A DNA stretch of 64,000 bases from Variovorax guangxiensis. Lineage in GTDB: Bacteria; Pseudomonadota; Gammaproteobacteria; Burkholderiales; Burkholderiaceae_C. This document shows, one piece after another, positions 1-64,000 of the stretch. A model generated the notes under the pieces. That model was not told the DNA's origin. It was given only the letters and a program-made list of their open reading frames with translations, and searched no databases. The translations under genes and the position numbers were made by a program. The first letter of the stretch is position 1. Every line of letters starts with the position of its first letter. Location: positions 310,001 to 374,000 of the forward strand of contig NZ_RXFT01000005.1 of the NCBI RefSeq assembly GCF_003952165.1, in the 5' to 3' direction.

Positions 1-1297
1 GCACATTGCCACCCGAGAGGCTGCGGATCGGCGCGCCCTCGCCCCGGGTCTTCACGCCGTATTCGGCGATCCACTCGCGCGCCCTGCTGCGCCAGTACGG
101 AAAGCTCAGCACGCCGGCTCGCGACAGCGGCGGCAGGTCGAAGTCGCGCAGCGCCATGTTCTCCGCGACGCTCAGGTCGCCGACGCATGCGTTGCGCAGC
201 GGCTCCTCCGGCAGGCTGCGCACCTTCAGCTCGCGGTTCTCGGCGCGGCGTGCCGCGTAAGGTTGACCCATCACCGTGACCTTGCCTGCAAGGCGCGGGC
301 GCTGCCCCACCAGCGCTTCGACCAGCTCGCGCTGCCCGTTGCCCGAGACGCCGGCCACGCCGAGGATCTCCCCCGCACGCACCGACAGGCTCAGCTCGTG
401 CAGCGCCAGCGTGCCGCGATCGCCCTGCGCCTTCAGTCCTTGGACCTCCAGCGCGACCGGCGCGCCGGCGGGCACGGGCGTTCTTGCAACGCAAGCCTGC
501 GTCGCAGGCGAGGCAGCCACCTGTTCGCCCCCCATCATGGCCTGCGCCAGCTGCGCCGGGCTGGTCTCGGCCACGCGGCAATGGTGCACCGCCTTGCCGC
601 GCCTGAGCACCGTCACGCTGTCGGCGTACGACATCACCTCGCGGAACTTGTGCGTGATGATCAGCACCGTGCACAGCCCGCTGCGCGCGAACTCGCGCAC
701 GTGGCCCAGCACCTCGTCGGCCTCCTGCGGCGTGAGCACCGAGGTCGGCTCGTCGAGGATCAGCAGGCGCGGCTTCAGGTAGAGCTGCTTGAGCAGTTCG
801 AGCTTCTGCTTCTCGCCCGCCGCAAGTTCGGCAGGCCGCGCGTCGAGGTCGAGGCTGAACGGCGTGGTCGCCAGGAAGGCCTCCAGCTCCGCGCGCTTGC
901 TCTTCCAGTCGATGACGGCGGGCGTCTTTCCACCGGCCAGCAGCAGGTTCTCGGCCACCGTCATGCCCGGCGCCAGCGTGAAGTGCTGGTAGACCATGCC
1001 GATGCCCAGGGCGCGCGCCACGATGGGGTTGGCGATGTCCTGCTCGCGCCCGTCGATGAGGATGCTGCCCTCCTCCGCGCGCTGGAAACCCGCCACGCAC
1101 TTCACCAGCGTGCTCTTGCCCGCGCCGTTCTCGCCGAGCAGCGCATGCACCGTGCCGGGCTCGACGCGCATCGTCACGCGGTCCATCGCGGTGAAGTCGC
1201 CGAAGCGCTTGGTGAGCTCGTAGGTGTCGAGCCCCAGCGCGCCGCTGCCCGCCGGCAGGCCGCCGATGGCGTGAGAGGAAGAAGACGCGGCGCCCAT
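1..1297 (-). CDS. ABC transporter ATP-binding protein, nucleoside/simple-sugar type (C-terminus cut by window edge)
   Basis: ATPase of a BMP-type (nucleobase/nucleoside, YufO/RbsA-like) importer; it would power the two permeases at 2010-3997 at the inner membrane. Reading leftward from the ATG at 1297, a first nucleotide-binding domain shows Walker A GENGAGKST near residue 50, the signature-like LAAGEKQKLEL and Walker B LLILDEPTSVLTPQEA. A second domain follows; its signature (RSLSGGNV) reaches base 1, so about 432 codons of a usual 510-530 are present. The start lies 5 bp after the stop of the isochorismatase-fold gene, so it is the last visible gene of the operon. A BMP-type transporter (AtzT and partners) also accompanies the cyanurate genes of Pseudomonas sp. 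ADP, as I recall. The substrate is inferred, not seen. Confidence 0.9.
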   Translation of the reverse strand, partial: MGAASSSSHAIGGLPAGSGALGLDTYELTKRFGDFTAMDRVTMRVEPGTVHALLGENGAGKSTLVKCVAGFQRAEEGSILIDGREQDIANPIVARALGIGMVYQHFTLAPGMTVAENLLLAGGKTPAVIDWKSKRAELEAFLATTPFSLDLDARPAELAAGEKQKLELLKQLYLKPRLLILDEPTSVLTPQEADEVLGHVREFARSGLCTVLIITHKFREVMSYADSVTVLRRGKAVHHCRVAETSPAQLAQAMMGGEQVAASPATQACVARTPVPAGAPVALEVQGLKAQGDRGTLALHELSLSVRAGEILGVAGVSGNGQRELVEALVGQRPRLAGKVTVMGQPYAARRAENRELKVRSLPEEPLRNACVGDLSVAENMALRDFDLPPLSRAGVLSFPYWRSRAREWIAEYGVKTRGEGAPIRSLSGGNV

Positions 1298-1302
1298 GGC
1301 GG

Positions 1303-2004
1303 TCAGCCGAGCGCCGCCAGCAGCGCCTGCGAGGTGGCATGCGCGCCGAACACGCCGCCCTGCATGGTGATCATCTTCAGCGCGGCGAGGTGGTTGCCGT
1401 AGTCGGTGGCCGCCGTGCAGTCCGACAGCAGCAGGCATTCGAAGCCGCGGTCGTTGGCGTCGCGCATGGTGGTGTGCACGCACACGTCGGTGGTGATGCC
1501 CGCGAGGATGATGTTCTCGATGCCGCGCGTGCGCAGGATCAGCTCGAGGTCGGTCGCATAGAACGAGCCCTTGCCGGGCTTGTCGATGATCACTTCGCCC
1601 GGCAGCGGCGCCAGCTCGGGAATGATTTCCCAGCCGGGCTCGCCGCGCACCAGGATGCGCCCGCACGGCCCGTCGTCGCCGATGCCCACGCCGTTGGCGC
1701 CGATCTGCCGCGAGCGCCAGCGCTTGTTGGCCGGCAGGTCGCCGAGGTCGGGCCGGTGGCCTTCGCGCGTGTGGATGATGTGATAGCCCAGCGGCCGCAG
1801 CGCCGCCAGCGTGCGCGCGATCGGCTGGATGGGCGCCTGCACCAGGGAGAGGTCGTAGCCCATCACGTCCACGTAGCCGCCCTTGCCGCAGAAGTCGGTC
1901 TGCATGTCGATGACGATGAGCGCCGTGTTGTCGGGGCGCATGTTCGCGTTGTAGGGCCAGGCGTAGGGCTCGGCGGCGACGGTCTTTGTTGTCGTTGTCG
2001 TCAT
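1303..2004 (-). CDS. biuH: Isochorismatase-fold cysteine amidohydrolase, biuret hydrolase-like
   Basis: Likely cytoplasmic amidohydrolase converting biuret to allophanate and ammonia. The 233-residue protein has the family triad in order: Asp33 in [10 protein letters not shown], Lys142 in DKPGKGSF, and Cys175 in [13 protein letters not shown], preceded by the usual non-prolyl cis-peptide region. The N-terminal WPYN and the segments [18 protein letters not shown] and [10 protein letters not shown] closely match my memory of Rhizobium leguminosarum BiuH, which has its triad at 36/142/175. It sits 5 bp downstream of a permease stop and in one operon with an allophanate hydrolase, which would use its product. 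Start: ATG at 2004 with AGGA upstream. Alternatives are a ureidoacrylate or N-carbamoyl amidohydrolase, but similarity and context favour biuret or a close ureide. Confidence 0.8.
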
Positions 2005-2009
2005 GGCGT

Positions 2010-2933
2010 TCAGTTCCTTGTCGATGAGAGTTCGCCGGGGCTGCCTGCGGCGGCGCTTCCCGGCCTGCAGGTGAACACCAGGATCACCAGCGTGAGCACA
2101 TAAGGCACCGTGTTGAAGAGGTGGTAGCCCCAGCCGATGCCGATGGACTGCAGCGCCGGGCCGATGGCGCCAGCGCCGCCGAAGAGCAGCGCCGCGCCCA
2201 CGCAGCGCAGCGGGCTCCAGCGCGCGAAGATCACCAGCGCCACCGCGATCAGGCCCTGGCCGCTGGAGATGCCTTCGTTCCAGCTGCCCGGATAGAAGAG
2301 CGTGAGCGACGCGCCGCCCAGCCCGGCGATGAAGCCGCCCGCCGTGGTGGCCGCGATGCGCAGGCCCGAGACCGAATAGCCGAGCGCGCGCGTGGCCTGC
2401 GCTGAGTCGCCCGCCATGCGCACCAGCAGCCCGACACGCGTGCGCGCAAAGCCCCACCACAACAGCACCGCGAGCGCCACGCCGACGGGCACCAGCGCAT
2501 TGAGCTGCAGGGCCGAGCGCACGACGGGGTTGTCGCTCCAGAAGCCCAGCGGGATCGCCGGGATCTGCGGCGCCTGCGGCTGGATCAGCGGCTTGCCCAG
2601 GTAGAACGCGAGCCCCGTGCCCAGCAGCATCAGCGCGATGCCGGTCGCCACGTCGTTCACGCGGTCGAGCGAGCACAGCAACCCGTGCAGCAGCGCGAGC
2701 GCGGCGCCGGCCGCCGCCCCGATCAGCACGCCCAGCCAGGCCGAGTCGGTGAGGTAGGCACCGCCGAAGGCCGCCATGGCCGACAGCACCAGCACGCCTT
2801 CGAGGCCGAGGTTGATGCGGCCCGACTTCTCGGTGAGGCACTCGCCCAGGCTCACGAAGAGAAAAGGCGCGCCGACGCGCAATGCGCCGCCGACGATGCC
2901 GGCGACCAGCGCGATCCACTGGTCGGCCGTCAT
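2010..2933 (-). CDS. ABC transporter permease, BMP-linked nucleobase/nucleoside type (second permease)
   Basis: Inner-membrane permease of the BPD_transp_2 family, 307 residues with about eight or nine hydrophobic segments. It pairs with the larger permease just upstream and with the duplicated ATPase at the left edge, forming the usual BMP importer order: binding protein, permease, permease, and ATPase. The conserved segment [19 protein letters not shown] near residue 30 is typical of the smaller permease of YufPQ-like systems. The ATG at 2933 overlaps the stop of the first permease by 4 bp (ATGA), which argues for translational coupling. The longer in-frame reading upstream of this ATG is antisense-like sequence inside the other permease and is not coding. 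Confidence 0.9.
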
Positions 2934-3997
2934 GTGTAGCTCCTTGCTTCCGGAAGCATGCGGTCGCCGAACTTCTTCCAGTCGACCGTGCGCAGGCCTT
3001 CGCTCGCGAGGATCAGCACGAAGGCGATGCCCTGCAGCACCAGCACCGACGCATCGGGCAGGCCCAGCCGGCGTTGCAGCAGGCTGCCCGCCGCGCCGAA
3101 GCCGCCGAACAGGATGGCCACCGGCACGATGGCCACCGGGTTGTGCCGCGCGATGAACGACACCAGGATGCCCGCGTAGCCGTAGCCCGCGATCAGCGAT
3201 GCGTTCGCGTTGGTGTGCACCGCCGCCACCTCGATGGCGCCTGCGAGCCCCGCGCATGCGCCACCGAGCCCGCAGGCCGACAGAATGAGCCGCGTGGCTG
3301 GCAAGCCGACGAGCTGCGCGGTGCGCGGATTGCCGCCCACCACCCGCACCGAGAAACCCGAGGCCGTGGCGCGCAGCCACCAGCCGAGCCCGAGGCAGGC
3401 CACCACGCCCACCACCAGGCCCCAGTGCACGTCGGAACCGCCGATGCCGCCGATCAGCAACCCGTCACCCAGCGCGTAGGTCGAGGGCTTGTTGAGACTG
3501 GCCGGGTCGCGCAGCGGCCCTTCGACCAGGTGCTTGAAGATGCCGATGGCGATGTAGGCCAGCAGCAGGCTGCTGATGGTCTCGTTGATGCCTCGATACT
3601 GGCGCAGCCAGCCCGCGAGCACGATCCACAACGCGCCCGCGAGCGCACCGGCAATGCACACGGCCACGGTGCCGACGACGTTGCCCGGCAGCGGCACCGC
3701 ATGCGCCAGCGCCGCGCAGGCCAGCCCGCCCAGCACCAGCGCCCCCTCGCCGCCGATCACGATGAGACCCGCGCGCGCGGGCAGCGCCACGCACAGCGCG
3801 GTGAGCATCAGCGGCGCCGCACGCTGCAGCGTGTTCTGCCACGAGAACCAGTCGCCGAACGCGCCCTTGAACAGCGTGGCCCACACCTCCACCGCGTCGA
3901 TACCGGCGAAGGCCACCACCAGCCCGAACAGCAGCAGCGCCGCCGCGATGGCGAACACCGGCAGGGCCAGTTCCTTGAAGAGCGCGGGGCGCAGCAT
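2930..3997 (-). CDS. ABC transporter permease, BMP-linked nucleobase/nucleoside type (first permease)
   Basis: Inner-membrane permease of the BPD_transp_2 family, 355 residues, matching the longer permease of nucleoside importers. Hydrophobic segments begin at residue 10 ([19 protein letters not shown]) and continue through the protein. The segment [14 protein letters not shown] corresponds to the conserved EAA-like/ligand path region, and [14 protein letters not shown] is the common permease motif of this family. It starts 19 bp after the BMP binding-protein gene and overlaps the next permease by 4 bp. Its substrate should be that of the BMP protein: a nucleobase-like or ureide compound. No regulatory site of its own is visible. 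Confidence 0.9.
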
Positions 3998-4016
3998 GAC
4001 GGTACCGGGGTGTCGG

Positions 4017-5141
4017 TCAGACGCTTCCGACGACGCCTTCGACGAGGTAGTTCATCTTCTCGAGCTCCAGGTCGGTCTGCTTCAGGACCTTGCCCGCCGG
4101 CACCACCACGGCGCCCTTGTTGTCCTTGATGCCGTCCTTGAAGATGTCGAAGCTGCCCGCGATCATCTTCGCCTTGATCTCGTCGGCGTGCTTCTTCGCG
4201 GCGTCCGGCACCATGGGGCCGTAGGCCGACATCTTCACGTAGCCCTCCTTCAGGCCGCCGCGCAGGAAGTTGGGATGCGGCTTGCCAGCCTGCGCGGCCT
4301 CGATGGCGGTCTTGTAGGCGGTGAGCCAGTTCCATTCGGCGCCGGTGAGGTACGCATTGGGCGCGAGCTTGGCCTGGCTGGCGTGGTAGCCGCAGACCAT
4401 CTTGCCGCGCTTGGCGGCCGTCTCGACCACCACCTTGGGGCCGTCCACGTGCATCGTGAACACGTCGCAGCCCTGGTCGGCGAGGCTGTTGGTGGCTTCG
4501 GCTTCCTTCACCGCCATCGACCAGTCGCCCGTGAAGATCACGCTGCAGGTGATGTTCGGCTTGACCGAGCGCGCGCCGAGCGTGAAGGCGTTGATGTTGC
4601 GCAGCACCTGCGGAATGGGCTTGGCGGCGACGAAGGCGATCTTGTTGCTCTTCGTCATGTGCGCGGCGATCACGCCGTTGAGGTACTGGCACTCGTCGAT
4701 GTAGCCGAAGAAGCTGCCGACGTTCTTGGGGTGCTTGCCCTCGGTCCAGAGGCCGCCGCAGTGCGAGAAGCGCACGTCGGGGTTCTTGGGCGCGACCGCG
4801 AGGATGTGCGGATCGAAGTAGCCGAACGAGGTGGGAAAGAGCAGGCCCGCACCGTCCTGCGAGATCATGCCGGTCATGGTCTTCTGCACGGCCGCCGTCT
4901 CGGGCACGTTCTCTTCCTCCACCACCTTCACGCCGGGCAGCTTCTTGATCTCGGCGGCGGCCATGGCGTGCGCCCGGTTGTAGCCGTAGTCGTCGCGCGC
5001 GCCGACGTAGATCACGCCGACGGTGAGCGGCTTGGGCTTGGCCTGGGCGGCGGCAAGCGCGCTCCAGCTTCCGAGGCCGCCCGCCGCGCCGAGCGCGGCC
5101 AGGGTCTTGAGGGAATCGCGGCGATTGAATTGGCTGGTCAT
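4017..5141 (-). CDS. BMP family ABC transporter substrate-binding protein
   Basis: Periplasmic binding protein of the basic membrane protein (BMP/PnrA) family, which elsewhere binds nucleosides and purine bases; AtzT of the atrazine plasmid belongs here. The protein has 374 residues. Its N-terminus NRRDSLKTLAALGAAGG followed by ALAAAQA looks like a Tat-type signal peptide with cleavage near residue 33. The mature part begins KPLTVGVIYVGARDDYGYN, the family start (family form: GxxxDxSFN), and holds the typical GVIAAHMTKSNKIAFVAA hinge segment. It is followed at once by two permeases, and the ATPase closes the set. Upstream ACGGAG at 7 nt supports the ATG at 5141. Ligand unknown; the surrounding amidohydrolases point to a ureide or triazine-like ring. 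Confidence 0.9.
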   Translation of the reverse strand: MTSQFNRRDSLKTLAALGAAGGLGSWSALAAAQAKPKPLTVGVIYVGARDDYGYNRAHAMAAAEIKKLPGVKVVEEENVPETAAVQKTMTGMISQDGAGLLFPTSFGYFDPHILAVAPKNPDVRFSHCGGLWTEGKHPKNVGSFFGYIDECQYLNGVIAAHMTKSNKIAFVAAKPIPQVLRNINAFTLGARSVKPNITCSVIFTGDWSMAVKEAEATNSLADQGCDVFTMHVDGPKVVVETAAKRGKMVCGYHASQAKLAPNAYLTGAEWNWLTAYKTAIEAAQAGKPHPNFLRGGLKEGYVKMSAYGPMVPDAAKKHADEIKAKMIAGSFDIFKDGIKDNKGAVVVPAGKVLKQTDLELEKMNYLVEGVVGSV

Positions 5142-5202
5142 GACGTACTCCGTTGCTGGAAAACAGGTTGAAGGACTGAAGGAAAAAGAAGTGCCTGGGC
5201 GC

Positions 5203-5586
5203 TCAGCCGAGCAGGCTGACGTGCGCCGAGACCACGCGCCAGCCCTCGGGCGTGCGCATCCAGGTCTGGCTCTGGCGGCCGCTTCGCTCTGCGCCTTCGC
5301 GGCGGAACTCGCAGTTCGCGGTGGCGAAGTCGCGCCCGTAGGTGGTGATGACGGTCACGAGCAGTTCGCGCGCAAGGCCCTGTGAAGGGCGCGATGCGCG
5401 AAAGGCCCGGATCTCGTCGTAGCCGTAGAGGTTTTCGGTGGCGCCATAGCGCAGCGTGGTCGGGCTGTTCCAGAACAGCTCGTCGAGCACCTCGACCTTG
5501 TTGTTCACCAGCGCGTCCTCGTAGCGGGCGAAGGCGGCCTGCACTTCGGACAGCACGTCGGGCAGGTCGATGTCGCTTGCGTTCAT
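5203..5586 (-). CDS. atzH: AtzH/HpxZ-like protein (DUF3225, NTF2-like fold)
   Basis: Small 127-residue cytoplasmic protein of the HpxZ/AtzH family (DUF3225), with the SnoaL/NTF2-like pattern [18 protein letters not shown] near residues 38-55 and AHVSLL at the end. AtzH of the cyanurate pathway is reported as an enzyme acting on 1,3-dicarboxyurea to give allophanate; HpxZ is part of oxalurate catabolism in Klebsiella. The ATG at 5586 overlaps the stop of the amidase by 4 bp, exactly the AtzG-AtzE-AtzH (HpxX-Y-Z) order. Presence of an allophanate hydrolase in the same operon favours the carboxybiuret role over oxalurate. Family assignment is firm; the exact substrate is inference. Confidence 0.8.
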
Positions 5587-7058
5587 GCGGGTGTTTCCTC
5601 CGAACTGAGTGCGGCGACCGGCGCATGCGCCACGCCCGCGGCTTCGAGTGCCGCGGCCACGCGCAGCACGAGGTCTTCGCGCCACGGCGCGGCGATCACC
5701 TGCACGCCGACCGGCAGGTCGGGCTGGTTCGGCTGGTTGGCGTGCGTGCCCCAAACCGGCACGGCGCACACCGGCAGGCCGATGCACGAGAAGGGCTGGG
5801 TCAGCAGGCCCATGTTGGGCCGTACCGGCAGCACCTGGCCGTTGACCTCGAAGCTTTCCGCGCCGATGGGCGTGGCCGCGCTGGGCGTGGCCGGGGCCAG
5901 CAGGATGTCGTAGCGCGCTAACAGGCGCGCCACCGCCTCGGCATACACACGGCGCACGCGCTGCGCGCGCGCCACCCAGGCGGCCGGCAGCAGCGCTCCG
6001 GCCAGGAAGCGGTCGCGCGACAGCGGCTCGAAGTCTTGCGCGCGGCGGCGCAGGTCATCCAGGTGCAGCGCGGCGCCTTCGGCGTTGGTGATGAGGAAGG
6101 CGGCGGCCCGCCCGGCCTCGACCAGCGGCAGTTCCACGCTGGCCCGCGAGACGCCCGAGCCCAGCGCATCGGCGACCAGATCGACGGCGGCCAGCGCCTG
6201 GGCGCCGGCACGCTGGTGGAAATAACCGCCGAGCACGCCGATGCGCAGGCCGCGCGCGCCCTGCGCCAGCACGCCTGATACAGGTTCGACGGCCCGCTGC
6301 GCGCAGCCGGGGTCATGCGGGTGGCCAGCGTCTTCTGGGCCCTGCAGCGCGTCGTAGACCAGCGCCAGGTCGCGCGCCGAACGGGCGAAGGGGCCGAGGT
6401 GGTCCAGGCTGGACACGAACGGGAAGCTCCCGGTGCGCGGCAGCCGCCCGAACGTGGGCTTGAGGCCGAACACGCCGCACAGCGACGCGGGCACGCGGAT
6501 CGATCCGTTGGTGTCGGAGCCCAGCGCGAGCGGCACCTGCCCGGCCGCCACCGCGGCACCCGATCCACCCGACGAGCCGCCCGCGATGCGCCGGAGGTCG
6601 TGCGGGTTGCGCGTGGGGCCTTCATGGCTGTTCTCGGTGGTGAAGCCGTAGGCGTACTCGTCCATGTTGAGCGCGCCCACCAGCACGGCGCCCGCACGCT
6701 CCAGCCTTCGCACCAGCGCGGCGTCGGCGCGCGCGGGCGCGGTCTGGCGCTCGATCTTCGAGCCCGCGAGCGTGGGCAGGCCGGCGATGTCGAACAGGTT
6801 CTTCACCGCGAACGGCACGCCGAGCAGCGGCAGTTCGCGGGTGCGCGCGCCGTTCGCCGAAGCCAGCGAGGCATCGACCTGCGCCGCGCGGCGCAACGCA
6901 CGCTCCCCCAGCACGGCAGTGAATGCGTTGACCCGGCCGTCGGTGGCTTCCACGCGCTCGAGGCTGGCCCGCACCAGCGCCGCGGCGCTCGTGGCGCCCG
7001 CGCGCACCGCTTCGGCCATGGCGGTCGCGTCGCGCAGGAGCAGGTCCGCGGCGCTCAT
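5583..7058 (-). CDS. atzE: Amidase-signature hydrolase, AtzE/HpxY-like
   Basis: Amidase-signature enzyme of 491 residues with the complete Ser-cisSer-Lys triad: Lys86 in [10 protein letters not shown], the glycine/serine stretch [14 protein letters not shown] at 160-173, and nucleophile Ser186 in [13 protein letters not shown]. The Asn in GSDTNGS is shared with AtzE-type enzymes, as I recall. AtzE deaminates 1-carboxybiuret with its small partner AtzG; the Klebsiella homologue HpxY works in oxalurate breakdown. Here the partner gene overlaps by 4 bp upstream and the AtzH homologue by 4 bp downstream. It is clearly distinct from the other amidase of the operon (allophanate hydrolase). GatA is excluded by the absence of gatB and by the AtzG-type partner. 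Confidence 0.85.
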
Positions 7059-7261
7059 GCGTCCTTCTCCTCGGGCGCCACCGGCGCGAAATGCACCGCC
7101 GGCTCGGCCGACATGGCCAGCGGTACCGACTCCACCAGCGCGGCGAACTCGGCCGCGAGCGCGAAGTAACGCAGCACGCCGGGGCGGTGCGCGGGCGACA
7201 GGGGCAACGCGAGCGCCGCCGCGGCGGCGTCGACGTAGCTCTCGATCTGCGTGGGTGTCAT
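7055..7261 (-). CDS. atzG: AtzG/HpxX-like small partner of the amidase (DUF4089)
   Basis: A 68-residue helical protein, MTPTQIESYVDAAAAALALP..., with the DUF4089 pattern (a short N-terminal helix, then RPGVLRYFALAAEFAALVESVPL). In Pseudomonas sp. ADP, AtzG is a GatC-like subunit that forms a heterotetramer with AtzE and is needed for stable enzyme. It is encoded directly before the amidase with a 4-bp ATGA overlap, which fits a 1:1 complex. It starts 22 bp after the stop of the ABC ATPase gene. Easily missed by gene finders because of its size. Confidence 0.85.
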   Translation of the reverse strand: MTPTQIESYVDAAAAALALPLSPAHRPGVLRYFALAAEFAALVESVPLAMSAEPAVHFAPVAPEEKDA

Positions 7262-7283
7262 GGACGGTTCCTCGGGTCGATGC

Positions 7284-8117
7284 CTAGCGGCGGACTTCGC
7301 GCTGGAAGATGTCGAGACTGAGCTTCTTCATGGCGACGAAACTCCCGGTGCTCAGCGTTTCCACCGTGCGGGGGCGCGCATCGCCGTAGTGCAGGATCTC
7401 CGCGACCTTGGTGGGCCGCTTGGTCAGGAGCAGCACCTCGTCGGCGAGGTACACCGCCTCCTCGAGGTCGTGCGACACCAGCAGCATCGTGGTACCGGTC
7501 TGCATGAACACCTCCTGCAGCTTCTCGCGGATGAAGAGCGTCATCTCGAAGTCGAGCGCGGAGAAGGGCTCGTCGAGAAACAGCACCTCCGGGTTGGGCG
7601 CGAGCGCGCGCATGATCGACGCCGTCTGCTGCTGGCCGCCCGAGAGTTCGTACGGGTAGCGCGCGAGGTCGAACTTCACGTCGAAGGAGGCCACCAGCTC
7701 TTCCATGCGCCGGTCGACCTCGGCCTTGCTGCGCCCTTCGAGCTTCAGCGGATAGGCGATGTTGTCGATGGTCCGCATCCACGGGAACATCGCCTCGCGA
7801 TAGTTCTGGAACACGTAGCCGATCTTGGTGTCCGAGCGCCGCTTGCCGTCGAACAGGATCTCGCCCGAGTCGATGGGAATGAGCCCCGCGATCATGTTGA
7901 TCAGCGTGGACTTGCCGCAGCCGTTGGGACCGAACACCGAGACGATCGCGTGCTTCGGGATGTCGAGGTCGAAGTTCTCGTACAGCGGCCAGCCCGCGAA
8001 GTACTTGGTGAGCCCTCGGATGGTGATGTGCGTGCCTGCCGGGCCGGGTTTGAACACGGGCCTGGGCACGTCGGCGTACACCGGGCCGTTGACGACGATG
8101 TCCTGCGTGACTTTCAT
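7284..8117 (-). CDS. ABC transporter ATP-binding protein, nitrate/sulfonate/taurine type (SsuB/TauB-like)
   Basis: ATPase subunit, 277 residues, single nucleotide-binding domain. Walker A is GPNGCGKST near residues 66-74, the signature YELSGGQQQTASIMRAL near 150 and Walker B EVLFLDEPFSALD near 170; the H-loop is in LLVSHDLEEAVYLAD. It follows the permease gene with a 4-bp overlap and precedes the AtzG homologue. With the permease (8114-8941) and the binding protein (8947-9954) it forms a complete three-gene importer of the SsuABC/NMT1 class, the second uptake system of this operon. The residues FRTID-like PWMRTIDNIAYPL follow the Q-loop as usual in the group. Confidence 0.9.
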   Translation of the reverse strand: MKVTQDIVVNGPVYADVPRPVFKPGPAGTHITIRGLTKYFAGWPLYENFDLDIPKHAIVSVFGPNGCGKSTLINMIAGLIPIDSGEILFDGKRRSDTKIGYVFQNYREAMFPWMRTIDNIAYPLKLEGRSKAEVDRRMEELVASFDVKFDLARYPYELSGGQQQTASIMRALAPNPEVLFLDEPFSALDFEMTLFIREKLQEVFMQTGTTMLLVSHDLEEAVYLADEVLLLTKRPTKVAEILHYGDARPRTVETLSTGSFVAMKKLSLDIFQREVRR

Positions 8118-8941
8118 CTTCCGCTCCAGTGCACGATGCGGCGTTCGGCGACCAGGAAGAGGATGTTCAGCGCGTAGCCCAGCGCACCCGCCGAAAGAAT
8201 CGCCGCGTACATGCTCTTCACGTTGAGCACCTGCTGCGCGTCGATGATCCGGTGGCCGAGCCCCGTGTCGGAGCCGATGAACATCTCGGCCACGATGACG
8301 ATCACCAGCGCCATCGACACCGCCGAGCGCAGGCCCACGAAGCTGGGCTGCAGGCTTTCCCACACCAGCACGTCCTTGAAGATCTGCCAGCGCGATGCGC
8401 CCATGACGCGCGCCGCCATCACGCGCTGCTTGCGCGCGTTCATCACGCCGTAGGCGCTGTTGAACACCACGATGAGCAGCGCGCCGAAGGCCGCGATGGC
8501 CACCTTGTTGACGTCGCTCACGCCGAAGATCAGCAGGAACAGCGGGATCAGCGCCGACGAAGGCGTGGAGCGGAAGAAGTCGATCAGGAACTCCACGCTG
8601 CGGTAGGCGCGCTCGTTGCTGCCCAGCAGCACCCCCAGTGGCATGCCGACCACCGCCGCGATGGCGAAGGCCTGCACGGTGCGCCACACGGTCATGGCGA
8701 AGTCGGTGAGCAGCGGGCCGCCGGCCAGGCCTGTGATGAGCGCCGCGACGGTGTCGGCCGGCGTGGGCAGCAGGATCGGCTTGATGAAGCCGAGCCGCAC
8801 CACCAGGTCCCACACGATGAACAGCACCACCGGTCCGATGAAGGGCAGCAGGCGGTCGCGCAGCGGCGGCTTCGGCGCGGCGGTGGCCGCGCTGGCCGGC
8901 GGGGTCCACGGCGCGGCCGTGGTCGAGCTTGCTTCGGCCAT
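8114..8941 (-). CDS. ABC transporter permease, nitrate/sulfonate/taurine type (SsuC/TauC-like)
   Basis: Inner-membrane permease of 275 residues with six or so hydrophobic spans and the binding-protein-dependent transport motif: VMGASRWQIFKDVLVWESLQ corresponds to the EAA loop that contacts the ATPase. An N-terminal Ala/Pro/Thr-rich cytoplasmic stretch of about 30 residues precedes the first span (LLPFIGPVVLFIVWDLVV). The ATG at 8941 lies 5 bp after the stop of the binding protein; its stop overlaps the ATPase start by 4 bp. Function is uptake of the ligand captured by the NMT1-type binding protein. Confidence 0.9.
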   Translation of the reverse strand: MAEASSTTAAPWTPPASAATAAPKPPLRDRLLPFIGPVVLFIVWDLVVRLGFIKPILLPTPADTVAALITGLAGGPLLTDFAMTVWRTVQAFAIAAVVGMPLGVLLGSNERAYRSVEFLIDFFRSTPSSALIPLFLLIFGVSDVNKVAIAAFGALLIVVFNSAYGVMNARKQRVMAARVMGASRWQIFKDVLVWESLQPSFVGLRSAVSMALVIVIVAEMFIGSDTGLGHRIIDAQQVLNVKSMYAAILSAGALGYALNILFLVAERRIVHWSGR

Positions 8942-8946
8942 GGTCT

Positions 8947-9954
8947 TCAGGCCTTGTAGAGCAGCGTGTCCACCGCGACCTTCTTCTCGAAGATGCCTTT
9001 CTCGGTGAACAGGTCGTAGAACTTCTGGAAGTACGCGACGTCGCTGGGCTTGAACTCGTTGTAGAGCATGTACGACGCGAGCGGCACCTCGGCGGTGAGC
9101 TTGCCTTCGATGGCGGTGTAGCCCTTCATGAACTGGCGTGCCTCGTCGGGCTTGCTGCGCACCAGCTCCACGCCGCGTGCGTAGGCGGCTATGTACTTCT
9201 TCGCGACCTCGGGGTTCTTCCTGATGAAGTCGCTGGTGAGGCTGGCCGCGCCGCCGTGCCACGGCGCCATCGGGTCGCCGAGGATGTACTTCGCGACCAC
9301 GCCGGCCTCGACGACGCGCGTGGTGCCGTTCATGCGGCCCACGGTGCCGGTGGGCTCCAGCGTGTAGCAGGCGTCGACCTGGCCCGCGACCAGCGCAGCC
9401 ACGTGCTGGCCGATGGGCAGCTCGCTCACGGTCGCGCCCTTGGCGCCCGCGCGCTCCAGCATGGTCTTGCACAGCGTGACGTTCTGGATGCCGGGGCCCG
9501 ATGCGACCTTCTTGCCGGCCAACTCGGCCACGGACTTGACGGGGCTGTCCTTGGCGACGATGAATTCGTCGAGCACGTACTTCGCGTTGCTCGGGTTGGT
9601 ACAGAAGATCTTGAACAGCCCTGGCTGCGCGATCTCGCCGATCGCGAGATTGGCGGAGCCCGTGCCGTTGGCGCTGCCGTCGCAGCGGCCCGCGAGCATG
9701 CCTTCCATCACCTGCTGCGCGCCGGCGAACTTCAGCGGCTCCACGTCCAGGCCGGCCTCCTTGAAGTAGCCCTTGTCGACCGCCGCGAAGAACGGCAGGC
9801 CGGCAGCCACCGGCCAGAAGCCGATGCGCAGCTTCGCAGCCGCGCCCTGCGCGCGCACGATGGCGGGCGCGGCCAGCACTGCCATGCCCGCGGCGCCGGC
9901 TTGCAGCAGCTGGCGTCGCCGGCGTGCGGCGGGAGAGTGTTGTTGGATGCTCAT
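8947..9954 (-). CDS. ABC transporter substrate-binding protein, NMT1/SsuA type
   Basis: Periplasmic binding protein of 335 residues. The N-terminus has a run of arginines (RRRRQLLQAGAAGM) and a hydrophobic core ending in IVRAQ, a probable Tat or Sec signal cut near residue 35. The mature start AKLRIGFWPVAAGLPFFAAVDKGYFKEAG is the typical NMT1/THI5-like opening, and FAGAQQVMEGMLAGRCDG is the next conserved block. This class takes up nitrate, sulfonates, taurine, pyrimidine precursors and, in the triazine context, possibly ring compounds. It lies 14 bp after the allophanate hydrolase stop and leads the importer genes. Confidence 0.88.
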   Translation of the reverse strand: MSIQQHSPAARRRRQLLQAGAAGMAVLAAPAIVRAQGAAAKLRIGFWPVAAGLPFFAAVDKGYFKEAGLDVEPLKFAGAQQVMEGMLAGRCDGSANGTGSANLAIGEIAQPGLFKIFCTNPSNAKYVLDEFIVAKDSPVKSVAELAGKKVASGPGIQNVTLCKTMLERAGAKGATVSELPIGQHVAALVAGQVDACYTLEPTGTVGRMNGTTRVVEAGVVAKYILGDPMAPWHGGAASLTSDFIRKNPEVAKKYIAAYARGVELVRSKPDEARQFMKGYTAIEGKLTAEVPLASYMLYNEFKPSDVAYFQKFYDLFTEKGIFEKKVAVDTLLYKA

Positions 9955-9968
9955 CGGAACTCCTCTGA

Positions 9969-11699
9969 TCAGTTGGAACTCGGGGTGGCGCGGCTCGCGA
10001 CGTAGGCGCGCCAGCCGCCGTGATGGCTCACGTCCTGCGCGCCGTCCAGCGCGTGGCCTTCGCAGATGAAGCCCTTCACCCAGCTGCCGTCGGCCAGCTC
10101 CACGCTGCCGAGGCCCAGCGGCGGCGGGATCAGCGCGAGGAAGCTGCCGACCTGCGCGAGCGGCACGGCCCACACTTCCAGCGCGATGGTTGCGCCCTCC
10201 TCGCCTTCGGCCACGCGACGCAGTCCGGGCTTGGGCGGCACGGTGCCCGGCAGCGCGTGCAGCCTGTAGGCGGGCGAGGTGGTGGTGGCGCGCACCAGGG
10301 TGGCGCCGCGCTCGGTCAGTTGGCTGTTGAGCGGCATGCCCGAGAGATGCGCACCGACGACGGCGATCGGCAAGGTGCCGGCACCCGCCGCCGCGAGCCC
10401 CGGAATCGCACGCGGCGGCGGCAGAGGCTCGCCGGTCGCGCCCTGCGCAAGGCCGGTGGCGTGATGGAAGCGCTGGCCCAGCTCGGCGAGTGCGAGATCG
10501 CTGCCGCAGGGGCCGATCAGCGTGATGCCGAAAGGCAGGCCATCCGCGCGCAGGCTGCTGGGCACCGAGAGCGCGGCGTAGTCGAGCAGGTTGACGAAGT
10601 TGGTGTAGGCGCCGAGGTTGCGGTTGAGCGCGACCGGATCGGCGCGCATCTGCTCGCGCGTGTAGTGCGTGGGCGCGGTGGGCACGAGCAGCAGGTCGAT
10701 GTCGCGCCACATCGGCTCGACTTTCTGCGCGATGGCGCGCAGCCTGGTCTGGGCGTCGAACACGTCGGCTGCGCTGTAGCCCTGTCCGCTCGCGAGGATG
10801 CCGCGCACGGGCTCGACGACGTCGTCGGCATGCGCGTCGAAGAACTCGCGCACCGCGGCGTAGCGCTCGGCGACGAGCGCGCTTTCGTAGAGCATGGCGG
10901 CCGCTTCCGCGAGCGGCGCGTAGGCGATGGTGACGGGCGTGCCGCCCATGGCGAGCAGCCGCGCGACCGCGTCGCCGAAGGCCTGCTCGGCGGCGGCATC
11001 GCCGAAGAAGCTCAGCCGGTCGGGCACGCCGAAGCGGAAGCGCGCGGGCAGCGGCTCGCGGCGCAAGTCGATCTCGCGGGAGTACGGATCGCGCGCGTCG
11101 TGGCCGGCGGCTGCGAGCAGCACGTCGACCGCGGTGGCGACGGTGCGCGCGAAGATGGAGACGCAGTCGGCGCTCTGCGCGGCGGGCACCACGCCGAAGG
11201 CGCTCAGCAGGCCGCGCGAAGGCTTCAGGCCGACGATGTTGTTGAGCCCGGCCGGCACGCGGCCGGAGCCGGCGGTGTCGGTGCCCAGGGCGAAGTCGGC
11301 CTCGCCCGTGGCCACCACACAGGCCGAGCCCGAACTGGAGCCGCCCGATACATAGCGCGCGTCGAAAGCGTTGGGCACCTCGCCATAAGGAGAGCGGGTG
11401 CCGTTCAGGCCGCAGGCGAACTGGTCGAGATTGGTCTTGCCGGCCAGCAATGCACCGGCTTCGAGCAGGCGCTGCACCACGGTCGCGTGCACCTCGGGCA
11501 GGCGCTCGAAGGCCGGGCAGGCGGCGGTGGTGGGCACGCCGGCCACGTCGATGTTGTCCTTGACAGCGAAGCGCAGGCCCGCGAGCGGCAGGGCGAAATC
11601 CAGCGCCACGGCGGCGTGCGTGTGTGCCACAGGCGAGGCGAACCTGGCGATCCAGGCCGCTTCTGGCGTTCCGCTTTTCGGGTTTTCTTCGTGCACCAT
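9969..11699 (-). CDS. atzF: Allophanate hydrolase (AtzF/DUR1-like amidase)
   Basis: Cytoplasmic enzyme hydrolysing allophanate to ammonia and CO2, the last step of biuret, cyanurate or urea-amidolyase pathways. With the chosen start it has 576 residues: an amidase-signature domain with Lys47 in FAVKDNIDVAG, VSGGSSSGSACVVATG near 117-132 and nucleophile Ser145 in GTDTAGSGRVPA, followed by the C-terminal domain specific to allophanate hydrolases (GSVELADGSWVKGFICEG near the end). It is the first gene of the 12-gene operon. Starts are also possible at 11717 and 11744; 11699 was chosen because GGATG lies upstream and homology begins after it. Two-domain architecture separates it clearly from AtzE. 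Confidence 0.9.
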   Translation of the reverse strand: MVHEENPKSGTPEAAWIARFASPVAHTHAAVALDFALPLAGLRFAVKDNIDVAGVPTTAACPAFERLPEVHATVVQRLLEAGALLAGKTNLDQFACGLNGTRSPYGEVPNAFDARYVSGGSSSGSACVVATGEADFALGTDTAGSGRVPAGLNNIVGLKPSRGLLSAFGVVPAAQSADCVSIFARTVATAVDVLLAAAGHDARDPYSREIDLRREPLPARFRFGVPDRLSFFGDAAAEQAFGDAVARLLAMGGTPVTIAYAPLAEAAAMLYESALVAERYAAVREFFDAHADDVVEPVRGILASGQGYSAADVFDAQTRLRAIAQKVEPMWRDIDLLLVPTAPTHYTREQMRADPVALNRNLGAYTNFVNLLDYAALSVPSSLRADGLPFGITLIGPCGSDLALAELGQRFHHATGLAQGATGEPLPPPRAIPGLAAAGAGTLPIAVVGAHLSGMPLNSQLTERGATLVRATTTSPAYRLHALPGTVPPKPGLRRVAEGEEGATIALEVWAVPLAQVGSFLALIPPPLGLGSVELADGSWVKGFICEGHALDGAQDVSHHGGWRAYVASRATPSSN

Positions 11700-11830
11700 C
11701 TTCAGGCATCCAAACATGTGTACAAGTTGAGATGCAAGCGGCATGCCAGCGCAAGCGCACCGTGGCGCAGATCGGAATCGTGCGGGGATTGGCCCGCTCC
11801 CCTCGGGTTTTTGGCTCCCTCCCCCGGGCT

Positions 11831-11950
11831 TGGCTCCCTCTCCCCTCGGGGAGAGGGTTGGGGTGAGGGCAGGTGCGGAAGATGAAGCGCGACTCTTATC
11901 TAGAGGCCGTAGCCCTCACCCCCGCCCTCTCCCCACGGGGCAGAGGGAGT
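11831..11950. repeat. Pair of inverted palindromic elements between the M48 protease and atzF
   Basis: Two related elements face each other. The left one contains a perfect 10-bp stem hairpin, ccctctcccc-tc-ggggagaggg at 11836-11857, followed by ttggggtgagggc. The right one, 11912-11947, is its near reverse complement (gccctcacccccgccctctc) and has its own hairpin at 11925-11947 with one bulge. The arms 11851-11870 and 11912-11931 match at 18 of 20 positions, so they could pair into one large structure. It lies downstream of the M48 gene and upstream of atzF, where it may stop read-through into the ureide operon. It resembles short intergenic repeats common in proteobacterial genomes. Confidence 0.75.
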
Positions 11951-11958
11951 CATGCAAG

Positions 11959-12822
11959 TCAGCTCTTCCTTGCGTCGCGGTAAAGCTTCTCGACCTTCGG
12001 CAGGTTCGCTTCGAGCTTCGAGATGCGGTCTGGACCGCTCGGGTGCGTCGAGAGGAAGCTCAGGCCGCCCTGATTCCTGGACGCCGTGGCCATCTTCTGC
12101 CACAGCGAGACCGACGCCTTCGGGTCATAGCCCGCCCGCGCCGCCAGTTCGAGCCCCACGAGATCGGCCTCTGTCTCGTCGCTGCGGCTGAACTTGAGGG
12201 TGATGAGCTGCGTGCCGGCGCGCGCGGCCAGGTCGCCTACCTGCCCCCAGCCGAGCAGCTGCGCACCGATGGAGAGCGCGGCGCCCGTGCCCGCGCTCTT
12301 GGCCAGGCGGGCGCGTGCATGCTCGCGCAGGGCGTGGGCCATCTCGTGGCCCATCACCATCGCGACCTCGTCGTCGGTGAGCTTCAGCTGGTCGAGGATG
12401 CCGGTGAAGAAGGCGATCTTGCCGCCGGGCATGCAGAAGGCGTTGATCTGCTTGCTGCCGATCAGGTTGACCTCCCACTTCCAGTCTCGGGCGCGCGAAT
12501 TCCACGGCATCGCGAACGGAATGAGCCGCCTGGCGATGGCCCGCAGGCGCTGCAGCTGCGGATTGCTCTCGCCCGCGAGCGCCCCCTTGGCGCGTGCCTG
12601 CTCGAGCAGCTGGCCGTACTGCTGCACGCCGGCCGTCTCGATCTGCTCGACCGGCACGATGTTCCGGGCCACCGAGGCCTTGCCCACGTCGACCTGCGCC
12701 AGGGCCGGCTTCGCGAGAACCGCGCCGGCCGCCGCCAGCAGGAAGGCTCGCCGCGGATGCCACGCGGAAGCTGCGGAGGGGGCGGGAACGTCGGTGAAGG
12801 GGCGATCGCATCGTGTGCACAT
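11959..12822 (-). CDS. M48 family zinc metalloprotease, exported
   Basis: Probable periplasmic or membrane-associated protease of 287 residues (BepA/LoiP/Oma1-like family M48) involved in envelope quality control. A twin-arginine-like leader HPRRAFLLAAAGAVL precedes ALAQ near residue 43. The zinc site is HEMAH at 159-163 with the third ligand in ETEAD at 216-220; the Gly-rich segment AFCMPGGKIAFFTGIL is the conserved beta edge before the motif. No TPR domain follows, so it is shorter than BepA. It is transcribed away from ampG, with about 77 bp between the starts, and ends at the inverted-repeat pair. Confidence 0.9.
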   Translation of the reverse strand: MCTRCDRPFTDVPAPSAASAWHPRRAFLLAAAGAVLAKPALAQVDVGKASVARNIVPVEQIETAGVQQYGQLLEQARAKGALAGESNPQLQRLRAIARRLIPFAMPWNSRARDWKWEVNLIGSKQINAFCMPGGKIAFFTGILDQLKLTDDEVAMVMGHEMAHALREHARARLAKSAGTGAALSIGAQLLGWGQVGDLAARAGTQLITLKFSRSDETEADLVGLELAARAGYDPKASVSLWQKMATASRNQGGLSFLSTHPSGPDRISKLEANLPKVEKLYRDARKS

Positions 12823-12899
12823 AGGAGCGGGATGATAGGAACAAATGAAGACAAGAAGCCCGGGAACCCGGGCCGTCGCTCATGGACAATCCAGGGCAC

Positions 12900-14267
12900 A
12901 TGTCCGCCTCGCCCGCAGAAACCCCCACGCCCACCTCACCGCCCTGGCGCGACGCGCTGAAGGTCTACCTGGAGCCCGCCACCCTGCGCATGCTGGCGCT
13001 GGGCTTCTCGGCCGGGCTGCCGCTGCTGCTGGTGCTGGGCACGCTGAGCTTCCGGCTGCGCGAAGCGGGCATCGACCGCACCACCATCGGCTACCTGAGC
13101 TGGGTCGGGCTGGCCTACGGCTTCAAGTGGGTCTGGGCGCCGCTGGTCGACCGGCTGCCGCTGCCGCCGCTCACCACCTTGCTGGGACGCCGCCGCGGCT
13201 GGCTGCTGCTGGCGCAGTGCATGGTCATCGCCGGGCTGGCGGGCATGGCGGTCAACGATCCGCGCCACGGGCTCACACCGCTGGTGTGGTGCGCGCTGCT
13301 GGTGGCCTTCGGCTCGGCCACGCAGGACATCGCGCTCGACGCCTTCCGCATCGAATCGGCCGAGGCACGCAAGCAGGCCGCGCTGGCCGCCGCCTACCAG
13401 ACAGGCTACCGGCTCGCGATGATCTGGGCCGGCGCCGGCGTGCTGTGGGTCGCGGCCTGGGCCGAGGTGGCGCCCGCTGCAGCGGCCACGGGCGCGGCGG
13501 CCTATCAGAACGGCGCCTGGAAGACGGCCTACCTGGTCATGGCGGCATCGATGGCCATCGGCGTGGTCACGGTGCTGCTTTCGCCCGAGCCGGTGCCGGG
13601 CGCCATGCCCAAGGCCCGGACCGCCGCCGAATGGCTGCGCAACGTGCTGATCGAGCCCTTCGCCGATTTCATACGCCGCTACAAATGGCAGGCGGTGCTG
13701 ATCCTCTCGCTGATCGCCATCTACCGCATCAGCGACGTGGTGATGGGCATCATGGCCAACCCGTTCTACGTGGACATGGGCTTCACCAAGGACCAGGTGG
13801 CCTCGGTCAGCAAGATCTACGGCGTGATCATGACGCTGGCGGGCGCCTTCGTCGGCGGCGTGCTGTCGATGCGCCTGGGCGTGATGCGCGTGCTGATGCT
13901 CGGCGCCGTGCTCAGCGCCGCCAGCAACCTGCTCTTCGCCTGGCTGGCCACGCGCGGGCACGACCTGACTGCGCTGATCGCGGTGGTCTCGGCCGACAAC
14001 CTGGCCGGCGGCATCGCCTCGGCGGCGTTCATCGCCTACCTGTCGAGCCTCACCAACATCAGCTACTCGGCCACGCAGTACGCCCTTTTCAGCTCGCTGA
14101 TGCTGCTGCTGCCGAAGTTCCTGGCCGGCTACTCGGGTGCCTTCGTCGACGCCTACGGCTACAGCAGCTTCTTCGTCGGCACCGCCCTGCTGGGCGCGCC
14201 GGTGCTGTTGCTGGTGGCGCTGGCCTCGCGGCTGACGGCGACCACAAGCCCACAGGGCCGTCAATAG
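12900..14267 (+). CDS. ampG: AmpG-type muropeptide MFS transporter
   Basis: Inner-membrane permease that imports anhydromuropeptides released during cell-wall turnover, feeding peptidoglycan recycling and, where present, beta-lactamase induction. The protein has 455 residues and about 12 spans. The first segment LRMLALGFSAGLPLLLVLGTLSFRLREAGI is highly typical of AmpG, as are SWVGLAYGFKWVWAPLVDR and GSATQDIALDAFRIE. An in-frame ATG at 12882 is possible, but 12900 has AGGG at 6 nt. It is divergent from the M48 protease gene. Length is close to the shorter AmpG forms of beta-proteobacteria. Confidence 0.9.
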   Translation: MSASPAETPTPTSPPWRDALKVYLEPATLRMLALGFSAGLPLLLVLGTLSFRLREAGIDRTTIGYLSWVGLAYGFKWVWAPLVDRLPLPPLTTLLGRRRGWLLLAQCMVIAGLAGMAVNDPRHGLTPLVWCALLVAFGSATQDIALDAFRIESAEARKQAALAAAYQTGYRLAMIWAGAGVLWVAAWAEVAPAAAATGAAAYQNGAWKTAYLVMAASMAIGVVTVLLSPEPVPGAMPKARTAAEWLRNVLIEPFADFIRRYKWQAVLILSLIAIYRISDVVMGIMANPFYVDMGFTKDQVASVSKIYGVIMTLAGAFVGGVLSMRLGVMRVLMLGAVLSAASNLLFAWLATRGHDLTALIAVVSADNLAGGIASAAFIAYLSSLTNISYSATQYALFSSLMLLLPKFLAGYSGAFVDAYGYSSFFVGTALLGAPVLLLVALASRLTATTSPQGRQ

Positions 14268-14429
14268 GGCCTGGGCCTTATAGGAAACGGCCGACGGTGC
14301 GCGGGCCGCGCAACTGGTAGGCTGTGCCGGTATACATTCGTTTCTTTCAATTTTCTTTCCCCGCCGCGCGCCTCGCTTCCTGCCGGCGTCCATCGTCCGC
14401 CTGACCGACAGCCCAACACCTACAAGATC

Positions 14430-15632
14430 GTGCCGTCCCGAATTTCTCCTCTTCAGATAAGTGCCTACACGGCCACCAGCGCCGTCGGTGTCGGCAAGGA
14501 AGCGCTGGCCGACGCGCTCGCGCAGTCGCGCAGCGGGCTGCGCGCCAACGATTTCGGCGACGCGCCGCTGCCCACCTGGATCGGCCGCGTCGAAGGCGTC
14601 GAGGAGGTCCGGCTCCCCGAATCGCTCGCGCAGTGGGACTGCCGCAACAACCGGCTGGCCTGGATGGGCCTGCAGGCCGACGGCTTCATCGATGCCGTGG
14701 CCGCGGCGCGCGAGAAATACGGCGCATCGCGCATCGCGCTGGTGCTGGGCACCTCCACCGCGAGCATCGGCGAGACCGAGCTGGCGTACACGCAGCTCGA
14801 CGCGCAGGGCATGTTCCCGCCCGGACAGCGCCGCCCCGAGGTGCACACACCGCATTCGCTTGCCATGTTCGCGCAGCAGCTGCTGGGCATCAGCGGACCC
14901 AGCGAAACGATTTCCACCGCCTGCTCGTCCAGCGCCAAGGTGTTCGCCTCGGCCGAGCGGCTCATTCGCCTGGGCCTGGCCGACGCGGCCGTGGTCGGCG
15001 GGGCCGACACGCTGTGCGGCAGCGTGCTGTTCGGCTTCAACTCGCTCGAACTTGTATCGAGCGAGCCGTGCCGGCCCTTCGACGCCGCGCGCAAGGGCAT
15101 CAGCCTGGGCGAGGCCGCGGGTTTCGCGCTGGTCGAGCGCGTGCAGACCGGCGCCGATGCCGCGCCGCTGCATTTGCTGGGCTACGGCGAAGCGAGCGAC
15201 GCGCATCACATGTCGACGCCCCACCCCGAGGGCCTGGGCGCCGAGCGCGCGCTCGACGAGGCGCTGGCGCGCGCCGGCCTCGAACCCGAGGCGATCGACT
15301 ACATCAACATGCACGGCACCGCGAGCCAGAAGAACGACGAGGTCGAGGGTGCGCTGGTGGCGCGCCGCTTCCCGGCACGCACGCACGCCAGCTCGACCAA
15401 GGGCTTCATGGGCCACACGCTGGGTGCGGCGGGCATCGTCGAGGCGGTCATCAGCCTGCTGGCGATCGAGCGCGGCCTGATGCCGGGCACGGTCAACACG
15501 CACACGCTGGACGAGGGCTTCGGCCCGCAGATCCGGCTGGAGCCCGCGCACGGCGAAGTGCGCTATGCGCTGAGCAACTCCTTCGGCTTCGGCGGCAACA
15601 ACTGCTCCCTCGTTTTCGGCAAGGCGGCATGA
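14430..15632 (+). CDS. Beta-ketoacyl-[ACP] synthase, FabF-like (aryl-polyene/polyketide type)
   Basis: Ketosynthase condensing malonyl-ACP with an acyl chain. The 400-residue protein has the full Cys-His-His set: Cys165 in ISTACSSSAK, His in NMHGTAS, and His in STKGFMGHTLGAAG; NSFGFGGNN is the conserved C-terminal loop. Start is GTG at 14430. A TATACA box at 14331 may belong to its promoter. The next gene overlaps by 4 bp and encodes a chain-length-factor-like partner, the usual pairing in aryl-polyene and related pigment clusters. No other genes of such a cluster (dehydratase, ACP, ketoreductase) are nearby, so the pair stands alone. Primary fatty-acid FabF is unlikely given the short, divergent N-terminus and the partner. 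Confidence 0.85.
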   Translation: MPSRISPLQISAYTATSAVGVGKEALADALAQSRSGLRANDFGDAPLPTWIGRVEGVEEVRLPESLAQWDCRNNRLAWMGLQADGFIDAVAAAREKYGASRIALVLGTSTASIGETELAYTQLDAQGMFPPGQRRPEVHTPHSLAMFAQQLLGISGPSETISTACSSSAKVFASAERLIRLGLADAAVVGGADTLCGSVLFGFNSLELVSSEPCRPFDAARKGISLGEAAGFALVERVQTGADAAPLHLLGYGEASDAHHMSTPHPEGLGAERALDEALARAGLEPEAIDYINMHGTASQKNDEVEGALVARRFPARTHASSTKGFMGHTLGAAGIVEAVISLLAIERGLMPGTVNTHTLDEGFGPQIRLEPAHGEVRYALSNSFGFGGNNCSLVFGKAA

Positions 15633-16495
15633 ACGACATGAACCAGGCCGCTTCCAAGCCCCCCACCCTCTACATCGAAGGCCCCGCCTTCTGGACTCCC
15701 ACGCTGCCTGGCTGGGACGCCGCCCGTGCCGCCTTCCGCGGCGAAGGCGCGCTGGCCGATCCGCCCGCGAAGCGCCCGTCGCCGCAGGTGCTGGCCCCGG
15801 CCGAGCGCCGCCGCGCGCCCGACACCGTGGCGCTGGCGCTCGAAGTGGCGGCCGCCGCCCTTGCCGGCTCGGGCCGCAACGCGGCCGACGTGCCCTGCGT
15901 GTTCACGTCGGCGCACGGCGACCTGTCGATCAACGACTACATGTGCAGCACGCTCGCGAGCGATCCGAAAGGGCTGTCGCCCACCAAGTTCCACAACTCG
16001 GTGCACAACGCGGCCGTGGGCTACTGGACCATCGGCACCGGCTGCATGGCGGCAAGCAACGCGGTCTCGGCCTACGAGCACAGCTTCGCCTCGGGCCTGC
16101 TGGAGGCGGCCGTGCAGTCCGCCTGCGACCAGGAGCCCGTGCTGCTGGTGGGCTACGACACCCCCACCCTGGGCGCGCTGACTTCCGTCACCGACAGCCG
16201 CGGCCTGCTTGCGGTGGCGCTGGTGATCGCAAGCGAACCCGGCGAGCGCACCGTGGCGGCGCTCGACTGGTCGCTCGTCAGCGAAGACGGCAAGGCTGTG
16301 GCAGCCACGCCGCCGCGCTCCGAAGCCGCGAAGTCGCTGGCCGAGATCAACCCCATGGCCCAGTCGCTGGGCCTCTTCGAAGCGCTGGCACATCTGGATG
16401 ACGGCAATGTCGGCGGCGTGGGCTCGCCGGTCGACCTGCCGCTTTCCGCCACCCTGTCGCTGCGGCTGCAGTTGCGGCCGTTCGCACGGGGCTGA
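15629..16495 (+). CDS. Beta-ketoacyl synthase chain length factor-like protein
   Basis: A 288-residue protein of the N-terminal ketosynthase half-fold family (ketoacyl-synt_2). Recognisable blocks are TLYIEGPAFWTPTLPGW at the start, VPCVFTSAHGDLSINDYMC near 90-110 and SVHNAAVGYWTIGTGCMAASNAVSAYE near 125-150. Such proteins accompany FabF-like ketosynthases in aryl-polyene and flexirubin-type clusters, where they are thought to set chain length. It lacks the second half with the catalytic histidines, so it is probably not an independent enzyme. The ATG overlaps the ketosynthase stop by 4 bp, implying translational coupling and a heterodimer. Confidence 0.8.
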   Translation: MNDMNQAASKPPTLYIEGPAFWTPTLPGWDAARAAFRGEGALADPPAKRPSPQVLAPAERRRAPDTVALALEVAAAALAGSGRNAADVPCVFTSAHGDLSINDYMCSTLASDPKGLSPTKFHNSVHNAAVGYWTIGTGCMAASNAVSAYEHSFASGLLEAAVQSACDQEPVLLVGYDTPTLGALTSVTDSRGLLAVALVIASEPGERTVAALDWSLVSEDGKAVAATPPRSEAAKSLAEINPMAQSLGLFEALAHLDDGNVGGVGSPVDLPLSATLSLRLQLRPFARG

Positions 16496-16561
16496 GCCCA
16501 CGGCCACTGCAACCGGCGCTATGCTTTTCGCAGCATGGCCGGTTGACAGGGGTTGCCGAGG

Positions 16562-16576
16562 TTTACCCAACTTTAC
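16562..16576 (-). promoter_or_regulatory. Perfect CpxR-box (GTAAA-N5-GTAAA) upstream of the response regulator
   Basis: Read on the minus strand the sequence is GTAAA GTTGG GTAAA, an exact match to the enterobacterial CpxR recognition motif of two GTAAA half-sites 5 nt apart. It lies 36 nt before the ATG of the OmpR-family regulator at 16613. A TTGACA hexamer sits just upstream at 16543-16548. Position and symmetry suggest autoregulation of the two-component operon. Confidence 0.65.
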
Positions 16577-16612
16577 GGAGCGTTCAAGCCCTCTTGCTCC
16601 CGGTGGACGACC

Positions 16613-17335
16613 ATGAAGCGCATGAGCACCCCCCAACTCCTGATGATCGAAGACGACGCCCGCCTGGCGCAGATGGTGGGCGAGTACCTGACGCAGTCGG
16701 GCTTCGCGTTCAACCATGCCGGCGACGGCGCCGCCGGGCTCGAGCAGCTGCAGCAGCACGCGCCCGACCTGGTGATCCTCGACCTGATGCTGCCCGACAC
16801 CGATGGCCTCGAAGTCTGCCGCCGCATCCGCGCGCTGCCCGGTCCGCTGTCGAAGGTGTCGGTGCTGATGCTCACCGCAAAGGGCGACCCGATGGACCGC
16901 ATCATCGGCCTGGAGATCGGCGCCGACGACTACCTGCCCAAGCCCTTCGAGCCGCGCGAGCTGCTCGCGCGCATCCGCGCCGTGCTGCGCCGCCGCGCCG
17001 AGAGCGCCACCGAGGCCGAGGCCTCGTCGGTGATGCGCTTCGGCACGCTGGAGATCGACCGCAACGCGCGCACCGTGTCGGTGGGCGGCGCGGTGGCCGA
17101 CCTCACCTCCTACCAGTTCGACCTGCTGACGGCGATGGCCGAGCGCGCGGGCCGCGTGCTCACGCGCGACCAGATCATGGAAGCCGTGCGCGGCCGCGAG
17201 CTGGAGGCATTCGACCGCTCCATCGACGTGCACATGGGCCGCATTCGCGCCGCCATCGAGGTCGACGCGAAGAACCCGAAGCGAATCCTCACGGTGCGCG
17301 GCGTCGGGTACGTCTTCGCCAAGCAGCAAGACTAG
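16613..17335 (+). CDS. OmpR/PhoB-family response regulator, CpxR/RstA-like
   Basis: DNA-binding response regulator of 240 residues. The receiver domain has the acidic pocket Glu13-Asp14-Asp15, phospho-acceptor Asp57 in LVILDLMLP, Thr88 and Lys110 in YLPKPFEP. The winged-helix domain follows from about residue 135, ending in RILTVRGVGYVF. Start at 16613 was preferred to an in-frame ATG at 16553, because the latter would place the CpxR-box inside coding sequence. The histidine kinase begins 11 bp after the stop. Similarity to CpxR/RstA plus a perfect CpxR-box upstream point to an envelope-stress type regulator; which of the two it is cannot be told from sequence alone. Confidence 0.9.
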   Translation: MKRMSTPQLLMIEDDARLAQMVGEYLTQSGFAFNHAGDGAAGLEQLQQHAPDLVILDLMLPDTDGLEVCRRIRALPGPLSKVSVLMLTAKGDPMDRIIGLEIGADDYLPKPFEPRELLARIRAVLRRRAESATEAEASSVMRFGTLEIDRNARTVSVGGAVADLTSYQFDLLTAMAERAGRVLTRDQIMEAVRGRELEAFDRSIDVHMGRIRAAIEVDAKNPKRILTVRGVGYVFAKQQD

Positions 17336-17346
17336 GCTGACCGCCG

Positions 17347-18546
17347 ATGCTGCGCAGTCTCTATTCGCGCCACCTGTACGTCCGCATCTGGCTCGCGGTG
17401 GTGGGCGGGGTCGTCATCCTCACGCTGATGGCCAACTGGATCGTGCGCGAGGCCGCCGAGGCCGAGCGCGAACGGCTGGCGCCGGTGCCGCGCAACGTGG
17501 TGGTGCTGGACGCACAGGACAAGCCGATAGGCGCGGGCACCGCGCTGCGCGTGCCGGGCCAGGGCCTGGAGTTCGACGTGACGCTCAGCGACGGCAAGGC
17601 CATCACGCTGCGCGTGGCGCCGCGCGAGCGGCCCACCGGCACCGGCGGTTTCGCGCCGTGGCGCACGCCCTTCGGGCTGGGCTGGATGATCGCGCTGGTG
17701 GGCGTGGCGGTGGCGCTGGGTGTGTACCCGATCGTGCGGCGCATCACGCAGCGGCTGGAATCGCTGCAGCGCGGCGTGCAGCGGTGGGGCGAGGGCGATC
17801 TCTCGGTGCGCGTGACAGAAGAAGGGCAGGACGAAGTGGCTGATCTATCCAAACGATTCAACGCGTCGGCCGAACGCATCGAACAGCTGGTGCGTTCGCA
17901 CAAGTCGCTGCTGGCCAACGCCTCGCACGAGCTGCGTTCGCCGCTCACCCGCATCCGCATGGGCCTGGAGCTGATGGGCGAGCACCCGAGCCAGTCGGCG
18001 CGCGAGGAAATCTCGCGCAACATCGGCGAGCTCGACCAGCTCATTGACGAGATCCTGCTGGCAAGCCGGCTCGACGCCAGCGAGGCCGACATGGGCACCA
18101 TCGAGCCGGTCGACCTGACCGGCCTGGCGGCCGAGGAATGCTCGCAGGTGAACGCCGAGCTCGACCTGGCCGACGGCACCGACAACGCCACTCTCACCGT
18201 GCCGGGCGTGTCGCGCCTGCTGCGCCGCGCCATCCGCAACCTGCTGGAGAACGCGCGCCGCTACGGCGCCGGCGAGATCGCGGTGGAGCTGGGCAGCGCC
18301 AACGGCTACGCCACCGTGCGTGTGAACGACCGGGGCCCGGGCGTGCCGCCCGCCCTGCGCGAGCGCATCTTCGAGCCCTTCTACCGCCTGCCCGGCGCCA
18401 GCGAGCGCAACGGCGGCGTGGGCCTGGGGCTGGCGCTGGTGAAGTCGATCGCCGAGCGGCACGGCGGCACCGTGCGCTGCGAGGACCGCCCCGGCGGCGG
18501 CGCGAGCTTCGTGATCCGCCTGCCGGCCGCCGCACGCAGCCACTGA
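17347..18546 (+). CDS. Sensor histidine kinase, CpxA/RstB-like
   Basis: Membrane sensor kinase of 399 residues forming a pair with the regulator upstream. Two spans (about 13-32 and 110-130) enclose a short periplasmic domain of some 75 residues, smaller than that of E. coli CpxA. A HAMP domain follows, then the phospho-acceptor His194 in ANASHELRSPLTR. The ATP-binding domain has the N-box in NLLENARRYG, G1 in DRGPGVP, F-box FEPFYRLPG and G2 in GVGLGLALVKSIAERHGG. The HELRSPLTRIRM form of the H-box is typical of CpxA-type kinases. The stop is followed by a GC-rich hairpin. Confidence 0.9.
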   Translation: MLRSLYSRHLYVRIWLAVVGGVVILTLMANWIVREAAEAERERLAPVPRNVVVLDAQDKPIGAGTALRVPGQGLEFDVTLSDGKAITLRVAPRERPTGTGGFAPWRTPFGLGWMIALVGVAVALGVYPIVRRITQRLESLQRGVQRWGEGDLSVRVTEEGQDEVADLSKRFNASAERIEQLVRSHKSLLANASHELRSPLTRIRMGLELMGEHPSQSAREEISRNIGELDQLIDEILLASRLDASEADMGTIEPVDLTGLAAEECSQVNAELDLADGTDNATLTVPGVSRLLRRAIRNLLENARRYGAGEIAVELGSANGYATVRVNDRGPGVPPALRERIFEPFYRLPGASERNGGVGLGLALVKSIAERHGGTVRCEDRPGGGASFVIRLPAAARSH

Positions 18547-18588
18547 ACGCGCACTGTCCACCACCCCCGCCCGCGCGGGGTCGTGGTC

Positions 18589-18612
18589 AGGTTGGCCTGG
18601 GAGCGCCAACCT
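18589..18612 (+). terminator. Hairpin downstream of the histidine kinase, before the O-antigen ligase-like gene
   Basis: AGGTTGGC and GCCAACCT form a perfect 8-bp stem around an 8-nt loop, 42 nt after the kinase stop. It is followed by AAAAT rather than a run of T, so a rho-independent terminator is not certain; an operator for the gene at 18627 is the alternative. Confidence 0.35.
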
Positions 18613-18626
18613 AAAATCCCGCCCCT

Positions 18627-19898
18627 ATGCAGAGATCGCACATCGTTCGGCCCGCGGCCATGTTCTGGGGGCTGGTGGTGTTCATGCCGGTCGGCGTCAC
18701 CTATCTTTCGGCCATCGTGCTGCTGCTCGCCATGCTGGTGGCCGGCGGCCTGGGCGAGCGCTATGCGCGGCTGCGCGCCAACCCGCTGTGGTGGCCGGTG
18801 ATGGCCTACTTCGCCTGGACCTTCATCGTGCTGGCCATCGGGCAGCACTACCCCGAGACCGGCTCCAACCTCTTCCACGGCATCCGCATCGGCCTCACGA
18901 TGCTCATGGCGATGGCGCTCACGCGCGAGGAGGCCATCTGGGCGCTGCGCGGCTTCCTTCTGGTGGCGGCGCTCAACATCGTGCTGGTCATCGTCTTCTA
19001 CGCGGTCGGCGGCTTCAACATCTGGTCTCCGCTGCGTGCGGTGGTGATGGAAGTGGGCAACAAGTCGATCAGCAACGCGCTGCTGTTCAGCGTGGTGGCT
19101 TCCACCGCCGCCGTGTGGGGCATCGCGCAGATCGCCGCCCACAAGCCGCTGCGCGCCGTTCCCGCCTTCGTGCTGATGCTCGGGCTGGGCCTGGTGGTGG
19201 CGCTGCCGCTGACCTCGCGCACCTCGGTGCTCGCGCTGCTGCTGGTTGTCCCGGTGGTGTGCATCCACCAGTGGCGCAGCCACCTGAAGATGCTGGTGGG
19301 CGCACTGGTGCTGGGTGCCGTGGTGATGGGCGCCGGGCTCTACCAGCTGCCGCAGCTGCAGCACAAGGTGGAAGTGGGCGTGCAGGAACTCGAGGAGGCG
19401 CAGGCCGGCGCGGTCTTCAAGGGCAGCTGGGCCATCCGCTACTACATGTACCGCGACACCGGCCTCATGATCGCCGACCGCCCGTTCACCGGCTGGGGCA
19501 TCGGCGGCTGGACCGACCAGTGGCACAAGCGCGGCCCGGCGCTGCTGGCCGACTCGAACATGCCCCACAACGACTTCCTCTGGGTCGGCGCCCAGGGCGG
19601 CCTGCCCGCGCTGCTGAGCCTGCTCTTCATCATGGTCGCCGCCGTCTGGCAGGCATGGAAGCGGCCCGACATCGCCGGCCGCTACGCACTGGCCGCGACG
19701 CTGATCGCGCTGATCGCCTCGAGCGTGAACTCGGCCATGCGCGACGCGCAGATCGGCCTGGCGCTGCTGTTCATCGCGATGGTCTACCTGCGTCTCGCGC
19801 AGGAGAAGAACGACCCGAATCCGTGGCGCGGACTGCTGTCCTCGCGCCTGAAAGGCCTGGAGAGCCTGGAAAAAGACCCCGCCCGCCCGGCTGCCTGA
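18627..19898 (+). CDS. O-antigen ligase/polymerase family membrane protein (Wzy_C)
   Basis: Polytopic inner-membrane protein of 423 residues with 10 or more hydrophobic spans, of the O-antigen ligase (PF04932) family. The large periplasmic loop, near residues 240-310, contains FKGSWAIRYYMYRDTGLMIADRPFTGWGIG split by short gaps and then NMPHNDFLWVGAQGG, the His-containing block typical of WaaL-like ligases (PHN.F..). It would join O-antigen to lipid A-core or polymerise glycan in the periplasm. It stands alone, convergent with the zinc-finger gene, and is not linked to the EPS locus at 45.7 kb. Confidence 0.85.
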   Translation: MQRSHIVRPAAMFWGLVVFMPVGVTYLSAIVLLLAMLVAGGLGERYARLRANPLWWPVMAYFAWTFIVLAIGQHYPETGSNLFHGIRIGLTMLMAMALTREEAIWALRGFLLVAALNIVLVIVFYAVGGFNIWSPLRAVVMEVGNKSISNALLFSVVASTAAVWGIAQIAAHKPLRAVPAFVLMLGLGLVVALPLTSRTSVLALLLVVPVVCIHQWRSHLKMLVGALVLGAVVMGAGLYQLPQLQHKVEVGVQELEEAQAGAVFKGSWAIRYYMYRDTGLMIADRPFTGWGIGGWTDQWHKRGPALLADSNMPHNDFLWVGAQGGLPALLSLLFIMVAAVWQAWKRPDIAGRYALAATLIALIASSVNSAMRDAQIGLALLFIAMVYLRLAQEKNDPNPWRGLLSSRLKGLESLEKDPARPAA

Positions 19899-19939
19899 AG
19901 AGGCACCTGGCGGCCGGGGCCGGGTGGTTCAGCCGTGGC

Positions 19940-20149
19940 TCAGTGCCGCGCCGACACCGCCTCGCCGGCCTTCAGCCGGTACACCGTGCCGCAATACGGG
20001 CACTTGGCCTCGCCGGTGCGCGCCACGTCGAGGTACACCTTCGGGTGGCTGTTCCAGAGCTTCATGTCGGCCTTGGGGCTGGGGCAGAACACGCCGCCCT
20101 GATGATTGAGCTCCTTGGCCAGGAGTTCGACTACTGCATTGGTGGACAT
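19940..20149 (-). CDS. Zinc-finger domain protein (zf-CHCC)
   Basis: Small 69-residue protein with a CHCC zinc site: Cys22 (VFCPSP), His35 (NSHP), Cys50 and Cys53 (KCPYCGTVY). This domain is shared with the mitochondrial complex I accessory subunit NDUFS6, but the bacterial stand-alone versions have no firm function. It lies 29 bp after ilvE on the same strand, an arrangement that is common in beta-proteobacteria, and is likely co-transcribed. The longer reading frame upstream of the ATG at 20149 lies inside ilvE and is not coding. Confidence 0.85.
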   Translation of the reverse strand: MSTNAVVELLAKELNHQGGVFCPSPKADMKLWNSHPKVYLDVARTGEAKCPYCGTVYRLKAGEAVSARH

Positions 20150-20178
20150 GGGGTCGTTCTCTCGTTCTCTTCTTCTGC

Positions 20179-21132
20179 TCAGACTTTCGTGAGCCAGTGG
20201 GCGTACTTGGGATTCTTGCCGTTCACGATGTCGAAGAAGGCCGCCTGGATCTTCTCGGTGATCGGGCCGCGCGCGCCGCCATCGCCGCGGTTGCCGATCT
20301 CGATGCGGTCGAGCTCGCGGATCGGCGTGACTTCGGCGGCCGTGCCGGTGAAGAAGGCTTCGTCGGCGACGTAGACCTCGTCGCGCGTGATGCGCTTTTG
20401 CACCAGTTCCAGGCCCAGGTCCTTGCACACGTGCAGGATGGTGTTGCGGGTGATGCCGTTGAGCGCGCCGGCCGAGAGGTCGGGCGTGTAGACCACGCCG
20501 CCCTTGACCACGAAGATGTTCTCGCCCGCGCCTTCGGACACGAAGCCGCTCGCGTCGAGCAGCAGTGCCTCGTCGTAGCCGTCGTCCAGCGCTTCCATGT
20601 TGGCCAGGATCGAGTTGGTGTAGTTGCTCACCGTCTTGGCCTGCGTCATCGTGATGTTGACGTGGTGGCGGGTGTAGCTCGAAGTCTTCACGCGGATGCC
20701 GCGCTTCATGCCCTCTTCGCCCAGGTAGGCGCCCCAGGACCAGGCCGCGACCATGGCGTGCACCTTGTTGCCCTTGGGGCTCACGCCCAGCTTCTCGGAG
20801 CCGATCCAGATGAGGGGGCGCAGGTAGCAGCTCTCGAGCTTGTTCTCGCGCACCACCTGCTTCTGGGCCTCGTTGAGCTGCTCCTGGGTGAAGGGGATCT
20901 TCATGCGCAGGATCTTGGCGCTGTTGAACAGGCGCTCGGTGTGCTCCGCCAGGCGGAAGATCGCGGTGCTGCCGTCGGCCGTCTTGTAGGCGCGCACGCC
21001 CTCGAAGGCGCCGCAGCCGTAGTGCAGCGTGTGGCTCAGCACGTGGATCTTGGCGTCGCGCCAGTCCACGAGTTCGCCGTCCATCCAGATCTTGCCGTCA
21101 CGGTCGTCCAGCGAGGGGGGGATCGAGCTCAT
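20179..21132 (-). CDS. ilvE: Branched-chain amino acid aminotransferase
   Basis: PLP-dependent class IV transaminase interconverting Val, Leu and Ile with their 2-oxo acids; 317 residues, normal for IlvE. Visible are HTLHYGCGAFEGVRAY near 35-50, the PLP lysine in TQAKTVSNYTNS near 170, the glutamate block SEGAGENIFVV and GITRNTI. The start ATG at 21132 follows AGGAATCAGGAA. It shares a divergent intergenic region of 134 bp with rdgC that contains a small dyad (TCGCAA-AAGC-TTGCGA at 21180-21195). The zinc-finger gene follows. Confidence 0.95.
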   Translation of the reverse strand: MSSIPPSLDDRDGKIWMDGELVDWRDAKIHVLSHTLHYGCGAFEGVRAYKTADGSTAIFRLAEHTERLFNSAKILRMKIPFTQEQLNEAQKQVVRENKLESCYLRPLIWIGSEKLGVSPKGNKVHAMVAAWSWGAYLGEEGMKRGIRVKTSSYTRHHVNITMTQAKTVSNYTNSILANMEALDDGYDEALLLDASGFVSEGAGENIFVVKGGVVYTPDLSAGALNGITRNTILHVCKDLGLELVQKRITRDEVYVADEAFFTGTAAEVTPIRELDRIEIGNRGDGGARGPITEKIQAAFFDIVNGKNPKYAHWLTKV

Positions 21133-21266
21133 TTCCTGATTCCTTTGGGATCGGTGTGGGGGTGCGACAGGAAGGGAAGTCGCAAAAGCTTGCGATTTTA
21201 CGGCGCCGGGCCGAACGGCCTGCCCGACAATGGCCGGCTGTCCAAACCGTTGGAAAAAGGGTTTCC

Positions 21267-22256
21267 GTGTCCGTATTCAAGAACGTCATCGTCTATCGCA
21301 TCGAACCCGCCTGGTCCCAGACACTGGCCGAGGCGGAGGAAGGGCTGGGCAGGCAGCGCTTCGAGCCCTGCGGCCCCTCGCAGGAAAAGTCCGCCGGCTG
21401 GATCGAGCCGCGCGGCGAGGCCAACGGCCCGCTGGTGGAGTCCATCGACGGCCAGTGGCTGGTCGAATACATGATCGAAAGCAAGCAGGTGCCCGGCTCG
21501 GTGGTTCGCCGCAAGGTCGACGAGCGCTGCGCCCACATCGAGGCCACCACCGGCCGCAAGCCCGGCAAGAAGGAAAAGAAGGAGCTCAAGGAAGACATCA
21601 CCCTCGAGCTGCTGCCGATGGCCTTCACCCGCAGCGCGCGCGTGACGGTGTGGATCGACAAGGCCGAGAACCGCCTGGTGATCAACACCGGCAACGCCTC
21701 GCGCGCCGACGAAGTGGTCACCAGCCTCGTGAAGTCGCTCGACGGCTTCGCGGTGGCGCTCATCAACACCCAGGTCGAGCCCGCCGCCGCCATGGCCAAC
21801 TGGCTGCTCACGCAGGAGCCGCCGGCCGGCTTCACCATCGACCGCGAGTGCGAGCTCAAGGCCAGCGACGACTCCAAGGCCGTGGTGCGCTACGCCAAGC
21901 ATCCGCTGGACATCGACGAGGTCAAGCAGCACATCACTGACGGCAAGCGCCCCACCCGCCTCGCGCTGACCTGGGACGACCGCGTGTCCTTCGAGCTCAC
22001 GCACGGCCTGCTGATCCGCAAGATCGCCTTCCTCGAAGGCACGGGCGATGGCGCGGCGGGCGGCAAGAAGGAAGACAACTTCGACGCCGACGTGGCCATC
22101 GCCACCGGCGAGCTGGGCCAGCTGGTGCCCGCGCTGCTCGACGCGCTGGGCGGCGAGGCAGCCTTCACCGCCGCGCCGCAGGACGAAGCGGCCAAGCCTG
22201 CCGCCGCCCAATCCGAGGCTACGGCAGGGGCCGAAACGGAAGACGCGCCGTTCTGA
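21267..22256 (+). CDS. rdgC: Recombination-associated protein RdgC
   Basis: Ring-forming double-stranded DNA-binding protein that modulates RecA; cytoplasmic, 329 residues with the chosen start. The opening SVFKNVIVYRI and the block SFELTHGLLIRKIAFLEG are diagnostic of RdgC, and RECELKASDD precedes it. The start is a GTG at 21267 with AAAGG upstream; the ATG further upstream would add a tail lying in the promoter region. About 35 residues at the C-terminus are Ala/Glu rich and probably disordered. The gene ends just before the long inverted repeat at 22279-22378. Confidence 0.92.
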   Translation: MSVFKNVIVYRIEPAWSQTLAEAEEGLGRQRFEPCGPSQEKSAGWIEPRGEANGPLVESIDGQWLVEYMIESKQVPGSVVRRKVDERCAHIEATTGRKPGKKEKKELKEDITLELLPMAFTRSARVTVWIDKAENRLVINTGNASRADEVVTSLVKSLDGFAVALINTQVEPAAAMANWLLTQEPPAGFTIDRECELKASDDSKAVVRYAKHPLDIDEVKQHITDGKRPTRLALTWDDRVSFELTHGLLIRKIAFLEGTGDGAAGGKKEDNFDADVAIATGELGQLVPALLDALGGEAAFTAAPQDEAAKPAAAQSEATAGAETEDAPF

Positions 22257-22278
22257 GGCCGTCAGGAACACGGACAAC

Positions 22279-22378
22279 CGAACGCAGAGGAAATACAAAA
22301 ACTACGCAAAGGTCGCAAAAGAAACCAAGGAAAAAATTTCTGGTTTTCCTTTCGCGACCTTTGCGTCCTCTGCGTCCG
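22279..22378. repeat. Large imperfect inverted repeat between rdgC and the M20 hydrolase
   Basis: The left arm begins CCGAACGCAGAGG and continues ACGCAAAGGTCGCAAAAGAAACC; the right arm, reverse complemented, reads CCGGACGCAGAGG then ACGCAAAGGTCGCGAAAGGAAAACC. The arms agree except for a few changes and a 14-nt insertion in the left arm (22292-22305). The element lies between two convergent genes, where it can form a hairpin in either transcript and act as a bidirectional terminator. It resembles the ACGCAGAGG/ACGCAAAGG class of dispersed intergenic repeats seen in many bacteria; a single copy is in this window. Confidence 0.7.
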
Positions 22379-22410
22379 GCTGCCCACTCCCGCATTCCAG
22401 CAGCTTGCGA

Positions 22411-23622
22411 TCAGGCCACCAGATAGGTCTGCGCCAGCCGCACCCAGCAGGCGGCCCCAAGCGGCAGCACTTCGTCGTTGAAGTCGTAGCCGGGGTTGTG
22501 GACCATGCAGCCGCCGAATTCGCCCTCGCCGTTGCCCAGCAGCAGGTAGCAGCCCGGCAGTTCGGAGAGCATCCAGGCGAAGTCCTCGCTGCCCGAGAAA
22601 CCCTTGGGCGCCTGCCTGACGACGTTCTCCTCGCCCACCAGCTCGGCGCACACTTTCGCCGCAAGCTCGGTCTCGGCGGCGGTGTTGACCACCGGGGGCA
22701 CGAGCTGGCGGTAGTCGATCTCGGCTTCCACGCCGTGCGCCTGCGCGGTGAGGCTCACGATCTCGCGGATGCGCTGCTCGACCAGCGCACGCGTCTCGGG
22801 TCGCGCCGCGCGCACGTTCAGGCCCAGCGACACCGACTGCGGGATCACGTTGTGCGTGGCGCCGCCGCGGATGAAGCCCACCGACACCACCGCCGTGTCG
22901 TCGGGCGCCACGTTGCGCGCCACCACCGTCTGCAGGGCCGTCACCACCGCCGCGGCTGCCGCGACCGGATCGCGCGCGCGGTGCGGCATGGCGCCGTGCC
23001 CGCCCACGCCCTTGATGGTGACGTCGGCCACGTCGGACGACAGCGTGACCGGGCCTTCGATCGCCATCATCGTGCCCACCGGCACGCCCGGCGCGTTGTG
23101 CAGCGCGTACACCGCATCGCAGGGGAAGCGCTCGAACAGGCCGTCCTCGATCATGGCGCGCGCGCCGCAGAGGTTTTCTTCGTCGGGCTGGAAGATCAGG
23201 TTCAGCGTGCCGTCGAAGTCGCGCGCCTTCGCCAGCGCCTTGGCGGCCGCCAGCAGGATGGCCGTGTGACCGTCGTGCCCGCAGGCGTGCATGCGCCCGG
23301 CGTTGCGGCTCGCGTACGGCAGGCCGGTGGCCTCGGTGATGGGTAGCGCGTCCATGTCGGCGCGGATGCCCAGGCGGCGCGTGCCGCTGCCGAGCCTGAG
23401 CTGCGCCACGATGCCGGTGCGGCCGATGCCGGTGTGCACCTCGTAGCCCCAGCTGCGCAGCAGGTTCGCTACCAGCTCGCTGGTAGCGTTCACCTCGAAG
23501 CCGAGCTCGGGGTTGGCGTGGATCTGCCTGCGGATGTCGACGAAGGCCTGGGTGTCGACGTCGGCCTGCGGCAGCAGGCGCGACAGGAGCTTGGTGGTCT
23601 GGGGGCTGAGTTGGCGGGTCAT
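22411..23622 (-). CDS. M20 family amidohydrolase (aminoacylase/hippurate hydrolase-like)
   Basis: Cytoplasmic metal-dependent amidohydrolase of 403 residues cleaving N-acyl amino acids or similar amides. Metal-binding blocks include GIRADMDALPI near 90, MHACGHDGHTA near 110-120, FQPDEENLCGARAMI and GSEDFAWM near 345; the dimerisation domain has KGVGGHGAMPH. It is followed upstream, on the same strand, by an MHS-type transporter gene with 38 bp between, so uptake and hydrolysis of the same compound are likely. A divergent LysR gene lies beyond the transporter. The particular substrate cannot be read from sequence. Confidence 0.88.
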   Translation of the reverse strand: MTRQLSPQTTKLLSRLLPQADVDTQAFVDIRRQIHANPELGFEVNATSELVANLLRSWGYEVHTGIGRTGIVAQLRLGSGTRRLGIRADMDALPITEATGLPYASRNAGRMHACGHDGHTAILLAAAKALAKARDFDGTLNLIFQPDEENLCGARAMIEDGLFERFPCDAVYALHNAPGVPVGTMMAIEGPVTLSSDVADVTIKGVGGHGAMPHRARDPVAAAAAVVTALQTVVARNVAPDDTAVVSVGFIRGGATHNVIPQSVSLGLNVRAARPETRALVEQRIREIVSLTAQAHGVEAEIDYRQLVPPVVNTAAETELAAKVCAELVGEENVVRQAPKGFSGSEDFAWMLSELPGCYLLLGNGEGEFGGCMVHNPGYDFNDEVLPLGAACWVRLAQTYLVA

Positions 23623-23660
23623 CTGAGAAATCTTTTCCTTTCGTCGTCTGCGGATGGCGT

Positions 23661-24980
23661 TCAGGCCGCCTTGCGTTCGCGCAGGCTCAGCAGCGCGCCG
23701 AGGCTCAGCACGCCGCAGACCATCATGTAGAAAGCAGGCGACATCGGGTTGCCGGTCTTCGCGAGCAGCCAGGTCACGATGAACTGCGAGGAGCCGCCGA
23801 ACACCGTCACGCCCACGCTGTAGATCACCGAGATGCCGCTGGCGCGCACGCCGGCTGGCAGCATCTCCAGCAGCATCAGGAACATGGGCGTGGTGCCGAT
23901 GTTCACACTCGCGGTGAGCAACGCAGACAGCGCCAGCACCAGCGGCACGCTCGGGTACTGGCCGATGAGCCAGAACACCGGGTACACCGCGATCACGCTG
24001 AAGAGCAGCGAGCCGATCACCAGCGGCTTGCGGTTCGGCAAGCGGTCCGCGAGCCGCCCCGCGACGAGCGACACCACGAACAGCGTGATGCCCGTGACGC
24101 AGCCCGACAGCAGCGACAGCGACGGCGGCATGTGCAGCACGCGGATCATGTAGGTGGGCATGAAGAACACCACGAGGTACATCGTGGCCGTGCCGGCGGT
24201 GGTGGCCAGGATGCCCTTGAGCACCAGTCCGCCGTGCTCGCGCAGCAGCCGGCCGATGGGGCTGGACTCATGGCTCTCGGCGACGTGCGTCTCTTCCAGG
24301 TGCGCGCGGATGTAGAGCCCCACCGGCGCGATCAGCAGCCCGAGCAGGAACGGCAGGCGCCAGCCCCAGCTCTCCAGCGAGGCTTGCGGCAACGCGGCAT
24401 ACAGCGCGGCGCCGGTGAGCGCGCCCAGCAGTGCCGAAACGCCCTGGCTCGCAAGCTGCCAGCTCACGCGAAAGCCCCGGCCCTTCACGCCGCCCGCCTC
24501 CATCAGCATCGACGTGGCGGCCCCCACCTCGCCGCCGAGCGAGAAACCCTGCAGCAGCCGGCCCAGCACGATCATCAGCGAGCCGAAGACGCCAGCCGAC
24601 GCATAGGTGGGCGCGAAGGCGATGCACAGCGTGCCCAGCACCATGAGCCCGATGGTCAGCGTCATCGCCGCCTTGCGGCCCTTGCGGTCGGCGTAGTTGC
24701 CGATGATCACACCGCCCAGCGGACGCATCACGAAGCCGATGCCGAAGGTGGCTACCGCCAGCAGCAGCGAGCCGTAGGGGCTGTCGGAGGGAAAGAACAG
24801 CTTGCCGATCAGCAGCGCGAAGAAGCTGTAGACGGTGAAGTCGTACATCTCCAGCGCATTGCCCAGCGAACAGGCTGCGATCAGGCGGAACTGGCTCTGC
24901 TTCTTTCCCTTGCCGTGCTGCACCACGGCAGTTGGTGAAGAGGCCCCGATCGGGCTTGCGGGCAATGCGGCTTCGCTCAT
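23661..24980 (-). CDS. MFS transporter, metabolite:H+ symporter (MHS) family
   Basis: Twelve-span inner-membrane symporter of 439 residues. Family marks are ALEMYDFTVYSFFALLIG in the first span, GRKAAMTLTI after span 2 (the RKA/T loop) and LQGFSLGGEVGAA in span 4, all as in citrate/proline/shikimate symporters. It is the promoter-proximal gene of a two-gene unit with the M20 hydrolase and faces the LysR regulator across 201 bp, so LysR control is likely. Substrate probably an organic acid or N-acyl amino acid. Confidence 0.9.
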   Translation of the reverse strand: MSEAALPASPIGASSPTAVVQHGKGKKQSQFRLIAACSLGNALEMYDFTVYSFFALLIGKLFFPSDSPYGSLLLAVATFGIGFVMRPLGGVIIGNYADRKGRKAAMTLTIGLMVLGTLCIAFAPTYASAGVFGSLMIVLGRLLQGFSLGGEVGAATSMLMEAGGVKGRGFRVSWQLASQGVSALLGALTGAALYAALPQASLESWGWRLPFLLGLLIAPVGLYIRAHLEETHVAESHESSPIGRLLREHGGLVLKGILATTAGTATMYLVVFFMPTYMIRVLHMPPSLSLLSGCVTGITLFVVSLVAGRLADRLPNRKPLVIGSLLFSVIAVYPVFWLIGQYPSVPLVLALSALLTASVNIGTTPMFLMLLEMLPAGVRASGISVIYSVGVTVFGGSSQFIVTWLLAKTGNPMSPAFYMMVCGVLSLGALLSLRERKAA

Positions 24981-25181
24981 CTAATGTCACTCCACGTACA
25001 GGTTGCGAGAGGGCGTGCATCGACTGCGGGCCCGTTCGCGGCGGAGTATTCAGGCAAAGCGCTGCGGCGAAGAATCACAAATTTTCATGCTGATAACCAA
25101 ACGGCATCCCCGTCATAAACAGGCGCCGGAAGCCATCGGGACAACCCCCAAGAGGCCTCTTTCCGGGAGCGGCGCACCACG

Positions 25182-26126
25182 ATGAAGCTGCAACAGTTGC
25201 GCGTACTGCTGGCCGTGGCGCAGCACGGCAGCATCCACGAGGCCTCGCGCAGCCTGCACACCACCCAGCCCGCGCTGTCGAAGACCATCTCGGAGCTGGA
25301 GCGCGAACTCGGCGTGACGCTGATGTCGCGCTCCACGCGCGGCGTGAGCCTCACGGCCTACGGCACGGCGCTGGTCAAGCGCGCGAGCGTGGTCGAGCAG
25401 GAGCTGCGGCACGCGCTGGAAGACATCGAGGCGATACGCGGGCACGACGAGGCGCAGCTCAACATCGGCTTCACCGCCGTGGCCTCCAGCGGCCCGCTGC
25501 CCGATGCGATGGCCTCGTTCCGCAGGCGCTTTCCCAACGTGGCGCTGCGCGGCTTCGAGCTGCGGCCGCAGCAGATCTTCGAGGGCCTGCGCGAAGGCCG
25601 GCTCGACCTGGGGATGGTCTCCACCTGCAACGGGCCGGGAACCAACGCATTCCAGTGGGAGCCTCTCTTCTCGGTGGCCATGCACCTGTCGGTGCGCACC
25701 GGCCATCCGCTTAGGCGTGTGCGCAGGCTGCAGCCGCTGGTGGACGCCGACTGGCTCGTGCTCGACCCCATCGACGACGCGGGCAGCCCGCTGGTGAGCA
25801 TGATGAACATGCACGGGCTGGAGATGCCCAGGCGCATGGTGCAGAGCGCCTCGAACCTGCTGGGCCTGCAGCTGGCCACGCAGACCGACCTGATCAGCAT
25901 GTGGTCGGATTTCGTGTTCCACGGGGCGGGGCCGCTGCGGCTGCAGCCCCATCTGCTGGAGAAATTGCCGATCACCGACGAGCTGCCGGACTTCGACGTG
26001 TTCCTGGTCTACCGCTCGGCCGACCTGATGACGCACGCATGCGCCGAATTCGCGAAGGAGGCGCGCCACCAGGCGAAGGCCAATCCGCCGTGGCGACAGC
26101 CCCGGCGCAAGGGGAGCACGACCTAG
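25182..26126 (+). CDS. LysR family transcriptional regulator
   Basis: DNA-binding regulator of 314 residues. The N-terminal helix-turn-helix reads QLRVLLAVAQHGSIHEASRSL then TQPALSKTISELERELG, the standard LysR opening; the rest is a substrate-binding-like co-inducer domain. It is divergent from the MHS transporter/M20 hydrolase unit and is its probable regulator; the 201-bp space between contains an AT-rich stretch at 25074-25112. Its last bases overlap the stop of the opposite-strand gene at 26123 by 4 bp (CTAG). Confidence 0.92.
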   Translation: MKLQQLRVLLAVAQHGSIHEASRSLHTTQPALSKTISELERELGVTLMSRSTRGVSLTAYGTALVKRASVVEQELRHALEDIEAIRGHDEAQLNIGFTAVASSGPLPDAMASFRRRFPNVALRGFELRPQQIFEGLREGRLDLGMVSTCNGPGTNAFQWEPLFSVAMHLSVRTGHPLRRVRRLQPLVDADWLVLDPIDDAGSPLVSMMNMHGLEMPRRMVQSASNLLGLQLATQTDLISMWSDFVFHGAGPLRLQPHLLEKLPITDELPDFDVFLVYRSADLMTHACAEFAKEARHQAKANPPWRQPRRKGSTT

Positions 26127-26548
26127 GCTGCCGTGTTGTTGGCCTCGTCGTCAGCCGGCGTTTCGGGGCGGGTGAGGGTCCAGCTCTGCAGCTTGCCGCC
26201 GTTGAACACGGCATCGACGTACGAGCCGCCGCCATCGGTCCAGCGGTAGTGCTCGGGCTGCTCGTCCTTGGGCGAGCGCAGTTCGCCGAGGGCGCGCGTC
26301 ATCGCGATCACATGCATCAGCGTCACGCCCGGCTTGAGCTTGGCGTTGAGCATCACCGCGCTGGCCACATAGCCCACCGGCCGCTCGGCCGCGCGCTTGA
26401 GCACCTGCATGGCGCGGTTGAAGTGCAGCAGCAGGAACATCACGATCGCGCCACCGGCCAGGGCGACACCGCCCCACCCGCCAGCGCGCCAGGCCAGCGC
26501 CATGACGACGATGGCGCCCACGGGCAGCAGAAAGTTCTTGAAATTCAT
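26123..26548 (-). CDS. Conserved inner-membrane protein of unknown function
   Basis: A 141-residue protein with two close membrane spans at the N-terminus (LLPVGAIVVMALAW and VALAGGAIVMFLLLHF) followed by a soluble domain: RPVGYVASAVMLNAKLKPG, then a segment ending YRWTDGGGSYVDAVFNGGKL. I recall related proteins in Comamonadaceae that carry the label glycerate kinase; nothing in the sequence supports a kinase, so that name should not be used. An ATG at 26557 is an alternative start. It is convergent with the LysR gene, with stops overlapping. Confidence 0.75.
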   Translation of the reverse strand: MNFKNFLLPVGAIVVMALAWRAGGWGGVALAGGAIVMFLLLHFNRAMQVLKRAAERPVGYVASAVMLNAKLKPGVTLMHVIAMTRALGELRSPKDEQPEHYRWTDGGGSYVDAVFNGGKLQSWTLTRPETPADDEANNTAA

Positions 26549-26705
26549 GGCGTGCATTGTCGCCGCCCGTGCGCGCCCTCCGAAGTAGCCACCCCGACTA
26601 CCGCAAGGGGCGAAAAACGGTACTCGGCGCCAAAAGCGATCCGTACCGGCGCATCGGCAGGCACATTTCGCCGCACGGGCATCCGCCCGGGCCACCGAAA
26701 AGCGT

Positions 26706-27161
26706 ATGACCATTCCGCGCTCCGTCACATTCGTTCGTCTCACCCTCGCCGCCACGCTCACGGCCGCCGCGCTCAGCGGCTGCTACGTCGTGCCGCTCGG
26801 GCAACCCGCTCCCTCGGCGCCGCCTTCGCAGGCTTACGCCGTCGCGCCGGGCCCGGTCGCACAGACCTTCAACGCGCGGCTGTACCCGTCGAATGCCGAG
26901 GCCTCGCGCTACGGCGTCGTCTCCGGCACGGTGACCAACGACATGAACGGCCGCGGCCACTTCAACGCGCAGATCGGCGGCGAACAGTTTCAGGGAGAGG
27001 CAACCCGGGTCGCCGGCTCGCGTGCCAACGGCGTGGCGAACGCCACGGGCAGCCGCGGCGGCAACCTGAGTTGCCAGTATTCGATGAACTCGGCCACGCT
27101 GGGCAGCGGCCAATGCGTGCTCGACAGCGGACCGGCGTTCACGATGCACATCGGGGGATAG
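26706..27161 (+). CDS. Putative lipoprotein, unknown function
   Basis: A 151-residue exported protein. The leader LTLAATLTAAALSGC carries a lipobox (LSGC, Cys near residue 26), so it is probably lipid-anchored. A Pro/Ala-rich linker follows, then a beta-rich domain with GVVSGTVTNDMNGRGHF near 80 and a Cys pair (LSCQYSM and GQCVLDS) that may form a disulfide. No family is recognised. A strong terminator follows at 27172. It is divergent from the membrane-protein gene at 26123. Confidence 0.75.
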   Translation: MTIPRSVTFVRLTLAATLTAAALSGCYVVPLGQPAPSAPPSQAYAVAPGPVAQTFNARLYPSNAEASRYGVVSGTVTNDMNGRGHFNAQIGGEQFQGEATRVAGSRANGVANATGSRGGNLSCQYSMNSATLGSGQCVLDSGPAFTMHIGG

Positions 27162-27171
27162 GGAGGGTAGG

Positions 27172-27206
27172 CCCGGCGCGACAGCGTGCGCGCCGGGTCA
27201 TTTTTT
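27172..27206 (+). terminator. Rho-independent terminator after the lipoprotein gene
   Basis: CCCGGCGCG and CGCGCCGGG form a 9-bp GC-only stem around an 8-nt loop (27172-27197), followed by TCATTTTTT. It ends the plus-strand lipoprotein transcript 10 nt after its stop; radA ends convergently at 27214. Confidence 0.85.
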
Positions 27207-27213
27207 CCCGGTT

Positions 27214-28605
27214 TCAGTCGAGGCGGCGGACGACGTCCATCGCCTCCTCGATACGGTCCACCGCGTGGATCGTCAGCCCTTCGATTTCCTTCGCGCCCTT
27301 CTTGGGCGCGTTCGCCTTCGGCACCACCGCCACGCTGAAGCCCAGCTTGGCGGCCTCGCGCAGGCGCTCCTGCCCGCGCGGCGCGGGGCGCACCTCCCCG
27401 GCCAGGCCCACTTCGCCGAAGGCGATGAAGCCCTTGGGCATGGGCTTGCCGCGCAGGCTGGAGGTGATGGCCAGCATCACGGCCAGGTCGGCCGCGGGCT
27501 CGCTGATGCGCACGCCGCCCACCGCGTTCACGAACACGTCCTGGTCCATGCAGGCCACGCCGGCGTGGCGGTGCAGCACCGCCAGCAGCATCGCGAGGCG
27601 GTCTCGGTCCAGGCCCACCGAGAGGCGGCGCGGGCTCGGCCCGCCGTTGTCGACCAGCGCCTGGATTTCCACCAGCATCGGCCGCGTGCCTTCGAGCGTG
27701 ACGAGCACCACGCTGCCGGGCACGGGCTCGGCATGCTGGCTCAGGAAGATCGCGCTCGGATTGGTCACGCCCTTCAGGCCGCGCTCGGTCATGGCGAACA
27801 CGCCGATCTCGTTGACCGCGCCGAAGCGGTTCTTGATGGCGCGCACGAGGCGGAAGCTCGAATGCGTGTCGCCCTCGAAGTACAGCACCGTGTCGACCAT
27901 GTGCTCCAGCACGCGCGGACCGGCGAGCGCGCCCTCCTTCGTGACGTGGCCCACCAGCACTACGGCCGTGCCGCTGGTCTTGGCGAAGCGCGTGAGGTGC
28001 GCCGCGCATTCGCGCACCTGCGCCACCGAGCCCGGGGCCGAGGTGAGCTGGTCGGAGTAGACGGTCTGGATCGAGTCGATCACCGCGATGGCCGGGCGCG
28101 TGGCGTCGAGCGTGGCGATGATCTTCTCGAGCTGGATCTCCGCCAGCACCTGCACCTGCGAGTGGTCCAGGCCCAGCCGCCTGGAGCGCAGCGCCACCTG
28201 CGAGCCGCTTTCCTCGCCGGTGACGTAGAGCGCGTTCTGCCCGGCGTGCTGCAGCGCGTCGACCGCCTGCAGCAGCAGCGTCGACTTGCCGATGCCCGGG
28301 TCGCCGCCGATCAACGTGACGCCGCCGGAGACGATGCCGCCGCCCAGCACGCGGTCGAGCTCGTCGATGCCGGTGGGCGTGCGCGCGACGTCGGTCGCCT
28401 CGATCTCGGAGAGCGTCGCGAGCTCCGATGCGCCCGCGAGCGACGCGAACTGGGTGCCGAAGCGGTTGTTGGCGGGCCCGCTGCCGGCGCCCGCGACCTG
28501 CTCGACGAGCGTGTTCCATGCGCCGCAGCTGGGGCATTTGCCCAGCCACTTCGGGCTGGTGCCGCCGCATTCGCTGCAGACGAAAAGTGATTTGTCCTTG
28601 GCCAT
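27214..28605 (-). CDS. radA: DNA repair protein RadA
   Basis: RecA-like branch-migration ATPase of 463 residues. The N-terminal zinc finger has Cys10, Cys13, Cys24 and Cys27 (CSECGG and CPSCGAW). Walker A is GGDPGIGKST near residue 96, the KNRFG motif specific to RadA lies near 258, and the C-terminal third is a Lon-like domain without protease function (GGVRISEPAADLAV). Normal length. It starts 35 bp after the Bug receptor gene on the same strand, with which it may share some transcription; functionally they are unrelated. Confidence 0.95.
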   Translation of the reverse strand: MAKDKSLFVCSECGGTSPKWLGKCPSCGAWNTLVEQVAGAGSGPANNRFGTQFASLAGASELATLSEIEATDVARTPTGIDELDRVLGGGIVSGGVTLIGGDPGIGKSTLLLQAVDALQHAGQNALYVTGEESGSQVALRSRRLGLDHSQVQVLAEIQLEKIIATLDATRPAIAVIDSIQTVYSDQLTSAPGSVAQVRECAAHLTRFAKTSGTAVVLVGHVTKEGALAGPRVLEHMVDTVLYFEGDTHSSFRLVRAIKNRFGAVNEIGVFAMTERGLKGVTNPSAIFLSQHAEPVPGSVVLVTLEGTRPMLVEIQALVDNGGPSPRRLSVGLDRDRLAMLLAVLHRHAGVACMDQDVFVNAVGGVRISEPAADLAVMLAITSSLRGKPMPKGFIAFGEVGLAGEVRPAPRGQERLREAAKLGFSVAVVPKANAPKKGAKEIEGLTIHAVDRIEEAMDVVRRLD

Positions 28606-28640
28606 CCTTCGAGTTTAGGTGGCCGGGCGATGCTGCTTCT

Positions 28641-29651
28641 TCAGTCGTTGGCCTGGAAGTTCACCGCCTTCATGATCGCCGCCCATCTCGCGGTGTCCTC
28701 GCGCATGGTCTTCAGCAGCGCCTCGGGGCCGTCGCCGACCGGGTACATGCCGTTCTGCAGCAGCTGCTGGCGCACCTCGCGGGAATTCACCGCGCGCGTG
28801 AACTCGGCGCGCAGCTGGTCGAGCACCGGCTTCGGCGTCTTCTGCGGCGCGTAGTACGCGAACCAGGCGGTCGCCACCACGTCCTTCAGGCCGCTCTCCA
28901 CGAAAGTGGGCAGGCTGGGCATCAGCGGCGAGCGCTTCTCGCCGCTGGTGGCGATGACCTTCACGCGGCCGGTGGGCAGCAGCTGCAGCGCGCCGCCGAC
29001 GGTGTCGAAGTAGGCGGGAACGATGCCGCCCATCACGTCCTGGCGCGCCGGCGTGGAGCCGCGATAGGGCACGTGCACCATCGACAGCCCCGCCGATCGG
29101 TTGAGCATCTCGCCGAGAAAGTGCGAGGGCGTGCCCGCGCCGTACGACGCGAAGCTCACGCCGCCGGGCTGCTTTTTGGCCCAGGCGATGAATTCGGCGA
29201 CCGTGTTGGCCGGCACGTCCTTGTGCACCACCAGCGCGAGCTCGAAGCGGGCCGCGTTGATGATCGGCTGGAAATCCTTGACCGGGTCGTAGGTCAGGTT
29301 CCTGTAGGCGCTCGGGAACATGGTCATCATGCTCGCGGTGCCCAGCAGCAGCGTGTGGCCGTCGGGTGCGGCGGTCTTCACCACGTCGACCGCGATGCGC
29401 CCGGCGGCGCCGGAACGGTTGTCCACGATGAGCGGGCCGAGCGACTCGCGCACTTCCTGCGCGATGGCGCGGGTGAGCACGTCCTGCGTGCCGCCGGCGG
29501 GCACGCCGATGAGCACGCGGATGGGGGTTCCCGGCGCGATTGCCGGCTGCGCCCGCACGGCCGTCGCCAGCGGCGCGAGGGCCATGCCGCCGAGCGTAGC
29601 CAGCACGCGGCGGCGCCTGTGAAGATGCAGGAACTGCGGGTCTGTCGTCAT
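28641..29651 (-). CDS. Bug/TctC family tripartite tricarboxylate receptor
   Basis: Periplasmic binding protein of 336 residues. Signal region HRRRRVLATLGGMALAPLATAVRAQ, mature start PIRVLIGVPAGGTQDVLTRAIA, then LIVDNRSGAAGRIAVDVV, the classic Bug opening; MVHVPYRGSTPARQDVMGG is the second conserved block. Such receptors bind small carboxylates for TctAB carriers or act as sensors. No tctA or tctB is nearby. It is divergent from a MarR regulator across 105 bp that contains a dyad at 29720-29736, so MarR control is likely. Confidence 0.88.
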   Translation of the reverse strand: MTTDPQFLHLHRRRRVLATLGGMALAPLATAVRAQPAIAPGTPIRVLIGVPAGGTQDVLTRAIAQEVRESLGPLIVDNRSGAAGRIAVDVVKTAAPDGHTLLLGTASMMTMFPSAYRNLTYDPVKDFQPIINAARFELALVVHKDVPANTVAEFIAWAKKQPGGVSFASYGAGTPSHFLGEMLNRSAGLSMVHVPYRGSTPARQDVMGGIVPAYFDTVGGALQLLPTGRVKVIATSGEKRSPLMPSLPTFVESGLKDVVATAWFAYYAPQKTPKPVLDQLRAEFTRAVNSREVRQQLLQNGMYPVGDGPEALLKTMREDTARWAAIMKAVNFQAND

Positions 29652-29719
29652 CTGTCTTGTCTCCGTTGCTTGCTGTCTGCGCAGCGCGATGGGTCGCGGC
29701 CACTGTAGAGCGCCGACAA

Positions 29720-29736
29720 TTGGTTCATCTAATCAA
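29720..29736. promoter_or_regulatory. Candidate MarR operator between the Bug receptor and marR
   Basis: TTGGTT-CATCT-AATCAA is an inverted repeat (5 of 6 positions) in the AT-richest part of the 105-bp divergent region, 21 nt before the marR start. Such short dyads are typical MarR sites, but no experimental consensus for this regulator is known to me. Confidence 0.35.
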
Positions 29737-29756
29737 TCATTGCCCGGGCAAACCCT

Positions 29757-30269
29757 ATGCCGATGCAAGCGCAGCCCCGCACGCTCGACGACCTGCTGCT
29801 CTACCGCACCAGCCGGCTGCTGTCGGTCGCGGGCAGCATGGTCATCCGGCTGTGCGAGGGGCGCTTCGGCATCACGCGGCGCGAATGGCGGCTCATCGCC
29901 ACGCTCGCGGGGCACGGCGCGCTGGGCTCGTCGCAACTGGCGGAGCACGCGCAGCTCGACCGGGCACGTACGTCGCGCGCCGTGAGCTCGCTGGTCGAGA
30001 AGGAACTGGTCTCGCGCGAGCAGCCCGCGGGCGACCGCCGCCATGTGCTCCTGCGCCTGACCGCGCGAGGCACGAAGCTGCATGCGGAGCTTTATCCGCT
30101 GGTCTGCGCGATCAACACCGAGCTGCTGGGTGCGCTGAAGACCGACGAAGTGGCGCTGCTCGACGACATGCTGCAGCGCCTGCATGCGCGCGGCGAGGCG
30201 ATGGTGGCTGCCGCAGCCGACCTGCCCAAGGCCGACCGGCGCCGCCGTGAAGCACCCGCCGCGCGCTGA
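29757..30269 (+). CDS. MarR family transcriptional regulator
   Basis: Winged-helix regulator of 170 residues. The DNA-binding region runs GITRREWRLIATLAGHG, SSQLAEHAQLDRARTSRAVSSL and ends in the wing EKELVSREQPAGDRRHVLLRLT, all in MarR order. A basic tail (KADRRRREAPAAR) extends the C-terminus. It is divergent from the Bug receptor gene and upstream of hpaR, another MarR-type gene. Likely repressor responding to an aromatic or organic acid; ligand unknown. Confidence 0.88.
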   Translation: MPMQAQPRTLDDLLLYRTSRLLSVAGSMVIRLCEGRFGITRREWRLIATLAGHGALGSSQLAEHAQLDRARTSRAVSSLVEKELVSREQPAGDRRHVLLRLTARGTKLHAELYPLVCAINTELLGALKTDEVALLDDMLQRLHARGEAMVAAAADLPKADRRRREAPAAR

Positions 30270-30351
30270 AGCGCACCGCACGGCGTATCCGTGCATACCC
30301 TAGGTTTGCGAATCGACCCGGCAATCGGCTAGGAAAGCCGCGACGATTCAT

Positions 30352-30363
30352 TTAACATGTTAA
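30352..30363. promoter_or_regulatory. Palindrome upstream of hpaR, probable HpaR operator
   Basis: TTAACATGTTAA is a perfect 12-bp palindrome 22 nt before the TTG start of hpaR, in an otherwise GC-rich context. HpaR-type MarR repressors bind dyads in their own and the hpa promoters, so autoregulation of the operon is the simplest reading. Confidence 0.6.
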
Positions 30364-30385
30364 GTAATTTCGGAAGAGACAAGCC

Positions 30386-30823
30386 TTGAGCACCACATTC
30401 ACTCATCGCAACCTGCCGCGCCTGCTGCTGCAGGCACGCGAGGCCGTGATGGCCCACACGCGGCCCAGCCTGCGGGAGCATGCGCTGTCCGACCAGCAAT
30501 GGCGCGTGCTGCGCGTGCTGGGCGAGCACGGCGCGGTCGACACCGGCCGCGTGGCGCGCGAGGCCTTCATCCTCGGGCCCAGCCTCACCGGCGTGCTCGC
30601 GCGCATGGAGCGCGACAACCTCATCACCCGTTCGCGCGATCCGGCCGACCAGCGCCGCACCGTGGTCGAGGCCACGCCGCACGGCATGAAGCTGGTGAAG
30701 CGGCTGGGCAGCAGCATCGAGGCCCACTACGACTGGATGGAACAGTCCCTCGGCAAGGCCAAGCTCGCGCAGCTCTACGGGCTGCTCGACGAACTCATCG
30801 CACTGGAGCAACCCTCGCCATGA
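30386..30823 (+). CDS. hpaR: Homoprotocatechuate degradation repressor HpaR (MarR family)
   Basis: MarR-type repressor of 145 residues, first gene of the hpa operon. The start RNLPRLLLQAREAVMAHTRPSL and the helix-turn-helix ALSDQQWRVLRVLGEHGAVDTGRVA are close to HpaR/HpcR, and the wing carries RSRDPADQRRTVVEAT. The start is TTG at 30386 with GGAAGAG 7 nt upstream. A perfect palindrome lies just upstream. The stop overlaps hpaG1 by 4 bp. In enterobacteria this protein releases DNA on binding homoprotocatechuate or hydroxyphenylacetates. Confidence 0.9.
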   Translation: MSTTFTHRNLPRLLLQAREAVMAHTRPSLREHALSDQQWRVLRVLGEHGAVDTGRVAREAFILGPSLTGVLARMERDNLITRSRDPADQRRTVVEATPHGMKLVKRLGSSIEAHYDWMEQSLGKAKLAQLYGLLDELIALEQPSP

Positions 30824-31458
30824 GCAGCACTCCCCATTTCCTGCCCACAGGCACGGTGTACGGCACCCTGCTCAACTTCCGCGCGGAGGTGGAGGCGCTC
30901 GCGCCGCAGATGACGCAGCCGCCCTACAAGGCACCGCCGAAGGCGCCCGTGCTCTACGTGAAGACGGCCAACACCTGGAGCCCGCACGGCAGCGCCATCA
31001 CGGTGCCGGCCGGCGTACCCGAGGTCGAAGTCGGCGCGAGCATCGGCATGGTGATCGGCGCCGAGGGCGACGTCGAAGGCTTCGTGCTGATGAACGACCT
31101 GTCGATTCCCCACGCGAGCTTCTTCCGCCCGCCGGTCAAGTTCAAGTGCGTCGACGGCTTCCTCGGCATCGGTCCCGTGCTGCGCGACGCGCAGGAAGTG
31201 GCCGACCCCGCGAATTTCCGCGCCGAGGTGCGCATCAACGGCGAACTGAAGCAGTCGCTCGACTTCTCGCAGCTGGTGCGACCGGCGCAGCAGCTGCTCG
31301 CCGACGTCGGCGAGTTCATGACGCTCGCGCACGGCGACGTGCTGATGCTCGGCTGCGGCGCCGGCCGTCCGCTGGCCCGCGCGGGCGACCGCATCGACAT
31401 CTCCGCGCCGGGTTTCGAGACCCTGAGCAATACGCTGGTGAAGGAGGCCACGGCATGA
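30820..31458 (+). CDS. hpaG1: HpaG, N-terminal-type half (5-oxopent-3-ene-tricarboxylate decarboxylase/isomerase)
   Basis: Enzyme of the fumarylacetoacetase-like fold, 212 residues, equivalent to the N-terminal half of the E. coli bifunctional HpaG. It acts after ring cleavage and isomerisation in homoprotocatechuate breakdown, decarboxylating OPET and isomerising the product to OHED. Blocks seen: GTVYGTLLNFRAEVEAL at the start, KTANTWSPHGSAITVP near 50 and FKCVDGFLGIGPVL near 110. Overlaps hpaR upstream and hpaG2 downstream by 4 bp each, so the two halves are made together. Confidence 0.9.
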   Translation: MSSTPHFLPTGTVYGTLLNFRAEVEALAPQMTQPPYKAPPKAPVLYVKTANTWSPHGSAITVPAGVPEVEVGASIGMVIGAEGDVEGFVLMNDLSIPHASFFRPPVKFKCVDGFLGIGPVLRDAQEVADPANFRAEVRINGELKQSLDFSQLVRPAQQLLADVGEFMTLAHGDVLMLGCGAGRPLARAGDRIDISAPGFETLSNTLVKEATA

Positions 31459-32225
31459 AGCACGCACGCGTCATCTTCGAAGGCCGCGAGTACACCGGCA
31501 CCAGCCACGAATTCGACGGCCGGCCCGACGCGGCCGTGCAGCTGGACGACGGCCGCGTCGTGCCGCAGGAGCAGCTCGTGTGGCTGCCGCCGCTTGCACC
31601 GACTGCGCGCCCGCGCACCATCCTCGCGCTGGGCCTCAACTACGCCGACCACGCCAAGGAACTCGAATTCAAGGCGCCCGAGGAGCCGCTGGTGTTCGTC
31701 AAGGGCCAGAGCGCGCTCATCGGCCATCGCCAGCACACGCGGCGCCCGGCCGGCGTGCAGTTCATGCACTACGAATGCGAGCTCGCCATCGTGGTCGGCA
31801 AGACCGCGAGGAACGTGAAGCGCGACGACGCCTACGACTTCATCGGCGGCTACACCGTGGCCAACGACTACGCCATCCGCGACTACCTGGAGAACTGGTA
31901 CCGCCCCAACCTGCGCGTGAAGAACCGCGACACCTGCACGCCGCTGGGCCCGTGGTTCGTGGACGCCGCCGACATCGCCGACCCGATGGCGCTCGCGCTG
32001 CGCACCACGGTGAACGGCACCGTCACGCAGGAAGGCAACACGCGCGACATGATCTTCGACGCGCCCTTCCTCATCGAGTACTTCAGCCGCTTCATGACGC
32101 TCTCGCCGGGCGACCTGATCCTCACCGGCACGCCCGACGGCGTGGTCGACTGCAAGCCGGGCGACGTGGTCGTCACCGAGATCGAAGGCATCGGCGCGCT
32201 GGTCAACACCATCGCGGCGGCCTGA
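31455..32225 (+). CDS. hpaG2: HpaG, C-terminal-type half (fumarylacetoacetate hydrolase family)
   Basis: Second subunit of the OPET decarboxylase/HHDD isomerase, 256 residues, fumarylacetoacetase fold. Metal-binding acidic residues are in QFMHYECELAIVVGK near 100-115; ANDYAIRDYLENWYRPNLR near 140-155 and MTLSPGDLILTGTPDGV near 215 are typical of HpaG2. Translationally coupled to hpaG1 by ATGA. A Bug receptor gene follows after 69 bp with its own GGAGA. Confidence 0.92.
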   Translation: MKHARVIFEGREYTGTSHEFDGRPDAAVQLDDGRVVPQEQLVWLPPLAPTARPRTILALGLNYADHAKELEFKAPEEPLVFVKGQSALIGHRQHTRRPAGVQFMHYECELAIVVGKTARNVKRDDAYDFIGGYTVANDYAIRDYLENWYRPNLRVKNRDTCTPLGPWFVDAADIADPMALALRTTVNGTVTQEGNTRDMIFDAPFLIEYFSRFMTLSPGDLILTGTPDGVVDCKPGDVVVTEIEGIGALVNTIAAA

Positions 32226-32294
32226 GCCGGTGCGCCGTCGCAGCGCATCTTTTCCTTGCCATATCCAAAACCAGATCAGCGGAGACAACACGAC

Positions 32295-33275
32295 ATGATC
32301 ACCGGCAGAAAGCTCCTCCAGTCCACCGCGGCCGCCCTGGCGCTGGCCGTCTCGGCCGCAGCCCTCGCGCAGAACGCCTACCCCGCCAAGCCCGTGCGCT
32401 GGGTGGTCGGCTACCCGGCCGGCGGCGGTACCGACTTCCTCGCGCGCACCGTGGGCGCGCAGGTCTCGCAGCAGATGGGCCAGCCGGTGCTGGTGGACAA
32501 CCGCCCCGGCGCGGGCGCGATCATCGCGTCGGAGAACGTGGCGCGTTCGCCGGGCGACGGCTACACCGTGTTCTCCGCCGACAACGGCGTGCTGGTCTAC
32601 AACCCCGCGCTCTACAGGAAGCTGCCCTACGACGCCGAGAAAGACTTCGCCCTCGTCGGCATGATGGGGCGCTCGCCGCTCATCATCACCGCGGCGCCCA
32701 ATGCCGGCATCGCCGACGCGAAGGCGCTGCTGGCCGCGCTGAAGGCATCGCCCGGCAAGTACAGCATCGCGACGCCGGGCACCGGCAGCCCGCACCACCT
32801 CGCCTACGAACTGTTCCAGCGCGAGGCCGGCGTGTCGATGCTGCACGTGCCCTACAAGGGCGGCGCCCCCGCGCTGCAGGACCTGATGGGCGGCCAGGTC
32901 GCGCTGATGATGCTCGACCTGCCCAGTGGCGTGAGCGCCGTCAAGGCCGGCAAGGTGATTCCGCTGCTGGCCATGTCGGGCGAGCGCGTGCCGCAGCTGC
33001 CCAACGTTCCCACGGCCAAGGAGCTCGGCTTCGCCAACGTCGAGGCCTACACATGGCAGGGCCTCGTGACGCCCGCGGCCACGCCGAAGGAAGTACAGGC
33101 GAAGCTGGGCAGCGAGCTGCAGAAGGCCATGGCCGATGCCGGCGTGAAGCAGAAGCTCTACGACGCCGGCTGGGAAGCACGCCCCGCCGACGCTACCGAA
33201 ATGACGCGCTACGCCGATTCGGAGCGCAAGAAGTGGCATGCCCTCATCAAGTCGCGCGACATCAAGCTGGACTGA
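32295..33275 (+). CDS. Bug/TctC family receptor within the hpa operon
   Basis: Periplasmic binding protein of 326 residues. Signal peptide ALALAVSAAALAQ, mature start AYPAKPVRWVVGYPAGGGTDFLARTV, then LVDNRPGAGAIIASENVA; MLHVPYKGGAPALQDLMGGQVALM is the second family block. It lies between hpaG2 and hpaE and should capture a substrate or intermediate of the pathway, perhaps a hydroxyphenylacetate. No membrane partner TctA/TctB is in the window. Start at ATG 32295 with GGAGA at 9 nt; an earlier in-frame start has no ribosome site. Confidence 0.88.
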   Translation: MITGRKLLQSTAAALALAVSAAALAQNAYPAKPVRWVVGYPAGGGTDFLARTVGAQVSQQMGQPVLVDNRPGAGAIIASENVARSPGDGYTVFSADNGVLVYNPALYRKLPYDAEKDFALVGMMGRSPLIITAAPNAGIADAKALLAALKASPGKYSIATPGTGSPHHLAYELFQREAGVSMLHVPYKGGAPALQDLMGGQVALMMLDLPSGVSAVKAGKVIPLLAMSGERVPQLPNVPTAKELGFANVEAYTWQGLVTPAATPKEVQAKLGSELQKAMADAGVKQKLYDAGWEARPADATEMTRYADSERKKWHALIKSRDIKLD

Positions 33276-33305
33276 CAGATCCGGACCCTTTTTGGACCCT
33301 TTCCC

Positions 33306-34772
33306 ATGCAACAGATCGACCATCTCATCGACGGCAAGTCCGTCAAGGGCTCGGACTACTTCGAGACCGTCAACCCCGCCACGCAGGAAGTGCTGGCCGA
33401 AGTCGCCTCGGGCGGCGAGGCCGAAGTCAACGCCGCCGTGGCTGCCGCCAAGGAAGCATTTCCCAAGTGGGCCGGCATGCCCGCGCCCGAGCGCGCCAAG
33501 CTCATCCGCAAGCTCGGCGACCTGATCGCGAAGAACGTGCCCGAGATCGCGCAGACCGAGACCAACGACTGCGGCCAGGTCATCGCCCAGACCGGCAAGC
33601 AATTGGTGCCGCGCGCGGCCGACAACTTCTACTACTTCGCCGAGATGTGCACGCGCGTCGACGGCCACACCTACCCCACGCCCACCCACCTGAACTACAC
33701 GCTGTTCCACCCGGTGGGCGTCTGCGCGCTCATCAGCCCGTGGAACGTGCCCTTCATGACGGCCACCTGGAAGGTCGCGCCCTGCCTGGCCTTCGGCAAC
33801 ACCGCCGTGCTGAAGATGAGCGAGCTCTCGCCGCTGACAGCCGCGCGCCTGGGCGAACTGGCGCTGGAAGCCGGCATTCCGCCGGGCGTGCTGAACCTGG
33901 TGCACGGCTACGGCAAGGAAGCCGGCGAGCCGCTGGTGGCGCACCCCGACGTGCGCGCCATTTCGTTCACCGGCTCCACCGCCACCGGCAACCGCATCGT
34001 GAAGAGCGCGGGCCTGAAGAAGTTCAGCATGGAGCTCGGCGGCAAGAGCCCCTTCGTCATCTTCGGCGACGCCGACCTCGACCGCGCGCTCGACGCGGCC
34101 GTGTTCATGATCTTCAGCAACAACGGCGAGCGCTGCACCGCAGGATCGCGCATCCTGGTGCAGCAGTCGATCTACGCCGACTTCGCAGCCAAGTTCGCCG
34201 AGCGCGCCAGGCGCATCACCGTGGGCGACCCGCTGGACGAGAAGACCATCGTCGGCCCGATGATCTCGCAGGCCCACCAGGCCAAGGTGCGCAGCTACAT
34301 CGAGCTGGGCCCGAAGGAAGGCGCGACGCTGCTGTGCGGCGGGCTGGAAGCGCCCTCGAACCTGCCCGAGCGCGTGAAGAAGGGCAACTACGTGGCGCCC
34401 ACCGTGTTCGCCGACGTGGACAACCGCATGAAGATCGCGCAGGACGAGATCTTCGGCCCCGTCGCCTGCCTCATTCCGTTCAGGGACGAGGCCCACGCCA
34501 TCGAGCTGGCCAACGACATCCAGTACGGCCTCAGCAGCTACGTGTGGACCGAGAACATCGGCAAGGCGCACCGCGTGGCCGCCGCCGTGGAGGCCGGCAT
34601 GTGCTTCGTCAACAGCCAGAACGTGCGCGACCTGCGCCAGCCCTTCGGCGGCACCAAGGCCTCGGGCACCGGCCGCGAAGGCGGCACCTGGAGCTACGAA
34701 GTGTTCTGCGAGCCGAAGAACGTGGCGGTGTCGCTGGGCTCGCACCACATTCCGCACTGGGGCGTGGCGTGA
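33306..34772 (+). CDS. hpaE: 5-carboxymethyl-2-hydroxymuconate semialdehyde dehydrogenase
   Basis: NAD-dependent aldehyde dehydrogenase of 488 residues oxidising the ring-cleavage product CHMS. Conserved blocks: FHPVGVCALISPWNVPFMTATWK near 135-155, Rossmann motif FTGSTATG near 222, general base Glu in MELGGKSPF near 245, and catalytic Cys in NNGERCTAGSRI near 280. The Pro-Phe-Gly-Gly-Thr block at the end is normal. The stop TGA overlaps a GTG, and a 15-nt direct repeat links this end with the next gene start. Confidence 0.95.
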   Translation: MQQIDHLIDGKSVKGSDYFETVNPATQEVLAEVASGGEAEVNAAVAAAKEAFPKWAGMPAPERAKLIRKLGDLIAKNVPEIAQTETNDCGQVIAQTGKQLVPRAADNFYYFAEMCTRVDGHTYPTPTHLNYTLFHPVGVCALISPWNVPFMTATWKVAPCLAFGNTAVLKMSELSPLTAARLGELALEAGIPPGVLNLVHGYGKEAGEPLVAHPDVRAISFTGSTATGNRIVKSAGLKKFSMELGGKSPFVIFGDADLDRALDAAVFMIFSNNGERCTAGSRILVQQSIYADFAAKFAERARRITVGDPLDEKTIVGPMISQAHQAKVRSYIELGPKEGATLLCGGLEAPSNLPERVKKGNYVAPTVFADVDNRMKIAQDEIFGPVACLIPFRDEAHAIELANDIQYGLSSYVWTENIGKAHRVAAAVEAGMCFVNSQNVRDLRQPFGGTKASGTGREGGTWSYEVFCEPKNVAVSLGSHHIPHWGVA

Positions 34773-34810
34773 GCCACGATCCGACAGTCGTGCAAGGGCG
34801 TGGCGTGAGC
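34760..34810. repeat. 15-nt direct repeat spanning the hpaE stop and the next start
   Basis: GGGCGTGGCGTGAGC occurs at 34760-34774, over the hpaE stop, and again at 34796-34810, just before the start of the Bug gene. The period is 36 nt, so both copies are in the same frame and each offers a GTG start. It looks like a small duplication of a stop/start junction. Confidence 0.8.
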
Positions 34811-35779
34811 ATGCAACGTCGCACGCTGCTGCAAGGCGCGGCCGCCCTCGCGGCCCTGCCCTCGCTCGCACGCGCGCAGGGCACATGGCCCGCCAGGCCG
34901 ATCCGCGTGATCGTGCCCTTCACGCCAGGCGGCACCACCGACTTCGTCGCGCGCCTCGTCGGCACGGAGCTGTCGAAGACGCTGGGCCAGCCGGTGATCG
35001 TCGACAACAAGCCCGGCGCGGGCACGGTGATCGGCGTCGATGCCGCTGCCAAGGCCGCGCCCGACGGCTACACCTTCGTCTGCGTGGCCAACAGCTTCAC
35101 GGCCAACCAGACGCTGATCCGCAAGCTGCCCTACGACACGCAGAAGGACCTGCGCCCGGTCGCACTCATGGGCATGTCGGAGCACGTTCTGGCCACGCAC
35201 CCCAACAGCGGCCTGAAGACGCTGGCCGACCTGCGCAATGCCGCCAAGGCGAAGCCCGGCACGCTGAGCTTCGCATCCTTCGGCAACGGCACCTCGGCCC
35301 ATCTCTCGGGCGAGATGCTCAGGCTGCAGATGGGCCTGGACATCGTGCACGTACCGTACAAGGGCCAGGGTCCGGCGCTCACCGACCTGCTCGGCGGACA
35401 GGTGACGATGATGTTCGGCAACTGGCCAGAGTTCCGCGGCCACATCCAGAGCGGCAAGCTGGTGGCGCTGGGCATGGCGACCGCCCAGCGCTCTCAGTAC
35501 GCGCCGTCCATACCCACACTGGCCGAACAGGGCGTGGCCATCGAGTCCAATTCGTGGAACGGCCTGCTGGCGCCCGCCGGCACGCCCGAAGCCATCGTTG
35601 CGCGCATGAACGCCGAGGTGAACCGCGCGCTCGCGGGCCCTGCCGTGACCGACGCCTTCCAGAAGGGCGGCATCGCGTCGCTGTCGGGCACGCCCGAGCG
35701 CTTCGCGGCCTTCATCCAGAGCGAGATCGCGAAGTACGCCGAGGTGATCCGCAAGGCCAACATCCAGATCGAGGGCTGA
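34811..35779 (+). CDS. Bug/TctC family receptor, second in the hpa operon
   Basis: Periplasmic binding protein of 322 residues. Leader QRRTLLQGAAALAALPSLARAQ (Tat-like), then TWPARPIRVIVPFTPGGTTDFVARL and VDNKPGAGTVIGVDAAA; IVHVPYKGQGPALTDLLGGQ follows near 180. Start could also be GTG at 34805, which has AAGGG at 6 nt, or GTG at 34769 overlapping the hpaE stop; the ATG was chosen because it gives a normal leader. The LigA-like gene starts 3 nt after its stop. A second Bug in one catabolic operon suggests two ligands or a sensing role. Confidence 0.87.
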   Translation: MQRRTLLQGAAALAALPSLARAQGTWPARPIRVIVPFTPGGTTDFVARLVGTELSKTLGQPVIVDNKPGAGTVIGVDAAAKAAPDGYTFVCVANSFTANQTLIRKLPYDTQKDLRPVALMGMSEHVLATHPNSGLKTLADLRNAAKAKPGTLSFASFGNGTSAHLSGEMLRLQMGLDIVHVPYKGQGPALTDLLGGQVTMMFGNWPEFRGHIQSGKLVALGMATAQRSQYAPSIPTLAEQGVAIESNSWNGLLAPAGTPEAIVARMNAEVNRALAGPAVTDAFQKGGIASLSGTPERFAAFIQSEIAKYAEVIRKANIQIEG

Positions 35780-35782
35780 ACC

Positions 35783-36118
35783 ATGAGCCTCTATGCGATG
35801 CAGAAATTCCTCTTTGCGCTCAACCGCGAGCCCGAGGTGCAGCGCCGCTATGCCGAAGGCGGCGAGGCGCGCGCGGCGCTGCTGGGCGCCTACGATTTCA
35901 CCGAGGAGGAACGCGAGGCCATCGACACCGGCGACATCGGCAAGCTCTACGTGCTCGGCTGCAACGGCCAGCTGCTGATGCACTTCGCGCCGCTGCTGGG
36001 CATTCCATGGGCCGACTACCTCGAGGCCATGCGCGAGGGCGTGCGAAAGTACGGGCCGGTGCGCGCGGGGATCTATGCCATGACAACGGGAACCGACGAG
36101 AAAGTGGCGGGCGTATGA
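35783..36118 (+). CDS. LigA-type alpha subunit of an extradiol ring-cleavage dioxygenase
   Basis: A 111-residue protein of the LigA family, the small subunit of protocatechuate 4,5-dioxygenase. It is nearly all helical; AMQKFLFALNREPEVQRRYAEGG at the start (read in two parts), LLGAYDFTEEEREAID and ALRDGDIGKLY-like DTGDIGKLYVLGCNGQLL are the family blocks. It covers the active site of LigB and shapes substrate specificity. The next gene, overlapping by 4 bp, is the LigB-type catalytic subunit. Canonical HpaD has no such partner. Confidence 0.85.
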   Translation: MSLYAMQKFLFALNREPEVQRRYAEGGEARAALLGAYDFTEEEREAIDTGDIGKLYVLGCNGQLLMHFAPLLGIPWADYLEAMREGVRKYGPVRAGIYAMTTGTDEKVAGV

Positions 36119-36942
36119 GTCTGGTTTTTGCAGGCGTGTGCAGCCACGCCCCCGGCATCACCGGCCGCGCGCACCTGGCCGACCCGGCCGTGAAGGACGA
36201 GTTCCACGCGCAGTTCCATCGCTTCGGCGAGGCGATGCGCGCGACGAAGCCCGACGCGGTGATCGTGATCGCCGCCGAGCACTTCGCGAACTTCTTCATG
36301 AACAACATGCCGGCCTACGCGATCGGCATGGCCGATAGCTACGAGGGCCCGATCGAGGACCCGAAGTGGCTGGGCATCGAGAAGCGCCGCATCCCCGGCG
36401 ACGCGGCGCTCTCGCAGCGGCTGATCCGCGAGGTGATGCAGACGGTGGACGTGGCCTACGCGGAGGAGTGGAAGTTCGACCACGGCATCATGGTGCCGCT
36501 GAACTTCCTCACGCCGAAGTTCGACACCAAGGTCATTCCCGTGAACATCAACTGCCAGGGTCCGCCGCTCACGCCGCTGCACCGCGCCTGGGCCTTCGGT
36601 GAAGCGCTGCGCCGCGCCTGCGACAAGGTGCCCGAGCGCATCGCGCTGGTGGGCACGGGCGGCATCTCGCACTGGCCGGCCACGCCCGACTCGGGCAAGG
36701 TCAACGCCGAATGGGACGCCGAGTTCATGCGCCGCTGGTGCGCCAACGACCGCGAGGCGCTGCTCTCGCAGGACGACTACGCCGACGAGGCCACCTACCG
36801 CGAAGCGGGCCAGGGCGGTTTCGAGATCCGCACCTTCATCAGCGTGGCGGCCGCCGCGCGCGGCAAGGGCGAGATCTTCCACATGAAGGCGATCCCGATC
36901 TTCGCGGTGACCTGCACGGCCGCGACGATGTCGGTCGAATGA
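36115..36942 (+). CDS. LigB-type class III extradiol dioxygenase, catalytic subunit
   Basis: Non-haem Fe(II) dioxygenase of 275 residues. Metal ligands expected from LigB are visible: His11 in VCSHAPGI, His56 in IAAEHFANFF and Glu237 in GGFEIRTF; His123 in FDHGIMVPLN and His186 in TGGISHWPAT correspond to the LigB catalytic histidines. In the hpa operon it should cleave homoprotocatechuate at the 2,3 position, giving CHMS for HpaE, but its sequence is LigB/protocatechuate-like and unlike E. coli HpaD as I remember it. Coupled to the LigA gene by ATGA. Protocatechuate or gallate cleavage is the alternative. Confidence 0.87.
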   Translation: MSLVFAGVCSHAPGITGRAHLADPAVKDEFHAQFHRFGEAMRATKPDAVIVIAAEHFANFFMNNMPAYAIGMADSYEGPIEDPKWLGIEKRRIPGDAALSQRLIREVMQTVDVAYAEEWKFDHGIMVPLNFLTPKFDTKVIPVNINCQGPPLTPLHRAWAFGEALRRACDKVPERIALVGTGGISHWPATPDSGKVNAEWDAEFMRRWCANDREALLSQDDYADEATYREAGQGGFEIRTFISVAAAARGKGEIFHMKAIPIFAVTCTAATMSVE

Positions 36943-36958
36943 ACGCAAGGAAGCGACG

Positions 36959-37366
36959 ATGCCCCACCTGGTGATCCTCTACACGCCGAACATCGAAGCC
37001 GAGACCGACATGCCGGCCCTGTGCCGCACGCTGGCCGACACCATGCTGAAGCAGCGCGACGAGGCCGGCAAGCCGGTCTACCCCACCGGCGGCACGCGCG
37101 TGCTGGCCTACCCCGCGGCGCACTACGCGGTGGCCGACGGCAAGGCCGACTACGCCTTCGTGTACCTCAACCTGCGCATGGCCGCGGGCCGCTCCGAAGC
37201 GGTGAAGAAGAAGGCCGGCGACGACCTGCTGGCGGCCGTGCGCGCGCACTTCGCGCCGATCTTCGACAGGCGCCACATCGGCATCACGCTGCAGATCGAC
37301 GAGAGCCCGGGGCAGGTGTACGACGGCAAGCACAGCAACCTGCATCCGCTGTTCAACAAGAACTGA
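36959..37366 (+). CDS. hpaF: 5-carboxymethyl-2-hydroxymuconate delta-isomerase
   Basis: Tautomerase-superfamily enzyme of 135 residues. The mature N-terminal Pro ([13 protein letters not shown]) is the catalytic base of the family. Further blocks are [14 protein letters not shown] near 45-58 and [15 protein letters not shown] near 65-80, as in CHMI of the hpc/hpa pathway. It isomerises the product of HpaE before decarboxylation by HpaG. It follows the dioxygenase after 16 nt. Confidence 0.92.
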
Positions 37367-37390
37367 ACGACAGGAAAAGAACGGACCCAC

Positions 37391-38194
37391 ATGCTCTCCC
37401 AAGCCACCATCGCCCAACTGGCCGCCGAGCTGCACGAAAGCGAGAAGTCGCGCGTGCAGGTCGAGCACTTCTCCAAGCGCTTTCCCGAGATGACGATCGA
37501 GGACGGCTACGCCATCTCGCGCGAGTGGGTGAGGACCAAGATCGCCGAGGGCCGCACGGTGAAGGGCCACAAGATCGGCCTGACCTCGCGCGCGATGCAG
37601 CAGTCCAGCCAGATCGACGAACCCGACTACGGCACGCTGCTGGACGACATGTTCTTCGAGCAGGGCGGCGACATCCCGTTCAAGCGCTTCATCGCGCCGC
37701 GCATCGAAGTGGAGCTGGCCTTCGTGCTGGGCAGGAAGCTGCAGGGCCCGAACGTGACGATGTTCGACGTGCTGGCCGCCACCGACTACGTGGTGCCCGC
37801 AATCGAGATCATCGACGCGCGCATCGAGCAGTTCGACCGCCGCACCAAGGCGCCGCGCAAGGTGTTCGACACCATCTCCGACAACGCGGCCAACGCCGGC
37901 ATCGTCATGGGCGGGCGCCCCGTGAAGCCCGACGCGGTGGACCTGCGCTGGGTGAGCGCGCTGCTCTTCAAGAACGGCGTGATCGAGGAATCGGGCGTGG
38001 CCGCCGCCGTGCTCAACCACCCGGCCAACGGCGTGGCCTGGCTCGCGAACAAGCTCGCGCCGTGGGACGAGTGCCTGGAGGCCGGCGAGGTGGTGCTGGG
38101 CGGCTCGTTCACGCGACCCACGACGGCTGTGCCCGGCGACACTTTCCACGCCGACTACGGCCCCCTCGGCTCCATCTCCTTCCGACTCGCTTGA
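37391..38194 (+). CDS. hpaH: 2-oxo-hept-4-ene-1,7-dioate hydratase
   Basis: Hydratase of the MhpD/HpaH/fumarylacetoacetase-like fold, 267 residues like E. coli HpaH. It hydrates OHED to HHED. Visible blocks: [15 protein letters not shown] near 58-72, [14 protein letters not shown] near 77-90, and [15 protein letters not shown] near 102-117 holding metal ligands. The end [19 protein letters not shown] (in parts) matches HpaH. Starts 24 bp after hpaF and ends 5 bp before hpaI. Confidence 0.93.
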
Positions 38195-38199
38195 GAACC

Positions 38200-39021
38200 A
38201 TGCACACACCCATCAACACATTCAAGCAGGCCCTCGCGGCCAGCAAGCCCCAGATCGGCCTGTGGGTCGGGCTGGCCGACGGCTACGCGGCCGAGATCCT
38301 GGCCGGCACCGGCTACGACTGGCTGCTGGTCGACGGCGAGCACGCGCCCAATGACGTGCGCTCGGTGCTCGCGCAGCTGCAGGGCATCTCCAGCGCATGG
38401 TCGGCGCAGGCCGAGGCCGAACGCTCGCACCCCATCGTGCGCATCCCGGTGGGCGACACCACGCTGATCAAGCAGTACCTGGACATCGGCGCGCAGACGC
38501 TGCTGGTGCCCATGGTCGACACCGCCGAGCAGGCCGCGCGCCTGGTGCAGGGCATGCGCTACCCGCCCGAGGGCATCCGCGGCATGGGCAGCGCGCTGGC
38601 GCGTGCCTCGCGCTGGCAGGCCTATCCCAACTACCTGCACGAGGCCAACGCCCAGACCTGCCTGCTGGTGCAGGCCGAGACGGTGGAGGCGATGAAGAAC
38701 CTCGACGCCATCGCGGCCACGCCGGGCGTGGACGGCGTGTTCATCGGCCCGGCCGACCTGTCGGCCTCGATGGGCTTCGTGGGCCAGCCCAACCACCCGG
38801 AGGTGCAGGCGGTGATCGCCGATGCGATCGCGCGCATCCTCAAGGCGGGCAAGGCGCCGGGCATCCTCTCGACCACCGAGGAGCAGGCGCGCAAGTGGCT
38901 CGCGGCCGGCGCGCTGTTCGTGGCGGTGGGCGTGGACACCGTCGTGCTGGCGGCGGCGGCGAAGCAACTGCTGGCGAAGTACAAGGCCGCGCCCGGTGCG
39001 GCCTCCCCCAACGGTTATTGA
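38200..39021 (+). CDS. hpaI: 4-hydroxy-2-oxo-heptane-1,7-dioate aldolase
   Basis: Class II (metal-dependent) pyruvate aldolase of the HpcH/HpaI family, 273 residues; it splits HHED to pyruvate and succinate semialdehyde, the last pathway step. [16 protein letters not shown] near 22-37, [11 protein letters not shown] near 43-53, [24 protein letters not shown] (in parts) near 85-105, and [12 protein letters not shown] near 180 are the family marks. Normal length. The lipoprotein-like SnoaL gene follows after 25 bp. Confidence 0.93.
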
Positions 39022-39046
39022 TCTTCTTCATTCGGGAGCACACGCG

Positions 39047-39517
39047 ATGCAACGCACCACCCTCGCCGCGATGGCCGCGGCGGCCGCCCTCTTCCTCACC
39101 GCCTGCGCGCCCATGGGCGGCGGCAAGCCCGCAGCCACCGCCCAGCAGGAAGCCAACCGCCAGGCGGTGCTGGCCTTCTACGAGAAGGGCCTGAACCAGA
39201 AGGACGCCGACGCGGCCCTGCAGTACGTGGGCAACCGCTACGTGCAGCACAACCCCACGGCGGCCGACGGCCCCGAGGGCTTCCGCAAGTTCATCGCCTT
39301 CCTGCGCGAGAAGTTCCCGAATTCGCGCAGCGAGATCAAGCGCAGCTTCGTCGACGGCGACTACGTGATCCTGCACGTCAACGCGATCCGCGAGCCGGGC
39401 ACGCGCGGCAGCGCCATCGTCGACATCTTCAAGCTGGAGAACGGGAAGATCGTCGAGCACTGGGACGTGGTGCAGCCCGTGCCCGAGACCGCCGCGAACA
39501 GGAACGGCATGTTCTGA
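39047..39517 (+). CDS. SnoaL-like (NTF2 fold) lipoprotein
   Basis: A 156-residue exported protein. The leader [11 protein letters not shown] holds a lipobox with Cys near residue 20, so it is probably anchored in the envelope. The rest is a SnoaL-like domain: [18 protein letters not shown] near 48-65, [15 protein letters not shown] near 70-84 and [22 protein letters not shown] (in parts) at the end. Many such proteins bind small hydrophobic or aromatic compounds. It lies between hpaI and the dehydratase gene; a role in the aromatic pathway is possible but not shown. Confidence 0.8.
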
Positions 39518-39561
39518 CCGCCTCCCTTGCGCAATACAACCCGCCAGCCGACGCCAGCCCG

Positions 39562-41322
39562 ATGACCAAGCCAGACGACACGAACGACAGCAGCAGTAGC
39601 AGCAACGACGGCAAGCGCTTCCGCTCCGCCACCATCCGCGAGGGCACGATCCGCGCGACCACGCGCAGCTTCCTGCATGCGCTGGGCCAGGACGACGAGG
39701 ACATCGCGCGCCCGCACGTCGGCGTGTTCCACACCGGCGGCGAGATGAGCCCGTGCAACCTCAACCTGCGCGAACAGGCGCAGCACGCCAAGACCGGCAT
39801 CTACGCCGGCGGCGGCACGCCGCACGAGTGCCCGGTGGTGTCGATCAGCGACGGGCTGACGATGGCGCACTCGGGCATGCGCTTCTCGCTGATCTCGCGC
39901 GAACTCATCGCCGACAGCGTGGAAGCCTCCACGCGCGGCCACCAGTGGGACGGCATCTTCGCCATCGGCGCCTGCGACAAGAACCTGCCGGGGCTGATGA
40001 TGGGCATGGTCCGCTGCAACGTGCCCAGCGTGTTCGTGCACGGCGGCTCGGCGCTGCCAGGCCAGATGCCGGGGCCCGACGGGCAGGACCTGAACGTGGT
40101 CGACACCTACGAGACCATCGGCAAGGTGCTGGCCGGCACCGCCACGCACGACGAGCTCGACGCGATGAGCCGCGCCTGCCTGCCGACGGCAGGCGCGTGC
40201 GCGGGGCAGTTCACGGCCAACACCATGGGCATGGTGTCCGAGGCGCTGGGCCTGGCGCCCATCGGCTCCAGCATGGTGCCGGCCGTGTTCAGCGAGCGTG
40301 CGCCGCTGATGCGCCGTGCCGCGAAGACGCTGATGAAGGCGGTCATGGGCGACGGCCCGCTGCCGCGCGACATCGTCACGCGCAAGGCGCTGGAGAACGC
40401 CTGCGCCATCGTCTCGGCCACGGGCGGCTCGACCAACGCGGCGCTGCACCTGCCGGCCATCGCGCACGAGGCGGGCATCAGCTTCCACCTCGACGACGTG
40501 GCGGAGATCTTCGCCCGCACCCCGCTCGTCGCCGACCTGCGCCCGGGCGGCAGGTACCTGGCGCGCGACGTGTTCTATATCGGCGGCGCGGGCGTCATCC
40601 TGCGCACGCTGCTGGAGCAGGGCTTCCTGCACGGCGACGCGCTCACCTTCACCGGACGCACCATGGCCGAGGAGCTGGCCGGCGCACTGGCGCCCGACGG
40701 CCGCGTGGTGCGCGAAGCCGGCCACCCGATCACTCGCGACGGCGGGCTGGCGGTTCTCAAGGGCAACCTCTGCCCGGACGGCGCGCTGCTCAAGACGGCG
40801 GGGCTCAAGGGCCTGGTGTTTCGCGGCCCGGCGCGGGTCTTCAATTCCGAGGAAGAGGCGCAGGCCGCCGTGCAGAACCGCCGCTACGAGGCGGGCGACG
40901 TGATCGTGATCCGCAACGAAGGCCCGAAGGGCAGCCCCGGCATGCGCGAGATGCTGGGCATCACCGCCCTGCTCTACGGCCAGGGCATGGGCGACAAGGT
41001 GGCGCTCTTGACCGACGGGCGCTTCTCGGGCGCTACGCGCGGCCTTTGCATCGGCTACGCCGGGCCTGAAGCGGCGGACGGCGGACCGATCGCGGCGCTG
41101 CGCGACGGCGACATGGTGTCCATCGACGCGCGGGCGGAAGCGCGCGCCATCACGGTCGACCTGACGGCCGAGGAAATCGCGTCGCGGCTCGCCAAACGTG
41201 AGGTAAACGCGGGGGTCGCGCGCGGCGGTGTACTGGAAAAATACGCGCTCACCGTGCGCCCTGCCCACCAGGGCGCCGTGACCCACTCGGGCGCGGTCAC
41301 CTGGCTGCGCGACGAGTCTTGA
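39562..41322 (+). CDS. IlvD/Edd family dehydratase (dihydroxy-acid or sugar-acid)
   Basis: Iron-sulfur dehydratase of 586 residues. The three cluster cysteines are Cys65 (EMSPCNLNL), Cys138 (GACDKNLPG) and Cys213 ([14 protein letters not shown]); [14 protein letters not shown] near 300 and [10 protein letters not shown] near 480 are further family blocks. The first 17 residues are Asp/Ser rich and likely disordered. It could be a biosynthetic IlvD, but it is followed by a Bug receptor, a class II aldolase and a PanE-like reductase, so a catabolic role on a sugar acid or 2,3-dihydroxy acid is plausible. Confidence 0.85.
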
Positions 41323-41359
41323 TCGACCCCTCCACAACCACCGTCCGGAGAGAGACACC

Positions 41360-42355
41360 ATGAGCTTCACGCGCCGCCAGATCCTGCAGACCACCAGCGC
41401 ATCCGCCCTGATCGCCAGCATCGGCCAGAACGTCTTCGCGCAGGCGACGACCAACCTCGAGACCGCCACCATCGTCACCGGCTTCGCGGCCGGCGGCACC
41501 TCCGACACCACCTGCCGGCGCCTGGCGACCAAGCTCGGCGGCGACTACGCGAAGACGGTGGTGGTGGAGAACCGCACCGGCGCCGGCGGCCAGATCGCCG
41601 TGGGCTACGTGAAGGGCAAGCCGGCCGACGGCAGCACCATCCTGCAGACGCCGACCTCGATCCTCACGATCTACCCCCACATCTACAAGAAGCTGCCGTA
41701 CGACCCGATGGTCGACATCACGCCGGTGAGCCTGGCCTGCATCTTCGACTTCGGCTTCGCGGTGGGCCCGGCGGTGCCGGCCAGCGTGAAGAGCGTGCCC
41801 GAGTTCCTGGCCTGGGCGAAGGCCAACCCGGCGGGCGCCAACTACGGCTCGCCGGCCGCCGGCTCCACGCCCCACTTCATCGGCGCGCTGCTGGGCAAGA
41901 AAGGCGGCGTCGAGCTCAAGCACGCGGCCTACCGCGGCACGCAGCCGGCCATGCTCGACCTGCTGGGCGGCAACATCTCGGCCGTCTCGGGCCCGATCGG
42001 CGACATCACGCAGCACCTGCCCACGGGCAAGGTGCGCATCCTGGGCGTGTCGGGCGCCAAGCGCAGCCGCTTCGCGCCCGAAGTGCCCACCTTCGGCGAA
42101 CAGGGCCTGAAGGACATGGCGCACAGCGAGTGGTTCGCCTTCTTCCTGCCGGCCAAGGCCTCGCCCGAGCTGGTGGCGAAGCTGAACACCGCGATGAAGA
42201 ACGCGCTCGCGCAGAAGGACGTGATCGACGGCCTCGGCACCTTCGGCCTGGAAGCGATGTCTTCCACGCCGGCCGAGCTGACGGAACTGCTGAAGAAGGA
42301 CACCGCCAAGTGGGCGCCGATCGTCAAGGAAGTCGGCTTCACGGCGGAAGGTTAG
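41360..42355 (+). CDS. Bug/TctC family receptor
   Basis: Periplasmic binding protein of 331 residues. Leader RRQILQTTSASALIASIGQNVFAQ (in parts, Tat-like), then ETATIVTGFAAGGTSDTTCRRLA and VVENRTGAGGQIAVGYV, the usual opening; HAAYRGTQPAMLDLLGGNI follows near 190. It diverges from the other three Bugs of the window and lies between the dehydratase and the aldolase, so its ligand may be the substrate of that pathway. A stem-loop repeat follows its stop. Confidence 0.88.
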   Translation: MSFTRRQILQTTSASALIASIGQNVFAQATTNLETATIVTGFAAGGTSDTTCRRLATKLGGDYAKTVVVENRTGAGGQIAVGYVKGKPADGSTILQTPTSILTIYPHIYKKLPYDPMVDITPVSLACIFDFGFAVGPAVPASVKSVPEFLAWAKANPAGANYGSPAAGSTPHFIGALLGKKGGVELKHAAYRGTQPAMLDLLGGNISAVSGPIGDITQHLPTGKVRILGVSGAKRSRFAPEVPTFGEQGLKDMAHSEWFAFFLPAKASPELVAKLNTAMKNALAQKDVIDGLGTFGLEAMSSTPAELTELLKKDTAKWAPIVKEVGFTAEG

Positions 42356-42367
42356 ACCACCCCGTTT

Positions 42368-42445
42368 CTTGCTCACTTCGTGTAGCCGAATCCCCCTCAA
42401 GGGGCAACACCAGCGGCCCGGCAAAGCCGGTTCCGCGGTGTTCCC
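42368..42445 (+). repeat. Dispersed stem-loop element, copy A
   Basis: Shares CACTTCGTGT, a C-run/G-run hairpin (CCCCCTCAAGGGG) and a 37-nt stem-loop at 42406-42442 with the element at 61845-61929. The stem-loop has an outer stem AACACC.GCGG/CCGCGGTGTT with one bulged A and an inner stem CCGGC-AAA-GCCGG. It is 54 nt before the aldolase start and may separate it from the Bug gene. Confidence 0.8.
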
Positions 42446-42496
42446 AGCGAAGACCGCCGGCCGGCGCGATGGGCAAGCCATTTAGAAGGAACTGCC

Positions 42497-43297
42497 ATGA
42501 ACACACTCGCCACCACAGTGCCATCGTCGACCTCGGCGCTGGTTCATCCCTCGATCCACCCCGACGAGCGCGCCGCGCGCGAGGAGCTCGCGGCCTGCTA
42601 TCGCGTGTTCGCGATGCTGGGCTGGACGGAGATGATCTACAACCACATCACGGTGCGGCTGCCCGACAGCGTGACTGGCGGCGAGAAGCAGTTCCTCATC
42701 AACCCCTTCGGCCTCCACTACAGCGAGGTCACGGCCAGCAACCTGGTGAAGATCGACCTGCAGGGCAAGGTGCTCGACGGTTCGTCGTACCCGGTGAACC
42801 CGGCCGGCTTCACGGTGCATGCCGCGATCCACGACGGGCTGGAGGGCGCGCACTGCGTGATGCACACGCACACCACGGCCGGCGTGGCCGTGGCCTGCCT
42901 GCAGGGCGGCCTGCAGCAGACCAATTTCTATACGGCGCAGTTGCACGACAGAGTGGCGTACCACGACTTCGAGGGCATCACCATCCATGCCGACGAGGGC
43001 CCGCGCCTGCTCAAGAGCATCGGCGAGCGCAACGCGGTGATCCTGCGCAACCACGGCCTGCTGGCCTGGGGGCAGACGCTGCCGCAGACCTTCGCGATTT
43101 TGTGGACGCTGCAGCGCGCCTGCGAGATCCAGATGGCGACCTTCTCCATGGGCCAGGCCATTCCGGTGAGCGAGGAGATCGCCCGGCGCTGCACGCGCGA
43201 CGCGCTGCAGTTCAGCCCCGAGCATGGCGCGGGGCAGGACGTGTTCAACGCGCTGGTGCGGCAGGTGGACCGCATCGATCCCTCCTACCGCAACTGA
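42497..43297 (+). CDS. Class II aldolase/adducin family protein
   Basis: Zinc-dependent aldolase-fold protein of 266 residues. The zinc histidines are expected in HCVMHTHTTAGVA near 120 and HADEGPRLL-like TIHADEGPRL and ILRNHGLLAWGQTLPQ near 180; MIYNHITVRLPD near 50 is the N-terminal block. A 25-residue tail before the domain is poorly conserved. Good ribosome site AGAAGGAA precedes ATG 42497. With the dehydratase and the reductase it suggests breakdown of a sugar acid or hydroxy acid, giving a smaller aldehyde and a keto acid. Confidence 0.87.
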   Translation: MNTLATTVPSSTSALVHPSIHPDERAAREELAACYRVFAMLGWTEMIYNHITVRLPDSVTGGEKQFLINPFGLHYSEVTASNLVKIDLQGKVLDGSSYPVNPAGFTVHAAIHDGLEGAHCVMHTHTTAGVAVACLQGGLQQTNFYTAQLHDRVAYHDFEGITIHADEGPRLLKSIGERNAVILRNHGLLAWGQTLPQTFAILWTLQRACEIQMATFSMGQAIPVSEEIARRCTRDALQFSPEHGAGQDVFNALVRQVDRIDPSYRN

Positions 43298-43315
43298 ACC
43301 GGAACGGCTTAGCTC

Positions 43316-44305
43316 ATGAAGATCTGCATCTACGGCGCCGGCGCGATCGGCGGATGGATCGGCGTCGGCCTCGCGCAGGCGGGCGAACGGCTGAACGTGG
43401 TGGCGCGCGGCGCCACCCTGGAAGCACTGCAGCGCGACGGCCTGTCGCTGATGCGCGGCAGCGCGGGTGGAGAGGTGCGCACGCGCGTGCCGGTCAACGC
43501 GGTGGCCGACCCCGAGGCGCTCGGCGTGCAGGACCTGGTGGTCATCGCCGTGAAGGCGCCCGCGCTGGCCGGCGTGGCCGAGCGCATCGGGCCGCTGATC
43601 GGCGCCGACACCGTCGTGCTGGTGGCGATGAACGGCGTGCCGTGGTGGTTCCTGGAAGGCGGCTTCGGCGGCGAGATCACCGGCCACCGGCTCGCCGCCG
43701 TGGACCCCGACGGGGCCATCGCGCGCGCGATCCCGTCGCGCAACGTGATCGGCTGCGTGGTGCATGCGAGCTGCTCGCTCGACGGGCCGGGCGTGGTGCG
43801 GCACCACTTCGGCAACGGGCTGATCATCGGCGAGCCTTCGGGCGAGGCCACGCCGCGCGTGCAGAAACTGCTGGCGCTGCTGAAGAGCACCGGCATCGAG
43901 ACCACGCTGTCGCCGCAGATCCAGAAGGACGTGTGGTTCAAGCTGTGGGGCAACATGACGGTGAACCCGATCAGCGCGCTCACCGGCTGCACCACCGACC
44001 TGATCATGGGCGACGACTACGTGCGCGGCTTCATCTCGGCGGTGATGCTGGAAGCCAAGGAAATCGGCCGGCGCATCGGGATCGAGATCACGCAGAGCCC
44101 CGAAGACCGGCACGAGATCACGAAGAAGCTGGGCGCGTTCAAGACTTCCATGCTGCAGGACGTGGAGGCCGGGCGCTCGGTGGAACTGGACGCGCTGGTC
44201 ACGGTGGTGCGCGAACTGGGCGAGTTGACGGCGGTGGCCACGCCCTTCACCGATGCGCTGCTGGGCCTGGCGCGGCTGCGCACGCGCAAGCTCGGGCTGT
44301 ACTGA
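43316..44305 (+). CDS. Ketopantoate reductase family protein (ApbA/PanE)
   Basis: NADPH-dependent reductase of 329 residues. Rossmann motif CIYGAGAIGGWIGVGLAQAGE at the start, conserved VAMNGVPWW near 105 and the catalytic-Lys region KDVWFKLWGNMTVNPISALTG near 205-225. Biosynthetic PanE is usually about 300 residues; this is longer and lies in a catabolic-looking group, so it may reduce or oxidise another 2-keto/2-hydroxy acid. It starts 18 bp after the aldolase stop and is followed by a strong hairpin. Confidence 0.87.
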   Translation: MKICIYGAGAIGGWIGVGLAQAGERLNVVARGATLEALQRDGLSLMRGSAGGEVRTRVPVNAVADPEALGVQDLVVIAVKAPALAGVAERIGPLIGADTVVLVAMNGVPWWFLEGGFGGEITGHRLAAVDPDGAIARAIPSRNVIGCVVHASCSLDGPGVVRHHFGNGLIIGEPSGEATPRVQKLLALLKSTGIETTLSPQIQKDVWFKLWGNMTVNPISALTGCTTDLIMGDDYVRGFISAVMLEAKEIGRRIGIEITQSPEDRHEITKKLGAFKTSMLQDVEAGRSVELDALVTVVRELGELTAVATPFTDALLGLARLRTRKLGLY

Positions 44306-44362
44306 GTACTGAGCCGGTCCGTCGGCCAGAGTCAGGCCGCGCACAGGTTCGGCCCGCAGACT

Positions 44363-44421
44363 GAAGAAGAGACGGGGGTGGGGTTGCGGGGGCCGCAAAC
44401 CCTGTACCCCCGCTTTTCTTC
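44363..44421 (+). terminator. Long hairpin after the PanE-like gene
   Basis: GAAGAA..CGGGGGT..GGGTTGCGG pairs with CCGCAAACCC..ACCCCCG..TTCTTC through a 59-nt imperfect stem-loop, ending in CTTTTCTTCTT. It lies 58 nt after the stop codon and would end the transcript of the dehydratase/aldolase group. Confidence 0.65.
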
Positions 44422-44487
44422 TTGGGCTATCCTCTCGCCACTCAAAATGCACGTAGCGATTTATTACACACCACCAAGGCTGCCTGC

Positions 44488-44715
44488 ATGTCCGAGAACA
44501 AGGGGAGACGGATGCGTTTGATCTTCATCGAGCTGCTGGTGGCGCTGGTGCTGCTGCCCATCAGCGGCCTGTTCTGGTGGTGGGCCTTCGGCATGGGCGG
44601 CCTCGCGGTGGCTGGCTTCGTGGTGGTTGCGGGCGGTGCTCTCTATCTGGTGGTGCGGGGCGTGCGCTCCGCCAAGAAGCAGCTCGGCCATCCGGGCGAC
44701 GACCGCGAAGAATGA
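44488..44715 (+). CDS. Small membrane protein, unknown function
   Basis: A 75-residue protein with two hydrophobic spans (IELLVALVLLPISGLFWWWAFG and GLAVAGFVVVAGGALYLVV, each read in parts) and a charged tail KKQLGHPGDDREE. The basic start SENKGRRMRL fits an inside N-terminus. The ATG at 44488 was preferred to an upstream in-frame start at 44422, whose extra residues lie in promoter-like DNA. No family recognised. It is a single gene before the long non-coding region. Confidence 0.6.
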   Translation: MSENKGRRMRLIFIELLVALVLLPISGLFWWWAFGMGGLAVAGFVVVAGGALYLVVRGVRSAKKQLGHPGDDREE

Positions 44716-45659
44716 GCGCGGGCCTGCAACGGGCCTGCCCGCCGCACCGGCGGCACAGAAACATTCGCATTCAATTCGCCGACGCTCGGCACAATATTTC
44801 TCCCTGATTCGCACCTTTGTGCGGCCCTGCCCGGCCGGGCATGAACTCTTTTTTCTGATTTATTCCGATCTTTGCGGCAATCCGGGCCGGTTTCAATGAT
44901 CGAAATATGAGACATTCTCCGTCACCCGGAATTCCTGAAATTGCAGGGCAATACGAAAGTCTTGCCTGTCCCTGAGCAAATCGGAACCTGCACGGAATAC
45001 GCGCCCAATTAGCCTGAAATCATTCCGGGCCCGATGGAACGGCATTGCACGCACTTGGTGCCTGCAGCCCCGGCGCAGGGCGCCCGATTTCAGGATTAAT
45101 CAGAAAAACGTACTTCCGCGCCTGCCTCCGAGTTATGTACGGCCGCGACGCCGTTTCGAAGTAGTTTGTTGCCTCCGGCAGGCACATTGATGCTACCGCC
45201 CCACGGCTTGTCAGCCATCTCCTACCGGGACACATTTCTTTACAAAATTGAACGCAATATCAAAAACCCTATGGAACCTGACTTTGTGGAGCGAAAACCA
45301 CAATCTCCCGGCTGTCCAGGGTAATAAATAGGTCGCAAGTTTCGGCTTTCCAGAGTGCCTGAAAAACAGGCATTCCGCACCCCCTTTCCCCAGTGAAAAC
45401 AGGGCTGCGGGCAACTCGCCTGCGCATAACCCTGTGCATGGCGTGGTCGACGCACGAATAGACACGTCATTTGCGTCTACTCCACCAAAAAGTCGCCTTG
45501 CGAAGGCAGCGACAATTCGCGCTCTCGCTGGCTCGCCGATAAATCGCCGATGCCCGGATTAACTCTTCCTCAATAAAAAGAATTAACCGGCGCAATCGAC
45601 GCAAATCAGGCTCGGGCTTTGCATGGGCAATCGCAGTTATTGAAATAACCAAGTTCGCA
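44716..45659. other. AT-richer non-coding region upstream of the EPS locus
   Basis: About 944 bp without a convincing gene; short open frames here have no family features and unsuitable codon use. Base composition is visibly lower in GC than either side. Near the right end are an imperfect inverted repeat CCGGATTAACTCTT/AAGAATTAACCGG at 45554-45590 and a small dyad GTTATT-GA-AATAAC at 45636-45649, just before the wza start. The region probably holds the promoter and a long leader of the EPS operon. Confidence 0.6.
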
Positions 45660-46844
45660 ATGGAGTTCCATTTGTCACGCTACCTGTACCTGACGGGTTG
45701 GAGTGCCGCCCTCGCCGGGGCGTTGGCGCTTCAGGGCTGCGCGCCGGGCTTCGGCTCGGTGGTGGCCTACGAGCCCGACCAGAGTCCGGCGCCGGCCCTG
45801 TCGGCCGACGGCATGCCGGCCGAAGGGGGGCTGGTGCCGATCTCGCCTGGCCTCATCCGGGCGATGGCCGACGCGCGGCCGACGGCGGTGCCGCCGGACG
45901 TGAAGGCGCTGTTCGGCGAGGCGCCGGTCTACACGATCGGGCCCGGCGACGTGGTGGGCGTCGTCGTCTACGACCATCCGGAGCTGCTGCCCCACGCCGG
46001 TGCGGTGATCTCCCAGCAGGTGGATCCCACCGGCATCAGCGTGGCGCCCGGCTTCATCGTCGACGCCTCGGGGCAGATCAGCTTCCCGTACATCGGGCGC
46101 GTGAAGATGCAGGGCCTGACCGAGATCGAGGCCTCCGACCTCATCGCCAGGCAGATCGCCAGGTACATCAAGGACCCGCAGGTGACGGTGCGCATCCAGT
46201 CCTTCAGGAGCCGCCGCGCCTTCGTCGAAGGCGAGGTGAACTCGCCGGGGCTGCAGATCTTCACCGACGTGCCGATGACGCTGGCCGAGGCACTCAACCG
46301 CGCGGGCGGCATCACGGCCGCCGGCGACCGCTCGTTCATCACGCTCACGCGCGGCGACAAGACCACGCTCATCGACCTGCCGAAGCTGCAGGACATCGGC
46401 GTCGGCGCCAGCCGCATCCCCTTGCACAGCGGCGACGTGGTGCAGGTGCGCAACCGCGACGAGAGCAAGGTGTTCGTGACGGGCGAAGTGCTCAAGCCTT
46501 CCGCGCTGACCATGCACAACGGCAGGCTCAGCCTCAGCGAGGCGCTGGGCGAAGCCGGCGGCGCGAACCTGGGCACCGCCAACACGGGGCAGATCTACGT
46601 CGTGCGCAACACCGGCGGCGGCAGCAATGACGCCGGCAGTGCCAGGAGCACGCCGGCCATCTTCCATCTCAACGCGAAGAACCCAGCCGCGCTCGCGCTG
46701 GCCGACCGCTTTCCGCTGCAGCCGCGCGACGTGGTCTACATCGACTCCGTGCCGCTGGTCACCTGGAACCGCGTGGCCAGCCTGATCCTGCCGGCGACGC
46801 AGGCGCTCTACAACACCGACCAGGTCTACATGAACCACCGATGA
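45660..46844 (+). CDS. wza: Polysaccharide export outer-membrane protein (Wza-like)
   Basis: Outer-membrane export channel protein of 394 residues, first gene of the EPS operon. The leader AGALALQGC gives a lipobox with Cys near residue 27. The export domain has YTIGPGDVVGVVVYDHPEL near 91-110, then FIVDASGQISFPYIGRVKMQGLT (in parts) near 135-155; two SLBB repeats follow (VFVEGEVNSPG-like AFVEGEVNSPGLQIF and VFVTGEVLKPSALTM). A typical C-terminal end VVYIDSVPLVTWNRVASLILP. Its stop overlaps the phosphatase start by 4 bp. Confidence 0.92.
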   Translation: MEFHLSRYLYLTGWSAALAGALALQGCAPGFGSVVAYEPDQSPAPALSADGMPAEGGLVPISPGLIRAMADARPTAVPPDVKALFGEAPVYTIGPGDVVGVVVYDHPELLPHAGAVISQQVDPTGISVAPGFIVDASGQISFPYIGRVKMQGLTEIEASDLIARQIARYIKDPQVTVRIQSFRSRRAFVEGEVNSPGLQIFTDVPMTLAEALNRAGGITAAGDRSFITLTRGDKTTLIDLPKLQDIGVGASRIPLHSGDVVQVRNRDESKVFVTGEVLKPSALTMHNGRLSLSEALGEAGGANLGTANTGQIYVVRNTGGGSNDAGSARSTPAIFHLNAKNPAALALADRFPLQPRDVVYIDSVPLVTWNRVASLILPATQALYNTDQVYMNHR

Positions 46845-47296
46845 GATCCGTGCTGACCGTCTGCATCGGCAACATCTGCCGAAGCCCCATGGCCGAAGGC
46901 CTGCTCGCAGCAGGACTGCCGGGGCTGCGCGTGTTCTCCGCGGGCACCGGCGCGCTCGTCGGCCGGCCGGCGGACGCCACCGCGCGCAAGCTCATGCATG
47001 AGCGCGGCGTCGACATCTCGGGCCACGTCGCGCAGCAGGTGAGCCAGCTGCTGTGCCGGCAGGCCGACCTGATCCTGGTGATGGACCGCGACCAGCGCCG
47101 CTACCTCGAGTCGACCTACCCCTTCGTGCGCGGCAAGGTGTTCCGCATCGCCGAGTTCGAGGGGCACGACGTGCCCGACCCGTACGGGAAGGACGAGGCC
47201 GCGTTCGAGCACGCCCTGGCGCTGATCGATGCCGGCGCGCGCGCGTGGATCGACCGCATTCTGAAAATCACGAAACCCGAGCAGCAACCGACATGA
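46841..47296 (+). CDS. wzb: Low molecular weight protein-tyrosine phosphatase (Wzb-like)
   Basis: Cytoplasmic phosphatase of 151 residues. P-loop CIGNICRSP with nucleophile Cys8 and Arg14; the general-acid Asp is in HDVPDPYGKD near 108. It removes phosphate from the tyrosine-rich tail of the Wzc kinase and so controls chain assembly. It is coupled by 4-bp overlaps to wza before and wzc after it, the standard order. Confidence 0.93.
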   Translation: MRSVLTVCIGNICRSPMAEGLLAAGLPGLRVFSAGTGALVGRPADATARKLMHERGVDISGHVAQQVSQLLCRQADLILVMDRDQRRYLESTYPFVRGKVFRIAEFEGHDVPDPYGKDEAAFEHALALIDAGARAWIDRILKITKPEQQPT

Positions 47297-49554
47297 ACGC
47301 ACCCCAGCAAGCCGCGCTGCCGCTGCAAGCCATGGAAGAGGATGGCGATGGCATCAACCTGGCCGAGTACCTGGACATCCTGATCGACAACCGCTGGCTG
47401 GTCGCGGCCATCGCGCTCGTCGCCGTGCTGCTGGGCACGGCGTACGCCTTTCTCGGCAAGCCGGTCTACGAAGGCAACGTCGCCGTGCAGGTGGAAGACA
47501 CCGGCAACTCGGCCGGAAGCTTCCTGGGCGACGCAGCCTCCTCCCTGCTGAGCGTGAAGACGCCGGCCGCGGGCGAAATCGAAATCCTGCGCTCGCGCGC
47601 CATCCTCGGCAAGGCGGTGGAGAACACCAAGCTCTACATCAGCGCGCGGCCGCGCTACGCGCCCTTCGTGGGGAGCTGGCTCGCACGCCGCGCCACCGAG
47701 CTGTCCGACCCCGGCTTCATGGGCCTGTCCGGCTACGTGACGGGCACCGAGAAGATCCTCGTGCCCAGGTTCGACGTGCCCGCCGACTTCGAGGACAAGC
47801 CGTTCACGCTGACCCTGGGCACCGACGGCCAGTACGAGCTGAGCAACCCCGACATCGATACGCCGATGAAGGGCCGCATCGGCACGCTGCTCGAGGCCAA
47901 GGTGCCGGGCGTTCCCAACGGCAGCCTGAGCCTGATGGTCACCAGCATCGAGGCCAGGCCCGGCGCGCAGTTCGTGCTCGTGCGCTCGTCCAGCCAGCTC
48001 ACGCTGCTGGCGCTGCAGGACGCGCTCAAGGTGGTCGAGAAGGGCAAGCAGTCGGGCGTGCTCGACGTGAGCTGGAAGAACCCCGACCCCGAGAAGCTCA
48101 CGCAGCTGCTCAACGAGATCGGCCGGCTCTACGTGCGCCAGAACATGGAGCGCAAGGCCGCCGAGGCCGAGAAGACGCTGGGCTTCCTCGACGGTGCGCT
48201 GCCGCAGTTCAAGAAGCAGCTGGAGCAGTCGGAAGACATCTACAACCGCTACCGCAACCAGAACGGCACCGTCAGCCTCGACGACGAGGCGAAGAACGCG
48301 CTGACGCAGACGGTCGACCTGCAGTCCAAGCTGCTGGAGGCCGAGCAGAAGCGGCGCGAGCTCACGTCGCGCTTCACGAACGAGCACCCCAACGTGCAGA
48401 CGCTCGACGCGCAGGTCGCCGCATGGAAGAGCGCGCTCGCCACCGTCGACGCGCGCATCCGCAAGATGCCCGAGCTGCAGCAGAACACGGTGCGCATGCA
48501 GCGCGACATCAAGGTCAACACCGACCTCTACGTGTCGCTGCTCAACAGCTCGCTGCAGATGCGGCTGGCCAAGGAAGGCAAGGTCGGCAACGTGCGCCTG
48601 CTCGACGAGGCCATCGTTCCGGAAGAGCCGGTGTGGCCGAAGCGGCCGCTGGTGATCGCGCTGGCGGCGATCCTCGGGCTGGCCGCCGGCTTCGGCGCGG
48701 CGGTCGCGCGGAGTTCCTTCTTCGGCGGCATCCGCAATCCGGCCGAGATCGAGAGCCATACCGGCCTCAACGTCTACAGCAGCGTTCCGCTGAGCGCCGC
48801 GCAGCGCACCATCGACAGGAACATCGAGAACAAGGTGGCCGGCAGGCACGTGCTGGCGCACCTGCAGCCGGAAGACCCGGCGGTGGAAAGCCTGCGCAGC
48901 CTGCGCACCGCGCTGCAGTTCGCGATGCTGGAGGCGACCAACAACCGGCTGCTCATCTCGGGCGCGACACCCGGCGTTGGCAAGACCTTCGTCTCGGTCA
49001 ACTTCGCGGCGATCACCGCGGCCACCGGCAAGCGGGTGCTGCTGATCGACGCCGACCTGCGCAAGGGCCGGGTCAGCCAGTTCTTCTCGATCCCGCGCTC
49101 ATCCGGCCTGTCGGAGCTGATCGCCGGCACGCTGGACTTCAAGCAGGCCATCCGCCCTGGCGTGCTGCCCAACCTGGACATCATGACGACGGGGGTGCTG
49201 CCGCCGAATCCGGCGGAGCTGCTCACCAGCGAGTCCTTCGTTCAGGTGCTGGAACAGCTCTCGCCGCTGTACGACCTGGTCGTCATCGACACCGCCCCGG
49301 TGCTGGTGGCCGCCGACACCGCCTCGGTGGCGCCGCTGGCGAGCACCCTGCTGCTGGTGGCGCGCGCCGAGAAAACCCAGCTCGGCGAATTGAATGAAAC
49401 CGTCAGAAGGCTCGCCCATGCGGGCAGAACGGTAAATGGCGTAATTCTGAATGCTATTGATTTAAGTCGCCGCCACGCTGGAAGCGGGGGTTACAAATAT
49501 GGCGCTTACAAGCAGTTGCAATACACATACAATACCAACAGGGATTCCACTTAG
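47293..49554 (+). CDS. wzc: Polysaccharide co-polymerase/tyrosine autokinase (Wzc-like)
   Basis: Inner-membrane BY-kinase of 753 residues. Wzz-type N-terminal domain with first span WLVAAIALVAVLLGTAYAFLG near 35-55, a long periplasmic coiled-coil part, second span near 450, then the cytoplasmic kinase with Walker A GATPGVGKT, Walker A' VLLIDADLRKG and Walker B LVVIDTAP. The tail GGYKYGAYKQLQYTYN contains five tyrosines, the autophosphorylation cluster. It controls chain length and export with Wza. The stop is followed by 269 bp of AT-richer DNA with hairpins. Confidence 0.93.
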   Translation: MNAPQQAALPLQAMEEDGDGINLAEYLDILIDNRWLVAAIALVAVLLGTAYAFLGKPVYEGNVAVQVEDTGNSAGSFLGDAASSLLSVKTPAAGEIEILRSRAILGKAVENTKLYISARPRYAPFVGSWLARRATELSDPGFMGLSGYVTGTEKILVPRFDVPADFEDKPFTLTLGTDGQYELSNPDIDTPMKGRIGTLLEAKVPGVPNGSLSLMVTSIEARPGAQFVLVRSSSQLTLLALQDALKVVEKGKQSGVLDVSWKNPDPEKLTQLLNEIGRLYVRQNMERKAAEAEKTLGFLDGALPQFKKQLEQSEDIYNRYRNQNGTVSLDDEAKNALTQTVDLQSKLLEAEQKRRELTSRFTNEHPNVQTLDAQVAAWKSALATVDARIRKMPELQQNTVRMQRDIKVNTDLYVSLLNSSLQMRLAKEGKVGNVRLLDEAIVPEEPVWPKRPLVIALAAILGLAAGFGAAVARSSFFGGIRNPAEIESHTGLNVYSSVPLSAAQRTIDRNIENKVAGRHVLAHLQPEDPAVESLRSLRTALQFAMLEATNNRLLISGATPGVGKTFVSVNFAAITAATGKRVLLIDADLRKGRVSQFFSIPRSSGLSELIAGTLDFKQAIRPGVLPNLDIMTTGVLPPNPAELLTSESFVQVLEQLSPLYDLVVIDTAPVLVAADTASVAPLASTLLLVARAEKTQLGELNETVRRLAHAGRTVNGVILNAIDLSRRHAGSGGYKYGAYKQLQYTYNTNRDST

Positions 49555-49584
49555 ACCGCCTGAATTGGAGTTAAATTCAAAATC

Positions 49585-49611
49585 ATGCGGTGGGCCTCCA
49601 ACCTCCCGCAT
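49585..49611 (+). other. Small hairpin after wzc
   Basis: ATGCGG..GGG and CTCCCGCAT make an imperfect stem around CCTCCAAC, 31 nt after the wzc stop. There is no T-run behind it, so it may be an mRNA-processing or attenuating structure rather than a terminator. Confidence 0.3.
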
Positions 49612-49785
49612 CGATTAAATACTCAAATAGTATTCAGCATAAAAAGGCACTACAAATGATCTTTAATTCATTGGCACTGCCTTCATCGAGTCATTTGGCC
49701 GCGCAATAGTTTCTGCATCGCAGACGCTAAAGAGGCATTTGTGCGGGTAGTGTCGGCCAAAAACACAGGGCCATAACCGAGGATC

Positions 49786-49803
49786 TGCGGGCAATTGCCC
49801 GCA
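49786..49803. promoter_or_regulatory. Perfect 18-bp palindrome before the sugar transferase gene
   Basis: TGCGGGCAATTGCCCGCA reads the same on both strands over 18 bp. It ends 20 nt before the ATG at 49824, just before the ribosome site GAGGAAAGG. It can be a dimeric operator or an mRNA hairpin that affects translation of the phosphoglycosyl transferase. Confidence 0.6.
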
Positions 49804-49823
49804 TGAGGAAAGGTGCGTCAAAA

Positions 49824-50603
49824 ATGAAAGCATTTCGACGGGAAATCTTGTCGCGCTTCAAACCCGGATGGAAAAATCCCATGGGAAATCTCCATCCCGA
49901 AGAATCGCTCGTACCGCAGGGCTGGGACCTTGCCGACGCAGGTGCCGAAATGTCCCGCGGCGGATCGCAATCCGGAATCAACCATTCCCCATTGCTGAAG
50001 GTCGCGAAAAGATCGGTGGACATCGGCGCCGCTCTTTTTTTCTTCATCGCATTCGGCTGGCTTTTCGTATTGCTCGGACTGTGCGTCTTCGCGAGTTCGG
50101 GAGCACCAGTGCTCTATTACCAGCCGCGGTACGGAAAGAACGGACGCGTATTCCGCTTCTACAAATTCCGCTCGATGATCGCCAATTCGGCGCAGGTGCT
50201 GGAAGAGCACCTGAAGAACAATCCCGAGGCGCGCCGCCAATGGGACGAATACCAGAAACTGGACGACGATCCGCGCATCACCCGTTTCGGCAAATTCATC
50301 CGCAAGACCAGCCTCGACGAATTGCCGCAATTCTGGAACGTGCTGGTGGGCGACATGAGCCTGATCGGCCCTCGCCCCTGCATGCTGGAGCAAAAGGAGC
50401 TCTACGGCCACAGCTGGTCGCACTATTGCGCCGTGCGGCCCGGCATCACCGGCCTCTGGCAGGTCAGCGGGCGCAACCAGCTGACCTACAACGCGCGCGT
50501 CGCGCTCGACGTGAGGTATGTCGAAACCCTTTCCGTCGGGAAGGACGTGGACATCTTCTTCAGAACCATCTGGGTGGTTGCCGCCGGTCACGGGTCGCGG
50601 TGA
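49824..50603 (+). CDS. Undecaprenyl-phosphate sugar phosphotransferase (ExoY-like)
   Basis: Priming enzyme that moves a sugar-1-phosphate onto undecaprenyl phosphate. The protein has 259 residues: a soluble start, one membrane span (IGAALFFFIAFGWLFVLLGLCVF, read in parts) near 65-88, and the PF02397 domain with FYKFRSM, DPRITRFGKFIRKTSLDELPQ (in parts), GDMSLIGPRP and PGITGLWQVSGRN. It lacks the multi-span N-terminal domain of WbaP/WcaJ, so it is of the short ExoY type. An ATG at 49803 is possible but would start inside the palindrome and lacks a ribosome site. Confidence 0.9.
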   Translation: MKAFRREILSRFKPGWKNPMGNLHPEESLVPQGWDLADAGAEMSRGGSQSGINHSPLLKVAKRSVDIGAALFFFIAFGWLFVLLGLCVFASSGAPVLYYQPRYGKNGRVFRFYKFRSMIANSAQVLEEHLKNNPEARRQWDEYQKLDDDPRITRFGKFIRKTSLDELPQFWNVLVGDMSLIGPRPCMLEQKELYGHSWSHYCAVRPGITGLWQVSGRNQLTYNARVALDVRYVETLSVGKDVDIFFRTIWVVAAGHGSR

Positions 50604-50630
50604 ATTCCACCGCCGGTCCCGGGTGACCGG

Positions 50631-50651
50631 CTCCGGCCGCGCCGGCCGGAG
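50631..50651 (+). other. GC-rich hairpin between sugar transferase and polymerase genes
   Basis: CTCCGGCC and GGCCGGAG form a perfect 8-bp stem with a 5-nt loop, 28 nt after the transferase stop. Behind it is GTACGCCTTTC, only a weak T-run, so partial termination or transcript processing within the EPS operon is more likely than a full stop. Confidence 0.4.
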
Positions 50652-50728
50652 TACGCCTTTCATGAAGTCCACGCCACAGGGCCGGACAGAACTTCTTTCG
50701 CTTTGGAATTGATCGGATCGGAATCCAC

Positions 50729-51835
50729 ATGCCGATGAGCCACGCCATTCCCGCTCCGGCGGCGCCGGCACGGGCACCCGCGACGACAACGACAGGAAGA
50801 AGGGGCACGCGCCGCTTCAACCAGTACTCCGTTGCCGGGGTGCTGATCGTGTTCGTCTACGTGATCATCTATGCGTATTTCCGGGAAATGCTCCCCGAGA
50901 AATGGAGCGTGGACTCGGCGAAGATCCTCGAGATCCTGAATTACGGCGGAACGGACGAAATGGACAATTCGTTCGCCGTCACGGCCGCGCTTTTCAGCAT
51001 CATCGGGTCGGACAATCTCGACGTTTTCACCTGCATCAGCAGCGCGATATTTCTTTTCTTCGCGACACGCAATATCCGCCGGGCCGGCGATTTCTTCTCC
51101 AGGCTGCTGCTGATCGCGCCTTGCATCATGCTGAACATGTTCGCACCGTCGAAGGAGACGGTGGTGCTCATCATGACCATGTGCATCACGGTGACGACAA
51201 TCTATTCCCGCACGTCCAAATTTCTCACCGTCGGCGCATTTATCGGTCTTTACGCAATTTATGGAGTTTTTGTCCGGAATTATTATTTGCTGATCGTCGG
51301 CGCATTCTTCGCCGTGCATTACCTCTGGCGGCGGCCGCTCAAATACCATTTGCTGGCGGCAATCCTGGCTGCCGGCGCGATCATGGCGGCCCCCTCCAAT
51401 ATCCTGCAGACGCTGCAGTCGCCGCGCGACACCTCCAATGCCTATGCGGAGCAGATCGGCAGCGACAACCGCACGGCCTTCACCAATATCGCCTCGCCCG
51501 CCACCGGCCCGGGCTTTCTGGTGAATTACGTGTACGCCGCGACGGTGCTGATCACGCCCGTTCTCTATTTCCAGACACCCAGCGACGCATTCATGCAATT
51601 GATGATCGCGGCGATGCTGGTCATCCTCTACAAGGCGCGGCGATGGTCGAAGCGCGATCCGACGCAATTCGAGCCACGCTTCTTCGGAAGTCTTTTCGTC
51701 GCGCACATCCTCGTTCAATTGATTTTCGAACCGGACCTCGGCAGTTTCACCCGGCATCTGACCTCCGTGATGCTCTATCTGATCGCCATCAAGGTCGCGG
51801 GAAATAAAAGGCTTATTCCGGGTATTCAAAGATGA
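50729..51835 (+). CDS. EPS polymerase-like membrane protein (Wzy/EpsG type)
   Basis: Polytopic protein of 368 residues with about ten hydrophobic spans after an Ala/Pro/Thr-rich start. No strong family motif is visible, as usual for Wzy polymerases; the position in a Wzx/Wzy locus, the membrane topology, and the segment SKETVVLIMTMCITVTT with charged loop support polymerase function (EpsG-like proteins carry a similar SKE). Codon choice is a little more AT-rich than in the flanking genes. It overlaps the pyruvyl transferase gene by 4 bp. Confidence 0.7.
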   Translation: MPMSHAIPAPAAPARAPATTTTGRRGTRRFNQYSVAGVLIVFVYVIIYAYFREMLPEKWSVDSAKILEILNYGGTDEMDNSFAVTAALFSIIGSDNLDVFTCISSAIFLFFATRNIRRAGDFFSRLLLIAPCIMLNMFAPSKETVVLIMTMCITVTTIYSRTSKFLTVGAFIGLYAIYGVFVRNYYLLIVGAFFAVHYLWRRPLKYHLLAAILAAGAIMAAPSNILQTLQSPRDTSNAYAEQIGSDNRTAFTNIASPATGPGFLVNYVYAATVLITPVLYFQTPSDAFMQLMIAAMLVILYKARRWSKRDPTQFEPRFFGSLFVAHILVQLIFEPDLGSFTRHLTSVMLYLIAIKVAGNKRLIPGIQR

Positions 51836-52980
51836 AAAAGATCCTGATCTGCGCGGTGCCGTTCAGCGACAACCTCGGCGACGGGGTCATCGCGGCCTCG
51901 CTGGCCCATATCGCGGCCATGAAGTATCCCGACGCGAAGGTCGAGTTCCTCGACATCGCCGGGCGCGTGGCCTTCGACGAATCCAACCTGCGCGGCGGCG
52001 GCGCCTTCGGCGTTTTCCAGAAGCTGCCTTCGCTGCTGCGTTCGGCAATCGTTTTCGCCTACTGCCTGAAGAACTACCTGCTGAGCTGGCGCAGGCAATG
52101 GCAGGCGGCGGTGGCCGATGCCGACCTGGTGCTGATCGGCGGCGGGCAGCTCTTCTGCGACGTGGCGCTGAATTTCCCGTCGAAACTCTTCTTCCTGGGC
52201 CGGCTGCTGCGCGGAAAGAGGGTGGCCGTGGTGTCGGTCGGCGTCACCGGCAAATGGTCTTACTGGGGACAGTGGCTCGTCGGCAAGTTCCTCCAGAACG
52301 CCGCGCCGGTCTTCTACGCGACGCGCGACGTGGATTCGGCAAACAACCTGCACGCCTTCTTCCGCATTCCGCGCAGCCGCATCAACGTGGTGCCCGATCC
52401 GGCGCTGGTCTGCGCGAGCGCCTTCTCGGAAGAACTCTCCCCCGAGAAGAAGTGGGACGTGGGCATCTGCGTCAGCAGCCTCGACGCGCTGGTGATGAAT
52501 TCCGAATACGGGGGCAAGCGAGCCGGCGGTTCGGCCGAATTCTTCTCGGGCCTCGCGCAGGCATTGCGGGCCGAGGGCGCGCGGGTGCTGTACTTCACGA
52601 ACGGCGCGGCGGAAGACAACCGGGTGCTCGCCGAGATCTCCGAGCGCACCGCCGCCGCGGACGACTTCTCCTTCGCCGTGCCGAAGCGCCCCGACGACCT
52701 GGTCACGCTGATCAGTGCCTGCTCCTGCATCGCGGCGCACCGGCTGCACGCGAACATCGTCGCCTACAGCCTGAGCATCCCGTCCATCGGCATGAACTGG
52801 GACAAGAAGGTCGAATCCTTCTTCCGGCTCACGAACCGCACCGAGTTCCTGTTCGGCCTCTCGCCGCGCCACGACGAGCTGAAGGCATCCGTCCTGAACC
52901 TGCTTCGGGAACGCAACGATCCGCGCCGGCTGGACGAGCTCCAGGCCGAAGTCATCGCCGGCACCCACGCAATGATCTGA
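51832..52980 (+). CDS. Polysaccharide pyruvyl transferase family protein
   Basis: Cytoplasmic enzyme of 382 residues, PF04230, likely adding a ketal-linked pyruvate to a sugar of the EPS repeat unit. Family marks: ICAVPFSDNLGDGVIAASLAHI at the start (the N.GD motif), LVLIGGGQLFCDVALNFPS near 100-118 (GGG motif), and SACSCIAAHRLHANIVAYSLSIPSIGMNWD (in parts), the RxHxxI...P.I block near residue 300. Coupled by ATGA to the polymerase gene. It implies an acidic, pyruvylated polymer. Confidence 0.87.
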   Translation: MKKILICAVPFSDNLGDGVIAASLAHIAAMKYPDAKVEFLDIAGRVAFDESNLRGGGAFGVFQKLPSLLRSAIVFAYCLKNYLLSWRRQWQAAVADADLVLIGGGQLFCDVALNFPSKLFFLGRLLRGKRVAVVSVGVTGKWSYWGQWLVGKFLQNAAPVFYATRDVDSANNLHAFFRIPRSRINVVPDPALVCASAFSEELSPEKKWDVGICVSSLDALVMNSEYGGKRAGGSAEFFSGLAQALRAEGARVLYFTNGAAEDNRVLAEISERTAAADDFSFAVPKRPDDLVTLISACSCIAAHRLHANIVAYSLSIPSIGMNWDKKVESFFRLTNRTEFLFGLSPRHDELKASVLNLLRERNDPRRLDELQAEVIAGTHAMI

Positions 52981-53002
52981 GCCAGCCAGGAGCGAAGAAG
53001 CC

Positions 53003-54088
53003 ATGAAAGTCCTGCACGTCGCGGAAACGCTCAAGGGCGGGCTGGAGACCTATCTCCGGATCGTCTCGAACTTCCAGCGCAACTCGCCGGAGATCAGCCA
53101 GGTGAAGTTCATCCTGCCCGGGCAGGTCGACTGGCTGAGCCCCGAGAGCGCGCACGTGGTGCCCACCGCGCGCAGCCCGCTCTCGCTGGTGGGCTATGCG
53201 AAGCGGGTGAAGAAGATCATCGAGTCGGAGCGGCCCTCGGTGCTGCACCTGCACAGCTCGATCGCCGGCGGCATCGTGCGATCGATGGCGCTGCTGGGCC
53301 AGATTCCGCGCGAGGTGAAGATCGTCTACTGCTCGCACGGCTGGGCCTTCGACCAGGCGGCGTCGAGCTACAAGAAGTCGGCCTACCGCTGGATCGAGCG
53401 GCTGCTGTCCTCGCGCAGCGACGCCATCATCTGCATCAGCCGCCACGAGGTGCGGATCGCGGCCGAATCGGGCATCCGGCGCTGCACCTGCATTCCCAAC
53501 GGCATCGATTCCGTGAACCCGGCGCCAGCCCCCGCTCTCGAGCCGCCGCCGCCCGCGGACGCCGGCAAGCCCGCGCCGCGGACCATCCTGTTCGTCGGCC
53601 GGCTCGACCGCCAGAAGGGCATCGACCTGCTGCTCGACGCCTACGCCCGCGTGCGGCCCGACTTCAGGCTGATCGTGGTCGGCGACGCGGTGCGCAAGGA
53701 CCTGCAGCTCGCGCAGCCCGAGCGGGTCGAGTTCAAGGGCTGGCTCGAGAAGGACGCGCTGGACGCGGTCTACCAGTCCTGCGACGCCATCGTCGTGCCC
53801 TCGCGCTGGGAGGGCTTCGGCCTCGTCGCGGTCGAGGCCATGGCCAGGAGCAAGGCCGTCTTCGCGTCCGCCGTCGGCGGCCTCGTGGACATCGTCGAGA
53901 ACGATCGCAGCGGCCGGCTCTTCGAGCTGGAGCACATCGACCAGATGCTGCGCGAGATCGACCGCATGCCCGTCGAGACCCTGCGCCAGATGGGCCGGAC
54001 CGGGCGAAGGATCTTCGAGGAGAAGTTCACTTCGCAGCGCATGAACACCGCCATCGTCGATCTGTACAAGGAGTCGGTACTGCCATGA
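53003..54088 (+). CDS. Glycosyltransferase family 4 protein
   Basis: GT-B fold glycosyltransferase of 361 residues using a nucleotide sugar in the cytoplasm. N-terminal KVLHVAETLKGGLETYLRIV (GGxE/T acceptor motif), linker, then ILFVGRLDRQKGIDLLLDAY near 194-213 and VPSRWEGFGLVAVEAMA near 260-276, the E-x7-E motif of GT4. It is the only clear glycosyltransferase besides the priming enzyme in this locus. It overlaps the glycosidase gene by 4 bp. Confidence 0.92.
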   Translation: MKVLHVAETLKGGLETYLRIVSNFQRNSPEISQVKFILPGQVDWLSPESAHVVPTARSPLSLVGYAKRVKKIIESERPSVLHLHSSIAGGIVRSMALLGQIPREVKIVYCSHGWAFDQAASSYKKSAYRWIERLLSSRSDAIICISRHEVRIAAESGIRRCTCIPNGIDSVNPAPAPALEPPPPADAGKPAPRTILFVGRLDRQKGIDLLLDAYARVRPDFRLIVVGDAVRKDLQLAQPERVEFKGWLEKDALDAVYQSCDAIVVPSRWEGFGLVAVEAMARSKAVFASAVGGLVDIVENDRSGRLFELEHIDQMLREIDRMPVETLRQMGRTGRRIFEEKFTSQRMNTAIVDLYKESVLP

Positions 54089-55356
54089 AGAAGACCATCA
54101 CCAGCCTGCTGGGCGCCCTGCTCTTCGCCGCAGCGTCGATCGGCCCGGCCCACGCGCGAGGCATCGGCACCCTGAGCTCCGAATACCCGGTTTCGCTGAG
54201 CGTGCAGATCGACCCCGCGACCATCACCGACGAGGACCTGCACGAGATCCGCGCCGCCGGCTTCGAGTTCGTGCGCTTCGGCGTGCGTCCGCCGATCAAG
54301 AGCGTGAACCCCGCGATGACCGACTATCCGAAGCTGATCCAGCGTGTGCGCAAGGCGAAGCTCAACGCCATCGTGACGCTCTTCGGCGGCAAGGAGATCT
54401 GGGGCCACGAGCCCGGCGACATGCGCAGCGGCGGGGGCAGCGACACCGCCAGCAAGGAGAGCCGCTTCGCCGACTTCGCGGCCGGGTTCATCAAGGTGCA
54501 CTCGGCCGACGTCGCGGTCTGGGAAGTGTGGAACGAGCCCGACAACAAGACCTTCCTTCAGCCCGCCCTGGTGCCGGACTTCGGCGCCGCCTCGTCGGCG
54601 CTGTGCGAGAAGCTCGCGCAGCAGCAGATCCGCCCGGACATCATCGTCGGCTTCGGCTTCGCGAAGCTGCCCTTCGTCGGCGGCAGTGCGGGGAAGGTGC
54701 CTTCGGAGCTGGAAGATGCCTTCGTCTCGGCCGCGCGCAGCGACTGCCTGACGGACATCTCCATCCACCCCTACCGCTCCGTGCCCGAGACCGCGCTGGC
54801 CGACTACCAGAAGCTGCGCGCCCAGCTCGACCGCCGCCAGCTGAACAAGACCGGCATCGTCGCCTCCGAATGGGGCTACGCCTCGTACATGCCCGTGCGC
54901 AACCAGGGCGCGCAGGCGTCGCTGATCTTCAGGGAGTACCTGATCAACGCCGCGGCCGGCATCAAGCTGCTGAACCTCTATTCGTGGCGCGACCGCGGCC
55001 AGTCGTACTTCTCGAAGGAAGACAACTTCGGCATCAAGTCGAAGGCCGGCGAGAAGAAGGAGGCCTACTCGGCGCTCACCGAGTTCCTGAAGATCGCGCG
55101 GCACTCGCAGAAGGTGTCCTACGACGACGCGCGCAGCGCGAGCCGGCTGGTGCTGCGCCGTGGCGAATCGATGCTGCACGTGGTCTGGACGCAGGGTGCG
55201 GAGCAGAGCGTGTCGGTGCCCGCGGGCGTCGGCGCGAAGTGCACCCGCGTCGACTTCTTCCCGCAGATGCGCGAAGGCAGCTGCGGCAGCCGTTCGGGCG
55301 AGGGCTTCACCGTGAAGGCGACCTCCAGCCCGGTCCTGCTTTCCATCTCGGGCTAG
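54085..55356 (+). CDS. Exported glycoside hydrolase, TIM-barrel clan A (PslG/GH39-like)
   Basis: Secreted glycosidase of 423 residues. Signal peptide LLGALLFAAASIGPAHA, cut near residue 24. The (beta/alpha)8 barrel shows acid/base Glu151 in VWEVWNEPDN and a likely nucleophile Glu262 in VASEWGY, both clan GH-A signatures; AAGFEFVRFGVR near 57-68 is the beta1-beta2 region. The C-terminal part is beta-rich. Similar to PslG of Pseudomonas, which trims or releases Psl chains; here it probably edits the EPS in the periplasm. It starts inside the stop of the GT4 gene. Confidence 0.85.
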   Translation: MKKTITSLLGALLFAAASIGPAHARGIGTLSSEYPVSLSVQIDPATITDEDLHEIRAAGFEFVRFGVRPPIKSVNPAMTDYPKLIQRVRKAKLNAIVTLFGGKEIWGHEPGDMRSGGGSDTASKESRFADFAAGFIKVHSADVAVWEVWNEPDNKTFLQPALVPDFGAASSALCEKLAQQQIRPDIIVGFGFAKLPFVGGSAGKVPSELEDAFVSAARSDCLTDISIHPYRSVPETALADYQKLRAQLDRRQLNKTGIVASEWGYASYMPVRNQGAQASLIFREYLINAAAGIKLLNLYSWRDRGQSYFSKEDNFGIKSKAGEKKEAYSALTEFLKIARHSQKVSYDDARSASRLVLRRGESMLHVVWTQGAEQSVSVPAGVGAKCTRVDFFPQMREGSCGSRSGEGFTVKATSSPVLLSISG

Positions 55357-55360
55357 GTGG

Positions 55361-56617
55361 ATGAAGCAGCGACTGTCAGGACTCAGGAAACGCCTCGGCG
55401 GTCCCATCTATGCCGTTGCCGACCAGTGCATCTACAGCGCCAGCCAGCTGCTGCTCAGCTTCGCGCTGGCGCGCGTGCTCTCGCCCGCCGACTTCGGCGT
55501 GGCCTCCGCGTTCCTCGCGGTGATCAGCTTCCAGTACATCCTGCACATGGCCATGGTGCACGAGCCCCTGCTCATCCGGCGCTACTACGCCGACCGCTCC
55601 ACGGCGTGGCTGACGTGGGCGCTGGTTGTGCTGTTCTCGCTGCTGGGCTTCCTCGCGTGGCAGATCGCCGCGTTCCCGGGGCAGCTGCAGTGGGTGGGCG
55701 TGGCGCTGATCGTGGGCTACGAGATCTTCTGGATCTCGCGCAGCCTGCTGCTCGCGGGGCGGCGCTATGGCGTGCTCTGCGTTTCGGGCGCGCTGATCGC
55801 GATCGGCTATGTCGTCGTACTGAACGCCGAACGGCCCGCGAGCTGGAAGGAAGCCCTGCTGCTGGTTTCCGTGCTGCAGCTCCCCTTTCTCTATCTGGTG
55901 CTCGCGAACACGCGCCACACGGTTCTTCCGCTGCCGGCCGCGAAGGACGACCGGGGCCTGACGGCGCGCGAATCGATGGCCTACGGCTGGAAGGCCAGCC
56001 TCTCGCAGTTCATGAGCTGGATCATGACCGGCGGCGCCATCCTGCTGCTGGGCTCCTCGGCCGATGCCGAGCAGGGCGGCCTGCTCAAGATCTACATCAC
56101 CTTCCTGCTGCCGATGCAGTACGTGCTGTCGGCGCTGGGCTACTACCTGCTGCCGCAGCTGGCGGCCAGCTGGAAGTCGGCGGACGCAGCGCAGAGGAAG
56201 AAGTCCTTTCGCGACTTCACCGGCTTCGTGCTGCTCGGTTTCCTGGTCGCCGAGGCCGTGGGCGTGGCGCTGGGCCTGCTGGGGCCGCGCCTCGTGGTGC
56301 TGGCCTTCGGCGCGAACTACAGGGACATGGACTTCTCGCCCTTTTTCTACGCGCCCGCGATCTTCGGCCTGACCATGTGCCTGCGCACCGGCTTCAGGGC
56401 CGCTTCGAAACCCGGCGCCCTGCTGCTGTGCTCGGTGGTCGGCGCCGTGGTGTTCGCCGCCGCGATGCTCGCTGCCGGACGGCCCGTCTCCTACATCCAG
56501 ACCATCCACGCCATGACCTGGGGCTTCGCCTGCATGGCCGCGCTGATGGTCGGCTGGCTGCTCTTCCTGGTGCGGGCGAGCGGGGTGGATGGGAACAAAG
56601 GGGAGCAACGCGCCTGA
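55361..56617 (+). CDS. Lipopolysaccharide/EPS oligosaccharide flippase (Wzx-like)
   Basis: Polytopic inner-membrane protein of 418 residues with about 12 spans, MATE-like polysaccharide-transport family. AVADQCIYSASQLLLSFALARVLSPADFGVAS (in parts) near the start is the usual N-terminal pattern (LxxxDFGxxS). It moves the lipid-linked repeat unit to the periplasmic face. It begins 4 nt after the glycosidase stop; its stop shares one base with the next ATG at 56617 (TGATG). Confidence 0.88.
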   Translation: MKQRLSGLRKRLGGPIYAVADQCIYSASQLLLSFALARVLSPADFGVASAFLAVISFQYILHMAMVHEPLLIRRYYADRSTAWLTWALVVLFSLLGFLAWQIAAFPGQLQWVGVALIVGYEIFWISRSLLLAGRRYGVLCVSGALIAIGYVVVLNAERPASWKEALLLVSVLQLPFLYLVLANTRHTVLPLPAAKDDRGLTARESMAYGWKASLSQFMSWIMTGGAILLLGSSADAEQGGLLKIYITFLLPMQYVLSALGYYLLPQLAASWKSADAAQRKKSFRDFTGFVLLGFLVAEAVGVALGLLGPRLVVLAFGANYRDMDFSPFFYAPAIFGLTMCLRTGFRAASKPGALLLCSVVGAVVFAAAMLAAGRPVSYIQTIHAMTWGFACMAALMVGWLLFLVRASGVDGNKGEQRA

Positions 56618-56652
56618 TGCCCGAAGGGCCGGCGCCGGACGAGGAGATCCTG

Positions 56653-57333
56653 ATGAGCAACCCACTGCTTCGCGGCGTGAGCTTCGACGAGCGCCTCCGG
56701 TTCCTGCGGGACGGCGTCGTGTGCCTGCGCGGGATCGTCTCGCCCGGGTGGATAGAGCTGGCGCGTGACGGCATCGAGCAGCGCCGCGACGGCCTGCTGC
56801 AGCGCGTGGTGTCCGAATCGGGTGCCAGCGAGATCGCCGGCCAGCTCACCGTGACCCGCCGGCTGCGCTGGATCTGCGACCAGCTGCTCTTCGACAAGGA
56901 CGTGAGCGCCGCGACCGCAACACCCTGGCACCAGGACATGTCCTGCGGCCTGGCCGACAGCCACCGCATCGTCCACCTGTGGATGCCCGTGGACCACATG
57001 CCGCGCGAGACCGCGCCGGAGGTGGTGCGCGGCTCGCACCTGTGGAAGACGGGTTACCGCCGCAGCGGCTGGATCGGCCCCACGGACGACGAAGCGCTCG
57101 CGCCCGAGCTGCCCGACATCGAATCCAACCGCGGCGCCTTCGACATCGTGGGCTACGAGGTCGACCCGGGCGACGTGGTGGCCTTCAACCACCGATCGCT
57201 GCACCACTCGGGGCCCGTCATGAGCTTCGGCGAGAAGCACCGGGCCTTCGCGATCCTGTGCGCCGACGACGAGCTGCTGGCGCTGGGGCTGAACCGGCGG
57301 CCCGCGGCCATGCCGGCGTTCCGCGCGGCCTAG
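56653..57333 (+). CDS. Phytanoyl-CoA dioxygenase family protein (Fe(II)/2-oxoglutarate)
   Basis: Non-haem iron dioxygenase of 226 residues. The iron ligands are His93 and Asp95 in TPWHQDMSC and a distal His in NHRSLHHSGPV near 185; Arg in EKHRAFAI may bind 2-oxoglutarate. Start at 56653 has GAGGAG at 6 nt; an ATG at 56617, which overlaps the flippase stop, is the alternative (238 residues). It is the last gene of the EPS locus and on the same strand, so it may hydroxylate a sugar, an acyl group or a lipid carrier of the polymer. Such an enzyme is unusual in EPS operons. Confidence 0.82.
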   Translation: MSNPLLRGVSFDERLRFLRDGVVCLRGIVSPGWIELARDGIEQRRDGLLQRVVSESGASEIAGQLTVTRRLRWICDQLLFDKDVSAATATPWHQDMSCGLADSHRIVHLWMPVDHMPRETAPEVVRGSHLWKTGYRRSGWIGPTDDEALAPELPDIESNRGAFDIVGYEVDPGDVVAFNHRSLHHSGPVMSFGEKHRAFAILCADDELLALGLNRRPAAMPAFRAA

Positions 57334-57340
57334 GACGCGT

Positions 57341-58192
57341 TTACCAGAACTTCTCGGGCGTGGCCGAAAGCGTCTCGGTGCAGCGGGTCACGGCCTTGGC
57401 GCGCTCCTCACGCAGCCGCTGCCAGTTGTCGGCCTGCCATTCACTCCACGCGACCGGCTCCGACTGATAGAAGCACGAGGCCGGCGGACGCATGAAGCCC
57501 GCGCGGCCGAGCTCGGCACCGAACTTCAGGCGGAACAGCTCGTCCGAGCCCGTCAGGTTCTCGTAGACCAGGTGCCAGGCGCCCGGAAGCAGCGGCGTGT
57601 CCGCCACCGCCTGCACCTTGCGCGCCTCCTCGATCTCCTCGGGCGCGGAGCCGTCGGTCAGGGCCGTGGCGTAGGCGGCCTCGGCACGCTTGCGGTAGAT
57701 GCCGGTGGCGACCTTGCTGAGCGCATCGCTCAGCTCGCCGATGGCGGGGTTGACGCCCAGCGGGTCGTCCTTGAGCGCCTCCAGCGTGGCGCCGCCGAGG
57801 TCGTCCTTCGAGAACCCCTGCGCACCGACGCTCACGCCGCCCGTGATGACCGACAGCGCGATGTTCAGCGCCACCTGCCCCGCGACGTTGTTCATCGTGT
57901 TCTCGCGACGGACCACCCGAAGCTGTTCGATGCCGGGCTTGTAGTTGCCGCGGGCGAAGCGCACGCGGGTCTGGGGTGCCGGCGACGCGGCGGCGGCGGC
58001 CGGTGTGGGTGCGGCCGGTTCCATCGGTGCGGCCGGCACGATGGGCGCATCTGCGACGGCCTCCGTGGCTTGCGATCGCTGCGGGTCCGCCGCCGCTGCA
58101 TCGGATTCGGCATGCGCCGATATGGCGGCGACCGCCAGCGCGATGCCGCATGCGCGCCATGCGGCGCGCGCTCCCTGTTTCTTCGAGATCAT
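57341..58192 (-). CDS. Exported hypothetical protein
   Basis: A 283-residue protein with a signal peptide (ACGIALAVAAISAHA, cut near residue 28), then a 45-residue Ala/Pro-rich linker. The folded part begins RVRFARGNYKPGIEQLRVV and contains a hydrophobic stretch AGQVALNIALSVITGGVSV that could insert in a membrane or pack inside the fold; the C-terminal half is helical and has two Cys (SCFYQSE and RCTETL). No family recognised. It is convergent with the EPS locus, 7 bp from its last stop. The frame continues upstream, but the leader fixes the start at 58192. Confidence 0.75.
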   Translation of the reverse strand: MISKKQGARAAWRACGIALAVAAISAHAESDAAAADPQRSQATEAVADAPIVPAAPMEPAAPTPAAAAASPAPQTRVRFARGNYKPGIEQLRVVRRENTMNNVAGQVALNIALSVITGGVSVGAQGFSKDDLGGATLEALKDDPLGVNPAIGELSDALSKVATGIYRKRAEAAYATALTDGSAPEEIEEARKVQAVADTPLLPGAWHLVYENLTGSDELFRLKFGAELGRAGFMRPPASCFYQSEPVAWSEWQADNWQRLREERAKAVTRCTETLSATPEKFW

Positions 58193-58270
58193 GTGAATGA
58201 AATTCCTCCCGGCGCGGATTGTCTCCGAACCCCCGGGGGCCAGCGTCCACAGCACGGCATCGAGCACACG

Positions 58271-58450
58271 CTCATGGTCCCGCGGACGGAGCTGGAGCCG
58301 GTCGTGCAGCTTGTGCTCAGCGCCTTCGAGCCGCACGACCTCGTACTGCGCCAACGACCGGGCGCACGCACACACGTCCTCGACCCGCCCAACAACCGCT
58401 CCATGGCGCCCAGGTGCAGGGCGCTGGTCGATCACCTGATGGGCGCGCTC
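58271..58450 (+). pseudogene. Probable remnant of a LysR-type regulator (C-terminal end)
   Basis: One plus-strand frame reads ELEPVV, then LVLSAFEPHDL, and then HVLDPPNNRSMAPRCRALVDHL, which follows the C-terminal end of LysR regulators (consensus of the type L.PVL..F.PP..P.HVLYPPNR.MAPR.RALVDHL). Small insertions separate the blocks, the Tyr before PPN is Asp, and no helix-turn-helix part is present upstream. The piece lies in the 256-bp gap between two minus-strand genes and runs into the end of the membrane protein gene. The match is by eye; the opposite strand also stays open here. Confidence 0.5.
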
Positions 58451-59213
58451 AGCGCTTCTTCAGCAGGACGCGCACCGCCTCGGGCAGGGAGTTGACCTGC
58501 GGCATGAAGTGGTCGAGCAGCGCGCCCAGCGCCACCGCGCAGATCACCGCGCCAAGCAGCGGCTTCCAGGTGAGCCGCACGGCGGCCATGAGCCAGCCCT
58601 CGCGCGCCATGCGCACCGCGGCGCGGGCCGAGACGTAGGAGAAGGCAATTTCGATGGCCACTGCCAGCAGCGCGTCCCAGCTGAAATACAGCAACACCAG
58701 CGAGCCCGCGCCGAACAGGATGGCGGCGCAGATCAGGAAGATGGCGATCACCGGGATGACGACGACCGCGCCCTCGTCGGCGCCGCCGGCCACGTCGAGC
58801 GCGCCGCTGGCGATGTCCGAGAGGCCGCTGCCGCTGCCGCCGCCACCGTCGCCCGGGGCTTCGCCGATGCCCGTGTGGCCGTGCGAGCCGCTGCCGCCTC
58901 GTCCGCCGCCGAACTCGAAGTCGGGCGCATCGACGTTCAGATCGAGCCCGCGTTCCTCGACCAGCCGCTTCGCCCACCAGCGCAGCACCAGCAGGTAGCC
59001 CAGGTACCCCACGCCCAGCGTGAGGAAGTAGCGCACCGCGAGCGAATCGACGTGCAGCAGGTGCATCTGCAGCGCCGACACGCCCCACATGAGCAGCAGC
59101 GTGAAGCTGCCGATGAGGATGCCGTGCGTGCGCAGGCTGTACTTGCGGTGGAGCTCGCGCTCGACCTGCGTTTCCCAAAGACGCACGGAGCGCCAGTTGG
59201 AAAGGATCTTCAC
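58449..59213 (-). CDS. Membrane protein with a glycine-rich central loop, unknown function
   Basis: A 254-residue protein with two N-terminal spans (ILIGSFTLLLMWGVSALQM and YFLTLGVGYLGYLLVL), a loop of about 60 residues dominated by Gly, Ser, Asp and His (residues 100-145), and three further spans (AVVVIPVIAIFLICAAILFG, LVLLYFSWDALLAVAIEIAF in parts, LLGAVICAVALGALL). No family motif is recognised. It ends with LKKR. It is followed upstream by alr on the same strand, 13 bp away, and may share its transcript. Confidence 0.75.
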   Translation of the reverse strand: MKILSNWRSVRLWETQVERELHRKYSLRTHGILIGSFTLLLMWGVSALQMHLLHVDSLAVRYFLTLGVGYLGYLLVLRWWAKRLVEERGLDLNVDAPDFEFGGGRGGSGSHGHTGIGEAPGDGGGGSGSGLSDIASGALDVAGGADEGAVVVIPVIAIFLICAAILFGAGSLVLLYFSWDALLAVAIEIAFSYVSARAAVRMAREGWLMAAVRLTWKPLLGAVICAVALGALLDHFMPQVNSLPEAVRVLLKKR

Positions 59214-59226
59214 GGCTTCAGGGTGT

Positions 59227-60330
59227 TCAGGCAGCGTCCGCCATGTCGGCGAACGGCACGCGCTGCGCCACCGCGCACATCAGCTCGTAGCCGATGGTGC
59301 CGCCGGCCCTGGCGACCTCGTCGATGGGCAGCACGGCGCCGGTCTTCGCCGACCTGCCCCACAGCGTGACCTCGCTGCCGAACTTCGCGTCGGGCACGCC
59401 GGTGAGGTCGACGGTGATCATGTCCATGCTCACGCGCCCGACCATGCGGGTGCGCACGCCGTTCACCAGCACCGGCGTGCCGGTGCCGCAGTGGCGCGGG
59501 TAGCCGTCGGCATAGCCGACCGCCGCCACGCCGATGGTCATGGGGCCCTCGGCGGTGAAGTTGGAGCCATAGCCGACGGTGTCTCCTGCCTGCAGCGTCT
59601 GCACCGACAGGAGCTGGGTCGACAGCGTCATGGTGGACTGCAGCTGCCAGTGCGCCGCGTCGTGCTGGGGAAAGTCGGGCGCGCCGCCGTACAGCATGAC
59701 GCCGGGGCGCACCCAGTCGCCCCGCGTGAGGTCGGCGTGGCGCAGCGTGGCCGCGCTGTTGGCGATGGAGCGCTCGCCCGGCAGGTCGCGGGTGGCGCGC
59801 TCGAAGACCTCCAACTGGTGGGCGATGCCGCGTTCGCCGTCGGCGTCGCTGAAATGGGTCATGAGCGAGATCTCGTCGACCTGGGTGAGCGCGTTGAGGC
59901 GGGTCCAGGCGGAGCCGAAGCGCTCGGGGGTGAAGCCCAGGCGGTTCATGCCCGAGTTCATCTTCAGGAACACGCGTTGCGGCTTGAGGGTCTTGTGGGC
60001 GGCGAGCATGTCGATCTGCTCGTCGCAGTGCACGGTGTGCCAAAGATCGAGGCGCGAGCACAGCTCCAGGTCGCGGGCCTCGAAAACGCCCTCCAGCAGC
60101 AGCACCGGGCCGCGCCAGCCGAGGGCGCGCACGCGCTCGGCCTCTGCCAGGTCGAGCATCGCGAAGCCATCGGCGCCTCGCAAACCCTCATAGACCCGCT
60201 CGATGCCATGGCCGTAGGCGTTGGCCTTGACGACGGCCCAGACGCGGGCTTCGAGGGCCGAGCGGCGCGCCCGCTCGAGGTTGTGGCGCAGGGCTTCGGT
60301 GTGGACGGTGGCGAGGATCGGGCGCGGCAT
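59227..60330 (-). CDS. alr: Alanine racemase
   Basis: PLP enzyme converting L- to D-alanine for peptidoglycan; 367 residues, normal. The PLP lysine is Lys35 in [10 protein letters not shown]; the second catalytic residue, Tyr, is in [12 protein letters not shown], and VGRVSMDM follows near 300, all diagnostic. The ATG at 60330 begins [10 protein letters not shown]; the 17-residue upstream extension is not typical. It is divergent from lplT across about 200 bp. Confidence 0.95.
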
Positions 60331-60529
60331 GAAGGGTTTCCGGAGAAGGCTCGGTGGGAGCTCGGGGACAATGCAGACCACGTTTTAGCATCTTCGGGAA
60401 TGGGGTCGAACACGGTGGTGATGCGGGATTGCGCGTCGCACCCCCGTGCTATAACCGCCCATTCGCCCTCTACGCGACACTTTTTCACTACCGCCAGCAG
60501 ACCTATTCCTCTGGCCAGCCAGCCCATCG

Positions 60530-61834
60530 ATGAAGCGCGGTTTCTACACGATCATGTCGGCCCAGTTCTTTTCGTCGCTGGCCGACCAAGCGCTTTTCGT
60601 TGTTGCGGTCGACCTCATGCGCAGTTCGGGCGCGCCCGAATGGCAACGCGCGGCGCTGGTGCCCATCTTCGCCGTCTTCTATGTGGTGCTCGCCCCGCTG
60701 GTGGGCGCCTTCGCCGACGCCCTGCCCAAGGGCAAGGTGATGTTCATCAGCAATGCCATCAAGGTGCTGGGCTGCGTGATGATGCTCTTCGGCTCGCACC
60801 CGCTGCTTTCTTATTCGATCGTCGGCCTGGGCGCTGCGGCCTATTCGCCGGCCAAGTACGGCATCCTCACCGAGCTGCTGCCGGCGTCGCAGCTGGTCAA
60901 GGCCAACGGCTGGATCGAAGGCCTGACCATCGCGTCGATCCTGCTGGGCATCGTGCTCGGCGGCGCGCTGGTGGGGCATGCGGTCTCCAGCAAGCTGCTG
61001 GCCTTCGACCTCCCGCTCATCGACACCGGCATCGACACGCCGGCCGAAGCAGCCCTCGCGGTGCTGATCTTCGTCTACATGCTGGCGGCCTGGTTCAACA
61101 CGCGCATCCCGCATACCGGCGTCGAGATGCGCCCGCTGCGCGCCAACCCCGAACAAGGCCTGCTGCGCAATGTCGCGGCGCTGCTGCCCGACTTCTGGCA
61201 CTGCAACGCGCGACTGTGGCGCGATCGCCTCGGCCAGATCTCGCTGGCCACCACCACCCTCTTCTGGGGCGCGGGCGGCAACCTCAAGTACATCGTGCTG
61301 GCATGGGCCTCGCTCGCGCTGGGCTACAACACCACGCAGGCCTCGGCGCTGACGGGCGTGGTGACCATCGGCACCGCCGTGGGCGCCATCGTCGCCTCGA
61401 TGCGCATGCGCCTGGACATGGCCACTCGCGTGATCCCCATGGGCATCGCGATGGGCCTGATGGTGATCTGCATGAACTTCATCGGCAACGTGTGGCTGGC
61501 GGTGCCCTTCCTCATCCTGCTCGGCGGCCTGGGCGGCTTCCTGGTGGTGCCGATGAACGCGCTGCTGCAGCACCGCGGCCACAACCTGATGGGCGCAGGC
61601 CGCTCCATCGCGGTGCAGAACTTCAACGAGCAGGCCTGCATCCTTCTGCTGGGCGGCTTCTACAGCGTGTGCACGGGCCTCGGCCTCTCGGCCTACGGTG
61701 CCATCAGCGCCTTCGGCCTCGTGGTGGCCGGCTGCATGTGGATCATCAAGCGCTGGCACGAGAACAACCTCAAGAAATATCCCGAGGAAGTGGAGCACCT
61801 GCTGGCTATTGCCCGTAGCGACAAACACCACTGA
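60530..61834 (+). CDS. lplT: Lysophospholipid transporter LplT
   Basis: MFS-fold flippase of 434 residues that returns lysophospholipids across the inner membrane for re-acylation. The opening MSAQFFSSLADQALFVVAVDLM, KGKVMFISNAIKVLGCVMML (in parts) and YSPAKYGILTELLP near 103-117 are specific for LplT. No fused acyltransferase (Aas) domain is present. Its stop is followed by the second dispersed stem-loop element. Confidence 0.92.
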   Translation: MKRGFYTIMSAQFFSSLADQALFVVAVDLMRSSGAPEWQRAALVPIFAVFYVVLAPLVGAFADALPKGKVMFISNAIKVLGCVMMLFGSHPLLSYSIVGLGAAAYSPAKYGILTELLPASQLVKANGWIEGLTIASILLGIVLGGALVGHAVSSKLLAFDLPLIDTGIDTPAEAALAVLIFVYMLAAWFNTRIPHTGVEMRPLRANPEQGLLRNVAALLPDFWHCNARLWRDRLGQISLATTTLFWGAGGNLKYIVLAWASLALGYNTTQASALTGVVTIGTAVGAIVASMRMRLDMATRVIPMGIAMGLMVICMNFIGNVWLAVPFLILLGGLGGFLVVPMNALLQHRGHNLMGAGRSIAVQNFNEQACILLLGGFYSVCTGLGLSAYGAISAFGLVVAGCMWIIKRWHENNLKKYPEEVEHLLAIARSDKHH

Positions 61835-61844
61835 CTCCCCCAGG

Positions 61845-61929
61845 CTTCGCGCACTTCGTGTCGCTACGCCACCCCCCTCGCCCGGGGGCGACACCGGAGG
61901 CCCGGCAAAGCCGGTTCCTCGGTGTCCCT
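61845..61929 (+). repeat. Dispersed stem-loop element, copy B
   Basis: Second copy of the element found at 42368-42445, in the same orientation. It has CACTTCGTGT, a C-run/G-run hairpin (CCCCC-TCGCCC-GGGGG) and a 37-nt stem-loop at 61890-61926 with outer stem GACACC.GAGG/CCTCGGTGTC, one bulged G, and the same inner stem CCGGC-AAA-GCCGG. Compared with copy A, two outer base pairs changed on both sides. It ends 18 nt before the EamA start. Confidence 0.8.
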
Positions 61930-61947
61930 TGAAGAATTCGCGCCCCA

Positions 61948-62841
61948 ATGCCCGCACTCGCCTTGCTGCTGAACGCCTTCGTCTGGGGCGTCTCCTGGTT
62001 CCCCTTCCGCCAGATCGCGGGCCACGGGCTGCATCCGCTGTGGACCACCTGCCTGATCTACCTAGCCATCGCCGTGCTGATGGGCATGCTGCGCCGGCAT
62101 GCGTGGAAGGGCTTCGCGGCCTTTCCGATGCTGGTGGTGCTGGGCCTGGCGGCCGGCTTCACCAACGTGGGCTTCAACTGGGCTGTGACGCAGGGCGATG
62201 TGGTGCGCGTTGTGCTGCTGTTCTACCTGATGCCGCTGTGGAGCGTGCTGCTGGCCTGGCTGCTGCTCGGCGAGCGGCCCACCGGCGGCGCGCTGGCGCG
62301 CGTGGCGCTCGCGCTCACCGGCGTGGCGGTGGTGCTGAAGGCGCCCGGCACCGACTGGCCCGTGCCTTCGAGCCTGCCCGACTGGCTGGGCGTGGCAGCG
62401 GGCTTCGGCTTCGCCGTCACCAACATCGCGCTGCGCCACCTGCGCGAGGCGCCGGGCGAATCGCGCGCGCTGGCGATGTTCTGCGGCTGCACCTTCGTGG
62501 CCGGCGTCGCGGCGCTGATCGGTACCGCGCTGGGCGTGTTCGATTCGCCGCTGCACGCCTCGCCGGGCTGGCTCGGCTGGGCCGCGCTGCTGGGCACGGC
62601 CTTCGTCTTCGCCAACGTGTGCCTGCAGTACGGCGCGGCACGGCTCACGGCCTCCGCGACCTCGGTGATCATGCTGTCGGAGGTGCTGTTCGCAAGCGTG
62701 TCTTCGGTGGCGCTGGGCGCGGCCCAGATGGACCCGCGCATCCTCGTGGGCGGCGCACTGATCGTGCTGGGCGCCGTCTGGGCGGCGTTTGCGCGAACGC
62801 CCGCACGGCGCGATGATCGCGCCTCTTCTTCTCCTTCCTGA
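61948..62841 (+). CDS. EamA/DMT family transporter
   Basis: Drug/metabolite transporter of 297 residues with ten spans in two EamA repeats. LLLNAFVWGVSWFPFRQIAGHGLHPLW (in parts) opens the first repeat and VAAGFGFAVTNIALRHLRE the second; the last span AALIVLGAVWAAFAR-like ALIVLGAVWAAFAR is typical. Usually exports amino acids or metabolites. It is followed after 12 bp by the glutathione peroxidase gene on the same strand. Confidence 0.9.
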   Translation: MPALALLLNAFVWGVSWFPFRQIAGHGLHPLWTTCLIYLAIAVLMGMLRRHAWKGFAAFPMLVVLGLAAGFTNVGFNWAVTQGDVVRVVLLFYLMPLWSVLLAWLLLGERPTGGALARVALALTGVAVVLKAPGTDWPVPSSLPDWLGVAAGFGFAVTNIALRHLREAPGESRALAMFCGCTFVAGVAALIGTALGVFDSPLHASPGWLGWAALLGTAFVFANVCLQYGAARLTASATSVIMLSEVLFASVSSVALGAAQMDPRILVGGALIVLGAVWAAFARTPARRDDRASSSPS

Positions 62842-62853
62842 CGAGGACACAGC

Positions 62854-63342
62854 ATGACCAGCGTCTACGACTTCGAAGCCAACCTGATCGACGGCAAGCC
62901 GGTCAAGCTCTCCACCTTCAAGGGCAAGGTGCTGCTGATCGTCAACACCGCCAGCAAGTGCGGCTTCACGCCGCAGTTCGCGGGGCTGGAGGCGCTGCAC
63001 GAGAAGTACGCCGGCAAGGGCCTCACCGTGCTGGGCTTTCCCTCGAACCAGTTCGGCGGGCAGGACCCGGGCACCAACGAGGAGATCGGCGCCTTCTGCA
63101 CCACGAACTACGGCGTGAGCTTTCCGATGATGGAGAAGATCGACGTGAACGGCAGCAACGCCGCGCCGCTCTACCAGTGGCTCACGAAGGAAAAGCCGGG
63201 CCTGCTGGGCAGCACGGCCATCAAGTGGAACTTCACGAAGTTCCTCATCGGCCGCGACGGTACGGTGCTCAAGCGCTACGCGCCGCTGGATACGCCGGCT
63301 TCGCTCGAGCGCGACGTCGAGGCGGCGCTGGCCGCCGCCTGA
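62854..63342 (+). CDS. Glutathione peroxidase family protein (thiol peroxidase, BtuE-like)
   Basis: Thioredoxin-fold peroxidase of 162 residues. Peroxidatic Cys36 in VNTASKCGFTPQ, then the Gln in FPSNQFGGQDPG and the Trp-Asn pair in KWNFTKFLIG complete the catalytic tetrad. The second Cys in GAFCTTNYG allows a thioredoxin-linked 2-Cys cycle, as in most bacterial members. It reduces hydrogen peroxide and organic hydroperoxides. Confidence 0.93.
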   Translation: MTSVYDFEANLIDGKPVKLSTFKGKVLLIVNTASKCGFTPQFAGLEALHEKYAGKGLTVLGFPSNQFGGQDPGTNEEIGAFCTTNYGVSFPMMEKIDVNGSNAAPLYQWLTKEKPGLLGSTAIKWNFTKFLIGRDGTVLKRYAPLDTPASLERDVEAALAAA

Positions 63343-63364
63343 GCGCCTTCGATCTCCGGCCTGT

Positions 63365-63820
63365 TCAGAACCTGAAATCGGCCGTCTTCGGCCCGCCGCC
63401 CACCGTCACGGCCTGGCTCTTGGTGGCGCCGCCGGGCGCCGCGACGTCGATCACGTAGCGTCCGTTCGGCACGTCGACCAGGCAGACCGGGCCGCTCGCG
63501 CGGAACGCCAGCGCGGCGGCATTGCCGGCGTCGCCGCCCTTGATCGTCACGTCGACGTTCGCCAGGTAAGCGCCATCGGCGCGCGCGAACAGCAGCGCGA
63601 GCGGATGTTCCTTCATCGCGGCGCGCATGGCCGTCGATTCGTCGGAGCCGATGCCGCCGCACACGTAGCGCGCCGGGCCCGCGCCCTGCCAGGGCGGCAT
63701 GGCGCCCTGGGCCTGCGCGGCCGTGGCGCCGGCCGCGCAGGCGCAGGCCAGCAGCACGACCCGCAGCGAGGCGGGAATGGAAGGAATGTAAGGAATGGAA
63801 GGTGCGAGAACACGAGGCAT
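63365..63820 (-). CDS. Exported hypothetical protein with a beta-sandwich-like domain
   Basis: A 151-residue protein. Signal peptide VVLLACACAAGATAAQAQG, cut near residue 38. The mature part starts YVCGGIGSDESTAMRAA and has a later segment LVDVPNGRYVIDVAAPGG typical of carboxypeptidase-regulatory-like or sigma-type beta folds; two Cys (YVCGG, PVCLVD) may pair. Start fixed by AAGGAG at 7 nt before ATG 63820. No known family assigned; it is convergent with the peroxidase gene. Confidence 0.7.
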   Translation of the reverse strand: MPRVLAPSIPYIPSIPASLRVVLLACACAAGATAAQAQGAMPPWQGAGPARYVCGGIGSDESTAMRAAMKEHPLALLFARADGAYLANVDVTIKGGDAGNAAALAFRASGPVCLVDVPNGRYVIDVAAPGGATKSQAVTVGGGPKTADFRF

Positions 63821-63921
63821 GGCACTGGCTCCTTGCAGGTTCGATGCGGCCATGATGCGCCCCGAACCGGCGCCGCGCGAGTCGGACCAACCCCCTCCTG
63901 CTTGTCCGATGGCGCCTGCGT

Positions 63922-64000
63922 TCAGGCCTTTTGCCGCAGTGCAGCGTCCAGCAGTTCGACCCAATGCCGTACCGGCGTGTCGTCGCTGCCGCTTTGCAGG
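63922..64000 (-). CDS. C-terminal end of a gene cut by the right window edge
   Basis: From the right edge leftward the frame reads LQSGSDDTPVRHWVELLDAALRQKA and stop (shown here only as an end, 25 residues in two parts: LQSGSDDTPVRHW and VELLDAALRQKA). The acidic helix at the end is not diagnostic, and I cannot name the family. The stop lies about 100 bp from the start of the exported hypothetical gene. Confidence 0.45.
   Translation of the reverse strand, partial: LQSGSDDTPVRHWVELLDAALRQKA

Follow-up and report, generated by a model that had tools for sequence, protein, structure and literature searches.

A Variovorax operon with relatives of the atrazine-pathway genes, predicted to scavenge nitrogen from triuret and biuret

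Introduction

Triuret forms by oxidation of uric acid and occurs as an impurity in urea fertiliser; like biuret, it arises in the breakdown of urea and uric acid. A cluster for these compounds in Herbaspirillum and rhizobia brings together the hydrolases TrtA and BiuH and a BMP-type importer (PMC7948467). On plasmid pADP-1 of Pseudomonas sp. ADP the atrazine-pathway genes are arranged as atzDGEHF, and the TrtA product, 1-carboxybiuret, is the substrate of AtzEG (PMC7948467 and the enzyme sections of PMC6219798). Section 14 of PMC6219798 describes atzF-ABC-atzGEH-ABC-amidase clusters from the Comamonadaceae and Burkholderiales, with Variovorax and Methylibium named; the description precedes the recognition of TrtA, the amidases and the entry substrate have no identity in that section, and that 2018 paper did not settle what atzGEH clusters do other than in atrazine degradation. 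Homologs of the small subunit, the amidase and the DUF3225 protein are also encoded by the Klebsiella hpxXYZ genes for oxalurate breakdown.

Here we analysed an operon, apparently of this section 14 family, in a stretch of 64,000 nucleotides from the soil bacterium Variovorax guangxiensis (the window). It has TrtA, BiuH and the BMP importer together, as in the Herbaspirillum and rhizobial cluster, and the active-site residues of the enzymes agree. The Herbaspirillum frisingense locus (L074) also has AtzF; neither L074 nor the Rhizobium leguminosarum WSM1325 locus (L088) has atzGE in the stretch viewed, whereas the Variovorax operon has atzGEH and, unlike that cluster, lies behind a sigma-54-like element. 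With pADP-1 it shares the atzG-atzE-atzH order and atzF (identities of 59% for AtzE, 65% for AtzH, 51% for AtzF and 40% for AtzG), but AtzD is missing, TrtA and BiuH are added, atzF comes first and gntR takes the place of the LysR gene. The Klebsiella genes belong to a separate AtzE-family clade, and the 9 kb of sequence viewed there lacks AtzF, TrtA and BiuH.

Results

The initial annotation had described an unbroken run of twelve minus-strand genes at 1-11744, joined by 4-bp overlaps or short gaps, and the ORF coordinates agree with it; the 4-bp overlaps lie at AtzG/AtzE, AtzE/AtzH, the NMT permease/ATPase and BMP permease 1/permease 2. The operon does not end there, since the same strand continues past base 1 with the remainder of the BMP ATPase gene, then trtA and then gntR, giving 14 genes. 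The atzF start had been placed at 11744; it is most likely 11699, because 11744 sits inside a conserved sigma-54-like element. The arrangement recurs across the family and is therefore not due to chance. The features are as follows (all on the minus strand; window base 0 corresponds to L001:20000).

11734..11749, minus: TGGCAT-N5-TTGCA, element resembling a sigma-54 (-24/-12) promoter; it begins 50 bp upstream of the atzF start (11699)
11715..11726, minus: operator-like inverted repeat CTTGT-AC-ACAAG (CTTGTACACAAG), presumed GntR site, with one mismatch in V. guangxiensis
9969..11699, minus: atzF, allophanate hydrolase, amidase plus C-terminal domain (profile matches, promoter position)
8947..9954, minus: SsuA/NMT1-like ABC importer, substrate-binding protein (SsuA family, 100 bits, below the cut-off of 163.5)
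8114..8941, minus: SsuA/NMT1-like ABC importer, permease (profile match)
7284..8117, minus: SsuA/NMT1-like ABC importer, ATPase (profile match)
7055..7261, minus: atzG, AtzG-like small subunit of a presumed 1-carboxybiuret hydrolase (PF13318)
5583..7058, minus: atzE, AtzE-family amidohydrolase, presumed catalytic subunit of the 1-carboxybiuret hydrolase (profile, 6C62 match, trees)
5203..5586, minus: atzH (DUF3225/HpxZ) with Tyr22, Arg46 and Arg66, presumed 1,3-dicarboxyurea type (profile, residues)
4017..5141, minus: BMP/PnrA-type ABC importer, substrate-binding protein (profile match)
2930..3997, minus: BMP-type ABC importer, permease 1 (profile match)
2010..2933, minus: BMP-type ABC importer, permease 2 (profile match)
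1303..2004, minus: biuH, predicted biuret hydrolase (profile, residues)
1..1297, running off the window to -298, minus: BMP-type ABC importer, ATPase (profile match)
-1006 to -335 (L001:18994-19665), minus: trtA, predicted triuret hydrolase (structure match, residues)
-1773 to -1003, minus: gntR, GntR regulator (beyond base 1)

The names first given to AtzF, AtzG, AtzE, AtzH, BiuH and the two importers proved right, the importer subunits matching their nearest models below curated cut-offs. AtzF scored 754 bits against TIGR02713 (cut-off 511) and has both the amidase and the allophanate hydrolase C-terminal domain. AtzE scored 672 bits against NF006631 (cut-off 461) and 539 bits against structure 6C62, lies outside the HpxY clade and is adjoined by AtzG (PF13318, 50 bits, cut-off 24). 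AtzH matched NF033625 (212 bits, cut-off 135) and carries Tyr22, Arg46 and an arginine pocket that includes Arg66.

Residue types from PMC7948467 were used to tell TrtA from BiuH, at 15 and 12 positions respectively. The isochorismatase-like hydrolase inside the window is, from its sequence, a predicted BiuH: it scored 417 bits against NF050097 (cut-off 370), its nearest solved structure is 6AZO (400 bits, against 211-216 for TrtA chains), and all 12 BiuH-type residues are present (D36, F41, Y47, Y53, K142, K145, S147, D173, C175, T200, Q215 and V218, with positions 47, 147, 175 and 200 numbered by offset). The hydrolase encoded beyond base 1 looks like a canonical TrtA, with 70% identity to the Herbaspirillum enzyme, 6XIX as nearest solved structure (321 bits, against 199-222 for BiuH chains), a score of 257.5 bits with the BiuH model (under the cut-off of 370) and a match at 15/15 checked residues, among them F35, N41, A134, E160, Y187, Q202 and I205 and the triad D24, K129 and C162. 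The slot after trtA holds a Cupin_7 gene in some clusters and an AtzH-like gene in others; either one could be the published TrtB.

The sigma-54 (RpoN) consensus is TGGCAY-N5-TTGCW. The strict motif was found in 23/23 loci having upstream sequence (a 24th locus had just 30 bp) and in 8/4800 base-shuffled upstreams. It occupies a fixed, conserved place before the start, and we regard it as a predicted promoter. The element was absent from 2/9 further comamonad loci and from every one of 13 more distant loci whose upstream region was long enough. Over bases 1-20000 and the 20 kb to the left of the window, the operator-like repeat, to which GntR presumably binds, is the single site with at most one mismatch.

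We then asked how often these genes travel together. Across 101 genomes of the genus AtzE was present in 45 and TrtA in all 45 of these, within 10 kb and on the same strand in 41 and on different contigs in 4 (an AtzE fragment of G037 was excluded, and one of G022, under the model cut-off, was included); 37 of the 82 TrtA-bearing genomes had no AtzE among the matches listed. For the family (399 genomes) the query was pADP-1 AtzE, so that loci were not chosen by TrtA. AtzE was found in 83 genomes, with TrtA within 20 kb in 60/83 (10 of the 60 pairs on opposite strands), compared with a TrtA rate of 4/18 among other-genus family genomes. Among 78 family genomes only matches below E 1e-90 were typed as TrtA, and G608, with a single match of 2.6e-75 in the BiuH range, was scored as lacking it; the sample of TrtA loci comprised the best 80 of at least 573. 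An exclusive tie of AtzE to TrtA is rejected, as TrtA was not found in 15/83 family genomes with AtzE, nor was AtzD in 14 of those 15. Thirteen of the TrtA-less AtzE loci were viewed (those of G730 and G846 were left out), and in six the cluster AtzF-NMT importer-AtzGEH-GntR is complete; AtzGEH may therefore act on a different compound.

The union of BiuH with the AtzE, AtzG, AtzH and AtzF set in one operon had been thought notable; it is widespread in the family, and section 14 of PMC6219798 had already described such clusters in 2018, with TrtA not named there. Nine TrtA- and AtzE-bearing family genomes had no BiuH-range match (eight from the family survey plus G102). Direct BiuH searches of G102, L009, L039 and L021 returned TrtA itself as best match, at 48-51% (L009 is on the same contig as G667 and L039 on that of G890; L021 is from outside the family sample). 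All 35 sampled genus genomes with atzH and without AtzE have BiuH.

Unexpectedly, close relatives carry a variant atzH in the slot that atzGEH fills here, with the eleven flanking genes 87-96% identical. The pocket residue Arg66 was present in 87/87 AtzH proteins from loci with AtzE and in 2/64 from TrtA clusters without it, both of the latter (L036 and L077) at contigs ending where AtzE would lie. These two were left out when changes of Arg66 were counted on the tree, and the Arg66 count does not include G010, where a contig end truncates AtzH. One exception is a second AtzH copy with Arg66 in G100, a genome without an AtzE match. The correlation suggests that presence or absence of Arg66 acts as a substrate switch. 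Several independent losses of Arg66 were not upheld (p-AU 0.065, after removal of L129, L115 and L119 and thinning of the rows at 90% identity), and the supported branches force one change.

The AtzE tree placed the pADP-1 protein in a clade with 100/100 support; 15 of its 17 rows are TrtA-linked. With TrtA-less rows added and 14 near-duplicate rows dropped beforehand, the clade, again at 100/100, had 20 TrtA-linked rows out of 33 by recount. The clade is mainly Comamonadaceae. Grouping of pADP-1 AtzE with HpxY was rejected (p-AU 0.0009); strict nesting of pADP-1 AtzE among TrtA-linked rows was not upheld (p-AU 0.226). The window AtzE is 59-62% identical to the assayed pADP-1 AtzE and belongs to a different subclade. 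Among chromosomal loci the pADP-1 operon is matched best not by the Variovorax operon but by an atzD-G-E-H cluster with a LysR gene in G644, a genome from a different genus of the family.

Discussion

The sequence analysis itself shows which genes are present and in what order, their identities, the conserved residues, the promoter motif, the linkage counts and the trees. From these we infer a scheme of nitrogen scavenging from triuret and biuret that we consider probable as a whole, including its predicted substrates, transport and regulation in V. guangxiensis, the cassette, the pADP-1 origin and the direction of gene flow. Since TrtA makes the AtzEG substrate 1-carboxybiuret, the operon can be read as leading from triuret to ammonia. 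Ureides would enter through the two ABC importers, and TrtA would convert triuret to 1-carboxybiuret and ammonia. AtzEG would deaminate 1-carboxybiuret to 1,3-dicarboxyurea, AtzH would decarboxylate this to allophanate, and AtzF would free the remaining ammonia. BiuH would salvage biuret, whether imported or formed by spontaneous decarboxylation of carboxybiuret. A sigma-54 promoter upstream of atzF, of the kind used under nitrogen limitation, would drive transcription, and the GntR protein from the last gene of the operon would gate it. In the close relatives the variant AtzH lacking Arg66 probably turns carboxybiuret into biuret, so that BiuH would carry the flux. The atzGEH genes of the atrazine plasmid probably came from a Comamonadaceae gene pool shared with the Variovorax operon.

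It was first proposed that the operon is a relative of the s-triazine lower pathway and may show the natural ureide route behind it. The kinship is borne out by the AtzE trees; TrtA, just beyond the window edge, had been missed, and its presence makes triuret, not cyanurate, the likely entry compound. A chromosomal cyanuric acid pathway that recently lost AtzD is very improbable to us, even though 15/82 TrtA-bearing genus genomes have AtzD no more than 15 kb from TrtA and an annotated atzD stands between biuH and the ATPase gene in R. leguminosarum bv. trifolii WSM1325. AtzE of the genus is accompanied by TrtA in 45/45 cases and by a nearby AtzD in 9/45, and the AtzD that had been suggested to lie left of base 1 is rejected, no AtzD-family gene being found anywhere in the V. 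guangxiensis genome. A first search was weak, its control having no match; a second matched 39/198 genomes, making the absence meaningful. A role of AtzGEH in oxalurate or allantoin breakdown, as for HpxXYZ, would account for the match of AtzH to the NCBI HpxZ model and the 52% identity that AtzE shares with a Klebsiella HpxY. We judge it exceedingly improbable, as the 14 operon genes include no gamma-glutamyltransferase (HpxW) and have AtzF, TrtA and BiuH instead, and HpxY forms a separate 100/100 clade of the AtzE tree to which the operon amidase does not belong.

Unlikely, though with more in its favour, is a division of the operon into two ureide routes meeting only at AtzF, in which the BMP importer, TrtA and BiuH would handle triuret via biuret, and the NMT1-like importer and AtzGEH another ureide. 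The six complete TrtA-less clusters, the missing AtzD in 14/15 TrtA-less AtzE genomes, the TrtA-bearing genus genomes without AtzE and the membership of oxalurate-linked HpxY in the AtzE family all agree with such a division, and the 15/83 TrtA-less genomes lowered our confidence in the single triuret route and raised that in two routes. Against it, the TrtA product in the nine genomes without BiuH would dead-end at biuret if AtzGEH did not act on it, and the exchange of atzGEH and the atzH variant in one slot fits a single shared intermediate.

Returning to triuret as the single entry compound, we tentatively suggest, with slightly more doubt than belief, that the cassette sets the fate of carboxybiuret, that its TrtA-fed form is the natural role of AtzGEH, and that AtzD joined later via a LysR-atzD-G-E-H intermediate like that of G644. 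AtzGEH would then deaminate carboxybiuret, with Arg66 of AtzH serving the second carboxylate of dicarboxyurea, and AtzH without Arg66 would be a carboxybiuret decarboxylase. With the exchange of the cassette and the correlation found for Arg66, the DUF3225 substrate becomes a one-residue bench question. In the G644 cluster the pADP-1 operon has a chromosomal counterpart, LysR regulator included, and the Variovorax operon, holding relatives of the atrazine-pathway genes, may show where those genes came from. It also gives a concrete candidate substrate, triuret, for the atzGEH clusters outside the atrazine pathway.

Operon organization and putative control

The initial annotation had claimed twelve minus-strand genes at the left end of the window, all of which are present; the window is itself part of contig C38 in a host genome of 7.18 Mb. 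Two genes beyond base 1, trtA and gntR, extend the run, so that 14 genes are read in one direction.

Minus strand: atzF (allophanate hydrolase)
Minus strand: SsuA/NMT1-like importer, three genes
Minus strand: atzG and atzE (presumed 1-carboxybiuret hydrolase)
Minus strand: atzH
Minus strand: BMP importer, three genes
Minus strand: biuH (biuret hydrolase)
Minus strand: BMP ATPase
Past base 1, minus strand: trtA (triuret hydrolase), its start 36 bp beyond the ATPase gene
Past base 1, minus strand: gntR, overlapping trtA by 4 bp
Beyond gntR, opposite strand: periplasmic receptor-like gene (our own reading; no NCBIfam match)
Beyond gntR, opposite strand: FAD monooxygenase gene
After the FAD monooxygenase gene, on the operon's strand: LysR gene

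In many related operons a formamidase-like gene (CN_hydrolase, ∼340 aa) separates biuH from the BMP permease gene; the 5-bp gap at 2005-2009 has no room for one. Some 11-15 kb left of the window (positions 5255-8557 of a locus whose position 20000 is base 0 of the window) lie genes that resemble, by start sequence and size, gatC, gatA and gatB, which are atzG and atzE homologues.

The atzF start codon (ATG at 11699) is preceded by a -24/-12-like element that begins 50 bp upstream. All 23 loci for which upstream sequence was available have it in this region, with CTTGTACACAAG or a close variant after it, against 8 of 4800 base-shuffled upstreams. Seven of nine other family loci also have it, and none of 13 more distant loci with enough upstream sequence. 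Nitrogen control of the operon and binding by GntR are presumed. The intergenic stretch upstream of the element (11800-11940) holds G+C-rich repeats of the CCCTCTCCCC...GGGGAGAGGG type.

Enzyme identities

The BiuH and AtzE assignments of the initial annotation held. The first isochorismatase-like protein scored 417 bits against a curated BiuH cut-off of 370, its best solved match being R. leguminosarum BiuH, and AtzE matched the enzyme of the atrazine plasmid pADP-1 (6C62) best. The second isochorismatase-like protein, encoded outside the window, is TrtA: it matched 6XIX best (321 bits), shares 70% identity and its residue numbering with the Herbaspirillum enzyme in the part that aligns, and at 257.5 bits fell below the BiuH cut-off. 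Positions that tell TrtA from BiuH are listed by Tassoulas et al. (PMC7948467); there the operon's TrtA has F35, N41, A134, E160, Y187 and I205, where the residues of its BiuH are Y, Y, S, D, T and V. The pADP-1 proteins were also the best matches of AtzG and AtzH; for AtzF the top matches were other allophanate hydrolases, with pADP-1 AtzF in fifth place. AtzH has Tyr22 and Arg46, both implicated by mutagenesis in a 2018 paper (PMC6219798).

Linkage of AtzE, TrtA and BiuH

We searched 198 genomes, among them 101 of the host genus (the host and 100 others). Within the genus TrtA was found in 82 and AtzE in 45 (44 over the model cut-off plus one fragment), and every AtzE-bearing genome had TrtA; in 41 the two genes share a strand and lie within 10 kb of each other, and in four they are on different contigs. 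BiuH was present in 81, each with TrtA, the sole TrtA-bearing genome without it being a 73%-complete assembly. Outside the genus, AtzE occurred without TrtA in four genomes of the sample. To avoid choosing loci by TrtA, 399 family genomes were searched with pADP-1 AtzE. Of the 83 that matched, 60 had TrtA no more than 20 kb away (in 10 of them on the opposite strand), 8 had it on another contig or far off, and 15 had none; the base rate of TrtA in family genomes of other genera was 4/18.

Two results count against a simple association of TrtA with AtzE: AtzD (cyanuric acid hydrolase) was likewise not found in 14 of the 15 TrtA-less family genomes, and 6 of 13 TrtA-less AtzE loci viewed carry the complete AtzF-NMT importer-AtzGEH-GntR cluster (one more lacks only atzH). 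No BiuH-range match was found in nine genomes with TrtA and AtzE. Searched directly with BiuH, four loci of this type (G102, L009, L039 and, from outside the family sample, L021) each gave TrtA as the best match (48-51%).

Four loci (L071, L075, L082, L088) in which AtzE and AtzH were not found have a gene for a Cupin_7-type protein close to trtA, possibly encoding an alternative carboxybiuret-processing enzyme. An Enterobacter hormaechei plasmid (NZ_CP058178.1) carries an atzF-BMP importer-formamidase-biuH-ATPase-trtA-gntR set between IS1 elements; its TrtA match has 64.8% identity, and plasmids of Klebsiella and Citrobacter gave a match at the same value.

Cassette exchange and Arg66 of AtzH

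No AtzE was listed in 37 of the 82 TrtA-bearing genus genomes; 34 of the 37 retain an atzH, which lies 6-7.5 kb upstream of trtA. Against three close relatives of this type, in which atzGE is absent, eleven flanking genes are 87-96% identical (DNA) and atzH 79-82%; against a relative with atzGEH the values are 85.5% for atzE and 89% for atzH. In protein alignments Arg66 was present in 87/87 AtzH from AtzE-bearing loci but in only 2/64 from TrtA clusters without AtzE, both exceptions being cut at a contig edge where, by comparison with relatives, AtzE would lie. Neither of these sets varies at Tyr22, Arg46, Arg63 or Arg73. Within the genus, as sampled, the figures for Arg66 were 20/20 and 0/35.

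Arg66 is also present in five second copies of AtzH that lie away from trtA. Four of the five genomes have AtzE in the TrtA operon and no adjoining AtzH, which fits the link between Arg66 and AtzE; the fifth, G100, has no AtzE match and does not fit. A locus of G100 holds an AtzD-family gene, an NMT-type importer and an AtzH with Arg66; TrtA and AtzE were not found within the 20 kb viewed. The best tree requires six changes, and in all its rows Arg66 follows the presence or absence of AtzE; supported branches, however, require no more than one change, and a single origin is not rejected (p-AU 0.065). In the text available, PMC6219798 places Arg66 in the docked dicarboxyurea pocket without naming it specifically as a catalytic residue. 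In our reading Arg66 would be needed for the second carboxylate of dicarboxyurea, and AtzH of AtzE-less loci would act on carboxybiuret, which has one.

Kinship with pADP-1

The kinship with the s-triazine lower pathway suspected in the initial annotation is borne out. In a 71-row AtzE tree, many rows of which had been chosen by TrtA, pADP-1 AtzE fell in a 17-row clade (100/100) with 15 TrtA-linked rows, and its grouping with HpxY, a Klebsiella oxalurate protein, was rejected (p-AU 0.0009); strict nesting among TrtA-linked rows was not proven (p-AU 0.226). With TrtA-less rows added, the clade grew to 33 rows, in which TrtA-linked rows (20 by our count) and TrtA-less ones are interleaved. Nearest to pADP-1 AtzE were Ramlibacter monticola (TrtA-linked, 79%) and genome G644, the three grouping at 99/92; AtzE of the window falls in a different subclade, made up mainly of Variovorax. 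G644 shares the pADP-1 layout in a chromosomal LysR-atzD-atzG-atzE-atzH array (AtzD, AtzE, AtzH and LysR 76-77% identical), but the 20 kb viewed there contain no atzF. The best matches of pADP-1 AtzF in the set examined were 48-54% identical.

A proposed route from triuret to allophanate

The literature searched yielded no paper, in the text accessible, joining TrtA to AtzGEH in one operon, and an earlier mention may exist. Clusters of the make-up atzF-ABC-atzGEH-ABC-amidase are described from Variovorax, Rhodoferax and Methylibium, among others (PMC6219798), and a 2025 floodplain paper describes trtA-biuH-trtB-atzF with bmpA-nupABC in ammonia oxidisers. TrtA yields 1-carboxybiuret, whose decay to biuret has a half-life of ∼20 min (PMC7948467), and 1-carboxybiuret is consumed by AtzEG, AtzH being proposed to turn the product into allophanate (PMC6219798). 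Since the TrtA product is the AtzEG substrate, we infer from the enzyme families that TrtA, AtzEG, AtzH and AtzF would form a complete route, in which BiuH would catch the biuret; the operon probably serves to scavenge nitrogen from triuret and biuret.
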